Of a stretch of DNA of 64,000 bases, positions 1 through 64,000 are shown one piece after another. The DNA is from Berberis thunbergii (Eukaryota > Streptophyta > Magnoliopsida > Ranunculales > Berberidaceae). The position numbers and the translations under genes were made by a program. Within the stretch, counting starts at the first letter, position 1, and each line of letters opens with the position of its first letter. The notes below the pieces were generated by a model. That model had not been told where the DNA came from, searched no databases, and saw only the letters and a program-made list of their open reading frames with translations. Where the stretch lies: assembly GCA_003290165.1 (NCBI GenBank), contig QNQO01007614.1, positions 1 to 64,000 on the forward strand. The letters are read 5' to 3'.

Positions 1-571
1 GGGAAAAGCTGAAGCAAGGCGTCTCAGCACCAGGAGAATAGAGTGAAATTTAGGACTTTGTTTTCTTCTCCTTCTCTTTGGTTGTGCTGATACATTGAGA
101 TTTTCCTTCCCTTGATGTCAGTTGCTGTGTTGGTGTGTGGTTGGCTTGATTTCAGATTAGTTTCAATCCTTGACCTAACTGAAAGTTTCCCCTTGTAGAA
201 GTTTATAGACTAGGAAACAAGATGCTACTCTTCACCTTTTTAATGGTTGCATATTCTGCTCAAATAGATTACTCATGCAATTAACTATGCTTTATACTGT
301 AAGAGCTCATTATACTGATTGATAAGGCTACAAGGTGGAGAGTCATGCCACACATTTTCCTGCAGTATCACATCCGACTGGTCTACGTTTCGAGTTTGGA
401 GCCTCATCAAAAGTTAGTTCATATGTTATATATGTTCCTGCATCATAACATTCCGGAATTCTTATATTCTCTCAACAGACGAAATCTTCAACTTGCCTAT
501 TCTCTCCCACTTCAGGTGGTGAAATTCACTATCTTCTCATGCATAAATTGTCCTAATGCACATGTTTTTCT
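1..571. other. Unassigned sequence left of the copia remnant
   Basis: No gene, RNA or repeat end could be supported here. Short open frames exist but have no recognisable domain and no splice context. The segment is AT-rich, like the flanking non-coding DNA. Confidence 0.4.
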
Positions 572-810
572 TATTGTACTCGGGGGTGAAGAGAGCGAAG
601 CCCCTTGACACCACCACTATAAGACATGTCTCATGTAACTATATTGTTTCCAACTTAGACGTCTGCCACGCTCGGGTGTGGGTTTTTACGATTGAGGCTC
701 AATTATTCAACTGTCCCCAAAAGGTCTGGTATCTTATTGAGACATCCAATCTTTTATACACTGGACATGATGAGACTAAACTTGTTCAATTCGACCCAAC
801 ACCTCTAACA
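572..810 (-). repeat. Copia 3' LTR (diverged)
   Basis: Matches 3511-3754 over its length with scattered substitutions. On the minus strand it starts TGTTAGAGG directly after the polypurine tract AAGGTGGAGAT, the usual start of a copia 3' LTR. The terminal CA at the other end has mutated. Confidence 0.6.
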
Positions 811-929
811 ATCTCCACCTTGGTGAGATTTGAGCCTATCCTGGCTCGGGATAAACTCCACTTGAACGTGCTATGCTGCACTTTCAACTTCGCCAAACCT
901 GAGACTGAACCATGATACAAATTTGTTAC

Positions 930-1075
930 ACGCAGAAGAGTTACAAATACCTAAATGCAAAGTTACAAAATAAATACTGGAGACAACAAATTTACGTGGT
1001 TCGACAATTTGCATACGTCCACGGGTAAAGATAACAACTTTAATAATGAGATCGAAAAAATACAACTAAAGAAAA
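930..1075. repeat. Fragment of a second copia-type LTR
   Basis: Contains TTTACGTGGTTCGACAA followed by ACGTCCACGGG (about 993-1024). From memory, this pair of words recurs in many plant copia LTRs. It sits where pol of the host copia element should be, so a second element probably inserted and was then partly lost. The ends are not defined. Confidence 0.4.
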
Positions 1076-1087
1076 CTATACAATGTT

Positions 1088-1165
1088 AATGACGTTACAC
1101 TAGTGTCTAAATGACATCACTAATACAATGACGTTACACTAGTGTCTAAATGACATCACTAATAC
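1088..1165. repeat. 39-bp perfect tandem duplication
   Basis: Two adjacent identical 39-bp units (1088-1126 and 1127-1165) beginning AATGACGTTACACTAG. Their identity indicates a recent local duplication. No coding content. Confidence 0.9.
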
Positions 1166-1907
1166 ACGAGATGCATATATCAAATAAAACAATAAACACT
1201 CTCTTTCCTCTCACCTCCCCTTTTTCATTATTTTTGAAAAACACATACCCACAAAGGGGAAAAATCCCTAACAAGAAAAACACTTAGACAAATCGATTAG
1301 AGGATGATTAAAAAGGGGAAAACCCTTCTTCTTTTATAGCATGAAGAGGTGGCAGTGGAAACTCTTCTATCGCCTTCTTCTCCCTTCTACATCCTTCTTC
1401 TTTGCCAACCAATTTCAACACCAAAATCCAGCGAATTCCAGCCACAATCGTCTTCATCCAGCCCATAATCACCTGCTGCCAGCTACTATCAGCTTCTACA
1501 CCGCCATTATGTTGCGACAAGGCAATCTCTAGCAGATTCTATCAAATTCCAGCAATAATTATGTTCCTTTGTTTCTAGATCTCTATTTTCAATTTGGTTT
1601 GTTTATCTGTGTTTCAACAATTCTTTACCTAGGTGAAGATTTCACAAATCTCAGCCGACTACAAACAACACGGAAAAAAAAACCAACCGATTTCTATGCT
1701 AATAATCAACCCAATACTGATTATCCAAGATTGAGGGTTTCCACCCCTCCAAACATGCGCATAGGTGCCATACACCAAAGCATGCTGAAAACTAACAATC
1801 AAACTCCACCTTGACTAGGATGAAGTCTCCAAATCAGATTTTTCGGAAACATAATGTTCACAAACCTCCATGTTGCACTTCTTCATATCTTCTACCAAAT
1901 ATTTCCT

Positions 1908-2258
1908 TCAACAACTTGTGCAGAACCTTTTCACCTTTACTACCTGCACACAATGCCAAACCTTCAATGTATCGATACAAATATTCTTGGAGCTATCAGT
2001 AACTCCACTAGAAGCAACATCTACAGGACATTCAACAACACAAATTGCTTCATCAAATACAACTTTTCGATTACCTGTAACCGTCCTCCCCTGCAAGAAG
2101 TATAAGTTATCATTCCGAACAGCTTTTAGATCTACCAATGCACTAAAAACGACCTTTAGAGCTCCACCATTCACCATAACCTGTAACATTTGAATTCTAA
2201 AACACCTAACAGAGATGAGATTTTTCTTCAAATTAGGTACATATTGAACGTCATTCAA
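1908..2258 (-). pseudogene. Copia GAG-pre-integrase fragment
   Basis: The minus-strand translation opens with DVQYVPNLKKNLISV, the conserved GAG-pre-integrase motif just before integrase in copia polyproteins. It continues through segments like LYFLQGRT with a frame ending before the HHCC zinc finger. Only this piece of pol remains. It lies downstream of the gag and zinc-knuckle pieces of the same element, in the expected order. Confidence 0.75.
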
Positions 2259-2486
2259 AATCCGAACAAGCCATCATGCAGTTTCAACTTAATTTTACAT
2301 ATCCCTGCAATTTTGCATTCATCATTTTTGCTGATATGGACAACACCACCATCTATCTCCCTAAAGTTATAAAACCAGTCCCTACGGGGACACATGTGAT
2401 AGGTAAAACCTGAATCAAAGAGCTATTCATCAAAATGACTCACCAATGCGGATGTTGCAGATAATGAATATGCATTATCCTCATCT

Positions 2487-2775
2487 TCATCTAAATTGTG
2501 CATCACATTCGCATCTGACTTTTTCTTTCTCTTTTTTACTGCAGTTTTCAAATCTCATAATCCAATTTTCCAATGCCCTTCTTATGACAGAAGACACATT
2601 TATCCCTCGGCAAAAACCTTGTGTCCACATATTTTCCTTTTGACTGTGATTTTTCTTTATAACCAACATTTTTTTTTCCAGATCTTCTCTCGCTTCCAAT
2701 GCGTTGCATCCCTATGGACTTTGAGATCCTTCCTATTGAACTCATAATTGAGCAACGCTGTAGCAACCTCATCAT
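2487..2775 (-). pseudogene. Copia gag zinc-knuckle fragment
   Basis: A minus-strand frame carries KCVFCHKKGIGKLDYEI, a decayed CCHC zinc knuckle (the second Cys and His are present, the expected late Cys is lost). It is preceded by a basic stretch rich in Lys and Ser as in copia gag. Other frames cover the same bases, so small frameshifts are likely. Confidence 0.6.
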
Positions 2776-3240
2776 AATTCAATTTTTTTTTTCCGTTAAC
2801 AAAGTTGTAACGAGATGCTCATTCTTTTGAAAGGGAAAATCAAAAGGCACAAAGCCCTTATAATTCTCTGGAACAATTTTTTCTAATTTAATAGGTCAAC
2901 AATAAGCCTATTGAACTCATCCAAGTACTTAGACAACGTAATCTCAGGTCTCATATTCATTTCGAAAAAGTTGTTTTGTGAGGAATAACTTATTCTGAAT
3001 GTTCTTTGTTATGTATTTGGTCTTCCAACTTTTCCATAATACCTTAGCGGGTGTCTCATTCATAACGAAATATTTTTGCTCATTTCGTGAAATACAACCT
3101 TATTGACCTGTATGCTTGCCGATTCAACTTGTTCCACTCTTCTTCCCTCATTGTTCTCCGCTTACATCTTAAGCATCCTCCAAATTTTCCTTTGCCAACA
3201 CATTCCAAAACTTCGCATTGCCACATTCCGAAGTTTCGAT

Positions 3241-3462
3241 TCAACTTGGTTCCACTTTTCTTCCCTCATGTTCTCTCGGCTTATCTCCTAAAGCATCCTC
3301 CAAATTCTCATTTGCCAACACATTTAAAACTTTGCATTGCCACATTATGAAGTTATTATTTCCATTAAACTTCTCGTCGTCCAATTGACCGACTGTAGTG
3401 GTAACCATCTTTGATCCAGAACTTGACGGATCTGACATAATTTTCACCAACCACCGATTCAC
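3241..3462 (-). pseudogene. Copia gag N-terminus (UBN2/DUF4219-like)
   Basis: The minus-strand frame starts about 36 nt after the primer-binding site. It contains QLDDEKFNGNNNFIMWQCKV, the hallmark F-x-G-x-N-F-x-x-W segment at the start of plant copia gag. It is truncated after about 73 codons by a frameshift. It is not a host gene. Confidence 0.8.
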
Positions 3463-3497
3463 ACAACTTCAAACGAACCCAAGAAACTAACCCTCAA

Positions 3498-3508
3498 CTC
3501 TGATACCA
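3498..3508 (-). other. Copia primer-binding site
   Basis: The minus strand reads TGGTATCAGAG, complementary to the 3' end of plant initiator tRNA-Met, two bases after the LTR end ACAACA. This fixes the orientation of the element. Confidence 0.8.
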
Positions 3509-3510
3509 CT

Positions 3511-3754
3511 TGTTGTGCTTGAGGGTGAATAGAGCAAAGCCCCTTGACACCACTACTACGCGACATGTCTCAAGCAACGATACTCCAACATAGACACCCA
3601 CCGTGCCCAGGTGTGAACATGGCTCAACTACTCAACTGTCCCTAAAAGGTCTCATCTATTATTGAAACATATCTATTCTTTTAAATACTTGACATGCTGA
3701 ATCTCATTACCCAATATAGGGCTAAACTTGTTCAATTCAAGCCAACATCTAACA
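3511..3754 (-). repeat. Copia 5' LTR (diverged)
   Basis: Partner of 572-810. On the minus strand it runs from TGTTAGATG to ACAACA and is followed by the primer-binding site. No clean target duplication was found outside the pair. Confidence 0.65.
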
Positions 3755-4742
3755 ATTCCCGTCATATTGATACTCCTTTAAGTGTGTACTGCTCTAGCAG
3801 TAATCCAGCCCGAAGGGCACCTTGGTCTCACTTTCTCATTTTCTATTACTATTGGTGTAAGGGTGTCTGTTGATGTGCATATAATCCAATACAGTGGAAT
3901 CTCAAGGCTTTTGCAAAAGAACCTTCTCTTTATTCCCATGTGAATAAGAACTTGGATTTAGCCTTCAACTTCATTCTCCTATCCACTCCATTCCGTGCCA
4001 TCTCCCTCAGTGCCGTTGTTGGTTTCCAGGCAAACAAGCACACCACAATTGAAGTTTTGGCCACAGTTTTAGTAAGCCATCTTAACATGAAATGAGTCAC
4101 ATACAACACTACTATTTACAGGCACAGCATCCTATATTTCATTATGCTGAGCACAGAAATCAATCTCAGAGCATCATATATCTCATTACCTATATGAAGC
4201 TAAGCACACAGAGAAGCAATAATCATGTCCACATCTAGTTTAGTGGACTGGGAGATCCTTTAGAGTACAAGTATGCCACAGAAACCAAGGATATATAAAT
4301 CAACTACAATACATTTAACAAAAAAAAAAAATAACTACAATAAAAAAAGGAGAGTTAAAAGGTCAATTGTTGCATCTGCTGTCATTACCAAAAAGTGTTC
4401 TCTGAACATTTCTTCCAGCATTCCTAGCAAGACAAATATAGGAGCCGACCATCAAAACTGTAAAGTTATATATATTTCTTCCAGCTATATCCAAAGGTTT
4501 GACTAGTTTTCCTGTACTATGTTAATCTAAGAAGGACTGAAAGAAATATATACTGGTATTTACGGGTGCTTCAAGGTTTCCTAACCATTTGCATTTTCCC
4601 ATCAAAACCAATTGCAACACCATTCTAACGAGTTGAAAAACTTTAAGTTGCAAGTCTCGAGGTTTATTAACTGAGATGTCGCCTTGGAGGTGTACTACTG
4701 ATGCAGGATATGATGGTTATAATGCCCTTGAACTAAACAATG
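3755..4742. other. Downstream flank and 3' UTR region of TFIIF-beta
   Basis: No other gene is supported between the copia LTR and the TFIIF-beta stop codon. A minus-strand open frame near 3950-4100 has no recognisable domain. The part next to 4743 should include the 3' UTR. No single polyadenylation site could be chosen. Confidence 0.5.
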
Positions 4743-4856
4743 TTAGGCACTCATCTCATTCAATTTCTTGTATTCAGGCTTTAGTTCATAAGTGCCCTGA
4801 TTTGTACCCTTGTTGTTGTAAACGCACAGGAGCTTCAGCATATCTTTCAGGAATTG
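4743..4856 (-). CDS. GTF2F2: TFIIF-beta exon 6 with stop
   Basis: Encodes QFLKDMLKLLCVYNNKG, GTYELKPEYKK and the terminal LNEMSA, then TAA at 4745-4743. It completes the winged-helix DNA-binding domain. The usual YNKRG is YNNKG here. Confidence 0.95.
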   Translation of the reverse strand, partial: QFLKDMLKLLCVYNNKGTNQGTYELKPEYKKLNEMSA

Positions 4857-7800
4857 CTGCAAGGAGCAATGAATTTTGACTAGTCAAGTGATTGCTAGAC
4901 AAAAAGCTATTTATACATTATGAATAATCTGGTTGCATCGTATCACTAGTTCAATGTATTTGTCATGGTTATATGCTTAACTGGCCTATAGTGAATGACA
5001 AGCCATAATTATTTTGTTAAGAATTTTACAATCTTAGCATGGTGCTAATATTCCGAAGTAGTTCTGAGAGAGAGGGTGGGAGCATATTACTACATAGATA
5101 TTGAGATCCTGCGAGGTCAAATAACGTACCTCAGGTTGGTCGGTCTCTTGGATCAATTGTCTGAGAGTCCAATTAGGCTGCCTTTCAAAGAGCTTAAACA
5201 TAATCGACTCCATTTCAGCAGGGTCCCTTCTTGTTCTTTTCGTATCTGATCCCTTTGTTGCAGTTGCTTTCTTCTTATCCTATTTCAGAAAAGTATTACT
5301 TATGATACAAAATGTGTACTTTTTTCTTGAACTAATCACAACAATTAGTAAAATAAGTGCTTGGATAGACAATGAATACCTTATTACTGACAGCTATTAA
5401 ACCAACTGTCGAAGACAGTGGCCTCATAGGTCGATCATTGTCAATAATCACCTTGAAAGTCGATGAATAAGAACAAATTAAGGCACAGTATCAACAGCCA
5501 TAAAGTCTAGAATAAAGCCCTGCAGCAATCAAGAAACGGGAAAAAAAAGGAAAAAAGGAGTAATTAACGATTCACAATAAACCACACCTGCAACTGTCTA
5601 GATTTGACCTTATATTTGTTTGTTCGTTCACGGCAGAGTTTACTATAGTTCTTGATATATTCATCATGGGGCTTCATGTCGAATTTATGTAGCACTTTCC
5701 CCTCTACTGAAACTTTACCTTCAAAGCATAGGGATGTGGATCAAAATCAGTTGAATTTGTTCAACTAAAGTCCTAGCAAAAACCAAGTATCTTCCTGCAG
5801 GTGGTATTTTCATTTGCAGAAAATAATTGTAAAAAAGATTAACATGCATTCAATCTAAGCATGAAGAAGATGGGCTTCAGGCTGTAAATATCAGAAAGAA
5901 GCTCCCTACTCTCAGCCATGCTATATTTGAAGCTTTGACCAGTGTGGCCTATATGACATTAGTTACACATAAAAGCTCTCCTAGATCTGAAATAAAATAT
6001 TTCAGTCAAATGTTTGACATTCCCAAAACTGGGAAACTGTTAAAAAAAGGAAAATCAATTGACTTTCGTCCAGAACACACTTGGTCATTCAACTGTTTTT
6101 CACATTCCCAGAAGATTGAAAGTGGGAAAAAGATTGTCAGAAGAATATATGTTTCTAGGGGGTAAATTAAGGAGAATGTAGAGCTCATCAAATAGCAGGG
6201 ATACTGTTTCATTTCACCGTTTATGCAAGACATAGTATATTCTCATAAGCTACAATGTGTTGGATACAATTTCAAGAGGAATTCTCTAATTCCCTTTCCC
6301 CCCCTGGTTTTAGAAAAACTAGAATTTTCTATATAAATGGCTACAGATTTTGATAACTCTTAATATAAACACATCTCATTTCACATTATATTTAATACAA
6401 TGAAGGTTCATGTGTTAAATTTTAATATCTTTTGTAATAGTGCATATGCATAACACATGTAAATTTGAAATTTCATGAACAACTAGAGCCATAAGAGCCA
6501 CAAGTTTGACCTCTACGAAATCATTCGCCAACAGTCTTGAGATTCCAAGAAGTTGCCCACTAAAGAAATCATTCGCTAACAGTCTTGAGATTCCAAGAAG
6601 TTTGACCTCTACAAATCATTCGCTACGAAATCACTTTCAAAAGAACACTCTTGGAAACTATATCTTGATTGTTCCAATAAAAGAAAAATTACAACTCAAA
6701 AAAAGGAAAAAAAAAAAAAAAAAAAGTAAAAACATGCCGAGGTTACACTAGAAAGGCTAGAGCATACTAATTCCTCACAAACAGCCTTTCAGTTAAAAAT
6801 TTAATTGAGAACAGGATTGAACCCCATCACAACATATAGAAAACAATTCAGAAGGAAACCCTTTAAACTCTGCACAGTTTCTCATTCATTTATACAATAC
6901 AAAAAGAATTTCACATCCACAACGGAATTTTGTTTCCTTCTCAAGTAGCCTCTTCTTAGTTTCAAGTTGCACACAATTATGCACCCTTCTCTACTTACTT
7001 TTAACATGCCTCCTATTAATTTCGAGTTCCACCCTAATTATCCTTCTCAACTTACTTTGGAAATGCCTCTTTTTTCAAGCTGTACACAAACATTTATCGA
7101 TCCAGCCATGAGGTAGATCCAACAGATTGCCAATGGATTATGGTTTTTTCTTTGGCTGGTGCTAGACCTTACTAGTATGACCTAACTATCACCACCTTGT
7201 CACTTAGGAATTTCATAACTAATTGTGAAAGGGTGCAGATTCCTCATCAGCATAACACAGAAAATGAAAATTCACAGTAATAACTTTCTCTTTACAACAA
7301 TCCATGAGTGAGTTAGTTGTAAAAAAGAAAAAAATAAATATGTCTGGCTGAAAGAGAAATGAAATAGGCATATGAATGGCGCATGTTATTGTCAAGAAGG
7401 CCAGTGACAAAGAACTTGCCTTTTGTACTCTGTTCCAAATGCATTCATCTGTGATTGCAAATGAAGATCAACCTGTCAAATGTTAGCCTATGAATTTCTG
7501 TCGCTCAAGCACCCTAAAAACTAATCCCTAGCTTTCTAAATCCTAAGCTTATTAGTTGTCTCTGGAAACATAACTGTTATCGAAAACTGAACATGAGTCA
7601 GGAGAATCTGATACACAGAATCTGCTTACATTCCTTGCCAAACTTAAATCCAACTCTCAAATAAAACTCTTGCAGATCCTTTGATGACACTCGTACAGGC
7701 CCTGCACCAGTACGAACTAGTCACCTTAAAATTCTCCCTACAGGTTCAGTTTCGAACAAAAATGACCGTTGCCACCCTTCTTTCATCCCAAGCCTTGTGA

Positions 7801-10800
7801 AAAATTCAACCAGTACTTTCCCTCCAAATTCCCCAAAAGATGGCAGATAGTGCAAGTTTCTATAGAAGTTTTTCTATAGGGCTTAAAAGTGGTTGCCAAT
7901 TCCAACTTCCTAACAGTTGTACCACATTTATCTCGGGTATCTCTAAACAAACCAAATAGCCAAAGAAACAAATTCATATCTCTCTAGACATATTGCAGTT
8001 AAGCAGCAAATAATGAATTGTCTCAATCCATTCCCACACATTCAGTGATTCCCGTCAAGCTCCCCATTTCACACAAAGAAAGACATCCAAGGGTATTCCT
8101 TTCCACTAGGGTCGTCAATGGATCACATGCGAATAGGATGTTAGAAATCCAAATCCAAATCCAATATTGCAATCCAAATCCAAATCCATTTAATATTGTC
8201 AAATTCGAAATCCACCCGAATTTGATTCGAAATAACTTGATTTTATATTAAAATAAAATAATTTTTTTTTAAAGTTAATTTGTTTCCTTTATAGTAAACT
8301 AAATAAAAAAAAGAATTTGGATGACCAAAAGCCCACATTTTCTAAATAATACATGCTATATTTTATAAAATCATTATTTTTATAATAATCTATATTACAA
8401 ATTAGATTGGTACTTGAGGTTGGAGATAAAAGACGGCTGAGATTCACCCAAATATAAGAATCTAATGGAACCAAGAGATAAGTTTGTAGATAAACATAGT
8501 CAAGGATGCATAGAAACGGACACGCGCGTCGTGTTGGACACAAACACGACATGCCGACTCAACAATTTCCCAAAAACTAGGATATGGGGACAAGTCATAC
8601 TATTTTTTAACTAGTCATATAAATATAAATAATAATATAATAAAGTGTCAAGAAAAAATAAAGTAGAGAAGACGTAGAGGAGAGAAGCAAATGAGAGAAG
8701 AAAAAGCAAAGATTAAGAAGAAATATAAACTACCTCTATGTTTTAGTGGTTTTTTGCCTATTTTTCTTTAATAGCAATTGAAAGAACAGATGAATTAACA
8801 ACCATTAAATTACATGGTTATTTACAAACATTTAAAAGTAAAAAATAAAAAAAATTTGATTTTTGAGTCTTGACAGTGTCCTGACCAAGTTCCGGGTGTA
8901 TCGGAGGCGTGTCCGACACGTTGACCACATTGACCATGTGTCTGACACTTGCCGATACGTTGACCAAGTGTCCAATGCGTGTCGAGCGAGTGCCGGTGCC
9001 AGATATGTATTGGACACGGGATATGACACGTTTTCGAAGAGTCTGTGTTTCCTTGAACATAGTTTATGGTTGAAATTCATTTCATCTAATGATTGGAATT
9101 TAAAGTTGGCCTTTATGTCTTACCTTCAATCAATCCCCACTAAGAGTGCATGAGTTCAATTCCTATACCCAACATTTTGATATTTATTTATCTTGATATT
9201 TAAATTAGAATAAACTCTATTTATCATGTTAAATTTTATCGTGCCAACGACACGAGGAATACCCTAGTAATATACAATTCAGATTATTATTCGGATTGAG
9301 TTTTGAAATTCAAATCTGAGAAATTGAAATCCATATCAAATTTTTTCGAATGGGTTTTCGGATAAAGCCTGGTCCATTGACAACCTTACGTTTCACCAAG
9401 GCACCAAACATGATAAATCTATAAATTTTTTCCATGGAGTAATTCTCTAGCTAATTTCTCAAAAATTGATTTCACCAAATAGGGCTTCCTCCCATCTTAT
9501 CCCCATTCCCATGAATCTTCATAGAGGCCATTGGTATTTAAAATTTGAAAAAGAAAAGAGAATTCTTCAATCTCCCTTTTGCGGAGACTCATTCTTCTAA
9601 TTGTGAAGATTCTAAAATGCGGTATCCAGGTTAGTGTAGTCAAGGCGACCGCCTAGGCGCGCCTCAAGGCGTTTTTACAAATTTTACCTCAAAATGAGGC
9701 AGTACGGTGCAGTGAAATGAGGTGTCCGTCTCGGATTGCATCAGCCCAAAAAATGGTTGCAACCTCCGATGCACAGACTCTTCGGAAAACCCCTGTTTCG
9801 AGAGTCAGATATGTGTCGGACACGGACTCGCATCCGACACGTATCCGACACGCGGTCAAGACACATTGACTAACCGAAATGGCCCCGACTCGGCTCCTAC
9901 ACGACCCCAACTCGGCCAATGTTTTTTTCCTGTTTTCTCTGCTGATTTTCGAAAGTAGTTTTCGAAGAAACACCAAGTCTACTGCACTCAATTGCAATTG
10001 CCAATTCTTCGATTCCTTCAGTCGGAAAGAAAGGTTGCTTTAATTAGAGCACATCTTCATGTCGTACTCAATCTGAGGGTTCTTGACTTCTTGACTGACA
10101 TTTTCACTTGATGGTACATCAGACATCATCAAGGTCGTTTATTCCCTCACTCTCAATTAGATACAATACACAAAAAATGGTATTTTACTATATAATTTCT
10201 CAGTAATTTGATTTATTTGTTTCTGATGATTAATTTGCTCTTAGATACACAATTACACACACTATTTTGAAACAATTTGTAAATTAAATACACTCCCCAG
10301 TAAATTTTGACTATCCGAGCATCTCTGTAAATTTTTTTATCTATCTTGTTAAGCTCTCATCTTTTAGCTTCAAAAATAAAAATTTTAAGCTTTAGGTTGT
10401 TTATGTTCATTAGTTATAAAAAAAGAAAAATTAATAAAAAATAAAGTTTGACTGTTTCGCCGTGTTGCCGAGTTCTAATTTTTTTAAAATTGTCGAGTCG
10501 CCGTGTCGTATCCGTGTCCGACACACGTGTCCGTGTCCGTGCATCCTTGGTTGCAACTAGTCCAATTGCAGCAAAAAGAGGTTGCAACTCACTCTATAAT
10601 AGGGTTTTATGTTTCTTAATGTAATATTTGATAAATTTGATAAAAACAAGACAACAGTTTTAAGTTTTGATAAATTTGTCACACTTTTTTTAATTATTTT
10701 TTGGAAAAAATATATTATGTTTTAACCAGTCTATAATCAACATCAATCTTGATTTTTCATAGCATAGTTCAATGATTTTGGAATACCAATAATGATCATA

Positions 10801-13800
10801 CTTGTGAATTTTTACCAACCACTTCAACAATTTCTTCTAACAAATGCTCAATATTCTCAAGTTTATTTGCAATGATAGGTGAACCTCAAGGTTGGACCAT
10901 GGCTTGTAATTCATCCAGTGATTGGCGAGTTATTGAATCAACATAAAGTTGATTTGCAATGATATAATAGGAAATTTATTTTTCATTTTCTCTTCTTGAA
11001 TAGTTTTATAATAGGTCCTCCTTTCAACTTTCGCTGGTAGGACATTGTTGGAAATATTTAATGAATATTAATAACTACGCCATGTTCTAGTTTTCTCTTC
11101 CAAGGTAACAAATACACACAAAACATATAATTAATTAATTACAAGGCTTAGTCAAAAAGTCAACAAATACTAGGGTCGGTGGGACCAGATACCATTCTCC
11201 TATTATATTAGAAGTATGATGTGCAACTTTCAACTCCCCAACAACTTTTTTGTTATAACACCATAACATCATATGCACCTATAGAAAACAAAGACTTACG
11301 CAAAGGGTCAGTTGGCTTCTTCATCTTCTTTATTAGTTCTTGATTATTGCGATCAACAAATATGTGATCCAAACAAGATCTTACAATTCGTAGATTAGTA
11401 TGTCTCATATCCTAACATATTTGCATAGACCCAATATGAGCACCACAATACTACATTTTTGTTTGTTCAATCTTTTAATAATAGTGTTCAGATCAACTTG
11501 CTTCAATGAAATTTGCAAAATCGTTTTTTAGTTTATTTGGTATTGCTAATGTAGCAAACTTTGTAAAAATCTTGCAGATTTTTCATTGAACGCAAGTTCT
11601 TTAGTTTATAAATTTGTGAACTAATGTTGACTCATAACTTTGAAGAAATTTCATTACAATAAAATAGAAATTCAATACTCACACCTACCATCCCCACGAG
11701 AGAGAATTCAATAATGGAGATACTAATAGCCAAAACGACACAAAGCAAACACAAAGGGGGAGCTCAAAATTGAAAATTTCCATCAAACATTACAAAAAAA
11801 AGATCTCCAAATTAACTAAGGGTCTATTTTGTAGCATAGACAATGGACATGAAAACTGAAATTGATTCCCTGGATTTGAATTCGAAATTTGAGAGAAGCA
11901 AAAACTTGGATTCCTGTGAGTGACAGGAAAATTTGTTTTGTGCATTATCAAACATTAAACAAAAAAAACCAAACAACAAGAAATCCGCTTGACATGGGAT
12001 TAGATTGGACTTCTCACAAAAAATGGACTACCAAACGGGCCCTAAAACCAGTGACGAAGTTGAGATTTTTGTTGAAGGGGGCCGAGTGATGAATCATTAA
12101 TTAATAATAATTATATTAATATAAGTTCTGTTAAGGAGAAGGGTTGGTGTTAGGCTTGTGATAGCCAACCGTAAAAAACCCATCACATCCCTTTTCATGG
12201 ATATTGGTTCAAAAAGATTAATGCAGAAGGATAGGGCATCCCCCGCTATAAGCGACACGCTGCACCTACGTTCGGGTGTAATGACAAATGAGCAAGGCAC
12301 GTTGCAGCGGCGCCCGGCTGTAGTGTTACATAGGCAAGGGTTCTAGCACCTTTTTGGACCGGGGCGAGTAAAGAAGCTAGTCCAGGTTAGAGCTAGAGAT
12401 AGAATGATTAGATTAGCCTCTTGGAACATAGGAACCTTGACGAGAAAGACAATAGAATTAGTGGATGTCATGCATAGGAGGAAAATAAACATAGTTTGTC
12501 TTCAAGAGACAAAATGGAAGGGGAACAAGGCTAAAGATTTAGGAGGAGGGTTCAAACTCTTCTATTCTGGTAAAGATGGCACTAGGAACGGGGTGAGAAT
12601 AGTGGTAGATAAAGTTTTTAAGGATGCAGTAGTCGACGTTAGGAGGTTTGGGGATAGAATCATAAGTATTAAATTAGCTTTAGAACTAGAGATAGTGCAT
12701 GTTATTAGTGTGTATGTACCCCAAGTGGGTTGGACGAGGAGACTAAGAAGAATTTTTGGGACTCTTTAGAGGAGTTAGTTCTTGGAATTCCCTCTTCCAA
12801 TAGGGTTTTCCTAGGCGGGTATTTGAATGGTCATGTCGGTAAGGATAGAGTTGGGTATGAGAGGGTACATGGAGGTCAAGGCTTTGGGGATCGAAACACT
12901 GCGGGGATTTCTATTTTAGATTTTGCTTTAGCTCAGGATTTTGGGATCGTAAATACTTTTTATAAGAAGGGGGAAGATCACTTGGTGACCTTTGCGAGTG
13001 GGCATAATAGAAGTCAAATTGATTATTTTCTTGTGAAGAGACACGATTTAGGTAGGTGTAAAAATTGTAAGGTTATACCAGGAGAGTGTCTGACATCCCA
13101 ACATAGGCTGTTAGTTCTCAATTTTTGTCTTAAGAGTAGGGGTCGTATTGCTATAGAACAGGTTAGACCGAGAATTAAGTGGTGGACCTTACAGGGAGAT
13201 GTCTGCCAAAGATTTCGAAAGAGGATTTTGGATGGCCAGTCAGTTTCAGAGGGTGGGGAGAATCTAGAACCAAATGATATGACTGGTAGCGCGGATCTTT
13301 TTGAACATTTGGCAAACCGAATAAGAAGATGTGCGACGGAAGAGTTAGGACAGGCCAAAAGAGGAGGTTTCTATGATAAGGAGACATGGTGGTGGAACGC
13401 GGATGTGCAACAAACCATTGCGAAAAAGAAAAGATGCTTTAAGGCGTGGCAAAAAGATAGGTGCCTAGAGTCTTATGAGCTTTATAAGCAGGCTAAGAAG
13501 TTGAGTAGTAGAACAGTAGGGGAAGATAAGAAGAGAGCGTATGATGCTCTTTATAATAGGCTAGGTACGAAGGAAGGGGAGAAGGATATTTTCAAGATAG
13601 CGAAGGCTAGAGAACGAAAAACTAGAGACTTGAGTCATGTTAAGTGTGTTAAGCATGATGATGGAAGAGTCTTAATGCAGGATAAAACTATTTTAGATAC
13701 ATGGAAGGATTACTTTTGGAACCTACTCAATGGAACACATGTAGGGGAGTTAAACTTGGAGGGGTATGCTTCACAAGAAGGGAGAAATCGCGTGTTCCAT

Positions 13801-16800
13801 CGCAGAGTTAGTACCACCGAAGTGAGAGAAGCTTTAAAAAGAATGAAGACAGGGAAGGCCGTTGGACCGGATGATATACCAATTGAAGTATGGAAATGTC
13901 TGGGAGAAGTTGGGATTCAATGGCTAACTAAGCTCTTTAATAGGATTCTGGGAACTAGAAAAATGCAAGATTCATGGAGGCATAGCATTGTGGTACCAAT
14001 TTATAAGAACAAAGGGGATATCCAGAATTGCTCGAACTATAGAGGGATAAAGCTTATGAGTCATACGATGAAACTTTGGGAGAGGGTTATAGAACAAAGA
14101 CTTAGGAGTTTAACCACGATTTCGGAGAATCAATTTGGATTTATGCCATGTAGGTCTACTACGGAGGCCATTTTCCTGCTTAGGCAAACTATAGAAAAAT
14201 ATCGAGAGGCACATAAGAGTTTGCATATGATTTTTATTGATCTGGAGAAAACATATGACAGGGTCCCCAGGGAGTTAATTTGGTGGGTGCTTGAAAGGAA
14301 GAAGTGTCTCAATGTTATGTCGATATCATTAAGGATATGTATGAAGGGGTTGTAACAAGTGTTCGCTCAGTAGGTGGGATGTCTAGTGAATTTCCAGTGA
14401 CAGTAGGACTACATCAAAGGTCGGCGTTAAGTCCATATCTCTTTGCTTTTGTCATGGATGAGTTGACGAGACATCTGCAAGAAGATGTACCTTGGTGCAT
14501 GTTATTTGCAGATGATATTGTCTTGATGGATGAGACTAGTGCAGGTTTAGGTCAGAAATTAGTTAAGTGGCAGGAAGCTTTAGAGAGTAAAGGTTTTAGA
14601 TTTAGCCGTTCGAAGACGGAGTATCTAGTGTGCAACTTTGGGTGTGAACCAAGAGGGAGAAGTAATGCAATTGAGATCGAAGGTGTCGAGGTCCCGGAGT
14701 GTGAGGCTTTTCGATACCTAGGGTCTATAATTCAAAAGAATAGGGCTATTGGAGCAGATGTAGACCACAAAATTAAAGCTGGTTGGTTGAAATGGCGAAT
14801 GGCGTCAGGAGTATTGTGCAATAGAAGAATGCCTGCAAGGCTAAAAGGGAAATGCTATAAGACCATTGTTCGACCAGCCATGCTATACGGTTCAGAATGT
14901 TGGGCTACTACGGGACAACATACGCATAGGATGGCAGTAGCAGAAATGCGTATGTTAAGGTGGATGTGTGATAAAACTCGTAAGGATAAAATTAGAAATG
15001 AAAGAATTAGGAGATACTTAGGTGTAGCGTCCATAGAGGAAAAAATTAGAGAAAGACGTTTAACTTGATTTAGTCATGTGCGGAGGAAACCAAGCACGAC
15101 GCCAATTAGAAAATGTTTAGATTGACAAGTTAATGGAGGGTGTAGACGGAGGGGACGACCGTTGAAAACTTGGATGAAGACGGTGAATGACGATATCATT
15201 GAGCTTGGATTAGGTGAGGAAATGTGGGAAGATCGCATTGCTTGGAAAACCAAAATTCATGTAGCCGACCCCGAAAATCTCGGGAATGGGCTTTGATGAT
15301 GATGATGATGAAGTTCTGTTAAAACTTGAACAATACATAAATATATACAAAACATCAATTGCTAAACAAAACTCCATCTAACCTATAGGAAGAAAAATGG
15401 ATCCAACGAGCTACTTTGTAGGAGCATAAAAGATAAATATATTGAGAACAAATCAAATTGGTGTACAAAGTTAAGAGACAAATTAATTTCAAATATAAAC
15501 TTATATATTTACAAAAAAAAAGGTTATTTGCGATTTTTCTATTAAAAAAAACTAATTAGAGGATACCCCAACATTTATCACTACTGCAGTCTCCCCAATA
15601 AATAGTAGTCAACATGCGTTGGTTGTCAAAAGACTCACGTTGATTATCAAAATGTCCTTCAAACATTAACCCACAAATAAACCTTGAGATACAAACATGT
15701 ATCTTGAGAAAAAACTAATGGGTCAAATTTTTCATGCATCTTCAGAAAAATTCTATAAATAACATACAAAACAAGACCTTGATATGCGAATTCATCTCAA
15801 GAAAATACTTAAAAAAACATTCTTCATCAAAGTAGACAAAAGAGATTGGTGTTGTTGATGGTTGGTAGCGATGGTGGGAAAGGGAAATAAATTAAGCATA
15901 AAGGGAAGGAGACGAAGAGAGGAGGCGAGGCAATTGTCGGTCTCGCAGTACATAGATAGAGAAAGCAGAAAATAAGAAATGGGTGGGCGGGGCAGGGTCG
16001 TCGACGTCACAGAGAACAGAGAGAGAGAGAGTGGTGGGGCGAGATGATGTTGTCGGCATCGCAGAATAGGCAAATCGAAAAAAACAAATCAAAAGTCAGG
16101 AGGGGCAAGTGCCCCAGCTTTGTGCCTACTTATAACCAAAATTTGAAACTATTGATACAAGTATTTCATTTATGCCAAAGAACTCACTTAATGGTGCATA
16201 GGAGTCTCAGCCAAATCCATTCTCCATGACGACCAAGGCCAACCCCTTCCCAAATGATCAACAAATTGACTCCTCAGAGGCTTGGCACGACAAAAATTCA
16301 TATCCTCTTAAAAAATTCACAACTTAGAAGATTATCAATGAATCATCAACCATTTTCTCCTTATTCTAGAATACACAACGGTTCCAGATAGGAATACCTC
16401 GCTTCATACACTGAATAGTAAAAAACATCCCATGACCGACTGTCAAGAAAAAAATATTAACCTGAAATATTAACTTGCTGAGGAAATCCTTTGAGCCAAA
16501 TGATTTTGTAGTCACTGGCTCATCGCCCTTGAAGGAATTTGATCCTTTTTCACTTCAAACATTTGGGGCTGAATCATCTTTAGTTGTTTTATTTTAGCTT
16601 GCAAACCACTACTGGTAGGATAGCCACCTTCTTGAGGTAATTTAGGCCCATTCATGGTTATGACCAGTGGCTGTAGCTTTGATTATTATGTAGGAGGGGT
16701 TATTATTACTAGCTTTGATGATTGTGTAGGAGAGGTTATTATTAAAGGCCGACGATATTGAAGGACATCTAAAGTTACACAATCACAAATGCTTTCAATT

Positions 16801-19800
16801 TGTAAGAAAATAAATTTAATGGAAAAAAAGCAGGAACACTGAACACACTGAATCTCTTCCACAAAATGTAATATATTTATTCTTTAGAATTTTTTAATAA
16901 AATAACCATCTAGAGTTTTCTTTTTGTACTATATTTAACAACATTTTTTCGACATATAAAAGATAGATAACTTTAAAAACATGAAAAAAAAAAGAAAAAA
17001 AATCTAGCAAAACATGAAACAGTTCCCATTAACTCTCATAATTTAATATGTTACGAGTATATTGTTTAGTAAAACGGAGACACAAACCCGTGGAATATTA
17101 AAATAAAATTTCCTAAGTCTAAGAGTACTAAAGATTAAATCACTAAAACAACCCCTTTCATTGTTTGAAAAAAATTCCTTGGGAGGTAGAATAATCCAAT
17201 TGTTTGACGCACGAAGTTGCTTTTACCTCTGGTGTTATAAGTAGAATTAGAGGGAAAATAAATTAATTAAAGTAAAGTCGATTATGAGAAAAAAAGAATT
17301 TTTATTTCAATTTCAGGATAGAAAAAACAAAACCCACCTTACAACATGAAAGTGCCATACTAGTATCATGGCCAATCCTTGAGGACTCTACGGCTGGTAG
17401 TCCAGGCTCCACAGGTCAGCATAACTAATACTTCCAGTGGCAAGCCGAAATAAAACAACTAAATTTTTCTCATCATAAAATAATCACTAATCGGAGACCC
17501 ACCAGCGAGGTTAACAAAGTTGAGATGAATCAACTGATGCTGATCACACACAAAATCACTTACCAATAGATGTTGAACTGTATGAGACGTACAATGAGGG
17601 GCCATCTAATGTAGTTTGTTTGAGTTGTATGGTTGTTGATCTTAGTTATGGAGGGTAGTATTTTGTTGTTGCTAGTGAGCTTAGAGATGGTTAGAAGCTG
17701 ATTTTAATTTCTGATTTGATTGGCTTTTGTGTGTTTGGCTGATGGATGGTTGTGAGAATGTACGCTGACTTTTTGTGCAAAGGCCCAAAGGTAGAGCCTT
17801 TGGAGATTTTTGTTGTAATCATTATGGGTTATCAGTCGGAAAAAAAAAAAAAAACCTGGCTTTTGGCAAGGGCAGCATGAGCGAGTATTAAATTATATCT
17901 ACTAACAAATTAAGAGACTATCTCTTTAAAATTTCTGAATCAAGATTAGATTCACAGTACAATGATAAACTGAAAAATAAAATTCATTGAAACAATAAGT
18001 CATTTAAGCTTTGCAAAGTCAATTCTCTTGCAAAACCAAATAACCCAAATACAACAATTTTGTTTTTACAAGTTTCATCTGAACAATTATTGTTAAAAAA
18101 TGTGACCTCAAAAATTTGTAGTTAAAAAGAAACACTTTGAAAATGTTTAATTGTCTGGAACGAGTAATAATTTGATACCAATTGTTAGGTTTATGCAAAG
18201 ATGTTATGAATTGACTAGGAATGGCAGTGGGACAGGTTTAGGTTTAGCATTTACATAACTTTGGATAGACCACACCTGATATAACATAAATGATAAATCC
18301 AAACTTGACCCTTTTGCATCATTTGATACTTGTGAATGAACCATAACTCACTTTTTTTCAATCACTTACCTACTGATAGCAATAATCCAAAATACCATTA
18401 AAAGTATTCAATGTTTTCCCTTTGCTTGAACCGTAGGGCGTGTTTGCTGTACCTGTATTATTTTTGTTTTCCATGGGATGAAAACTTTTTCTCACTTGCT
18501 ATCGCATTTCCATTTCCACTATTTTTATGATTTTCCATGGAAAAAAACACACCATTAGCTTTTAATGGGTGAGTAATATGCTAGGGTTGCAGAGGAGAGT
18601 TGCTTTATATATAACCAAAACATCTATGGTATTACAAGATTCCCGCCATACTCAAAAGGGTTTCGTCAGCTCTAGAATTCGTGAATATGTTCTGAAAACA
18701 CCCAATGGAAACACCCAGCTGTTGGACCCAATCCATGTTGCTTGTGAATATGGCCCCGAAAATATGAGTTGGTTATTAATATCCAGCAATCTTCTGCCCA
18801 AGGTTGTGGTTCACCTTCTTTTTGTATTAGCAAGTAGAAAGTGATCCAACAAATTTGTGAATATCTTTTATGGTTGAGAGATGAAAAAAGAAATTATCAA
18901 AAACTACCAACTGTTGGGATTGAACTTTTGTGTGAATTCAGCAGCACCCAGTTGGATGAATCGGACCAACAAGCTCGTGTTGAGGTCTATTTGAGTCTAA
19001 CGTAAATGCACACGTCCTACATCCATTCCATTAATAAATTCATGACCAATTGAACATGTACAACAATACCCTCACCGACATCTCCTAAATCATCCACCTA
19101 CATAACCAATGGAACATGTAAAACACCTACCGTTGCAGACATTCCTAAATCATCTACCATGCGTCCCTTTCGGCTGTTCAAAATCTCAACTGCGTAACAT
19201 CACATATTTCATTTGGATATTCAAACTTGGTCGTGTGTCTTTGTTACTAAAGATCATTTTCTTTACAAAAACAACCAAAGAAAGGGGGCCGAGATAACAT
19301 ACAACCACCTGGTCTATCTCGTGAAATAAATCCTCAATGTCTGTTCTTCCACGATAAACAAACTCCTCAAATGATGGCAAAGGTGGAGAAGGATCCAAAT
19401 TTTTTATTTTTTAAAATTCTCAAAGAAAAAAAGACCTACCTCACAAACCCATGTTCACGAAGAAAGGAAGTTCAGAATAGGAAGAGGAATGGGCAATGAA
19501 GAAAGAGATTGGTCAAATATCTCCCAATCTAAAAGCATAGAGGACACAAATTGGTAACTATGCATTCTCTCGTCTTAGTTGTCTTGCATAAGGATCTCAT
19601 TAAGAATCTTAGTCTACAAAGAGAAAGTGGTTCTCGAGGAGCGAGGATACCTAGTATTCATTTAAAATCATAGTGAATTGAAAATGAGAGAGGGCATGAG
19701 GCCTACTTTTATAAAATTCCTCAAGCCTGGGTGTCTAATCACCAGTTAGCCGTTGGCCGTTGAACGATTATTCATGACTAATAAAATTGAGGATCATTGC

Positions 19801-22800
19801 ATTGTACTCTGAACAAGTGCCTCGACAAATAATTGCCAACACGATTGAGTCACACCCCTCAAACTTACCGAGTAACCTTGTCCCCCTCCTCTTTTTTGTA
19901 GTCCCTCTGCCCTAGAAATACTTAAAGTAAATGAGAGGAGACAATAAAAATGAGACAATTATTGTTGTTGTTAGGGGTTGTTCAAGTAGGTCTAGTCTTC
20001 CTCTACCTTATCCAACAATACAAAGCAAAGTAGCAAATATTAATTTTTTCTTTTCCCTTTCATTTTGTTGACTCATATTGTTTTTCCTTGTCCTCGTTTC
20101 TCTACAAAACATAGTACCAAATTTTACTACTTTTTCTTTTCTCCTCCAATCTTTTTCCCGACCTCTTTTTTTGTTCTAATTTATAATTTTCATTACTTCT
20201 TTTTACAATGGTGATACTCATTTATATTATGATGTATTTGCAATATTTAGTAATATTAGTATTTTAGCCGTATTAGAAGTTCTAGTATTATTGTAATTGA
20301 GCATTGATTTTAAATTAGGTTTAGGCTTTGTTTTTTATCAGAGAAGCTAGGCTAGTTATAAATAAGTCATAGGTTGTTCATTGTTAATTGATTGATTGAA
20401 TAAGAAAACTTATTTTGTTTATTTCATCGTTGATTTATTTTATCATCGATTTATTTTCTTTCAATTATCGCATTGTTTTTCAATTCCAGTTTATTTTATA
20501 ATTTTAATTTTATTAATTGGTATCAGAGTCAAAATAGTTCTAATTAGTTTTAGTTTGTTCACTTTGAAGATTTTTTGTTGCTTGAAGAAAAGTTGTTTAG
20601 AAAAGTTTAGAAGATGACAGAAAAAAGAAACAAAAGGCTCGAGAAGCTACAGAAATAGAGGACACTTATATTCGTAGAGCTGAGGGCAAATCTCAGAGAG
20701 GCATCAAAGAGGATGGAACTAAGGATGGAGAGGATGGTTTTGATCTTCGACAAGGCCATGGGACAGACACAAACAACACCACCAGCATCGACAGCGCTGT
20801 AGGGGCCCACAATCAGCACTGTTGACAGCAGTGCTAATGGCCAATAGCATCTCCCCTCTGTCGATCGCCTCCCACATGCAATGCTCAACCGCGCACACCC
20901 ACCCTCCTCCATAGATGATCAACAACACCACATTGATCGACACACAATCGATCGACATCACCATCGAAGCCCAATCCAAGCAGACTTGATTGTTCGATTG
21001 TTGTTTTCAGCATTCCATTTTGCTCGATCACAGTTCATAGGCCTTAACCCCGATCGATCGATCACACCAATCATTGTTTCCCATTACTCGATCTATCTCC
21101 TTCACACATCCTCCATTGAAACCCCTTCCCTCTTCCCCGTCGCGACCCTCCTCCTCGCCGCCATTGCTAACTCTTCCTCTGTTTCAATCGATTTGGGGAA
21201 AATAATTTTTCTCCACAGTCCCTGCTCAATAATTGTATTTCAGTCTCTGCCTAAAAATTTTTACTCAAGTCCCAAAACCCCTTTTGCTATTTACACCTTG
21301 CCAACCTGTCAGTACCACCACATATGTTTGCTCCTAACACTATTTGTAGATATCGAACTGACTATGCACGTCAGTTTTTGTTGTCGATCAATTGAGGCAG
21401 GATTGATAGCCTAATCGCTAGTCTCAGTGGAATCAACAGTTTGATTGCAGTTCCACCTAGTGCACATTCAATCTCAGACCTACTGCAACCCCACTTCCCG
21501 CATCCATCGCCACCTCCTTACCCCCCAAAACAGATCGATTGCCGTCCACAGTTAGTTAACCACTACAGTTGGTGGATTCTGATAGCCACTTCAGTGGGTC
21601 AATTGACTTCAATAGTCCCTTCACTAGGTCAATTGGGCCTCTACCTCAACCTTCGATTGATTAGTCCTTTCCTTGTCCTCCTTCCCGTCTCAGCTTGACC
21701 CCCACAAACCCCTCCCCTCTTCCTCGATCACACTTCTGCTCTGTGTTTCAGTTTGTGAAAAATGAGAAAGGAAATATTTACAACAGTTCTTGCCCCTAAA
21801 TTTTCACTTAAGTCCCTGATCCCTTTACACTATTTACACACCACAACCGTTTATTACCACCATGTCCACTTGCATCATATTAACTGTCACGCCCCAATTT
21901 TCGAGACACCAAAATATCTTGAAAATTTAGATGTAACATAAACCAAAAACAATAACAAATCCATCATCAAAGCAAATAACACATACCATAGAGCGGGTTA
22001 GAGAACTCTTTGGCCAAAAAGTAAGGGTGTGTTTGGTTGCATGGAATCCTATGCCATGGGAATCCATGAGGGGACCCCTACATTTTAGGCTAAATTGATA
22101 TATCACCCACATCCACCATTTAATTTTGTGATCAATGGTGGGAATGAAAGTCCCATGAACATGAGAATCCCACTCTTTGGTCCCCCAAGGCATGATTTCC
22201 ATGTTCATAAGAATTTCATTCCCACCATTGATAACAAAATCAAATAGTGCATGTGAAGCTATACCTCAAACTAACCTAAAATGTAGGGGTCCCTTTATGA
22301 ATTCCCATGACATATGATTCCATGCAACCAAACACACCCAAAGAGTCATACACACCTCAAAAGAATTATCAATATTCCTTACAATACAAATGTTCACCTC
22401 AAATACCGCGATCCAGGTTAAAATTCCTGAGAACTAATCAATGGCATTAATAGTTTTTGTCAATGAATTCCTCCAATAACCAATACTATAAATTTTGTTC
22501 GAGGCAATACCGTATCCACCAATATCTCAAACAATTCCCTAGAGAGGATATCACAAACCTCTCATGCTTCTTGTCAAAGTTCACAATTTTGCCCAACGCA
22601 TCAACGACGGGATCCTCTATGCCCATTACCTCTCAAAAGATCAACTAGGGTCAACACATAGACCAAACAACACACTAACACTTCTAACTTCGCTACCCAA
22701 TCCCACATTCGAAGGCAGGCTAAGCATTGCTACTTAGTGTAACCATGACTCTGATACCAAACAGTTGCGTCTCAGTTTTCGAGATATTTTGGTGTCTCAA

Positions 22801-25800
22801 AAATCAAGCCTGACAGATCGATTATTTGCAATTGTTGGCAATGCCTCTTACCACCAGAAACGGTTGACTATAGTGATTTTAATGATGTTATTCACCACCA
22901 TAGGATGGATCATGTCACACCGCAGAACAAAGTTTATGATCCAATTTGGGTCAAATATGTGGCAAATTTTGAAGACGTTTTCACACACCATTCTCATTAG
23001 GCAGTGGATCTACTTCGTGTTTCAAATTCCTATTGGACTTATTTTAGTGTCAGGTTTTTCATTTGATTATTTGGGGGTACCAGCAATTACCAAAGCAAAG
23101 TTCGAGATTGCTTTCTGTTTGCGCACTTCGCCTTATGTTTAGTCACGAGTGATCTATTTTCATTGAACTTTTTCGATTTTAAGCTCGAGGACGAGCTTCT
23201 TCAACCCGGGAAGGTTGATGTAATTGGGTTAGTTAGTAATATTAGTATTTTAGCAGTATTAGAAGTTCTAGTATTATTGTAATTGAGTGTTAGTTTCCAA
23301 TTAGATTTAAGGTATGTTTCTTGTCAGAAAAGGTAGGTCACATATAAATAAGACATGTTGTTCATTGCTAATTAATTGATTGAATAAAAATTTATTTTGT
23401 TTATTTTATCATTGATTTAATTTTATTTTCAATTATCACATTGTCTTTCAATTCAAGTTTATTTTACAATCATATTATGTATATTACCTTTAATTAACAG
23501 TTACTAGGAATGGATAAAAATAATCTTCTTTACATGAATGACACGATTTTTTTAACAATCCTTGACTGGGTGGACAATCTACTCGCGCTCCTAGCTCAAG
23601 TCACTCACGAGAATAACAACTAAGAATTCCCAAAGGAACTCTTAGCCATGTGTCCCAAATGTACACCGACATTACCCAAGGGTGTTGCGCATGCTACCCA
23701 CACGCAAAATTCCCATAAGCGCCTGAACATTTACATAGTCCAAAACTGATTAACCCACAAACCCCAACATCATCACCAAGCATCAATATTATAAATCATG
23801 GGGAAACACCCATGCATTGAATCAATTTCATCACATACTAGCGTGCAAGCATCAACATTTGGCCATTAGGCAACACCTAAACCTCTTCCCAACACCCATG
23901 AGCTAGTATCAATCCCACAGGCGTAAATCTAACACCGCTCATAAGTCTGATGCATAGTCCATAGGGTAGCAATCCCAATGTGTAAACATCTAACACTAGT
24001 CCATCTAACACTGATCATAAGTTCGAGGCATAGTTCATAGGGTAGCACGTGAGTAACCTCATAGCAACATCCGTGTTCATGTTTTTCATCTCCATGGCAA
24101 CGTCAGAATGCTCTCAAGATCTTAACAACAGGGTCATCTTAGCATCTACCCTTCTACCAAAGGGAAAGTTGAAAACCAAAACCGTCAGCATAGACTATGA
24201 AGCACGGCAAACGCATCTAAAGAGACAGTACGAAGTACGAACACAACATATTGCCTTTGCATCAACTCTAAAGAGTTTAGCGCCCATTGTCTCACTTGAC
24301 TCAGAGATCATTGACACATCAATAACGGACATCATTGCCTAAACGCTGCCATGTTTGAACCAAGCTAGTGTGCAAGCACAAGTTCACCAAGTACACCCCT
24401 CCAAGGGAACCCCCAACTAGACCAAGAGTCAAGTTCCCATCGGTCCCAATGAGTAACATAATCATGTGACAAGCCTTCCAACACTTGTTTCTCTGCATGT
24501 ATCTAATCTCTAGACATACAAACACAACTTTCCTCATCCGCCAAGACAAATTGTACTTCCCAGGACTTGAAGCCTGAGCTTATGAGGTAGCAAAAGATAG
24601 CCTAGCAGATATTGAAAACAGAGTAATCATCCATGTAGCAATCCCATGCAACATTCCGCCAATTCTTCAATTTCCTAGCTCACTCGAGGTTTTATTGTGA
24701 TGGTGTTATGCTAGATGAAATGATTTCTATGCCACAAGTAACTACTGGTCAACTAGCATTGAAAACTATGATCAGAGTAGTAGAAGAGCTAATAGCAGGC
24801 GACAAATGTTCTAGGAAAGTCGGGAAGCGTCTCCAAAAAATTAGCTTGGGTGAATTATTAGGGGAAACACGCCAGTGACTGTCATAATCCTGCTATAGGC
24901 TGTCAAGAGAAGCTATCAAATACTAGGCCATAGCAATTTATCACTTTGAATTTAACTGTTAAACTGCACCTATTCTAACTTTAATGTCATAAAATAAAAA
25001 GGATATAAAAAAGACACTATGTATATGAAAGATCAAAATAGATAATCAAATTAGTGTTCCTTAATATTGTCTTATTAAGAGAAAGACAAAGAACCATGGC
25101 AAAATTACCTGCCATATAATTCAAATCTAGGATATCATGCTATGAAATGAATGAAAAGAAACTGAGAAAAACATGAGTGCCAGAGGTGTGAACCTATTCC
25201 TCAAAGTAAGTAAAAAACAAAATCGAATAGTCAAATTTGTTTAAATATCAAATACCAATAATACATTCGAAGAAATTATCATAAACTCACCTTGATCAGT
25301 CTGAGAAAAAACGCTCATAGGAATAAGGTCATCATCTTTACACATACTCAGGGAGTAACACTTGGGAACATTTCCAATATCATTGCCAGCCAATTCCATT
25401 GTGAACTGCTCATTGAATTAGAATTCATAAAGAATGCAAAAGTAATATCACAGATGAAAAATGTCACATGTAATATACAATACTATTATTTCAAACATCA
25501 ATACTTACTTACAAAATAAGGACACGACAAGGATTTTTATTTTTAATTTTTTTTATTAAAACTGTTAAAGAAACCCACAATGGTCGGGTTATTCTAATTC
25601 TTGAAAAAATCCAAACATGCCATTGTCATCAATTAAATGTAAGACACGTTGTTGAGTTCACTGTTCACCCAGCCAAACTCAGAAATTCAAATAACAAAAT
25701 CATCACTTGTTCGATCATGTTAATTTACAATAAAATCTAAAACGGTACCTAAATCAAGATAACAATGTGCCTTGCACAAAAATTCCAAGATACACATTGA

Positions 25801-26333
25801 CCATGAAAAAAACGTCTAATTATAACCTGGCGTTCCCTAACCACGAACTATTACCTAGGGGCTAGGGTTTGGATGATAGAGCTAGACATTAGTTACAGCA
25901 ACACAAATTTCTTTCGTTGCAAGAATGACGCATTCGATCGTGACTTGAAGATCATGAAATAAACCGTTCAAGATAAATTTTCCTGAGTGTCAATTCAATG
26001 TACGGTTCTCCTTGATAATTCAACCTTGGATTTCACAGAAATTTCAACCAACGAGAGTAGGTAGAAAGAAGAAGTGAGAATGCATGCATGCAAGATGATC
26101 CGAACCTTAGAAGAAAAGAGGAAAGAAGAGACCTGAGAAGCGGAGGCGTCTTCGAGAAGAGGATCGATGGAGAAGACGACCTTGGCGACAGCAGGAGAAG
26201 GAACGTCCGAGGCGCTTTGGGAGCTAAATGCGCGAGAGACAGATGAAGGGAATTTCATCAGCCACACTGCCTTCTCGGACCTAGTCGTTTCCAGTTCTCC
26301 TCCGATCGTGAATCGCTGTGGTTGCTCCGCCAT
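4743..26333 (-). CDS. GTF2F2: General transcription factor IIF subunit 2 (TFIIF-beta, RAP30), six exons
   Basis: Small subunit of TFIIF, which pairs with the alpha subunit, delivers RNA polymerase II to the pre-initiation complex and supports early elongation in the nucleus. Coding exons on the minus strand: 26333-26133, 25405-25291, 5718-5588, 5451-5380, 5279-5130 and 4856-4743. Lengths 201+115+131+72+150+114 give 783 nt, 260 residues plus a stop, the usual size for the plant protein. All five introns are GT-AG and every phase matches. The N-terminal dimerisation part carries KAVWLMKFP and AKVVFSIDPLL. The middle has FTMELAGNDIGNVPK and SVEGKVLHKFDMKPH. The C-terminal winged helix (about residues 175-255) has FKLFERQPNWTLRQLIQETD and GTNQGTYELKPEYKK. 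Introns measure 727, 19572, 136, 100 and 273 bp. It is the only intact host gene seen and looks functional at the protein level. Confidence 0.97.
5130..5279 (-). CDS. GTF2F2: TFIIF-beta exon 5
   Basis: Fifty codons in phase 0. A Lys/Arg-rich linker (DKKKATATKGSDTKRTRRD) is followed by the first winged-helix segment, MFKLFERQPNWTLRQ to ETDQPE. Donor GAG|GTACGT is close to the ideal plant donor. Confidence 0.96.
5380..5451 (-). CDS. GTF2F2: TFIIF-beta exon 4
   Basis: Encodes VIIDNDRPMRPLSSTVG to AVSNK, 24 codons in phase 0 on both sides. Matches the linker just before the basic segment and the winged helix in other TFIIF-beta proteins. Confidence 0.94.
5588..5718 (-). CDS. GTF2F2: TFIIF-beta exon 3
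   Basis: Begins in phase 1 (acceptor TTTGAAG|GT, completing Gly) and encodes KVSVEGKVLHKFDMKPHDEY to KSRQLQ. Donor TTGCAG|GTGTGG. The phase and the protein continuity with exon 2 prove the two are one gene despite the giant intron. Confidence 0.95.
6517..6612. repeat. 48-bp tandem duplication
   Basis: Two copies of GAAATCATTCGCYAACAGTC and the following bases lie 48 bp apart (starting 6517 and 6565), with a few mismatches near the end of the unit. Partial words of the unit recur just upstream and downstream. Confidence 0.8.
6698..6735. repeat. A-rich tract
   Basis: A run of adenines with two or three interruptions inside intron 2. It could be the tail of a retroposed copy, but no parent sequence is recognisable upstream. 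Confidence 0.6.
6780..8098. other. Intronic sequence without recognisable features
   Basis: Part of TFIIF-beta intron 2. AT-rich, no domain-bearing frame, no repeat ends that could be supported. Confidence 0.5.
8107..9388. mobile_element. Non-autonomous hAT-like element
   Basis: The ends are inverted copies of each other: TAGGGTCGTCAATGGA at 8107 and, reading inward from 9388, TAAGGTTGTCAATGGA. This resembles hAT-type termini. The flanking 8-mers CTTTCCAC (8099-8106) and CGTTTCAC (9389-9396) match at 6 of 8 positions, as expected for an aged 8-bp target duplication. Both ends carry AATCCAAATCC-like words. No transposase frame is present. A second GACACG-rich repeat is nested at 8503-9054. 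Confidence 0.65.
8503..9054. mobile_element. GACACG-rich inverted-end repeat, copy 1
   Basis: The left end CAAGGATGCATAGAAACGGA and the right end (minus strand CAAGGAAACACAGACTC) are imperfect inverted copies. The interior is unusually rich in GTGTCCGACACG-like palindromic words (8870-9020), in contrast to the AT-rich surroundings. It lies inside the hAT-like element 8107-9388, so it is the younger insertion. The superfamily is not clear. Confidence 0.5.
9760..10548. mobile_element. GACACG-rich inverted-end repeat, copy 2
   Basis: Same family as 8503-9054. Near the left end GATGCACAGACTCTTCGG matches the inverted right end of copy 1. The right end reads, on the minus strand, CAAGGATGCACGGACACGG. 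The interior again holds runs of ATCCGACACG. Terminal bases on the left are eroded. Confidence 0.45.
10560..11816. other. Intronic sequence without recognisable features
   Basis: AT-rich part of intron 2. A minus-strand stretch near 11230-11450 has long partly open frames that could be a decayed transposase, but no motif supports a family. Confidence 0.4.
11820..12042. mobile_element. Tourist-like MITE (PIF/Harbinger type)
   Basis: A 223-bp element with imperfect inverted ends GGGTCTATTTTGTAG and, from the right, GGGCCCGTTTGGTAG. It is flanked on both sides by TAA (11817-11819 and 12043-12045), the 3-bp target duplication typical of PIF/Harbinger MITEs. No coding capacity. It sits about 80 bp upstream of the LINE. 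Confidence 0.75.
12123..12134. repeat. LINE target-site duplication, left copy
   Basis: AAGTTCTGTTAA, identical to 15311-15322. Confidence 0.9.
12135..15310 (+). mobile_element. Full-length RTE-type LINE retrotransposon
   Basis: Non-LTR retrotransposon with an apurinic-like endonuclease followed by reverse transcriptase. Perfect 12-bp target duplications AAGTTCTGTTAA flank it. The 3' end is a (GAT)n microsatellite (15294-15310) rather than poly(A), typical of plant RTE elements. A leader of about 270 bp precedes the first in-frame ATG at 12404. The coding region is broken by two frameshifts and two stops, so the copy is inactive, but the intact duplications suggest fairly recent arrival. It lies in the opposite orientation to the TFIIF-beta intron that holds it. 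Confidence 0.93.
12404..15296 (+). pseudogene. RTE LINE endonuclease/reverse transcriptase, frameshifted
   Basis: The endonuclease part starts MIRLASWNIGTLT, with CLQETKWKG carrying the catalytic Glu, then HVISVYVPQVG and SQIDYFLV. The usual GDFNGH block reads GGYLNGHVG, so its catalytic Asp is lost. Reverse transcriptase follows: KAVGPDDIPIEVWK, NYRGIKL, FGFMPCRSTTEAI, FIDLEKTYDRVP and the active-site LFADDIVLMDE. The C-terminal part has RPAMLYGSECWA. The reading frame shifts near 12735-12769 and again near 14304-14355. A TGA at 15066 and another at 15123 interrupt the tail, which ends with TGA at 15294-15296. Length and order match a complete single-ORF RTE element. Confidence 0.9.
15311..15322. 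repeat. LINE target-site duplication, right copy
   Basis: AAGTTCTGTTAA, identical to 12123-12134, directly after the (GAT)n tail. Confidence 0.9.
15323..18430. other. Intronic sequence, mostly featureless
   Basis: No supported gene. The stretch 17600-17860 ends in a run of about 15 A (near 17840-17854) and could be the truncated 3' end of a poly(A)-tailed retroelement, but no family can be named. Frames near 15800-16230 have no domain. Confidence 0.4.
18434..18556. repeat. Short inverted-end element, possible MITE
   Basis: The left end GGGCGTGTTTGCTG and the right end (minus strand AATGGTGTGTTTTTTTCCATGG) are loosely inverted. The interior carries TTTTCCATGG and its complement. No clear target duplication. 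Confidence 0.35.
18560..20224. other. Intronic sequence without recognisable features
   Basis: Contains a 91-codon plus-strand frame (18569-18844) with no recognisable domain and no splice-site support. The rest is AT-rich with no repeat ends identified. Confidence 0.4.
20225..20229. repeat. LTR element target duplication, left (TATTA)
   Basis: TATTA directly before the LTR start TGATGTA. Matches 23473-23477. Confidence 0.75.
20230..20512 (+). repeat. 5' LTR of the 20.2-23.5 kb element
   Basis: Similar to 23216-23472 over its length, with a TATAAATAAG-type box near the middle (about 20358-20367). The exact 3' border is uncertain by a few bases because the terminal CA has mutated. Confidence 0.75.
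20881..21414 (+). other. 177-codon open frame inside the LTR element, unrecognised
   Basis: An uninterrupted plus-strand frame with a His-rich start (repeated DRH words from GATCGATCGAT-like DNA) and a hydrophobic middle. It has no known domain, and low-complexity DNA explains much of its openness. The segment around 21190-21330 is partly repeated at 21770-21880 (shared words CCACCA and TTTACAC). Probably not a real gene. Confidence 0.25.
21886..22770 (-). mobile_element. Nested LTR-element remnant
   Basis: TGTCACGCCCCAATTTTCGAGA at the left end recurs in altered form near 22766 (CGTCTCAGTTTTCGAGA). The stretch CCATGACTCTGATACCA (22743-22759) reads on the minus strand as a tRNA-Met primer site TGGTATCAGAGTCATGG just inside the right copy. 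This fits a minus-strand LTR element, now without recognisable coding sequence, inserted in the 20.2-23.5 kb element. A MITE is nested in it. Confidence 0.45.
22025..22339. mobile_element. Tourist-like MITE
   Basis: About 315 bp. The left end GGGTGTGTTTGGTTGCATGG is nearly perfectly inverted at the right end (CCATGCAACCAAACACACCC). Inverted similarity continues inward (ATGGGAATCCAT, GTAGGGGTCC), so the single strand could fold into one long hairpin. TAA precedes the left end and AAA follows the right, consistent with a mutated TAA duplication. No coding capacity. Confidence 0.85.
23216..23472 (+). repeat. 3' LTR of the 20.2-23.5 kb element
   Basis: Begins TGATGTAATTGGG after a purine tract and ends ACAATCA. 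It is followed by the target duplication TATTA (23473-23477). Confidence 0.8.
23478..25290. other. Repeat-like intronic sequence, unassigned
   Basis: Two similar segments about 75 bp apart (near 23930-23970 and 24006-24046) share CATAAGT and CATAGGGTAGCA. The region resembles decayed LTR-element DNA. A plus-strand frame near 24670-24880 encodes a plausible peptide containing PQVTTGQLALKTM, but it has no recognised domain and no splice context. Confidence 0.35.
25291..25405 (-). CDS. GTF2F2: TFIIF-beta exon 2
   Basis: Encodes FTMELAGNDIGNVPKCYSLS and on to VFSQTDQ. Ends in phase 1 with CAAG|GTGAGT. The next exon, which supplies the two missing codon bases, lies about 19.6 kb away. The acceptor ending GAGCAG could also be read three bases earlier, adding one Gln. 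Confidence 0.94.
26133..26333 (-). CDS. GTF2F2: TFIIF-beta exon 1
   Basis: Encodes residues 1-67, starting MAEQPQRF and ending EDASASQ. The start is the first ATG after a CT-rich leader (26334-26380). The donor CAG|GTCTCT is at 26132/26131. Contains the conserved WLMKFP and KVVFSIDPLL segments of the dimerisation domain. Confidence 0.95.
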
Positions 26334-26470
26334 TTCGCGAGCGAGAGAAAGAGAGAGAGGTTTCTCTGAGAGAGAGAGAAGAACCGTTTTTCGATTTTTG
26401 CTTCTAACGAACGACGGGGTTAATATAATAAAGCAGCGGAGGGAGCTGAGGTCAAGTTGTGGGGTACACC
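26334..26470 (-). promoter_or_regulatory. GTF2F2: TFIIF-beta 5' leader and core promoter region
   Basis: On the minus strand, a CT-rich leader (CTCTCTCT runs, 26340-26380) stands directly before the ATG, a common plant 5' UTR feature. An AT-rich TTATTATATTAACC stretch about 90-100 bp upstream of the ATG is the only TATA-like candidate. The upstream part belongs to a sequence that is tandemly duplicated (see 26381-27716). Confidence 0.5.
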
Positions 26471-27716
26471 GCCTTTGAACGTGGATCGGGTCAGATGGAA
26501 ACCGGATCGAATACGATCAATGACCTCATAGTTGTCTTTTAGAGGAGCCACATTCTTGTTTGAGGGACACCGCACTTGAGCGGGCTGGGCATTGCTATGC
26601 AGGGGTGGGCACGGGATGGGATGGGCTTCATCCCGTTCATTCAGGATCGGAACGGGATTATGAAAGGATAGACCTCATCTCGACCTCGTCCCATCTAAAA
26701 AAGGTTCGGGACGGGGAGGGATGAGCCTGTACTAAATAATCTTCCAATGAAAAATAACAATTTTTTTTAATCTCACATTGCTCCTAGCGGTATTTTGTAT
26801 GAATGATATAAGTTTTCAGGTTGTCTTAATATAAGTTCAAATATGAAAAATATTGCTCATTGACTGAATTTCTAACTATCTAATTCATAGTGCAAAACTA
26901 AACCAAACTATCATTTGCCTTTATGTTCTACAAGAATAATTGTCCTATAAGCAATCTAAAATGCGAAAAAGTATAAAATTTCATGGGTTCTATTTAACTT
27001 AGATATTCAAGCTAAATTTTCTATCTAAACAAAGAGTATCAAATCAAACAAGTTTTCAAACAATAGATGTTTTGATTTAATTTTAACATAACCTAAACTT
27101 TCTTTTAGAGAAGTAGTTTGATTAAAATTAAAATAATAAATATTAAATAAATAAGTTCGGGATGGGACAAGATTGAAATCTCTATCCGATCTCATCCCAC
27201 ATTAGATCGAGACGGGACAATATCGGGATGAGTTTGATCAATTCCAAAAGGACCTAGAAAAAATCGAGACGAGACCAGGATGTAATCGAGATTGCGGGAT
27301 GGGATGCCCACCCCTACTAAGCTATGTTGGGAGGGTATAATGCCCAAGATAAACCCAATCTTTTTATACTTTGCCCTTGTTTTGGTCATCCCTCCAAAAC
27401 CATGTTGGAAGAACCGTTTTTTCTATGTTGGCTTTAAACGAACCACGAGGTTAATATAATAAGGCAGCCGAGGAAGGTGAGGTCAGGTGACGGGGTACAC
27501 CGCCTTTGAACATGGATTGGGTAAGATGGAAACCAAATCGAATATGATCGATGACCTCATAGTTGTCTTTTAGAGGAGCCACATTCTTGTTTGAGGGACA
27601 CCGTACTTGGGCGGGCTGGGCATTGTTATGCTATTCTATGTTGGGAGGGTATAATGCCCAAGATCAAACCGATCTTTCCATACTTTGCCCTTGTTTTGGT
27701 CATCTCTCCAAAACCA
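26381..27716. repeat. Tandem duplication of the TFIIF-beta upstream region
   Basis: Unit 1 (26381-27410) and unit 2 (27411-27716) both begin GAACCGTTTTT. They share long blocks such as CCTCATAGTTGTCTTTTAGA and AGGGTATAATGCCCAAGAT. Removing the transposon at 26600-27316 leaves unit 1 at about 313 bp against 306 bp for unit 2. Unit 1 directly adjoins the 5' leader of TFIIF-beta, so the proximal promoter exists in two copies. Confidence 0.85.
26600..27316. mobile_element. hAT-like non-autonomous element in the promoter repeat
   Basis: Inverted ends CAGGGGTGGGCACGGGATGG (left) and TAGGGGTGGGCATCCCATCC (right, minus strand), with further GGGATGGG and TCGGGACGGG words inside each end. The body is AT-rich without coding capacity. 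The end sequence resembles hAT-type MITEs. Comparison with the uninterrupted second promoter unit gives the insertion point. The target duplication is not clean. Confidence 0.7.
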
Positions 27717-28640
27717 ATAGCAATAGCATATTAAAAAAAGTGTATATACATATAGGTTGTGGTAAAAAAAAACAAATTTCCACACTAGGGGAGATAACAA
27801 AAAGCTCCAAATGCTAATTTGATTGTGTGGTTCCACTATTATCTCATTATTAAGCAATATTATAAAATTCTATAAAAAATGTCAAGGACGACCAAACAAT
27901 TAATGAATCCCATTCTCATTGACATTGACCTGCACATGGTTGTGGTGGTCGATGACATTCCGATGCTAAAGTCAGACAAAACTTGAGAAAGGCTTAAAGC
28001 TGTAAATTGGGTTCTATCGTGTACATTTATTCATCAACCCTGTGTCTTATTTATAATGCGAGAGTCCTTGTTCGACTAGGCATTTGGTGGCATAGTTTAG
28101 GGAAAAAGATCTAGCTGGAGATCCTTTCCTAGTTGGGATCGTCCATATAGGAGAGTTTCTCTACAAGAGTTGTGCTCTTAGATCTGCGATAGAGGTTTTT
28201 CTTTTGGAGTGTTGTCCATGCAAGGAAGTTTCCACGCATGACTTATACTCTGGTATTTGTTCCCTAGTCGGAACCAATGTGTTACTGGCATGCTCGTCTT
28301 AGGTGATCCCCCAGATACTTGCTTGATTAGGCCTTACAGGTATTGGGTTTTACCGTGCGATGTGTGAGCTTAATAGGGTGTTGCAATTTGGATCCAACCT
28401 TCTAGATTTTGTTGAAGTGGGCTTAGTGTCATCTGGGCTTTGCCAGATTGGGTGGGCAATCAGGCCAGTTTGGTTCTACTGACGAGATTATCGTGACACG
28501 CGTACGACACAGATTTAAAGACGTTTGGTATATCAGTAGCTACTCCCTGAGTTGGTGGGCTAGCTCATCGATCCATCAAGTCATGTCGTAGAGGACCTGA
28601 GCGGTCATGATTGGTTTGAGTCTGAATCGTCCCCTTGAGT
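27717..28640 (-). repeat. Probable LTR of Tat element A, borders unresolved
   Basis: This non-coding stretch lies between the promoter duplication and the antisense ORF of the Tat element, where the 3' LTR of a minus-strand element should be. No second copy exists in the window because the other end of the element is truncated, so its limits cannot be set. Confidence 0.35.
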
Positions 28641-28809
28641 GAGCATCTGCTCGAGAAAGAAAGAGGAGGGAATTTTATTTTCTATATAGAGCCCCTTTCC
28701 TGCAAAGTTTATTTTCTTTACTCTTCGATCTTAGAAACTCTGCTTGGTCATTTTGCTTTCCGTTCTTCTGACTTTGCTCAACTTCTGTGATCGAAAGTTT
28801 GTAAGTTTT

Positions 28810-29650
28810 TCAATGACGGGATAAAATCAGTTTTCTGATGAACTGTTTGCTAAAGACCGTAAATTCTTCAATGAGAGGTCAATATCTGAATCGAATGTGG
28901 AAGGCCTTCGTGAAACATACGGGATCCCTAGCGATTTGATGCTTTTCACATTAGGTGTCCGTCAGATGCTGTTGTCTCATTTAGAAGGACTTATCTGTTT
29001 GCACTGAGGCATGCTCCAATCGGGCGTCCGTTTTCCTTTCATCAAGGAAATTTGGAGCTTTCTAGCTCACCTTGGCATTGTGCCAGCTCACTTGGTACCG
29101 AATGGTGATCCAACTGCTCACTTCTCCTCGGATAAATGAACATGTCGTATGTGTTGACATCACCAGACTGCTTTGGCAGTCTGCCTGGTGACTTCAAGTT
29201 CTGGAAAAAATATTGTTTCATGGCTTCTGCAGACTCAAAGTATTTTGAGTTTGCTAGTCGTCCGATCGAGCGAGAGTTTAGGCAACTGAGTAAGTCTAAT
29301 TTCATTCTCGATCCTGCCAGTGTTAATTACATATTGAATTGTTACTTGTGCTATCTGAGGGAGGTTTCCAACTACGCCCCTTTCTTCTACGGATGAAGCA
29401 ATTTTGAATAAATTTCATGACATGTCTCGGATGCAGGTAGAGGATGTTCGTTTAGGCTTCTAATATCAAGCGCAGCAGACTGTGGGCTCATTGGCATGAA
29501 GCTCCTACTCTTTTTAGAGTTCAGAAGGCGAACCCTTTTTGAAAAAGAGGAAGCTCCCGAAGCTTAATATTTTGAGCCTGTTAAGGAGGGCGGAGTTGAA
29601 TGAGACAATTTTTTCTTCTGTGCGCTCAAAGAGATAATATGTTGAACAAC
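28810..29650 (+). pseudogene. Antisense ORF of Tat element A (Transposase_28-like)
   Basis: The plus-strand frame contains LRETYGIPSDLM, then FPFIKEIWSFLAHLGIVPAH and LVPNGD. This matches the pattern of the putative gypsy-type transposon domain (Pfam Transposase_28) carried antisense by many Tat elements. Frames further right continue with CFGSLPGDFKFWKKYCFMAS (29173-29232). Stops and frameshifts break it. Function in the family is unknown. Confidence 0.65.
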
Positions 29651-30059
29651 ATTTTGTACTTGTGTATTGTTTGACTTTCCCTGCTGGCCTTTTTTCTGCT
29701 TTGTCTTATCTCGGTACTAGCTTTTAGACAAGAGGTTGTACTGAATTAGGAAGTCGTATGATTGATCTGCTGATGAGAGTTCTGACTGCTTATGTTGCGA
29801 CAGTTCAAGCAATCCTGGTAAATACTCTTTAGAGATCGGGGAGTTGTATCGACCAAGTTTTGTAAGTTAGTTGAACTCCATGCGATGGGGATAAGCTTGG
29901 CTGGTGATAGATAATTTGGACTAGTTGTGATCCGCCGTTGTAACCTGCCATATGTGGGTCGAGCTGTAGATTGGACCAACATTTGTCGTTGCTACTATAA
30001 GAAAACTGGTCAGACTGTGATCATGCGTGTGTATCGCTGTAAATGATCGAACAATGGTC

Positions 30060-31250
30060 TTTGCGAGTCGTCCGAGTTAAGCTTTCTGAGCTCTGACTGG
30101 GCTCTTAAATCATTTTTGCTCGCTTCTAGTGGGCTAGGTTGTAAGAAGAAACAAAAGTTATTGTCGCCAGTCGAGGCTGACTAAACTTTGTTAGGGTTCG
30201 ACAATCATTATCTGTGGTTGGACAATGATCCCTGGCAAGTCATCACGACCAGGCGTTGAGAGTGCTGACTAGGCTCCCACTTTCTATGCCTCCTTCACCC
30301 ACTCTTGGTAGGCTATGGTCTTAAAATGAATCAGAAGCTGTCGTCATCAGTTGAAACTAACTAAGCTTTGGTAGGGTTCGACGATCATTATCTGTAGTTA
30401 GACAATGATCCTTGGCAAGTTATCGTGATTAGGCGTTGAGAACGCTGACTAGACTCTTACTTTCTAAGCCATTTCCACTCACGCTCGGTGGGCTATAATA
30501 TTAGAGTGGTAGGGTTTGACGATCATTGCCAGTAGTTGGCCAAAAATCCTTGGTAAGTCATTGTGGTCCGGCATCAAGAGCGTCGACTAGACTCCAACTT
30601 TCTAAGCCAATGACACCAGTGCATGACAAACTAGGCATTAGAGCGGACTAGAAGCTATCGTCATCAGTCGTCATTGACTAAGCTTTGGTCTATTTCGGTG
30701 ATCATTATCTGTAGTTGGACAATGATCCCTGTCAAGTCGTCTCGATCAAGCATTGGAGCACTAATTAGGCTCCCACTTTCTAGGCCATCTTCATTCTCGC
30801 TCAGCGAATTACGATCTTAGAGCGGATAAAAAACCATCGTCATCAGTCGGAACAAATTAATCTTTAGATCGGGTTCAGGATCATTGTTTGCAGTTGGACG
30901 ATGATCCCTAGCAAGCCATCTTGATCAGGTGTTAGAGCACTGACTGAGCTTCCACTTTTAAGCCATCGTCATCCGCTTTTGGCGGACTAGGCGTTAGAGC
31001 GTATCAAAAGCCATCGTCATCAATCGGAACTGACTAAGCTTTGATTGGTTTCGGGATCCTTGTCTGCAATTGAGCGATGATCCCTGGCAAGCCATCTTGA
31101 TCAGGCGTTAGAGCGCTGACTAAGCTCCCACTTTCTAAGCAATCGTCATCCACTTTTGCGAATGAGGCATTATAGCGAATCAGAAGCCATCATCATCAGT
31201 CGGAACTGACTAAGCTTTGATCAGGTTAGGCTTCTGCTTGGCCTTGGGTG
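30060..31250. repeat. Satellite-like tandem repeats in Tat element A (about 178-bp period)
   Basis: The word GATGATCCCTGGCAAG and variants recurs near 30219, 30406, 30540, 30717, 30896 and 31073. The spacing is mostly 177-187 bp, with one shortened unit of about 134 bp. Each unit also has CTTTCTAAGCC and CATCGTCATCAGTCGGAACT words. Such 3'-UTR arrays are known in Tat elements and can seed satellite DNA. Confidence 0.85.
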
Positions 31251-32350
31251 CATAAGTCTAACTTGGGTGTCCTGACTTACTTCATTCATCTAAATAGTCT
31301 GCAAGAATGTCAGACCAATAAATCTGATTCAGGAGTCGGATCACCATAGATTGACCGAACTGATTTTATCCAGACTTAATGAACAACAAAAGAATCTTTA
31401 TAGAGCAAATACCTTGGATTTATTGATAACATTACTGTAGGCGAGCTTTGCATTCCATGGGCGGTTAAGGCTTTCGCCTTTTGTGTCTTTTAGTGTACTG
31501 GGCAGGATCTGGCGAGGTACTCGCTTGGGCCCATTAGTTGACTGGGCCGTGTTATAAAGATTAACATGCCAGGTGTATAATGTAGATTGCAAGACGATAA
31601 TCGGTTACTCCCCCCAGTTAATGGGGCTGCGTGCAGTGCCATTAATTCGATGGATGTCGACTTGTACAGTTAAAATTGGAACCGCGACCTCCTTATTTCC
31701 CGTACGACATTTAACACTGACATAACCACTGATTGATTTCGTTTCGTGAACCGTTGCGCCTGTATATAGGCTAGTGTTCACCATTTTAAGCATTGACATG
31801 AATGTTGTAGATAATGTTCTTGAAATGCATCTTTTTAGATAATATGCTTTGGGTTCTCCGAAGGCTAACGAAAGATCTTCCTTGTTGGAGTTTTCGAATG
31901 TTCTGACACTTGTAGCGATGATAGGATTAGATACTTGTAGTGCATAAACTGTTGCACTAGTCAGTCAAGCAAACTTTGTAATAACTTTCTTTGTAATCAA
32001 TAAAGTCTGTTTTATTTCTTGAATGAATCATGTATCATATAGGCTTGTGCGAACAAATCTTCTAAACTGAAAGGAAAGAAACAAAAGAAATCAAAGCAAT
32101 AAGATAGTTTGACTCTAAGCGAGGACTAAGCTAATCTGTCCCTGAAAGAGATGCGCACGGTCCTAGCTCAAACTATGTATTTCCCTTGGCGAAGTTTATG
32201 TTTCGCCAATGCTAACAAAGTTACTTAAAAGATAATTTCGTGTGGGCATTCATTCATCACTGGTTGTTAGCTTTTGGAGTAGGTGCCTGTTTGCTAAAAT
32301 GTTATTATTTAGCTTTGTATTGGACTGGATTGTGCCTCTAGTACTGAATT
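31250..32350. other. Tat element A segment without recognised domains
   Basis: Pol should lie here on the minus strand, but no reverse transcriptase, RNase H or integrase motif was found in any frame. The short frames present have no family signature. Confidence 0.45.
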
Positions 32351-32599
32351 CTAGCTCTCAGTATAGTTGAGCCTCAGTTGTTGGAGCCTTGTCTATGTCC
32401 GTGCGGGGCGATTCTTCCCTCTTTTCTGGACCCGGTGTCTGATATGTCTGTCCTGCGGGCCTGAGTTGTAATTGCCAACAATTTAGTTGTTTTAGCGTTG
32501 TGTAATGGCAGTTTCTCGCTGAAGGTTGATCTCCATGAATAGTCCCTTGGGCCTGGTTGGTTGTGTACTTGATGATTGGTGCAGAGTAGAAACAACTAC

Positions 32600-32961
32600 C
32601 TCCATATGATGGAGCCAAGGCCTTCCTAGGATGATGTTGTAGGCGGACGAAGCATCAACCACCATGAACTCCTAGACTAGATACTTTCGTAATCGTGGCT
32701 CTCTCGCTACTACCATTAGGCCGATCTTCCCAATAGGGAAGCATTTTTCCCCACTGAACCCGACCATGGATGGTTGGCGGGTGTTAAGTCCTCATTCTTG
32801 AGTTGTATATTGCGGAACGAGTTGAGAAACAAGACGTTTAGAGAGCTTCCTGTATCCACCAAGACCCTTTTCACTTTCCACTCTGAAACGAGGATTGAGA
32901 TGACCGGTGCATCATTATGAGGATAATGAATGCTTTGGAGGTTCGGGTCTGTGAACGTCAT
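32600..32961 (-). pseudogene. Tat aspartic protease domain
   Basis: The minus-strand translation gives MTFTDPNLQSIHYPHNDAPV, then RVLVDTGSSLNVLFL with the catalytic DTGS motif. After a frameshift comes FMVVDASSAYNIILGRPWLH, the standard end of the retropepsin-like domain in Tat gag-pol. An in-frame stop after KYLV and frameshifts show it is dead. Confidence 0.85.
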
Positions 32962-32999
32962 GGTGGGATCGGGCTATGAATACATGCATACTACACTTG

Positions 33000-33300
33000 T
33001 ATGTCTTCACAGGTGGGTTGTGTCCGCATTTCGAGAAGTGTCCTCTTTTGGGACCTGTTGGACTGCTCGCTTTCAGAACCGACTTCATGTAGCACATATA
33101 TGATGCCAAGAACTTCTTTCTCTATCTCCTTAACGAAATCTTCATGTTCCTTTGCCCGGTCCTGCCTTTTGTTCGGGCTTAGGAACTCCTTGAGCTTCCT
33201 CTTCCGGATCCAATATTCTTTCTCGCACCTGAGACTTTTACAGTCCTTAGTATCGTGGCCACCCTAATTGTGAAAGGAGCAATATTTGTCGTTATCGCAC
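33000..33300 (-). pseudogene. Tat gag zinc-knuckle region
   Basis: The minus strand reads YCSFHN, a stop, GGHDTKDCKSL, matching the YCxFH-x-x-x-GHDT-x-DC knuckle of Tat gag. It is followed by a charged tail rich in Lys, Glu and Arg that leads into the protease. Confidence 0.75.
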
Positions 33301-33335
33301 CGAGCAGGATCTCCTCGCTGCTTGTGGGTTTAGAG

Positions 33336-34095
33336 TTATGTTATAGTTTATGATGTATATTTATTAAGATTTGAGGGTAAATGTTAAGGATTTTAGGGTT
33401 TAGGGGTGAATGGTACTTTAGGTTTTGGGGTTAGGGTTATAGTTTATGGAATATATGAAGGATTTAAGAGTTTGACGTTTATGTTAAATATTTTAGGTTT
33501 TACCCTAAACCCTAAAATCTTTGACATAAACCCCAAACTCATAAATCCTTAAGCTACACCCTAAACTATAACCCTAACCCCAAATCTAGACCTTAACCCC
33601 TAAACCCTAAAATACTTGACGTAAACCCCAAACTATTCAATCCTTAATATACACCCTAAACTATAACACTATACCCTAAACCATAAATCATGAACTTAAA
33701 CTCCAAACACCCTAAACTAAGACCATAACCCCAAACTATAAACCTCACCCTAAACCTTAAAATCCTTAACATATACCCCAAACTCTTAAAATCTACATTA
33801 TAAATTATAACATAACCCCAAACGCTAAATATATTAACATAAACCCCAAACTCTTAAATCATTAATCAACATCAATAACTAAATAACCTAACCCCAAAGT
33901 CTTAGCTAAACCATACACCCTAAAATCCTTAGCATAAACCTCAAACTCTAAAATCCTCAACATAAACCCGAAACTAAAAACTCCAAATTAAAATCCTTAG
34001 CCTAAAGCCCAAACTTTTTTTAATTCCTTAATCTAAACTATAAACTCAAAACCTAAGCTAAACCCTAAACAATTAAATTCTTTACATTAACCCTA
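33336..34095. repeat. Inverted interstitial telomere-like array
   Basis: Left arm (33336 to about 33500) is written in the TTTAGGG direction. The right arm (about 33500-34095) is in the CCCTAAA direction, so the two face each other. The unit, roughly 90-100 bp, mixes CCCTAAACCCTAAAATC with AACATAAACCCCAAACTC and CCTTAATATACACCC. Exact telomere heptamers occur only singly or in pairs, so this is a telomere-derived satellite and not a fresh telomere. It directly abuts the truncated Tat element. Confidence 0.8.
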
Positions 34096-36193
34096 AAAGC
34101 CTTGGGCATGGTTTGGTTAACCCTAAGGGGACAATGATGTAGACTTCAAGCATGGCTTAAAAATTAAATAAAATAGGTCAACCACCTTTTTTATTTTTTG
34201 AATATTTGACTTGAAATGTGAAATATTAAACCTAAAATCCTAAATTATTGAATCCTTGACTAAAACATTAAAACCTTAAATCCCAAAAATAATTTTTATT
34301 AAATCCTTGACCTATACTCTGAATCCAATTCGCTTCAGTCCCCGTCCATTGTGCAACTTATCCCTTATAATCAATTGTAAGTTTGATAGTATAGTTGACA
34401 CAATTATTCCATCGGATAGATAAAGTGGTGGTGTTTTGTTCTTCTTAGATATACATATCCCCATTGACTACCGCTAAATTTGCTTTGAACTCTCCCTAGT
34501 TTATGTTTGCTACTTTATGCCTTACTCAATTTGCTTATACTCAACCTTAATCAATCATTCAACTGTACGAAAAGGAGCAGAGATGTAGACTCACCAAAAT
34601 CAGACAAAACTAACCAACCTTTTTTTCTTTTTCTTTTCAACTCCAAAATATGATAAATATGGGAAAAATAGTTAAGCAGATTGAGTTAGCTAAACTATAG
34701 AGAGATTTTATACTGAGCATAAGTCCATTTTCTATTAAAATTGCATTCATAATAAAATACAATAATGCAATCTAAAGGCACTTCTTAGATTTGGAGACAA
34801 TGTACACGTCATACTAAATTATTACATGCTTAAATTAAATTAAAAGTATAAATTAGTTTGTGTGCACTGAACCCTCCAAATGCGGTTCCACACAAGGATT
34901 GTGATTTTGTTTTTCGAGTTAATTTCGGTCTCCTAACTTTAAGAAATATTTTGAGAATTTTTTTTTTTGATTTGTAAATAAAAACGTAAAATTTTTGCGG
35001 ATACATGAAACATATATAATAAAATTCAAAGGTGCAAGTAAATATACATGAAAATATGTGAAAAAATAAAATGCAAGTAAATAAACCTATTAAACTCATT
35101 AAATGTATCCTAAATACCAAATATTTCTTAAATTCATGACATAATTCACCATGGAATACTGATTTGGGTGGACTGAATATATCTAAACTTTGTTCGATAA
35201 ATCGAGGTCGCGAGATCGGGCAAAGAAGCCGATGAGGCGGAACACGGTGGTGATGCTAGTGCTAAGTTTCATCATGGAAAGGAAAATGGGTCAACAAGAG
35301 TTTTGTGGTGGTGGAGTTTTATGTAATTAACACTCTTCTGCTATCTACACCTACATAAGATGGGGTGGGATGGGTGTGCATAGCAGAAGAGGGTAGTAGT
35401 GATCGAAAGTTGGGGTGCAAATAGTAACACACACACCAAACTCAATCCGATTTTGGAGGAAAGAGTAATGGAAAGTCTTTCACGCATTTCTTGTTTTTTT
35501 TCGCTGCTATAAAACTCACGAAAAAACTCAGTTTCATACAGCTATTGCCATGTTCATCATCATTTTCTTTTTCTTCTTCAAATAAGGGGACTTTTTTAAA
35601 GCCTACAAGAAGCTCTTCTGACAAGAGGAGACAAAATTTGAGAAGCTTGGCTGAAACTCCCATTTGAGCTCTTTCGCGACATCATTTCAAGATTACCCAT
35701 CAAACCCTTTGCGATTTCCAGGTGCGTATGCAATATAGAGATTCTAGATCGATGTATTGAAACTCGAGAGGAGGATGGATTGAGGAGGAAGAAGAATACT
35801 AGTTTTTTTTTTCGCAAAATCCTCAAAATTATGGATGAAGTTTTCGAATTTATCAAAATTTCCTGTCGAAAAAGTAGAGATTTCAATTTCACAACTTCTT
35901 TTTTTCGTAAGGTAAAAAAAAATATTTTTTCGTGAAATCTCACGATATCTCAATCCATGGTTCCACATAAAACCAACGAGGATGAGTTCAAGAGCTAATG
36001 TGCAATATCATCTCACCAAATACCCTTTACCAATACATTCAAACTTTTGGATGTTTAAAAGTATATAATTTGGTAAAAGAAATTCAATTTTTCAAGAAAT
36101 TTTATTGGCAAATATATTCAAAACTTCCCGAACTCTAAACATAATCAAAATCTAGTAGGTTAACAGAAAGGGTAGTGGAGAGTGAAACAATAT
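34096..36193. other. Unassigned sequence between telomere-like array and Tat element B
   Basis: The first 200 bp keep scattered CCTAAA words and probably continue the array. Beyond that the sequence is AT-rich with no supported gene. Minus-strand frames at 34830-35120 and 35440-35970 are rich in Phe, Lys and Ser and show no domain. Confidence 0.4.
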
Positions 36194-36748
36194 TGATGAT
36201 ACATCAAAATAGACTATCACTGAAGCCATACATGTCGCAGAAAGCCCCCATCACGAGGATCTAATGTCCCATCTATTGGGCCAGCTCGTAAGACCCAAGA
36301 AGATTAAAGCCAACCATAGAGGCCCACTATAAGAAGACAATCAAAACAAAAATCCAGGTCCGAACGAATCAAAGTCCAAATCCAGGTCTGACGCGAGTTC
36401 TCTCATAAAAAAGAGGAACGTTCCACAAAAAAAAGTCATTGAGGGAGTTACGCCTCCACGGACGCATATCCATAAAGGAGGAAACTATTACGAGAAACAT
36501 CTCATGTTATTGCATCTCACATGCTTAAGTCATGCAGAGAATTAACCGCGACCATTATAAAAGGTAAAATGAACATTTGACAAATGTATGCAACTTTAAC
36601 TGAGTTTTGTCCAGATTTACTTCCTTCTTCAAACAGAGTCGCTAACTTAAGCATCGGAGTGCCTTTGGCCACCAAAAAGGTGGTATTTGGTAGTCTAACA
36701 TCTGTTTTGTAGGTCAAACTCATAGGAGGACGAGATTTGGACGCATCA
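36194..36748 (+). repeat. Tat B LTR 1
   Basis: Starts TGATGATACATC and ends GCATCA. Shares long blocks with 52828-53418, including CCCATCTATTGGGC, CGTAAGACCCAAGAAGATT and TGCAACTTTAACTGAGTTTT. About 555 bp. Confidence 0.85.
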
Positions 36749-36849
36749 GTTTGGCGCCGCCCGTGGGAAACGACAAGTTTCCTTTCTAAAAAGAAGATCT
36801 ACATTGACAAAGTTCACCAAAAATCTGATAAACTATCAACAAGCTGTCA

Positions 36850-37525
36850 GAACAAATGACACACCCTACATATCCTTAACCCGACAACGATAACAATAAC
36901 TCTCCTACTGGCGACAATGTATCACAAGCAACTTGTGAACAAGTCGTAGCCCAAATCGTCTAGCTAATGGCACCTGACAATCAAGATCCACAACAAGCAA
37001 TAGCCCAGACAACCCAGACATCTAGTGACGCTGCCACTGATCCTCGGATAGACCTGTTTATGGTCCAGATGAACTACATGACAAAAATTTTGGAAAAACT
37101 CACCCAGGAGCACATTTAGCTAGCTGATCCAGTCCAGGCATTGCCCCAACAAAATTTCTTCAACCGAACTCAAGGGAGTGACAAAGTTCCAGCAGAACCA
37201 ACAGGGAAACCTCGAGAAAATTAAATTCCTTTAGGGCAAGACTCCACAGTGTGACGGAACGCTTGCTGAAATCCCATTCAAAATCGAAATCACTGATCCC
37301 AACGTATTATAAGAATTAGCCAACCTGCCATTCTCTGACGCATTCATGATGACTCTCATGTCGAAAAAGTTCATTCCACCAAAGTTCTAAGTATATGATG
37401 GTACCACCGACCCAACAGATTATCCGAGACACTTCCACCACATGATGGCATTAAAGGAGACGACATAGTCGATCTTGTGCAAAATATTTTCGACTAGCCT
37501 TACCTCCACAGTAATGAGTTGGTTC
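36850..37525 (+). pseudogene. Tat B gag fragment, copy 1
   Basis: Contains a YDGTTDPTDYPRHFHHMM segment (about 37393-37446), the conserved start of the plant retrotransposon gag domain. It is preceded by a Gln/Thr/Asp-rich leader. In-frame stops occur throughout. Cut off at the Athila junction. Confidence 0.7.
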
Positions 37526-38062
37526 TTAGATTCAAATTTTATCAATATTCAAAGCATGTGCTAACATATATTGAGCTTGAACTTTGATTAAGTGTGCCCT
37601 AAAAAGACACCTAATGTTTGTTAAGAGTTTATTTGTTTGAGATAAATTTTTCATGCTTGACAGAAACTTGATATGATTGGAATTGGATTTTAATGATCAC
37701 ATCTTCAGTGTAAGCAAGGGATCCTAATCCCTAAAGCTTCTCGTTTATAATTTCAGCAATTTAGATTTAAATATATTTGCTAACTCATCGGTGAGTCCAA
37801 CCCCCACAAAATCCATCTCATCCATCTTTTCCTTTTATTTTATTTTTCTTATTTTCAATTTATTTTTAGTTTAGTTTTAAAAACATTGTAACCCCATTTT
37901 TCTGTAAATTAGTTTAGATAAATTCTAAAATTTAATTGCATCCACTTTCCTCGTGGGATCGACCCGTATTTGTCGTTGTCTATCAGTTAGACATCGTGCA
38001 CTTGCGATTATTACAAGTGGGTCAAATTAGCTTGTTTATTTAGGCCGGTTAATCTCGCAACA
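37526..38062 (+). repeat. Athila LTR fragment, left, 5'-truncated
   Basis: Matches the reverse complement of 46147-46690 almost continuously, for example TTTCCTCGTGGGATCGACCC and CATCCATC-rich stretches. It lacks about 1 kb of the LTR's 5' part. Ends CAACA. Confidence 0.85.
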
Positions 38063-38064
38063 AG

Positions 38065-38085
38065 TTTTTGGGGCCGTTGCCAGGG
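38065..38085 (+). other. Athila primer-binding site, left
   Basis: TTTTTGGGGCCGTTGCCAGGG, a slightly mutated version of the Athila consensus TTTTTGGCGCCGTTGCCGGG, just inside the LTR end. Confidence 0.75.
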
Positions 38086-39456
38086 AAGGTAGCAATGTAA
38101 TTGAATTTAAGATTTATTTTTTACTAATTAAAAAAATTTTTAGAAAAAAAACAAAATTTTATTTTTATTTTTATTTTGTTAAGTTCTTTTTACACTCATT
38201 TCGTGTTATTTGTTTGATTTTGCAGAATACACGCTTCTCGAGGAAATTGGACAATCCTGCAAACATCAAGCAAATTTTTATTTTAATTTAAAATTTTTTT
38301 ATTTTGTGAGGAGAGTTTTAATTTTATTTTTACCTCATTTTACAAGTGTGTGGTGTAATAATTTTTATAAACTCTATTGTTTTCAATTTTTAATTGCCTA
38401 AAAAAAACCCAAAATTTTCCAAGTCAAAAGAAATTATAGGGAAACAATTTTAATTGTTACCCAATAATCTTTTATGATTTAGAAATTTGACTTCTAAGAC
38501 CAAGACCAGTAATTTGATTGCATATGCTTGTGTGCTGATTGAAACGGATAAAAAGTAGGAAATTTTTTTTAATTGTGCTAACTTTTTATGCAGAACGGAA
38601 TACACATATTGTAAGTACTTTTATGACACGCAATGTATTAGCGACTCGGGTGCTTTGTGTAATTGTTTGAAATTGTGTGATTGGTTGTTTAATTTCTGTA
38701 ATTGTGGATGCTAAATTTTAGTAATTCATAATAAGCAGACCCAACTTCTAAATAGAAACTGGTGGGACTTGATATCCCCACCTCATCACTCCAACTGCAT
38801 GCAATCAATAGCCAAACATAATTAAAATCAGTTAGCAAGTTAGATAGAGCCATATTTAGGCACGGTGTTCATAGGACAACCAAGACCAAGGTGAATCCAA
38901 TAATTTTTGTGTTGGCCAAAGCTAAAAGTGATGATGGGTTTAATCATTCAATGAACTCTGAGAGGCCACTGCCACAAGGGTAATTTACCCGGTACGCCTA
39001 GTCATAAGTAAGCTACGATCCACAAGAAGAATTGGTGTAACTAACAGTTTTGGGTTAGGAACACAAGCCTCAAGTGTACATTTAACATCACATCGTTCTC
39101 ACATCTATTGGCTTACAGAGTGGTAGCACAAGGAAATACTTAATTGGACCATTGTGACCTTCTTCTCTTGTGCGATAATCTGGTTTCTTTGAAACAAAAC
39201 TCCAGCCTACTGATTTTAAACTTTGTGGTGTAAAAGTATACATCCATAGGATCATCTTGTATCACCCATTGCTCTGATATAAAGATTACATAAGAAATAA
39301 TTTGTTTCCCAAAGATAAAAAGATAATTAATCTAAAAAACATTGATTGCTTAGGGATGCATTTTTTCTTGTCCATCAATTGGTTGTTGATTGTGTTTGAG
39401 GCTGTGCGTGATTTTTTTAAGGTTAGTGAACATTTCAAACCTCACTTGGTGTAGAT

Positions 39457-41858
39457 TTGTTTATGCGTATTTGGGAACGAGATTCGAGAGGTAGACTAAT
39501 TCGAGAGGATCCTGTAGAGTTGTCTCAAGTCGCCATTGACCTTCTAGAATCTTTTTCCTTGTCGAGTGAGACCACTGAAATGGTTGGGGAGAGAGCATTT
39601 AAGGATTATTTCTCTCCACGTTCCAATAACACCCCATCTTGCATTGTCTTACTCGAGACCACTACAAGTAGCTTTGAGCTAAAACCATCAATTATCTACC
39701 TTTTGCCTTCCTTTTATGGTCTAGAAAAAAAGGAACCCTATCTTCATGTCAAAGAGTTTCTTGACATTTGTGCTACTCTGAAATATCCCAATTTTTCTAA
39801 CGATTCAGTTCGTCTTAGGCTGTTCCCCTTTTCTTTAAAAGATAAGGCTTAAACTCCTTAGAAACTAGAACCATCGACACTTGGGATGCCCTATCAGGAA
39901 AATTTTTGACAAAATATTTTCCTATTCATAAAACAAATTCCATCTGAAGAGATATATCTAATTTTCAACAGAAACAAGGTGAGCATTTCTATGAATGTTG
40001 GGAAAGATTCAATGAACTCATTGCTAGGTGTTCCCATCACGGCTTTGAAAAGTGGCGCTTGGTTCAATACTTTCAAGACGTGTTAACCCCTCAAAACCAT
40101 CGATTGATTGATGCCACTAGTGGTGGGTCACTTATGAAGATGAGTGCTAATGAGATTTGGGAATTCTTTGAAGCTATTTCTAAAAATTCTCAACAATGGG
40201 ATTAATCAAGAAAATACTCGGATAGGCAAAAAGGTGATTTGTATGAAGTAAGGGATACATCATCTACTCCTCATATTCCTCATTCTTCAAGGTTGAAAGC
40301 AGTTGTAAAGACAATGGCACAAAAGATTGATGCATATCTGGAAAAGTCTCAGCCATCAGTCCAAACCAATGTTCCAGCCGAGGTTTGTGCTGCATGTTCA
40401 AGTTCTAGTCATTCCACATCAGACTGTCACTTGAAAAATGAGTACCCTGCTTATTTTGCTGAGCAAGTCAATGCATTCAATACCTTTAGGCAATCTGGTT
40501 ATAATCCACACTCAAATTTTTACAATCCAGGTTTAGCCAAACACCCTAATCTCTCTTGGGCCCATGGTCAACATCAAGGAGGCCCAGTTGTTATCCCTCA
40601 AGCTCCTTGAGCTCCAATTCCTGCTAATAGGCCTCAATTCAATCAAGATGTATCTCCGTCTAACACTCAGAGTTTACAGGATACATTGAACCAATTTATG
40701 CATAGAACAACAACCATGCTCGAACATAACTCTCAAGCTATCACCGAACTAAGAGCTACTTCTCAACAACAATCTCAAGCCATCCAAAAACTTGAGATGA
40801 CTATGAGTCAAATAGCAAAATCCTTTCCTGAAAGAGAAGTAGGAAGATTCTCTGGTCAACCCATTCAAAATCCTAAGGGCCAATTCGAAATAGGCAGTAC
40901 ATCTCAGCCACACAATGAAGATGTCAAATCTATCCTAACCCTTAGGAGTGGAAAACAAGTTGACAACCAAATTAGAATGCCTAATTTGATTGATCCTGAA
41001 TCCCAATCCATGCCAAAGCAAGTCACACCTCCATCTGATAAGGAGGCTGATAAAGCCTCATCTTCTCAAAAGGATCATCATCTTGACTCTGATCCCACCA
41101 AGGCATCCTATATGCCTAGAACACCATTTCCATCGCGGTTAGTTCCGGCGAAGAAAGGAACAAATGCCAACGATATAATGGAAATTTTTAAACAAGTTCA
41201 AATCAATATTCCATTACTCAAGGCCATTAAGCAAGTTCCCTCTTATGCCAAGTTTTTGAAGGATTTGTGTACACAAAAGCGAAAACTGAATGTGCACAAA
41301 AGAGCCTTCCTAATTGAGCAAGTCAGCTCCATCTTTCAACACAAAACCCCACCTAAGTACAGGGATCCTGGTTGCCTGACTATTTCATGTGTGATTGGTG
41401 ATCATATGATTGGGAAGGCATTGTTAGATTTAGGGGCAAGTGTTAATCTATTGCCATATTCAGTATATGTGCAATTGGGTCTTGGTGAGTTGAAACCAAC
41501 TCAAGTAACATTGCAATTGGTAGACAGGTCTGTCCGAGTCCCCCACGGTGTGATAGAGGATGTGATCATTAAGGTTGAAAATTTTTATTTCCATGTGGAC
41601 TTCATAGTCCTTGACACACAACCTGTTCACAATCCCTCTAGTCACATTCCAATTATTTTGGATCTTCCATTTTTGGCCACATCTAATGCTATCATTAACT
41701 GCCGAAATGGAATAATGAAATTATCATTTGGTAACATGACCTTCGAACTCAACGTATTCAATGTAAGTCAACAACCTCCCGAGTCTGAGGATTCCTTTGA
41801 GGTTAACATGATTGAGAGTTTGGTGAAACATTCATTTCCTCAGTTTAATGATCCTTAA
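39457..41858 (+). pseudogene. Athila gag and aspartic protease, broken
   Basis: Gag opens near 39457. Conserved pieces are LLPSFYGLEKKEPYLHVKEF, VRLRLFPFSLKDKA and, after a stop and frameshift, FYECWERFNELIARCSHHGF. A knuckle-like CAACSSSSHSTSDC lies in 40239-40610. From 40686 an open frame of 390 codons runs through coiled-coil-like Gln-rich sequence to the protease, with KALLDLGASVNLLPYSVY holding the DLGA active site (about 41420-41470), and ends at 41858. Internal stops at 39850, 40205 and 40608 make it non-functional. Confidence 0.85.
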
Positions 41859-42149
41859 GAGGTTTGTTTGACTCATTTTAATTTAGACTTCAATATTAAT
41901 GATTCCATCAAGGAAGTCAATGCTTTGCTTGACTCTACCCCTATAATGGAAACCAGTTATAAATGGAAGCCTAGGGTGGAACCTCTTCCACTCAGTGAGT
42001 CAAAACAAGTCCCTTTCGTTGAAAAACCACCCAAGCTGCTCGACCTAAAAGTATTATCTAACAACCTCAAGTATGCATTTTTAGGTGTTGACAATACCTT
42101 ACCTGTTATTATTTCATCTATATTGACTGAAGAATAGGAAGGAAAATTG

Positions 42150-42843
42150 TTAGATGTTTTAAAAGAACATAAAACAACACTTGGGTGAACTATTGGGGAT
42201 ATTAAAGGAATAAGTCCAATCGTTTGCATGCATCGCATTCATATCAAAGATAATGCCAAAGTATCGCGTGAAATGCAACGTAGACTTAATCCTAATCTAA
42301 AGGAAGTTGTCCGAGCCGAAGTGCTCAAATTGTTGGATGTGGGTATAATTTACCCAATTTCGGATAGTCCTTGGGTCAGTCCTGTTTAAGTTGTCCCAAA
42401 AAGTCAGGGGTAACGGTAATCAAGAATGACAAGAATGAATTAGTACCAACCCGCATGACCACGGGGTGGCGAGTAAGTATTGATTACCGTAAGTTGAACT
42501 TGGTCACAAGGAAGGATCACTTTCCTCTTCTTTTCATTGATCAGATGCTTGAAAGGTTAGCCGGACATGATTACTACTGTTTTCTTGATGGGTATTCCGA
42601 TTATTACCAAATCCCCATTGCACCCAAGGATCAAGAGAAGACCACATTCGCTTGTCCTTTTGGTACTTTTGCATATCGGAGAATGCCCTTTGGATTGTGT
42701 AACGCACCCGCTACTTTTCAACGGTGCATGCTTAGTGTTTTTTTCGATATGGTTGAGAGGTTCCTTGAGGTGTTTATGGATGATTTCTCAGTATTTGGTG
42801 ATTCATTTGATGAATGTCTACATCATTACTTTAGTGTTAAATA
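42150..42843 (+). pseudogene. Athila reverse transcriptase, broken
   Basis: Begins around ISPIVCMHRIHIKD and DVGIIYPISDSPWVSPV. After a stop it continues GWRVSIDYRKLN, HFPLLFIDQMLERLAGHDYY, FAYRRMPFGLCNAPATFQR and the active site VFMDDFSVFG. The order and spacing are those of Athila reverse transcriptase. A frameshift at about 42840 moves the rest to another frame. Confidence 0.9.
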
Positions 42844-43560
42844 GATGTGTGGAGAAAAATCTTGTCTTAAATTGGGAGAAATGTCATTTTATGGTACGAC
42901 AAGGCATTGTTCTTGGACATGTAGTTTCACACAAGGGAATTGAAGTCGACAAAGCCAAAATTGATTTGATTTTGAGTCTTCCGCCTCCAAAGACGGTTAA
43001 GGAAATTAGATCTTTCTAGGCCATGATGGATTTTATCAGAGATTCATCAAAGACTTTAGCAAAATCGCTCGTCCTTTATGCAATTTACTTGCTAAAGATG
43101 CAGTTTTTGTTTTTGATGAAGATTGTTTGAAAGCTTTTGAGAAGCTTAAACAATTATTGACTTCAGCTCCAATCATCCAATCTCCTAATTGGAACTTTCC
43201 CTTTGAGCTTATGTGTGATGCTTCCGAATTTGCACTCGGAGCTGTCCTAGGACAACAATTGGACAAAAAGCCACATGTCATTTATTACGCTAATAGAACT
43301 CTACAAGTCGCACAACTTAATTACTCCACCACTGAGAAAGAGTTATTAGCTGTAGTATTTGCTCTAGACAAATTTCGGTCTTAACTTATAGGATCCAAAG
43401 TAATTATTTTTACTGATCATGCGGTGTTGAAGGATCTTTTCTCTAAAAAAATGGTAAACCTCGCTTAATTCGATGGGTCCTATTGCTACAAGAGTTTGAT
43501 ATTGAAATTCGGGACAAGAAAGGTTCGAAAAACGTTGTAGCTGACCATTTATCTAGACTT
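42844..43560 (+). pseudogene. Athila reverse transcriptase end and RNase H, broken
   Basis: Continues with NWEKCHFMVRQGIVLGHVVS, then RNase H: LMCDASEFALGAVLGQ with a catalytic Asp, HVIYYANRTL and YSTTEKELLAVVFALDKFR with a catalytic Glu. Later come FTDHAV and VADHLSRL. The frames are split by several stops and shifts. Confidence 0.85.
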
Positions 43561-44939
43561 CTGGTGGAGTCATCTAGCGAATATTTACCATTGAATGAGT
43601 CATTTCTTGATGAACAATTATTTGTTCTCTCCCAATTACCTTGGTATGCAGATATCGTGAACTATCTTGTTACAGGTCAACTTCCTTTTAAGTGGTCTAA
43701 ACAAGATAGATCCAAATTTCTTTCTGATGTTAGACATTTCTTCTGGGATGATCCATACTTGTTCAAGTATTGTCCTGATCAGGTTATCAGGAGATGTGTT
43801 CCTGAGAGTGAATTTCACAGCATCATCTCATTTTTTCATGAGCAAGCTTGTGGTGGTCATTTTAGCTCTAGAAATATAGCTGCAAAAGTTTTGCAGAGTG
43901 GTTTTAATTGGCCTACCCTTTTTCGAGATACTCATGCATTTTGCACCACTTGTGATCGATGCCAATGAATGGGTTCCATTTCTCGTCGCAACATGATGCC
44001 CCTTACTAATATTCTTGTGGTTGAAATTTTTGATGTTTGGGGTATTGATTTCATGGGACCATTCCCGCCTTCGTTTGGCAATATTTTCATTCTTGTTGCT
44101 GTGGATTATGTGTCCAAATGGGTAGAAGCGATACCATGTAAAACCAATGACCACAGGGTTGTGGTAAGATTCTTGAAAGATAATATCTTTTCTCGTTTTG
44201 GTATTCCGTGTAACATTATAAGTGACGGTGGTTCTCATTTTTGCAATAGACCGTTCGAGCTATTAGTAAAAAAAATACTCCATCACTCATAAAGTTGACA
44301 CCCCTTATCATCCACAAACAAGTGGGCAAGTTGAGATTTCCAATCGGGAGATTAAAAACATTCTAGAGAAGATAGTCAGACCAGATCGTAAAGATTGGTC
44401 TCATTGTCTAAGTGATGCTCTCTGGGCTTATAGAACAACATTTAAGACCCCGATTGGAATGTCTCCATATATGCTTGTTTTTGGAAAAACATGTCATTTG
44501 CCTGGAATTGGAACATCGTGCATATTGGGCCATCAAGACGCTCAATTTTGATATGGTCAAGGGTGGATCGCATCGTAAGCTTCAACTTAATGAGTTGGAA
44601 GAGATCCGAAATGATGCGTACCACAATGCCAAAATCTAAAAAGAAAGAACGAAGATATTTCATGATAAATCCATTCTTCGTGAGTCCTTTGAACTGTCTC
44701 AAAAAGTTTTGTTGTTCAACTCTCGGTTACGATTTTTTCCTGGAAAGTTGAGATCTCAGTGGTCTGGACCTTATATTGTGAAAGTAGTGTTCCCACATGG
44801 AGCTGTGGAGATCGTTAACCCTAAGGATGGCCATGTATTTAAGGTAAATGGTCAACGACTTAAGCCATTCTTAGAGTTACTTCGATTAGAAGTCGAGGTT
44901 AATGTGATTCTATTAGAGGACCATGTGTATCAGAATTGA
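43560..44939 (+). pseudogene. Athila integrase, broken
   Basis: The HHCC finger is visible: H in [10 protein letters not shown], then [10 protein letters not shown] stop follows at 43966-43968. The core has [16 protein letters not shown] (first catalytic Asp), [10 protein letters not shown] (second Asp) and, after a frameshift, [20 protein letters not shown] with the catalytic Glu region. The end has LRSQWSGPYIVKVVFPHGA and VNGQRLKPFLE. This completes pol in Athila order. Confidence 0.88.
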
Positions 44940-46120
44940 GGATCTTTTGGGTTTTGTCGAGTTGATGACGTTAAACCAAGCGCTACTCGGAGGCAGCCCA
45001 CCTTTTGTTGTAAGAGTGCATGTTGAGTGTATATTTTATCTATTTCTATCAACTAATCCACAATTCTTTTGTCTCTGAGCTCTCATTGGTGGATTACTTG
45101 TGAAAATTGGTAAAATCTTCACCGCGGTAATACTGTTCTAACCTCCTCTCATGTACTTATTTCATTAATTTGTCAGAATTATTTTGTTAAACATTTAGGA
45201 CAATGTTTGGATTAGGTTTGGGGGTAGGGTTCATGTGTCGGTGAATTTTTCATGGTGTTTTCTTTTCTTATTGTTAAAAAAAATTTTGTGCTTTTCTGTC
45301 AAGGAACTTGGTCTTTTGCAATTATGAAAATGGATTTTAAATGTTTTATACTCAAGAAAATGCAAGCCAACTTGACATATTGGTATATTGATAAAGACTG
45401 AAAGTTTAGTAAGATCCTTAAGTTAGATCTAGTTCATAAGATTTTTTAACTCGATTATGTTTGCACCATGAGCCACGTTAGCATAACTTGAAGTTGATGA
45501 GTGAAGTATATACTAGAAAACCTTAGAATAATAGTGGAGACTTAACCCTGAAAGTTTTGAATCTTTCTATACATAAACTCTGATTTTTCTTGAGTCCGTA
45601 TTATCTCGTTGATGATCTTATTATTCTCATTTTTTCGATCAATTGCTTTGGGAATGATATCAAAATTGAATTATTACACTAGAACTTCTTGGCTTATTCA
45701 ATTGAGATGTCATAATACTGACCCGAATTTAGGAAATGATCTAGGCATTTTTTTTCCTTTTATTTCTTTAGACCATTAACTAGCATTTTAACTTACCCAT
45801 AACATTAACCTTTTTGCAGCCTTTTGAGCCTTAGAATAACTTTTATTTGTTAACCCATTAACCTTTACCCAACTTTTCTGGGAATGTGTATGGATGAATA
45901 TAATTGGTGTAAAAAGGGCATTAAAGAGCAAAATATGAGATATTTCAAAAATATTCTATGTGAAAATAAAATAAAATGATTCTTTAATGAGGATAAAGAT
46001 GAGAATGAAGAAAAAAATTGATGGTGCGCAACATTGGTTTATTCTTGACAGCCCTAATTGTTAGTTGAATGTGTGTATACATTCCTAGAAATTTTTGTTA
46101 GAATCCTTTGACATTCCTTA
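44940..46120 (+). other. Athila 3' noncoding region
   Basis: Starts with GACGTTAAACCAAGCGCTAC and GGAGGCAGCCCACC, words that follow pol in plant Athila elements. No env-like frame is present. Confidence 0.6.
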
Positions 46121-46123
46121 TTA

Positions 46124-46144
46124 ACCCGGCAACGGCGCCAAAAA
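46124..46144 (-). other. Athila primer-binding site, right, inverted
   Basis: The minus strand reads TTTTTGGCGCCGTTGCCGGG, better preserved than the left site and pointing the other way. It directly adjoins the inverted LTR. Confidence 0.85.
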
Positions 46145-46146
46145 CA

Positions 46147-47690
46147 TGTTGGAGATTTTATTAACCTAAATTAATAAGCTAATAAACCTACTTGTAATAA
46201 CCGCAAGTGCACGGTGTCTAACTAGTAGACAACGACAAGTACGGGTCGATCCCACGAGGAAAGTGGATGCAATTAAATTTTAGAATTTATCTAAACTAAT
46301 TTACAGAAAAATGGGGTTACAGTGTTTTTAAAACTAAACTAAAAAAAATAAAAAAAATTAAAATAAATAAAAGGAAAAGATGGATGAGATGGATTTTGTG
46401 GGGTTTGGACTCACCGATGAGTTAGCAAATATATTTAAATCTAAATTTCTGAAATTATAAATGAGAAGCTTTAGGAACGAGGATCCTTTGCTTACACCAA
46501 AGATGTGATCATTAAAATCCAATTCCAATCATATAAAGTTTCTATCAAACATGAACAATTTATCTCAAGCAAATAAACTCTTAACAAACATTAAGTGTCT
46601 TTTTAGGGCACACTTAATCAAAGTTCAAGTTCAATATTTGTTAGCACATGCTTTGAATGTTGATAAAATGTGAATATAACTACCAAACATATCAAGTTTT
46701 AATCGAACATGAAAGATGAAAGCAATTTATCAAATTTCTGAAATAAAATTGTAATTAACAATTAAGCATTTAAGTCAGTAAAATAAATTATACAACCCTT
46801 TTGGTTTGTTGCCGCCTTGGTGCAGTGGTACTCAGCAGATCAGCAGGTTGCAAACAACACCAGGTCCAATGGGGTGGTACATCAGATTTCCAGGATGTCA
46901 ATAACGTTAGGCCATGCCCAGCCGGGGTGCTCTTATGATTCACTGGGTGCCAGTAGAGCTTCTCTTTCTTATGTGGTCGTACACGGTTAAAAGGTGGGGT
47001 GTAGATAGCACCCCAACCTTTCTTCTTCGATTTGAACAGAGAGAGGCAGGAAACTCCAGCAAAGCAGGAGCACTGGATGTTGGAGAGAGGTTCGACCAGC
47101 TGCTGCGCGTGCTGTCTGGCGTGTGTGTTGGCGCATGAACTCTCCGGAGGTGGTGATGGTGCTTATGGCGTTGACAGGGAAGGTGGCGGAGGGACAGATG
47201 GTCTGGACAAAGAGGGAGTGAGAGATGGATGGTGATGAGATGGGTGTGATGAAAATCACTTTGTGAAGGAATGAGGATTTGTTTTTGGCTATTGAGGCTT
47301 GATTCCCTTATCCTCCTCCCCTTTCACATTCATTTTCTATTGTATTTATAGATAATGAACAAAATGAATAGAAATGAGATAAATGGATGATTCATGGAGT
47401 GAATCAAGGTAAAATCAAATCTGAATATGGGATAAATGGGAGAATATTCTCTGGGATTGAGTTTATGGGCTTGGTTTTGAGTTTAGGTTATGGGCTTAGG
47501 CTATTTTCACCTCCACTTCCTCTGAAGTCACCGTCTGTGATTTATTCATTGCATTTTTATTTGATTTCTTCGTTATTGCTCTGAATTCTACAAAAGCATA
47601 AAAATTAATAATTAATTTAAAATAAAATAAAACAAGGATTAACAAAATATAATAGGAGGTAAAAATGTTATAATTATGTGATTATTTACA
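46147..47690 (-). repeat. Athila LTR, right, inverted
   Basis: About 1.54 kb. On the minus strand it starts TGTAAATAATCAC (47690) and ends CCAACA (46147). Its inner 540 bp match 37526-38062 in reverse complement. The adjoining TGAAG (47691-47695) is also present at the uninterrupted site in Tat copy 2 (near 55168), so 47690 is a genuine element end. Confidence 0.8.
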
Positions 47691-48314
47691 TGAAGAAGTT
47701 TGCACCGGTCAATAAACACGATTCAAGGACCCTATCGTCGGATGCAAGCTTGACCCGAAATACCAACAGCAAAATTGACGATGACGTACTCGACAAACCA
47801 TGGTGGTAGACACTGAACACGGAGCTGACATAAGCACGATTGAACAATTTGGTGTTGATGTGAGTATAATTGGACAGTTTGGCACTAATGTGAGCATGAT
47901 CGGACAAATCAACATTGTTCAGCTACCGGATCAAAAAGCACCTTGAGTATGTTAACTACGATAAAATATATGACGAACGAGCAAAACATAACCCATAACA
48001 ACTATGGTGAATAAAGACATACGAGACAAAACAACAAAACATCAATCTTTAGCACAAGGATCAACATCAAACAACAAAATAAGGCAAAGAAAATCGCTTT
48101 TCAATCCAGCATAAATGCTTCAGAAAAACAACAGTTAGGATTGGTGAGAACATCCGAAGAGGAATATCAATAAAATTACAAATTCGAAATCCCCATTTTA
48201 TGCATGGACGATACGCGTGGACGACAAGATAAACACTTCAAAAATTAGCACGCAGAGCAATCGACATACCAAGCCATGAGAATTCAGGACAAAAGTCGGA
48301 TATATATAATAAAA
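47691..48314 (+). other. Tat B 3' noncoding segment, copy 1
   Basis: Matches 55168-55810 of copy 2, including short repeats of GAGCATGATTGGACAG-like words (three variants about 47830-47900). No coding frame. Confidence 0.7.
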
Positions 48315-49990
48315 ACTTCTGGTCTGATCAACCACAGTAAGAGTTGGACGAACGATTCAACTTGATACAGAGATGTTGAACTAAAGAAGTAAAAGTTGGA
48401 CGAACAAGTTAACATAATACAAAAAACTTTGAGTCGACTGTTGCGTCAAACCAATGAAGTAAAAGTTGGACAAATGAGTCAACTTAAAAGCAACTTCGGG
48501 CTGATTAATACGTCATAGAAACGAAGTAAAAGTTCGACGAACGAGTCAACTTAACACAGAAACTTTGAGTCGACTGATACATCAAACCTACGAAGTAAAA
48601 GTTGGACAACGAGTCAATTTAATACAGAAAACTTTGAGTCGACTGAGGCGTTGAACCAGCGAAGTAAAAATTGGACGAACGAGTCAACTTAATAGAGAAA
48701 CCTTCGAGTCGACTGAGACATCGAATGTGATATCCTTGTGTGGGCGGACCTGAGGGGGAGGGTGCGGGAGAGGCCCATGATGGCAAAGCCCAATAGATCC
48801 GTGGATCCCAAAAGGGGTTGAGTGAGCTACCAAGGGAAGTTTATAGTTCCACATCACCTAGGTGAGGGAAGGGGATGTGCAATATATGTATGAGTTTGGA
48901 TCTACAAAGCACTACGCGTTTTAAAGTCATGCGAGCCTTGGACCCAAATCGGACAATATTGTACTCTATGGATCAGGTCGTGACAAAATGGTATCAGAAC
49001 TGGACCTAGCCGAAAGTGTGCCAATGAGGATGTTGGGATCCCTTGGGCGGGGGGTGAACTGTGATACCCTTGTGTGGGCGGACCTGAGGGGGAGGGTGCG
49101 GGAGAGGCCCATGATGGTGAAGCCCAATAGGCCCGTGGATCCCAAAAGGGGTTGAGTGAGCTACCAAGGGGAGATTATAGTCCCACACTGCCTAGGTGAG
49201 GGAAGGGGATGTGCTATATATGTATGAGTTTGGATTTACAAAGTACTACGCGTTTTAAAGCCGTGCGGGCCTTGGGCCCAAAACAGACAATATAGTATTA
49301 TGTGGATCGGGTCGTGACAGAATGGTATCATAGCCGGAAGTGTGCCAATGAAGATATTGGGCTCCCTTAGGGGGGTGGATTGTGATACCCTTGTGTGGGC
49401 GGACATGAGTAGGAGGGTGTGGGAGATGCTCATGATGGCGAAACCCAATAGGCCCATGGATCCCAAGAGGGGTTGGGTGAGCCACCAAGGAGAAATTATA
49501 GTCCTACATCGCCTAGGAGAGGGAAAGGGATGTGCTATATATGTACGAGTGTCGATCTACAAAGTACTACGCGTTTTAAAGCCGTGCGGACCTTGGGCCC
49601 AAAATGAACAATATAGTATTTTGTGGATCAGGTCGTGACATTTAACAAACGAAGTAAAAGTTGGACGAACGAGTCAACTTAATACAGAAAACTTCGAGTC
49701 AACTGGGACGTCGAACCAACGAGGTAAAGGTTGGACAAGCGAGTCAACTTAACACTGAAAATTTTGAGTCGAATGAGACGTCGAACCAACGAAGTCAAAG
49801 TTGGACGAACAAAGTTAACTTAAAAGCAATTTCGGCCTGACTAGCACCACAATGAAACGAAGTTGGATGAATGAGTCAACTTAACACAAAATTTCAAGTC
49901 GACCAATACGTCGAACCAACGAAGTCAAATAGAAGGAAGGAATTGACTTGATTCAAGGAGCTACAGATTGACCAATATGTTAAACCAACA
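48315..49990. repeat. Tat B tandem repeats, copy 1 (about 70-bp unit)
   Basis: The unit runs GAAGTAAAAGTTGGACGAAC, GAGTCAACTTAATACAGAAA, ACTTTGAGTCGACTGAGACG, TCGAACCAAC. Several diverged units lie left of the TRIM (48726-49640) and more lie right of it. Same array as 55815-57135. Confidence 0.85.
48726..49640 (+). mobile_element. TRIM element with three LTRs
   Basis: Three LTRs of 260 bp each (48726-48985, 49060-49319, 49381-49640) run from TGTGATAYCC to GTCGTGACA. Between them lie two tiny interiors (74 and 61 bp). Each interior starts with a tRNA-Met primer site (ATGGTATCAGAAC and ATGGTATCATAGC) and ends with a purine-rich tract (GGGCGGGGGGTGAAC and GGGGGGTGGAT). The element sits inside a 70-bp repeat unit. 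Its flanks TCGAA and TTTAA could be a diverged 5-bp target duplication. No coding capacity, as typical for TRIMs. Confidence 0.88.
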
Positions 49991-50223
49991 AAGTAAAAGT
50001 CTTGTTAAAAAATCAACTTCCTCGTGCAAGCTCCAACGCATCAAGAATTATAAAGTCAACAAATCTCAAGACAATTAATTCGTCAAAGCGTGAAAGAGGA
50101 ATTCGATGTAAAGCTTGATATGACTACAACTGGACTAAAAAGGAGCAAGCAACATACAATGAGCCGGCAAGATAAACTACGAAAACATGCAATACATAAA
50201 AATAAGCTTTTTTATTAACAATA

Positions 50224-52476
50224 CTATTTTGTTACATCCGAAGAAGAAGATGGAGTAGGAGAAGAAATGGAAGCAACCACAAGATCGTCAACAACATCAT
50301 CTACGGGAGAGCGCAAAATTCTCTTTTCAGAAGAGGGAGGAAGCAAGGGCTTTTCAATCACTGGGGCGCTTGAAGGGGGTATGGCAATTTCTTCACCGTC
50401 ATCATCTTTGAAAACTCGATCAACCAAGTGGTGGTACTTGGATAAATCCACACTTAGCCCCTCGATATAATCATGACGCTCAACCCGCCCATCAACAACT
50501 CGCTTCCAATCTTTAGCTTCGACAATGCGTAACTTGTCCTTGGCAGTAGCGAGTTCATTTTTGGCAGCGGCAAGTCGCCCCTTGGCGGTGGTAAGCATAA
50601 CGAAACTATCTGCCTAAATCTCATCAAGCGCAACCATAAACTTTTCCACCCGACTCTTAGCAATATCGCGACTAACAGATTGTTCAATCTCAACATAAGA
50701 AGCCTCATCATAAGCTGCCTTCTCGACGGATAACTTCTTCTCCACATCACGTAAACGGGCACGAACCCCATCCAACATGGCTTTCAAGGACTCAAGCTCA
50801 GTAGTAGATTTATCCCGTAAACTTTCCGCCTCAACCAACAAATTCTGAGCAGCCCTGGCAATTTTTTTCGACTCTATGCATTGCACTATCAACACATCGA
50901 ATTGAAAAAGACGTGAGAAAACACTAGCAACAGTGCTGCCAAATTTCTCTCTAAAGAAACCACCTGATCACTACAGACTGGATAGACCGAGCCCGTCACC
51001 CCTGCATAAGCAAAATGATTCATCCCGTCCATTATCTGCTCAAACCATAATCAAGGTGATCAATTGGATCCAATACGGGCATCCAAGGTTTTTCCACTAA
51101 TCACTTATGCCATTCATTAATCAACCTGCAAACTCTCCGTCTGACTTGATACATATATCTTCTGGGCTAGGCTCAGTCCAGCCAACTTGTGGATTAAGAA
51201 CATGAGGATCCGAAAGCATTGAGGAGCCACCCTCAACAGCCAAAAGGGCAGAAGGAACAAGAGTGACAACATAAAAACATCTTTTGTCCTCTCGGCTAGG
51301 AGCAACCATATAAGGACGAGACTAGTAGTGGCAGCGATAGCAGGAGAGTCCAGACGGGCAGTAAAAGAAACTAAGAATCCGACCGCATCATTGACGTTAA
51401 TAGAAAGAGAAGGAGGAAAGTAAACCTCACAACTCTGACCACCACCGACAACCTCTTTAGACTGCTCCACCGCCAACTGAAGCATTTTATCATCAATAGC
51501 CCAGGGATGATCATTAGACCACTCAGCAACTTCGAAACACCATAGGCTGAAAAATCCTCTTTTCATTAACGTCCAATGGACGAGTAGTCTCTTTATCGCT
51601 TCTCTCCAATACCAGCCTCATCTCCTCAGCTTCCTCGAGAGATGTGCGATCCTTTTTACGACATCTTCGAAAGAAGGACTTGGATGAGAGGTAGCTTTCG
51701 TAACATCCTTACCAGGACTCGGACGGGATGCAGTTCGAGCAAAACCACGAGTAGAAAACCGTTTCTTTCTCGAAACCAAACCAGAATATACCAACAATCG
51801 CCTCGATGGACTATTGGGCCTCGCAAGCTTCCTATTTCTCAAAGTCGGGACTACAACATGAACATGAGCATCGAGATCTATAACGCATCTATTTGTACTT
51901 ACTTTCCAATCAATGCTAGCACCACTAATGCCAACACGAGTAACACGAGCAACGATATCCTTAGCACGAGATTCAGTAAGCAAGAGCCGCTGTGCTTCGT
52001 TCATGTTGTACAAACCACTACGATCCTAGATGTCCTTAGGAAGAAATGCCTCCACAGGAATTTGGAGAAGCTTCAAGAATTGGTCATTGATCCTCTGCTT
52101 TTCCGCAGTTTTTCCATTTGATGGGAACTCAGAATGATCAAAAAATCAAACGACCTCGCAATTGGAAGTAGCCAGAGTTAACAGAAGCATAAAACCATGA
52201 CCTTGACTAATCACAGATGTCATCGTTAAGCTTCGGGAAGCAGACAGAAGAATAAAGGAAGCATATATCCTTGGTCACCGTCAGACCAACCACCGAATGC
52301 AGAACCCTCACAATAAAAGGAATGTCGGAAAAAATAGCCCTTGCGTAAGAAAAAACCATTACTCTCCAACCATTAGGACTCATTTGAGCAGGAGGAATGC
52401 CCAATAAGTCCAGATACTCCCAAAACAACTCTTTAATTGGGAACCAAATGCCAGAAGAAAATATGCACGGATACAA
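50224..52476 (-). pseudogene. Antisense ORF of Tat B (Transposase_28-like), copy 1
   Basis: Minus-strand pieces in order: 52476-52207 with FPIKELFWEYLDLLGIPPAQ and MSPNGWRVMVFSYA, the Transposase_28 core; 52013-51618, a basic Arg/Ser/Pro-rich part; 51566-51117; 50895-50614, a helical charged part rich in Glu, Arg and Lys (coiled-coil-like); and 50598-50224, ending SSPTPSSSSDVTK. The pieces are separated by stops and frameshifts. It corresponds to the antisense extra ORF of Tat elements. The same domain appears in Tat element A. Confidence 0.7.
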
Positions 52477-52827
52477 CGCGATGTACCAAGACCTTGGATG
52501 ACAAGGACTGTCGTTCTTTCTTCACAAGAAGGAGAAAGATGAAACAAACCCTAATTTCAAAGATAGTGTAAAGAAGGAAAACAAACCCGTCATGTTCCCA
52601 TTTATAAAGCCAAGGAAATAAGGGACTTTCATGGGACAACGTGAGAGGTATGATGGCTACGTGAAATCTAAAAAATGCGCTAAAAATGAACGGGCAAGCA
52701 AAGATTGAGACACCAACCCGCAAAAGTTACTGACAACATTAAGTACAAGGAACCGATGGAATTGAAAGACAAATCGTCACGAAGTTAGTGGCCACGTCAA
52801 CATACCCACTAACTAAGGGAAAGTAGC

Positions 52828-53418
52828 TGATGATATATAAAATAAACTACCATTGAAGCCATAGTGGTAGAAGCATCCATCACGAGGATCTGACATCCCA
52901 TCTATTGGGCTCGCTCGTAAGACCCAAGAAGATTGAAGCCAACCATAGAGGCCCAAACAAGGCCCACTATAAGAAGACATAATCAAAGCCCAAATCTAGG
53001 CCTGAACTAATCAAAGCCAAAATCCAGGCCCGAACGAATCAAAACCGAAATCCAGGCCTGATGTGAGTTATCTCATAAAGAAGACGATTATTACACAAAA
53101 AAAGAGTCGTGAAGGGAGTTATGCCTCCACGGACGCATCTCCATAAATGAAGAGACTGTTACGAATAACATCTCCTTCCGTTGCGCCTCACATGCTTAAG
53201 TCACGCAGAGAATTAACCGCAACCAGTATAAAAGGTAAAGGGACATTCGACAAAGGTATGCAACTTTAACTGAGTTTTGTCCAGATTTACTTCCTTCTTT
53301 AAACAGAGTCGCTGACTTAAGCATCGGAGTGCCTTCCACCACCAAAAAGGTGGTATTTGGCAGTCTAACGTCTGTTTTGCAAGTCAAACTCTCAGGTTGA
53401 CGAGATTTGGACGCCTAA
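52828..53418 (+). repeat. Tat B LTR 2, shared by copies 1 and 2
   Basis: Starts TGATGATATATA after the purine tract AAGGGAAAG and ends near GACGCCTA. It acts as 3' LTR of copy 1 and 5' LTR of copy 2. The primer-site region that follows is mutated (ATGGCCCCGTCAGTGCGG). Confidence 0.85.
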
Positions 53419-53979
53419 GTATGGCCCCGTCAGTGCGGAGCGACAAGTCTCCTTTCTAAAAAGAAGATCCACAGTGACGAAGTTCACTAAAATCTGATAA
53501 ACGATCAACAAGCTGTCAAAACAAATAACACACCCTACATATCCTCAACCTGACGACGATAACAATAAGTCTCCTATTGGTGACAATGTATCACAATCAG
53601 CTTGTGAACAAGACGCAACCCAAATCATCGAGCTAATGACACTTGACAATCAAGATCCACAACATGCAATAGCCCAGACGACCCATACATCTGTTGACGC
53701 TGCCACGGATCCTCGGGTAGACTTGTTTTTGGTCTAAATGAACTACATGATGAAGATGCTAGAAAACTCAACTAGGAGCGCATTCAGCCAGCTTATCCTG
53801 TCTAGGCACCACCTCAACAAAACTCCATCAACCGAACTCAAGGGAGTGACAAAGTTCCAGCAGAACCCCAACAGGGAAACCTCGATAGCAATGAACTCCT
53901 TCAAAGCAAGACTCCACAGTGTGACAGAACACTTGCTGAAATCCCGTTAGGTAATTGTTCGAATTAGCCAAGCCGCCAT

Positions 53980-55016
53980 TCTTCGACGCCCTCGTGATAA
54001 CTCCTATGCCGAAAAAGTTCACTCCGTCGAAGTTTGAAGTATATGATGATACCACCGACCCAATAGATCACATGAGACATTTCCCCCACACGATGGCATT
54101 GAAGGAGACGACATAATCGATCTTGTGCAAAACATTTTCGACTAGCCTTACCTCCAAAGAAATGAATTTGTTCAACAGCCTACCACCAGAGGTCAATAAA
54201 CTCTTTCCAGGCATTAGCCACCTCTTTTATCATCAGATTTATCGGAAGCCAGCAAATGAAGAAAAGACCACCCTACCTCCTCCATATCAAGCACAAGCCT
54301 GAAGAGACAATACGGGAATACATCACTCATTTCACCAACGAACTAACGATGATCGATGGATGCAGCGATGACACAGCCGCTACAACTTTCATCGTCAGAC
54401 TGAAGAGAGGTCCCTTTTTTATGCTATCAACCTGGAAACTCCCAAAGGCATGGCGATCCTATTGAAAACAACCCAAAAACAAATTTCTATTTAGGAGATG
54501 AAAACAACCACGAGGAAAAATGACTAAGAAAGGAGAATCATTCGAGGAAACAAGAAATGAAGGATGAGATGACGGACCACGGGAGGATAACATTCAATCG
54601 AAGAGACATCAAAATAATAGAAGAGCCGATTCAAACCAACAAGAGTTCGAGAAGCTGTAGCAGCACGACTCCGGCACGAGTGAGTAACAAGCGTGATGAA
54701 GAAGACATACAAACCATATACAACTTTGAAAACAAGTCGAGCCAATATACTGAAGCTCATAACAAAATGGGATGACATCAACTGGCCACTCAAGATGAGA
54801 GGAGACCCGAAAGGAAGAGATAAAAACAAATATTGTTCCTTCAATAAGGACCATGGGCACGATACCGAAGACTGCCACTATCTAAAAGACGAAATCGAGC
54901 ATTGGGTTCAGAAAGGACGATTTGATGAGTTCATCAGAATGACAGGACAAACACCTCAAATGGAAGGAAATAACAGATTACCACTACGGGATCAAAAGAA
55001 CAGTCTAGAGAACTAA
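53980..55016 (+). pseudogene. Tat B gag, copy 2
   Basis: Begins around FEVYDDTTDPIDHMRHF. It continues in shifted frames with YLLHIKHKPEETIREYITHF (54256-54465) and the knuckle YCSFNKDHGHDTEDCHYL followed by EIEHWVQKGRFDEFI (54693-55016). These are typical of Tat gag. Frameshifts and stops make it inactive. Confidence 0.8.
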
Positions 55017-55814
55017 TATATGCCCTACACTACATGGCCAGAGGGAAACAAAACAATCAACCCAACAAAAGAAGCAGCCAGAAGTACCTTACATTCGAGC
55101 TGATCTATATCGAAACATGAGTATTACGAAACCAGGCGAGCCATCTTACCAGTGCATAGAACACAGTGAAGTTTGTGCCGATCAATTAACACGATTCAAG
55201 GGCCCTTCGGATGGATGCAAGCTCGACCCAAATTACCAACGACGAAATTGACGACGACGTACTTGACAAAACTCGGCGGTTGATACCGAACAAGGAGCTA
55301 ACATAAGCATGATTGGATAATTTGTGTTGATGTGAGCATGATGGGACAGTTTGGTGCTGACGTGAACATGATTGGACAGTCCAGCGCTGATGTGAGCATG
55401 ATCGGACAAATCGACACTGCTCAGCTACTGAATAAAAAAAACACCCAGTCTGTTAGCTACGATAACATATATGAAAAACGAGGCAAAACATAACCCATAG
55501 CAACTACAGTGAATAAAAAATTATACTAGACAAAGCAACAAAAAACAGAGGATCAACATCAACCAAGCAAAGGAAGACAAAACAAATCGCTTTTCAATCC
55601 AGCATAAATGTTTCAGAAATCAACAGTTAGGACTGGTTAGAACATCCGAAAGGGAATATCAATAAAATTAAAAATTCGAAATCCCCATCTTATGCGTGGA
55701 CGAAAAGATAAACGCATCAAAAATTGGCCACACAGAGCAATCGACATACCAAGCCATAATAAATTAGGACAAAAATCAAATATATATAATAAAAACTCTG
55801 GTATGATCAATCAC

Positions 55815-57135
55815 GAAGTAAAAATTGGACGAACGAGTCAACTTAATATAAAAAAAAACTTTGAGTCGACTGAGACGTCGAACCAAAGAAATAAAAGTTG
55901 GATGAACGAGTCAACGTAATAAAGAAAACTTTGAGTCGATTGGTGCGTCAAACCAACGAAGTAAAAGTTGAACAAATTGCGTCAACCTAAAAGCAATTTT
56001 GGGGCTCACTGGTATGTCAAAGAAACGAAGTAAAATTTGGACGAACGAGTCCACTTAACACAGAAACTTCAAGTCAATTGAGACATCGAACCAACGAAGT
56101 AAAAGTTGGAATGAACGAGTCAACTTAATACAAAAAACTCTGAGTCAACTGAGACGTCAAACCAATAAAGTAAAAGTTAGACAAATGAGTCAATTTTATA
56201 CATAAAACTTTGAGTCGACTGAGACGTCGAACTAACGAAGTAAAAGTTGGACGAACGAGTCAACGAAATACATAAAACTTTGATTCGACTGATGCGTCGA
56301 ACCAACGAAGAAGAAGTTTGACAATTAGTCAACGTAAAAGCAACTTCGGGAGGACTAGCACGTCAAAAGAAACGAAGTAAGAGTTGGAAGAACGAGTCAA
56401 CTTAAAACAAAAAATTTCGAGTCAACTGAGATGTCAAACCAAGAAGTAAAGTTTGATGAACGAGTCAACTTAATACAAAAAACATCGAGTCGACTGAGAC
56501 ATTGAATCAACAAAGTAAAGTTGGACGAACGAGTCACTTTATACAAAAAACTTCGAGTCGACTGAGACGTTGAACCAATGAAGTAAAAGTTGGATGAACA
56601 AGTCAATGTAATACATAAAATTTTGAGTCGACTATTGCATCGAAACTAACGAAGTCAAAGTTGGACACAAGAGTCAACTTAAAAGCAACTTTGGGCTGAC
56701 TATTACGACAAAGAAACGAAGTAAAAGTTGGAAGAACGAGTCAACTTAACATAAAAAACTTCGAATCGATTGAGATGTCGAACTAACAAAGTTTAAAGTT
56801 GGACGCACGAGTCAACTTAATAGAGAAAACTTTGAGTCGACTGAGACATTGAACTAACAAAGTAAAAGTTGGATGAACGAGTCAACTTAATATAGAAACT
56901 TTGAGTAGACTAAGACTCGAACCAACGAAGTAAAAAATTGGACGAACGAGTCAACTTAATATAGAAAACTTTGAGTCAACTGAGACGTTGAACCAACAAG
57001 GTAAAAGTTTGACAAGTGAGTCAACTTAACATAGAAAATTTTGAGTCGATCGATAATCAAACTGACGAAGTCAAATTGAAGGAACGAATTGACTTGATTC
57101 AAGGAGCTACAGATTGATCAATATGTTAAACCAAC
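55815..57135. repeat. Tat B tandem repeats, copy 2 (about 70-bp unit)
   Basis: Roughly 18 diverged units of the GAAGTAAAAGTTGGACGAAC family, with AACTTTGAGTCGACTGAGAC in most units. Unit lengths vary by a few bases. Longer than the copy-1 array even without its TRIM. Confidence 0.85.
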
Positions 57136-57448
57136 AAAGTAAAAGTCGAGTTAAAAAATCAACTTCCTCGTGCAAGCTCAAACGCATCAAGAATTTTAAA
57201 GTCAACTCATCTCAAGATAATTAATGCATCAAAGGTGAAAAAGGAATTCGACGTAAAGCTTGATACGACTTCAACTGGACTATAAAAGGAGCAAGCAACA
57301 TACAATGAGCCGGCAAGATAAACTACAAAACATGCAAAACCTAAAAATAAGCTTTTTTCTATAACAATACTATTCTGTTACATCCGGAGAAGAAGATGAA
57401 GGAATAGGAAAAGAAATGGGAGCAACCACAGGATCGTCAGCAACATCA

Positions 57449-57451
57449 TCT
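57449..57451. repeat. CACTA 3-bp target duplication (left)
   Basis: TCT before the terminus. The empty site in Tat copy 1 near 50297 reads CATCATCTACGGGAG, which places the insertion right after this TCT. Confidence 0.75.
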
Positions 57452-57469
57452 CACTACACCAAAAACCCC

Positions 57470-57765
57470 CATTAGCAACGGTTCTTATACCGTGGGCGTA
57501 AGCCATTGCCACGGCTAAGAGCCGTGGACTACAGGGGCGTCGCGAAATCCTTTGTAACGGCTATAAACCGTTGCTAAAATTTTAGCAACGGTTTATATTC
57601 AGGACGGTTGATGCTTTAGCTACGGTTCTAAACCGTTGCTAAAAGTTTAGCAACGGTTTTAAGCCTTGGCAAGTATTAGCAACGGCTTAAACCGTGGCCA
57701 GGCTTGCCACGGCTTAAAACCGTTGCTAAACTTTTAGCCACGGTTTTAAGCCGTGGCTAGTAAAC
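57470..57765. repeat. CACTA subterminal repeats
   Basis: More than a dozen copies of TAGCAACGGTTT and variants (TTGCCACGGCTTA, AACCGTTGCTAAA) in both orientations in about 300 bp. Such arrays are binding sites for the transposase of En/Spm-type elements. GC content here is far above the neighbouring DNA. Confidence 0.9.
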
Positions 57766-58083
57766 AAATTTTTTTTTTTGCTATAATCCCTACAAAAACA
57801 TTTTGATTCAAAACAAACAGAACCTTCTTATACATTAGCATTACATGTTTGTGTCCCAAAACATGAATGAAATGATAGAAAACCAGTGTTAGTTCAATTC
57901 ATGTTAATTTTTCAAAGCAAAAAATTAATCATTGCTCGATGTTTGTGTTGATTTGGAACTAAACATCCACTCAATCCACACATCAAAGCTCACAAAAGTG
58001 AGTACAAAGTAGATCACTACTGCTCCCAACCCAAAGTAGGGAAAGTCAAACTATTATTGAACTATAATGAATTAAGTACTACT

Positions 58084-58281
58084 TCAAGAGTTACCATCTT
58101 TGAAACAGTCATTGCTGTCAAACAGAACCTTGGCTTTGGTGGCATCAGGTACCAATGAGCTTGCATGCGAAACAGTCATTGCTGTCAAACAAAGAGCGTA
58201 AAAAACTTGCAATGGTCCAAAATGTAGATCCATGATGACCAAGGAAAAGAGCCATTTATTAAAAAGATTAAAACAGGTCAT
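58084..58281 (-). pseudogene. Probable ABCB (P-glycoprotein) transporter exon fragment
   Basis: The minus strand encodes HFGPLQVFYALCLTAMTVSH and ASSLVPDATKAK, followed by AAG|GTTCTG as a possible donor. This resembles the last membrane segment of an ABCB half-transporter just before its nucleotide-binding domain (pattern F-x-AL then SSL-x-PD-x-x-KAK). A 23-bp word (GAAACAGTCATTGCTGTCAA plus ACA) occurs at both 58102 and 58169, flanking the conserved part. Only this exon is present. Orientation matches the other captured fragments. Confidence 0.55.
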
Positions 58282-58299
58282 ATGTAGATGAAGTTTTCA

Positions 58300-58740
58300 A
58301 CATAAATATTTAGAGAATATGTGCTCAAGACAGCCTAACAAGCAGCCATTAATCCAAGCATCTTTCAGACACTGCTAATATGTGCTCAAGACAGCCAAAC
58401 AAGCCTAGGAAAGAAGACCCATACAAACGAAAAAGTCCACCCTGCTCGACGCGCAAGCCTCGCTCCTGCAGCGCCAACGCCACCGTGCAAACAACGACAT
58501 GCACTAGCAGCTTCCTGCTCGACGCGTCTCCTTGCTCCTGCAGTGCCAAGGGCACCATGCAAAACAGGGGAGAACCCATGCTGAAAGCTCCTATCAGCTT
58601 CTATGTGCTCAGTACACATGCAGTCCAGCCAGCCTCGCAAATGGAAACTGACAGAAACCAGGCTGAGTGCACCTCGTTCCTGCGCGCATTGTGATCCTCG
58701 CAGCTGAATCGCCTACACCACCCCTGCAGGCCAAACAGAG
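58300..58740. other. GC-rich unassigned segment inside the CACTA element
   Basis: Base composition differs sharply from the flanks. CTCGACGCG and GCTCCTGCAG words are repeated. Overlapping open frames exist on both strands without a known domain. ATGTGCTCAAGACAGCC is duplicated at 58319 and 58380. It may derive from another captured gene. Confidence 0.35.
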
Positions 58741-58786
58741 CCGCAAAGCAGATAATCACCCCCTCAGTGGAATTCAAATAACATAC

Positions 58787-58945
58787 CTGAGTGGAATTCA
58801 AATTGTTGGCTTGCACTCCCTGTCTTCACATCCCACACTATCGCAGTTTTATCCACACTGCCACTAAGAAGATAATCACCCTTTTTGTTCCACTTAAGAG
58901 AGAAGATCAGTCCTTTATGTTTGTTTAAAGTATTCCTGAGTTCAC
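58787..58945 (-). pseudogene. HOS15: Captured HOS15 (WD40) exon
   Basis: One exon of 159 nt, acceptor CAACTAG|GT and donor TCAG|GTATGT, open throughout. It encodes [20 protein letters not shown], then [14 protein letters not shown] and QQFEFHS, a WD40 repeat matching HOS15/TBL1-type proteins. In plants HOS15 acts with histone deacetylases in cold and stress gene control. No neighbouring HOS15 exon is present, so this is a fragment. The reading frame is intact, suggesting recent capture or weak decay. Confidence 0.85.
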
Positions 58946-60322
58946 CTAGTTGAGAGAAAATTAATCACCCAAAATCAGTGCTGCGATATTCAAAGTGAAA
59001 ACTAGTCGTGAATTTCACACAACCCATGAATGAGCAAAAGCATCCCAATATATATAATTAATCAAAATACCATTTTGTAATATATATACAGTGATATAAG
59101 TGATGAATTTGTTTTGAATCAGAATTATATAATCATATAAAAGGATACATACACTATTATTTCTTAATTGAATAAGTCTTCTCTACAAGGTGTTGATGAC
59201 AATTTTATTTTCAAACATATTCATACATAACATTTATAATAAGAGTATCATTCCCAAGGAAGGGACAACCTTAACTCAATTGCTTTTTAATAAATGAGAT
59301 CAAAGTAATAGATCCACCTATCACCAAGCTGCTTGTAAACATCAGGTATGCTAACGAGGTATTCTTACGTACCCGATCCTTCCTCACTTATCCAACAATC
59401 CTTTATAAACAACGTTCGTCAACTTTCTCACTGTGCTAGAAGTTTCTCCATATGCATCACTGAAATCTGCAATCCTCGATCTATCAGTAACTACATCACA
59501 AGGTTTTACAAGGAAACCTTAGAATCAGCAAAACTGTGGACAAAGGGCACATCTTTGAAAGCGAGAATCAAAAAAAAAATGGCATCGCAAAATGTTTTGT
59601 TAACCTAGGCATGATTCAGCTGAAATTGATTCTTTTACAAAGATAAATCAATTGACATATAAAAAATCCTTCAGGTAGGCATTGGTCACAACAAGGGACA
59701 AGGGTTACAAACCCTAACAAGCACAACCTTATCCATTTATACAGTTGTATCAATTCTTTGTCATATACTATCCCATTTCAACATTACCAGAAACGTATGA
59801 AAAACAAAAAAAGTTGTAACTAAACAAGTCCTACCAACTTTAATTCTACCTAAACTAGAAGAAAGTTGTGTAACAATATTTTACACTTAGAAAAGTAATC
59901 GGCAAGTTATTGAAAATCCTGATCAGATCAACAAGGATCATAAGTTATAACAACGAACATTATGTGAACTGATTGAGGAAAGTATACTGAACCTTTAACG
60001 GAATCACAATCCTAGATGACTTCATTGCAAAATTATTGATACGACTCAAGTGCAAGGTTCAAAGAAAGTTTCATTGCAAAATATGCCTCATCTGATTATT
60101 TTGAGGCCAAGAAACTAACTTGACATTAATTCAATATTATATGCCGACATACGTCAATGTAAACTTTCCAAACAAATTCTTGTGTGCAACATCATTTGCT
60201 GAGTTAAAAAAGAAGCATATACAACGAAAACAAAAAAAAACAAAAAAGGGGTAATGAAATATTCAACTCCAAACTTTCATACTTCAGGAAAAAAAAACAA
60301 AAAGACATAAAAAAAAACCCAC
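58946..60322. other. CACTA interior without recognised exon
   Basis: AT-rich, intron-like. A plus-strand frame at 59348-59608 has no domain. Probably intron and spacer sequence between captured fragments. Confidence 0.4.
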
Positions 60323-60401
60323 CTGAGTACCATATCCTTGTTTGCAATTAACTCTTTGCATAAGAGCTCAGAGGCAGCAGGAACAACTTCCATATCTAAA
60401 A
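60323..60401 (-). pseudogene. Unidentified captured exon
   Basis: A 79-nt segment on the minus strand with acceptor ATTTCAG and donor CTCAG|GTGGG. It encodes LDMEVVPAASELLCKELIAN then KDMVLR without stops. The parent gene is not recognised. The exon-like borders and the same strand as the other fragments suggest capture. Confidence 0.45.
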
Positions 60402-60821
60402 CTGAAATATGAACAACAAATTATGTAAAATAGAATTCTACAATAGAAAAAAATGCAAAATTTAAAATTAACTAAATAAAAAAAAAATAAAAAAAGGAAA
60501 CAATTACATACCTTTGACTTTGAAGGCTGCTAAAATTAAGAATGAAGGAAAACACTACAACACAAGGTTTCATATGGAAAACCTTCCAATCAAACAGCCG
60601 TGAACAAGGAAAACACAACTTAAGCTTATCTTTTCTTTTCTTTTCGTTGTTTTTAAAATAACACCTTAAATTTATCAAGTCAATGGTATAATACTAACAA
60701 AAACAGTTGAAACTCAAATGATAACACATTAGAGTGATCAAGTGTATGGTTGTGTAAAAATCATTTTTATTGCCAAAACTCAAGTAATGACAGAAATAAC
60801 AATGATAATAATAATAATAAC

Positions 60822-60968
60822 CATCATGGTTTGAATTGTCTTCCCTAATCCCATCTCATCAGCCAAAATGCCATTTAGGTTGTTGTTGAACAAGAGCATC
60901 CATTGAAGTCCTTCCAGCTGGTAAGGTCTTAGCTCTCCACCTTGAAGCATAGACGGTTGCTCAGTAAC
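60822..60968 (-). pseudogene. Captured SNF2-family ATPase exon (CHR12/CHR23-like)
   Basis: A 147-nt open exon, acceptor CTACAG|GTT and donor ATG|GTTATT. It encodes [36 protein letters not shown] and the Walker A motif [11 protein letters not shown]. This is the start of the helicase domain of SWI/SNF-type chromatin remodelers, closest by memory to CHR12/CHR23 of Arabidopsis. The remaining helicase motifs are absent, so it has no ATPase activity by itself. Confidence 0.88.
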
Positions 60969-61123
60969 CTGTAGAGTACTATATACTCACATAATTTTTG
61001 AATAGATTACAATACAGAAGTTTTTTCCTAGAAAGATACTGGTTCAACATTATAATTAGAAAGAAATTAGCAGAAGTGAATAAACTCCAGAATTAACATA
61101 AAGATCAATTGATATCAATATAC

Positions 61124-61226
61124 CTTAGATGAAATACATGTTGGCTCAGCAGAATTAACATAACTAGACTGCTTCAGTAAATCCAGTGAGCTGTCTACAT
61201 CCATCTCTTCACCAAATCGGAGCCCC
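61124..61226 (-). pseudogene. Captured pfkB sugar-kinase exon, downstream piece
   Basis: 103 nt, open, encoding FGEEMDVDSSLDLLKQSS to AEPTCISSK, with acceptor CTCTAG and donor TCTAAG|GTATAT. By position and acidic composition it fits the exon after the GCIMLER segment of plant pfkB-type kinases. Its phase does not match the preceding fragment (61358-61484), so correct joining would fail. Confidence 0.5.
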
Positions 61227-61357
61227 CTAGAGGTAACACTTTACAGCTTATTAGAAATTGTAGATGACAAAAGTAAACCAAAATAAAAATTGAAGACAAC
61301 CACTTAACACTTTCTTTCGTAGACCCATTGTTGAAGATAAAATGCTGGCAAACTAAC

Positions 61358-61484
61358 CACTTGTACTTCTCTCAAGCATTATGCAGCCATCCTTTCCAAG
61401 GGTGACAATAACAAATTTGATATTGGGCAGTTTTAGAGCCATGGACACAAGTGCACTTGGAATTGATGGGGCTCCTGTCCAATC
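61358..61484 (-). pseudogene. Captured pfkB sugar-kinase exon
   Basis: 127 nt, acceptor GGGCAG|GATTGG and donor AGTG|GTTAGT. It encodes DWTGAPSIPSALVSMALKLP, then NIKFVIVTLGKDGCIMLERS. This is a middle segment of the ribokinase-like (pfkB) fold of an uncharacterised plant kinase family. The catalytic DTTGAGD motif is not present in the window. Confidence 0.8.
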
Positions 61485-61601
61485 CTGCCCATTAGAGACG
61501 AGTATTTGTTAGACACAGAATTTGCAATGCAAATTAATAAATGCTACAACATTTATATGTAAAAACCAATGGTGAAAGATAAGGTAAGCAGTCTAATATA
61601 C

Positions 61602-61704
61602 CTGTGTCAACTCTCCAGCATCAGGCAAGTGCATGTTCAGATGGTTACAACAGTCTTTCGTATGCCGAGTTTGAAAAACTGGAAATTGTGACTCTTGGGC
61701 CAAT
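61602..61704 (-). pseudogene. Unidentified captured exon next to the pfkB piece
   Basis: 103 nt, acceptor TTTGGCAG and donor ACACAG|GTATAT. One open frame encodes LAQESQFPVFQTRHTKDCC and ends LPDAGELTQ. It precedes the pfkB exon on the minus strand in a compatible phase but does not resemble the kinase. The origin is unknown. Confidence 0.4.
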
Positions 61705-62012
61705 CTGCCAAACATTCAAAGCAAAACATATAAAGTGATCAATAATGAGCAACCAAGAGCAACAAAAAGATGAAAACAAATTTTAATTGAAACCATGCAT
61801 GAGACGTCATCAAGATTTACCCTTCATCTCAGAGTGTTTTGAGAAAACCACAAAACGGTGCCATAAAATACCAACAAAGCAACTACTGAAATGTGAGATA
61901 TAGTAATTAAAATAATGTTGGTACTCCGAGTATGTAACCTGCATTACATACACTGTAACTACATCACTTTTATGCGAGGGAGGAGGGGAATAGATGAACA
62001 AGAATGACTCAC

Positions 62013-62068
62013 CCACAAGACCATATTTCTGTAGGAATGCAGTAGTTGTTGCAGCATCCCAATCGTAC
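62013..62068 (-). pseudogene. XYLA: Captured xylose isomerase exon c
   Basis: 56 nt encoding YDWDAATTTAFLQKYGLV. Acceptor ATTTCAG|G, donor TGTGG|GTGAGT. It follows exon b in the correct phase. Confidence 0.88.
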
Positions 62069-62153
62069 CTGAAATAGCATTATTAATGATGTTATAATCA
62101 GTAGAACATCAGCAGACTGTGTAATGAATTGAGTCTAATGGCATAATGCATAC

Positions 62154-62199
62154 TGGTGCTTAGTAGGTTCTTGAGGCTTGGGTTCAATCAGCAATGTCC
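62154..62199 (-). pseudogene. XYLA: Captured xylose isomerase exon b
   Basis: 46 nt encoding TLLIEPKPQEPTKH, one of the most conserved segments of xylose isomerase, with a Glu that binds the metal in the family. Acceptor ATTTCAG|GG, donor CACCA|GTATGC. Confidence 0.9.
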
Positions 62200-62349
62200 C
62201 TGAAATAACGTTTAAGATTGTCAGATAGTCAAGGGAAATGTTAAATAGAAGTTTTGTATCAATGTTCCATCCCATGAATGGAGATATACCTTAAGAGTCC
62301 ATGTGTGGGTGTATGTGCTAAGAAAGTCACAACTCAAACAAAAGATTAC

Positions 62350-62400
62350 CATTGAATCCAATCTTTTCTTATAGGCCACAGCAGCTTGAAGAAAACTTGC
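62350..62400 (-). pseudogene. XYLA: Captured xylose isomerase exon a, frameshifted
   Basis: Encodes ASFLQAAVAYKK. It then lacks one A of a Lys codon run compared with the expected KKKIGF order, so the frame into exon b is lost. Acceptor TTTTGAAG, donor TCAATG|GTAATC. With exons b and c it forms a three-exon genomic fragment with introns, which shows capture at DNA level. Confidence 0.75.
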
Positions 62401-63523
62401 CTTCAAAAGAAAAAAATAAAAATTTTAAACATTTTAGTTAATAAGCATTTAGAAGGTCAATTTGGCATATGTCTCACATAGTAAGAATATACAAGGGAGG
62501 ACTAACACAGATAAGTAGGACATACACAGTATTTCTAGTACAAAACTAAAAGGATGAGATCAAAAAGCTGTGAAATATGCTAACAACAACCTAGGAAATA
62601 ATTTGAAAAATGTTTTTGATATGATTTCCAACCACTAAATTTGATTATAACACAAAGCAATACCCGTCCAACCATTTTTCTAAAACCATCTGTAGCTGCT
62701 AAAAAGCAGTAACAGCTACTTGTTGTTCATCATTTTCTGGGCTTGAAAATGCAGTTTCAACATATAGCCAAGCTTTACAGCTAACCACTCAAATGTGTTT
62801 TCCGAGTTTACATTAATCTTATCCAAATAAAACCAAAGACTGTAAACTGTATTCAAAATAATTTTTTTTTCTTGGGTTTTGACAATCCTAAATTGGAGAG
62901 GAAGGGTTGGAACTGCAACAATTGTGAGAGGTCAGGTAAGAATACCTCTATTCAATCCAGATGTTAAAAAGATTATCACTGCCTTGGAATCTCAATATAT
63001 TTTAAATCGATAGGATCACAATTCACAGTTAAACTACAACTTGTCAAGCTTGGAATCTCAATATATTTTCAATCTATAGGATCACAGTTAAACTACAATT
63101 TGTCAAGCTTACCATGTACCAACTTTCAAACAATTATAAATAAAATATGCATAGAAAATGCATCCGTATGCAAAATGGATTAATTTATGATGCACCCAAC
63201 AGATATAAGGTGCATAAGAATATCATACCAAATTGTCACTAGAGCAAAATGGCCTTCCCTTATCATAAATTCAGAAAACTTTAAAAAATAAACTGTAAAG
63301 GAAACCTAAAGGAACCTGAAACTCAATTTTACAAGCTTAAAGTCTAGGCTTGTTCCCTTCAAGTTTGGTTTCTGACTTGGTTAGAACAATATATAGAACT
63401 TGGCAAAAAAATATCAGATTAGCCAAGACTAACATCAAGTTGCATATAGCAACTCATTTAGTACTTTTAATATGAGAAACAAAGTGACTGTGTTTTACAT
63501 TTTTTTTATATATTGATACTTAC
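62401..63523. other. CACTA interior between captured fragments
   Basis: AT-rich, intron-like. The words TTGGAATCTCAATATATTTT and TCAAGCTT are repeated about 65 bp apart (near 62980-63110). No exon recognised. Confidence 0.4.
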
Positions 63524-63582
63524 TATATTTGTCTCTACGGAATCTGTATCTACTTTTAGCCCTTTGATTTTGTTCACTCCAT
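63524..63582 (-). pseudogene. Captured exon following the PQT3-like piece
   Basis: 59 nt encoding WSEQNQRAKSRYRFRRDKY, acceptor TTTTACAG|A, donor AAATATA|GTAAGT. The phase fits the upstream exon (63747-64000), so it is probably the next exon of the same gene. The sequence itself is not diagnostic. Confidence 0.5.
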
Positions 63583-63746
63583 CTGTAAAAGAAAAGGAAA
63601 AAAACACATTTTTCAGTTGCAAAACATAAGTGATGCTGAAATTGGAGGATATGTAAAGGAAATTTACATTCCATAGCAAAAGCGATACCTGAAAATGGAA
63701 CTTATGATAAGAACTGGCACTATGTAACTGATGAAACAGAAAATAC

Positions 63747-64000
63747 CTGCTTCCTGATGATGTTAAGGCAGAATGGGTGGGCGATGGGACTTTGATCTGG
63801 AGGAGTCGAGCAGGCTCCTTATCAGACAAGGGTCCTTGAGAACTTGACTTGGTTCTACTAGTTTCTTCACTACTAATATCTGGGTTTAAGAAGAAGTCAA
63901 TGGTCTTGCGGAGTGTCGCATTAGGTAGAAGATCATCTGTGAGTACATTTGTCGCTCCACAAATGCACATTAGATCTTTTGAGACAATGTAGTTCCTGAT
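63747..64000 (-). pseudogene. Captured PQT3/RBBP6-like E3 ubiquitin ligase fragment, continues past window
   Basis: The minus strand is open from the window edge: IRNYIVSKDLMCICGATN, then VLTDDLLPNATLRKTIDFFL and a Ser/Pro-rich tail to SALTSSGSR. The donor is GGAAGCAG|GTATTT. This is the end of the RING/U-box of plant RBBP6-type ligases such as PQT3, with the C-x-C and the conserved LPN-x-TLR-x-TI. The DWNN domain and the first half of the RING lie outside the window, if present. It is interpreted as a captured fragment because of its neighbours, but the gene could be longer to the right. Confidence 0.75.

Follow-up and report, generated by a model that had tools for sequence, protein, structure and literature searches.

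Members of the CACTA (En/Spm) superfamily have inverted ends that start with CACTA, a 3-bp target site duplication, and subterminal repeat units of 10–20 bp. A transposase supplied in trans recognises such an element by its ends and subterminal repeats. The TnpD/TnpA transposase is carried by autonomous CACTA elements only. The interiors of non-autonomous elements typically contain fragments of host genes, as stated in PMC8195511. For Tgm-Express1, found in the soybean wp allele, PMC1947982 reports that 11 of the 12 distinct cDNA types carry cassette exons of the element. Elements of the Tpn1 family average 7,081 bp in length, with the longest reaching 40,619 bp, and one is described as yielding chimeric transcripts (PMC5105172). 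Maize Pack-CACTA elements have the most distinct captured loci among Pack-TYPE elements, and new DNA is gathered when two nearby insertions move together, according to PMC8903248. On wheat chromosome 3B, 140 CACTA capture events with 145 genes are recorded in PMC4290129; most of these genes are fragments, and 26% are transcribed. Related literature includes PMC8978399 and the review PMC13317346.

The 64-kb stretch of Berberis thunbergii DNA analysed here (the window) contains one end of a CACTA element, a cut-and-paste transposon, adjoining fragments that come from five or more ordinary plant genes. The region from 57452 to 64000 is best explained as the left part of a large, probably non-autonomous CACTA (En/Spm) element that is inserted in an older repeat and carries genomic pieces of at least five parent genes (probability of roughly 0.84). 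All DNA up to position 64000 would belong to this one element.

The terminal repeat of the left end, CACTACACCAAAAA, is located at 57452–57465 on the plus strand. It is the sole match in the window at up to one mismatch, where 100 shuffles average 0.01. The subterminal array extends from 57472 to 57762, with palindromic repeat units in both direct and inverted orientation. With up to one mismatch, the motif TAGCMACGGYTT occurs 11 times in the window, and every occurrence falls within 57473–57759, with 0.60 expected. The fold of 57452–57770 has a z value of −14.3 against 100 shuffles, none of which equals it. These three results bear out the initial annotation, which had placed a CACTA terminus with dense subterminal repeats at this position. 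The superfamily features present are thus a left end starting with CACTA and subterminal repeats in direct and inverted orientation. A 19-base subterminal string has no match in viral contigs. Six-frame Pfam scans of 57763–64000 returned no transposase family. To move, a CACTA element that has kept recognisable ends around a replaced interior would depend on transposase from another source.

The left edge of the insertion is fixed exactly by an uninterrupted related copy of the insertion site, which lies outside the element at 49954–50302 on the plus strand. In a self-comparison of the window, 56781–57451 aligns with 49644–50302 at 84.5% over 679 positions. Near the insertion, 323 of 354 positions are identical between 57100–57451 and the uninterrupted copy, and the match stops at 57451 and 50302, in both cases directly after TCT. 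The TCT at 57449–57451 is the presumed left copy of the 3-bp target site duplication and is also present in the uninterrupted copy, ending at 50302. After TCT, the interrupted copy reads on into CACTACACC and the uninterrupted copy into ACGGGAGAGCG. The 300 bases past 50302 match nowhere else in the window at an E value of 1e-3, which places the expected far side of the insertion past 64000. The right junction predicted there is composed of an inverted TTTTTGGTGTAGTG-like end, mirrored subterminal repeats, and then TCT-ACGGGAGAGCG (TCT-ACGGGAGAGCGCAAAATTCTC). The retroelement content of the window, together with its HOS15 and PQT3-like pieces, marks it as plant DNA.

With up to three mismatches allowed, the window contains 19 sequences resembling the inverted end, compared with 11.9 expected, and 3 of the 100 shuffles reach 19. 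Between 57466 and 64000, none of these sequences is in right-end orientation. A window without a right end would also suit a broken left CACTA end that never mobilised the gene pieces now beside it, these having arrived otherwise. The routes named for this are deletion, break-repair filler DNA, and another insertion. Short local duplications at 58313–58881 could be repair or filler junctions, and PMC8195511 allows that termini with no partner may in some cases be the ends of truncated elements. Such a history is unlikely, however, given that the left end is intact and meets its target precisely, and that host gene pieces are the typical interior of non-autonomous CACTA elements as these are described in PMC8195511 and PMC5105172.

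The gene pieces lie to the right of the array and are read here from 64000 leftward along the minus strand. The PQT3-like piece (63747–64000) is an exon of a DWNN E3 ligase that ends in a GT donor and continues past the window. All four of its matches with an E value of 0.1 or lower are DWNN proteins (2.5e-11 to 7.8e-8), the best being from Asimina (2.5e-11), and one DWNN relative bears the name PARAQUAT TOLERANCE 3-like. It has no PDB match up to an E value of 10. Four relatives share 29 invariant columns, and the piece differs from them at 4 of these; it also has one residue more than its relatives. As its right side is cut by the window edge, it could be part of a larger unit.

Xylose isomerase is present as three pieces on the minus strand. 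The first (62350–62400) contains a 1-nucleotide frameshift that places the two halves of the exon in different frames, and it shows a one-residue gap relative to the solved enzymes. The second (62154–62199) and third (62013–62068) were assigned using PDB, TIGR02630, and splice and frame analysis. Joined across the introns and the frameshift, the three pieces match PDB with an E value of 1e-15, in an alignment spanning 50 of the 440 residues of 1a0d. Without joining, TIGR02630 is matched with an E value of 4.4e-05, far below the curated cutoff, and all eight PDB matches are xylose isomerases (0.038 to 0.59). The reading frame is carried across the GT-AG junctions of both introns, and this continuity is independent evidence for the exons.

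The first pfkB kinase piece (61358–61484, minus strand) is 82% identical over 39 amino acids to P0074, a Mucuna ribokinase, with an E value of 4.8e-14. Its Pfam PfkB match (0.0043) is below the curated cutoff, and its PDB match reaches only 0.5. The second piece (61124–61226, minus strand) has no Pfam match and is 50% identical to P0074 over 28–30 amino acids. Its tblastn E values of 0.006 and 0.037 are weak alone; in P0074, the matched segment adjoins that of the first piece, a few residues on. From this position it is probably the next pfkB exon after 61358–61484. As delimited, the two pieces are out of frame when joined across the intron between them, a mismatch that another donor or a 1-nucleotide change could explain.

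The SNF2 ATPase fragment (60828–60968, minus strand) extends from the start of the helicase domain to GLGKTIQT. By itself it matches Pfam with an E value of 1.1e-11, and the PDB value of 1.1e-18 was obtained with a query that also included the second pfkB exon. An acceptor is present. The similarity ends at GLGKTIQT next to an ATT run and without a donor, and the piece is one residue short relative to its relatives.

The HOS15 piece (58787–58945, minus strand) was identified by homology and splice sites as an internal exon of a TBL1-type WD40 protein and encodes one propeller blade. It is 89% identical over 54 residues to a Carya protein and 88% identical to an Alnus HOS15-like protein, and it aligns with 54 of the 553 residues of protein P0060. 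WD40 proteins account for 119 of the 120 best of 826 matches. The commonest residue is replaced at 5 of 53 sites, including a leucine where all 119 relatives have proline (119 of 124 proteins passed the match threshold). Mean identity to the relatives is 84%, compared with 86% among their 79 distinct segments, which is no test of constraint because the relatives were picked by similarity to the fragment.

Longer relatives of the HOS15 and PQT3-like pieces are present in other plants. The changes in the HOS15, PQT3, SNF2, and xylose isomerase pieces suggest either relaxed constraint or divergent paralogues; they give no measure of age, which would take the parents from the same genome. Under the CACTA element reading, the pieces would be decaying as gene fragments. 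They could instead be exons of intact neighbouring genes, as the PQT3-like exon, open to the right and with its GT donor, would allow. The other four parents, however, are present only as short internal parts, and five unrelated parents are intermixed within 5.2 kb. The frameshift in xylose isomerase, the lack of a donor where the SNF2 similarity ends, and the deviations of HOS15 and PQT3 at sites invariant among the compared relatives also count against intact genes. This alternative is extremely improbable, and for the parents other than PQT3 it is close to refuted.

Three further minus-strand exons are candidates, defined solely by their splice sites and an open frame. X1 is located at 63524–63582, X2 at 61602–61704, and X3 at 60323–60401; each has AG/GT sites. 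X1 and X3 have no PDB match up to an E value of 10. X2, searched alone, has no homologue, and no candidate shares three words with it. Assignment of X2 to pfkB was ruled out because the sequence upstream of the pfkB piece in the parent protein is a different one. Two exons had earlier been listed as unidentified. Of the exons proposed here, 61124–61226, which has no Pfam match, is probably pfkB, and X1, X2, and X3 have no identified relative. A probable ABCB transporter had also been named and is not upheld: no ABC family was found in six-frame Pfam scans of 57763–64000 up to an E value of 0.5, or in PDB scans of two of the three minus frames up to an E value of 1.

That a CACTA end precedes DNA-level pieces of five or more genes is well supported. 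The initial annotation had named PQT3-like ligase, xylose isomerase, pfkB, SNF2, and HOS15 as parents, and minus-strand exon pieces of all five were found. Its proposal that capture occurred at the DNA level with introns kept agrees with the two xylose isomerase introns, across which the frame is kept, and with the intron between the pfkB pieces. A GT donor follows 10 of the eleven proposed pieces, all but SNF2, and an AG acceptor precedes each of the 10 whose start falls in the window. Because exon boundaries were set at AG/GT sites, these tallies add no independent evidence. The one-orientation claim holds as a count, with five of five identified parents on the minus strand, and fails as a significant result by itself (two-sided chance probability of 0.0625).

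The plus strand of 57763–64000 has no Pfam match, a weak absence since the minus-strand scan of the same region returned SNF2, WD40, and a weak PfkB only and missed xylose isomerase and PQT3, so small pieces could escape. The Pfam scans of this region also bear on whether a Helitron or Pack-MULE gathered the gene pieces and is now nested within the CACTA element. Both kinds of element carry several gene fragments as well, as reported in PMC1947982 and PMC4290129. No Helitron or MULE protein family was found in the scans of 57763–64000, though non-autonomous copies lack these anyway. A nested element of this type is very unlikely.

Joined, the eleven proposed exons total 1181 bases, and the identified exons require all three frames. 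One frame contains PQT3 and xylose isomerase pieces 2 and 3. Another contains xylose isomerase piece 1, the second pfkB piece, SNF2, and HOS15, and the first pfkB piece is in the third. Reading on from PQT3, its frame reaches a stop within xylose isomerase piece 1. This joining therefore encodes no single chimeric protein, and a protein through all pieces is ruled out by the three frames and the frameshifted xylose isomerase. The earlier suggestion that ubiquitin, chromatin, and sugar-metabolism domains are joined is not supported at the protein level. Shorter combinations that stay in frame could arise through alternative splicing. A chimeric spliced RNA from the minus strand is possible, with a precedent described in PMC1947982. 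The surviving splice sites could make the pieces cassette exons in read-through transcripts.

The shared orientation might have been kept since end-to-end transcription tolerates pieces that are spliced out cleanly, which would make the element a mobile array of cassette exons. This proposal is unlikely to be right. If true, such an array could plug new domain combinations into whichever gene is entered. The share of single-orientation cargo across many such elements would test read-through splicing as a filter on cargo.

For capture, the best-supported route, taken from Pack-TYPE elements, would be for two nearby insertions to be mobilised together, with the process recurring over time. The capture model is said to come from a 2019 Arabidopsis paper. 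Of the features of Pack-CACTA elements, DNA-level capture with introns is present. Rightward of the left end lie pieces from five parent families. Pack-CACTA annotation as described in PMC8903248 rests on both ends and on parents from the same genome, whereas the present candidate has its left end in the window and parent families recognised from relatives elsewhere. The wheat 3B figures in PMC4290129 imply mostly one gene per event, unlike the present element. The Tpn1 family of Ipomoea nil, as described in PMC5105172, has conserved ends, and the element would share with it a non-autonomous structure and a captured genic interior, a likeness in organisation.

Tgm-Express1, Tpn1, and Pack-CACTA, as described in the sources above, already provide cases of CACTA elements that captured several gene pieces and of chimeric spliced RNAs, and by itself this element alters no accepted picture. 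It adds an exon-shuffling CACTA example with an uninterrupted copy of the target in the same window. The nearest example is Tgm-Express1, for which five captured genes and chimeric splicing have already been shown; PMC1947982 confirms, with five gene pieces, the soybean precedent that the initial annotation had cited. Like Tgm-Express1 as described in PMC1947982, the present element carries exons and introns from five unrelated genes and retains canonical splice sites. In that account, one transcription unit includes all five pieces of Tgm-Express1 as cassette exons, so they should share an orientation. Tgm-Express1 is a complete 5.7-kb element within the intron of a gene and is documented by cDNAs (PMC1947982), whereas the present element has one end, a repeat as its insertion site, and other parents, and is known from DNA alone.

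The stretch at 58313-58881, adjoining the HOS15 piece, contains several short direct duplications, each 13-34 bases in length. The 1-kb bin that holds them has a higher GC content than the adjacent bins. These duplications are possibly filler at a capture junction.

A 70-bp tandem repeat forms three separate arrays (48379-48716, 49644-49823, and 55813-57049), the first two of which are separated by a 321-bp tandem array at 48726-49640. Comparison of the window with itself identified two repeats whose copies lie far apart: a direct repeat with 81% identity (52828-54173 and 36194-37525) and an inverted repeat with 91% identity (46125-46686 and 37519-38084). The direct and inverted repeats abut at approximately position 37520, while their other copies are not adjacent.

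A LINE-like element is present on the plus strand at 12347-15068. It contains endonuclease-like and reverse transcriptase domains, which are scattered across three frames.

The C/D-box snoRNA snoR71 (RF00097) has a match on the minus strand at 39937-40045, with a score of 46.3 bits (cutoff 40). This match is flanked by open frames at 39430-39852 and 40206-40610 and is upstream of frames resembling protease and reverse transcriptase. It may be a pseudo-copy. A retroelement with a snoRNA inside would be unusual.
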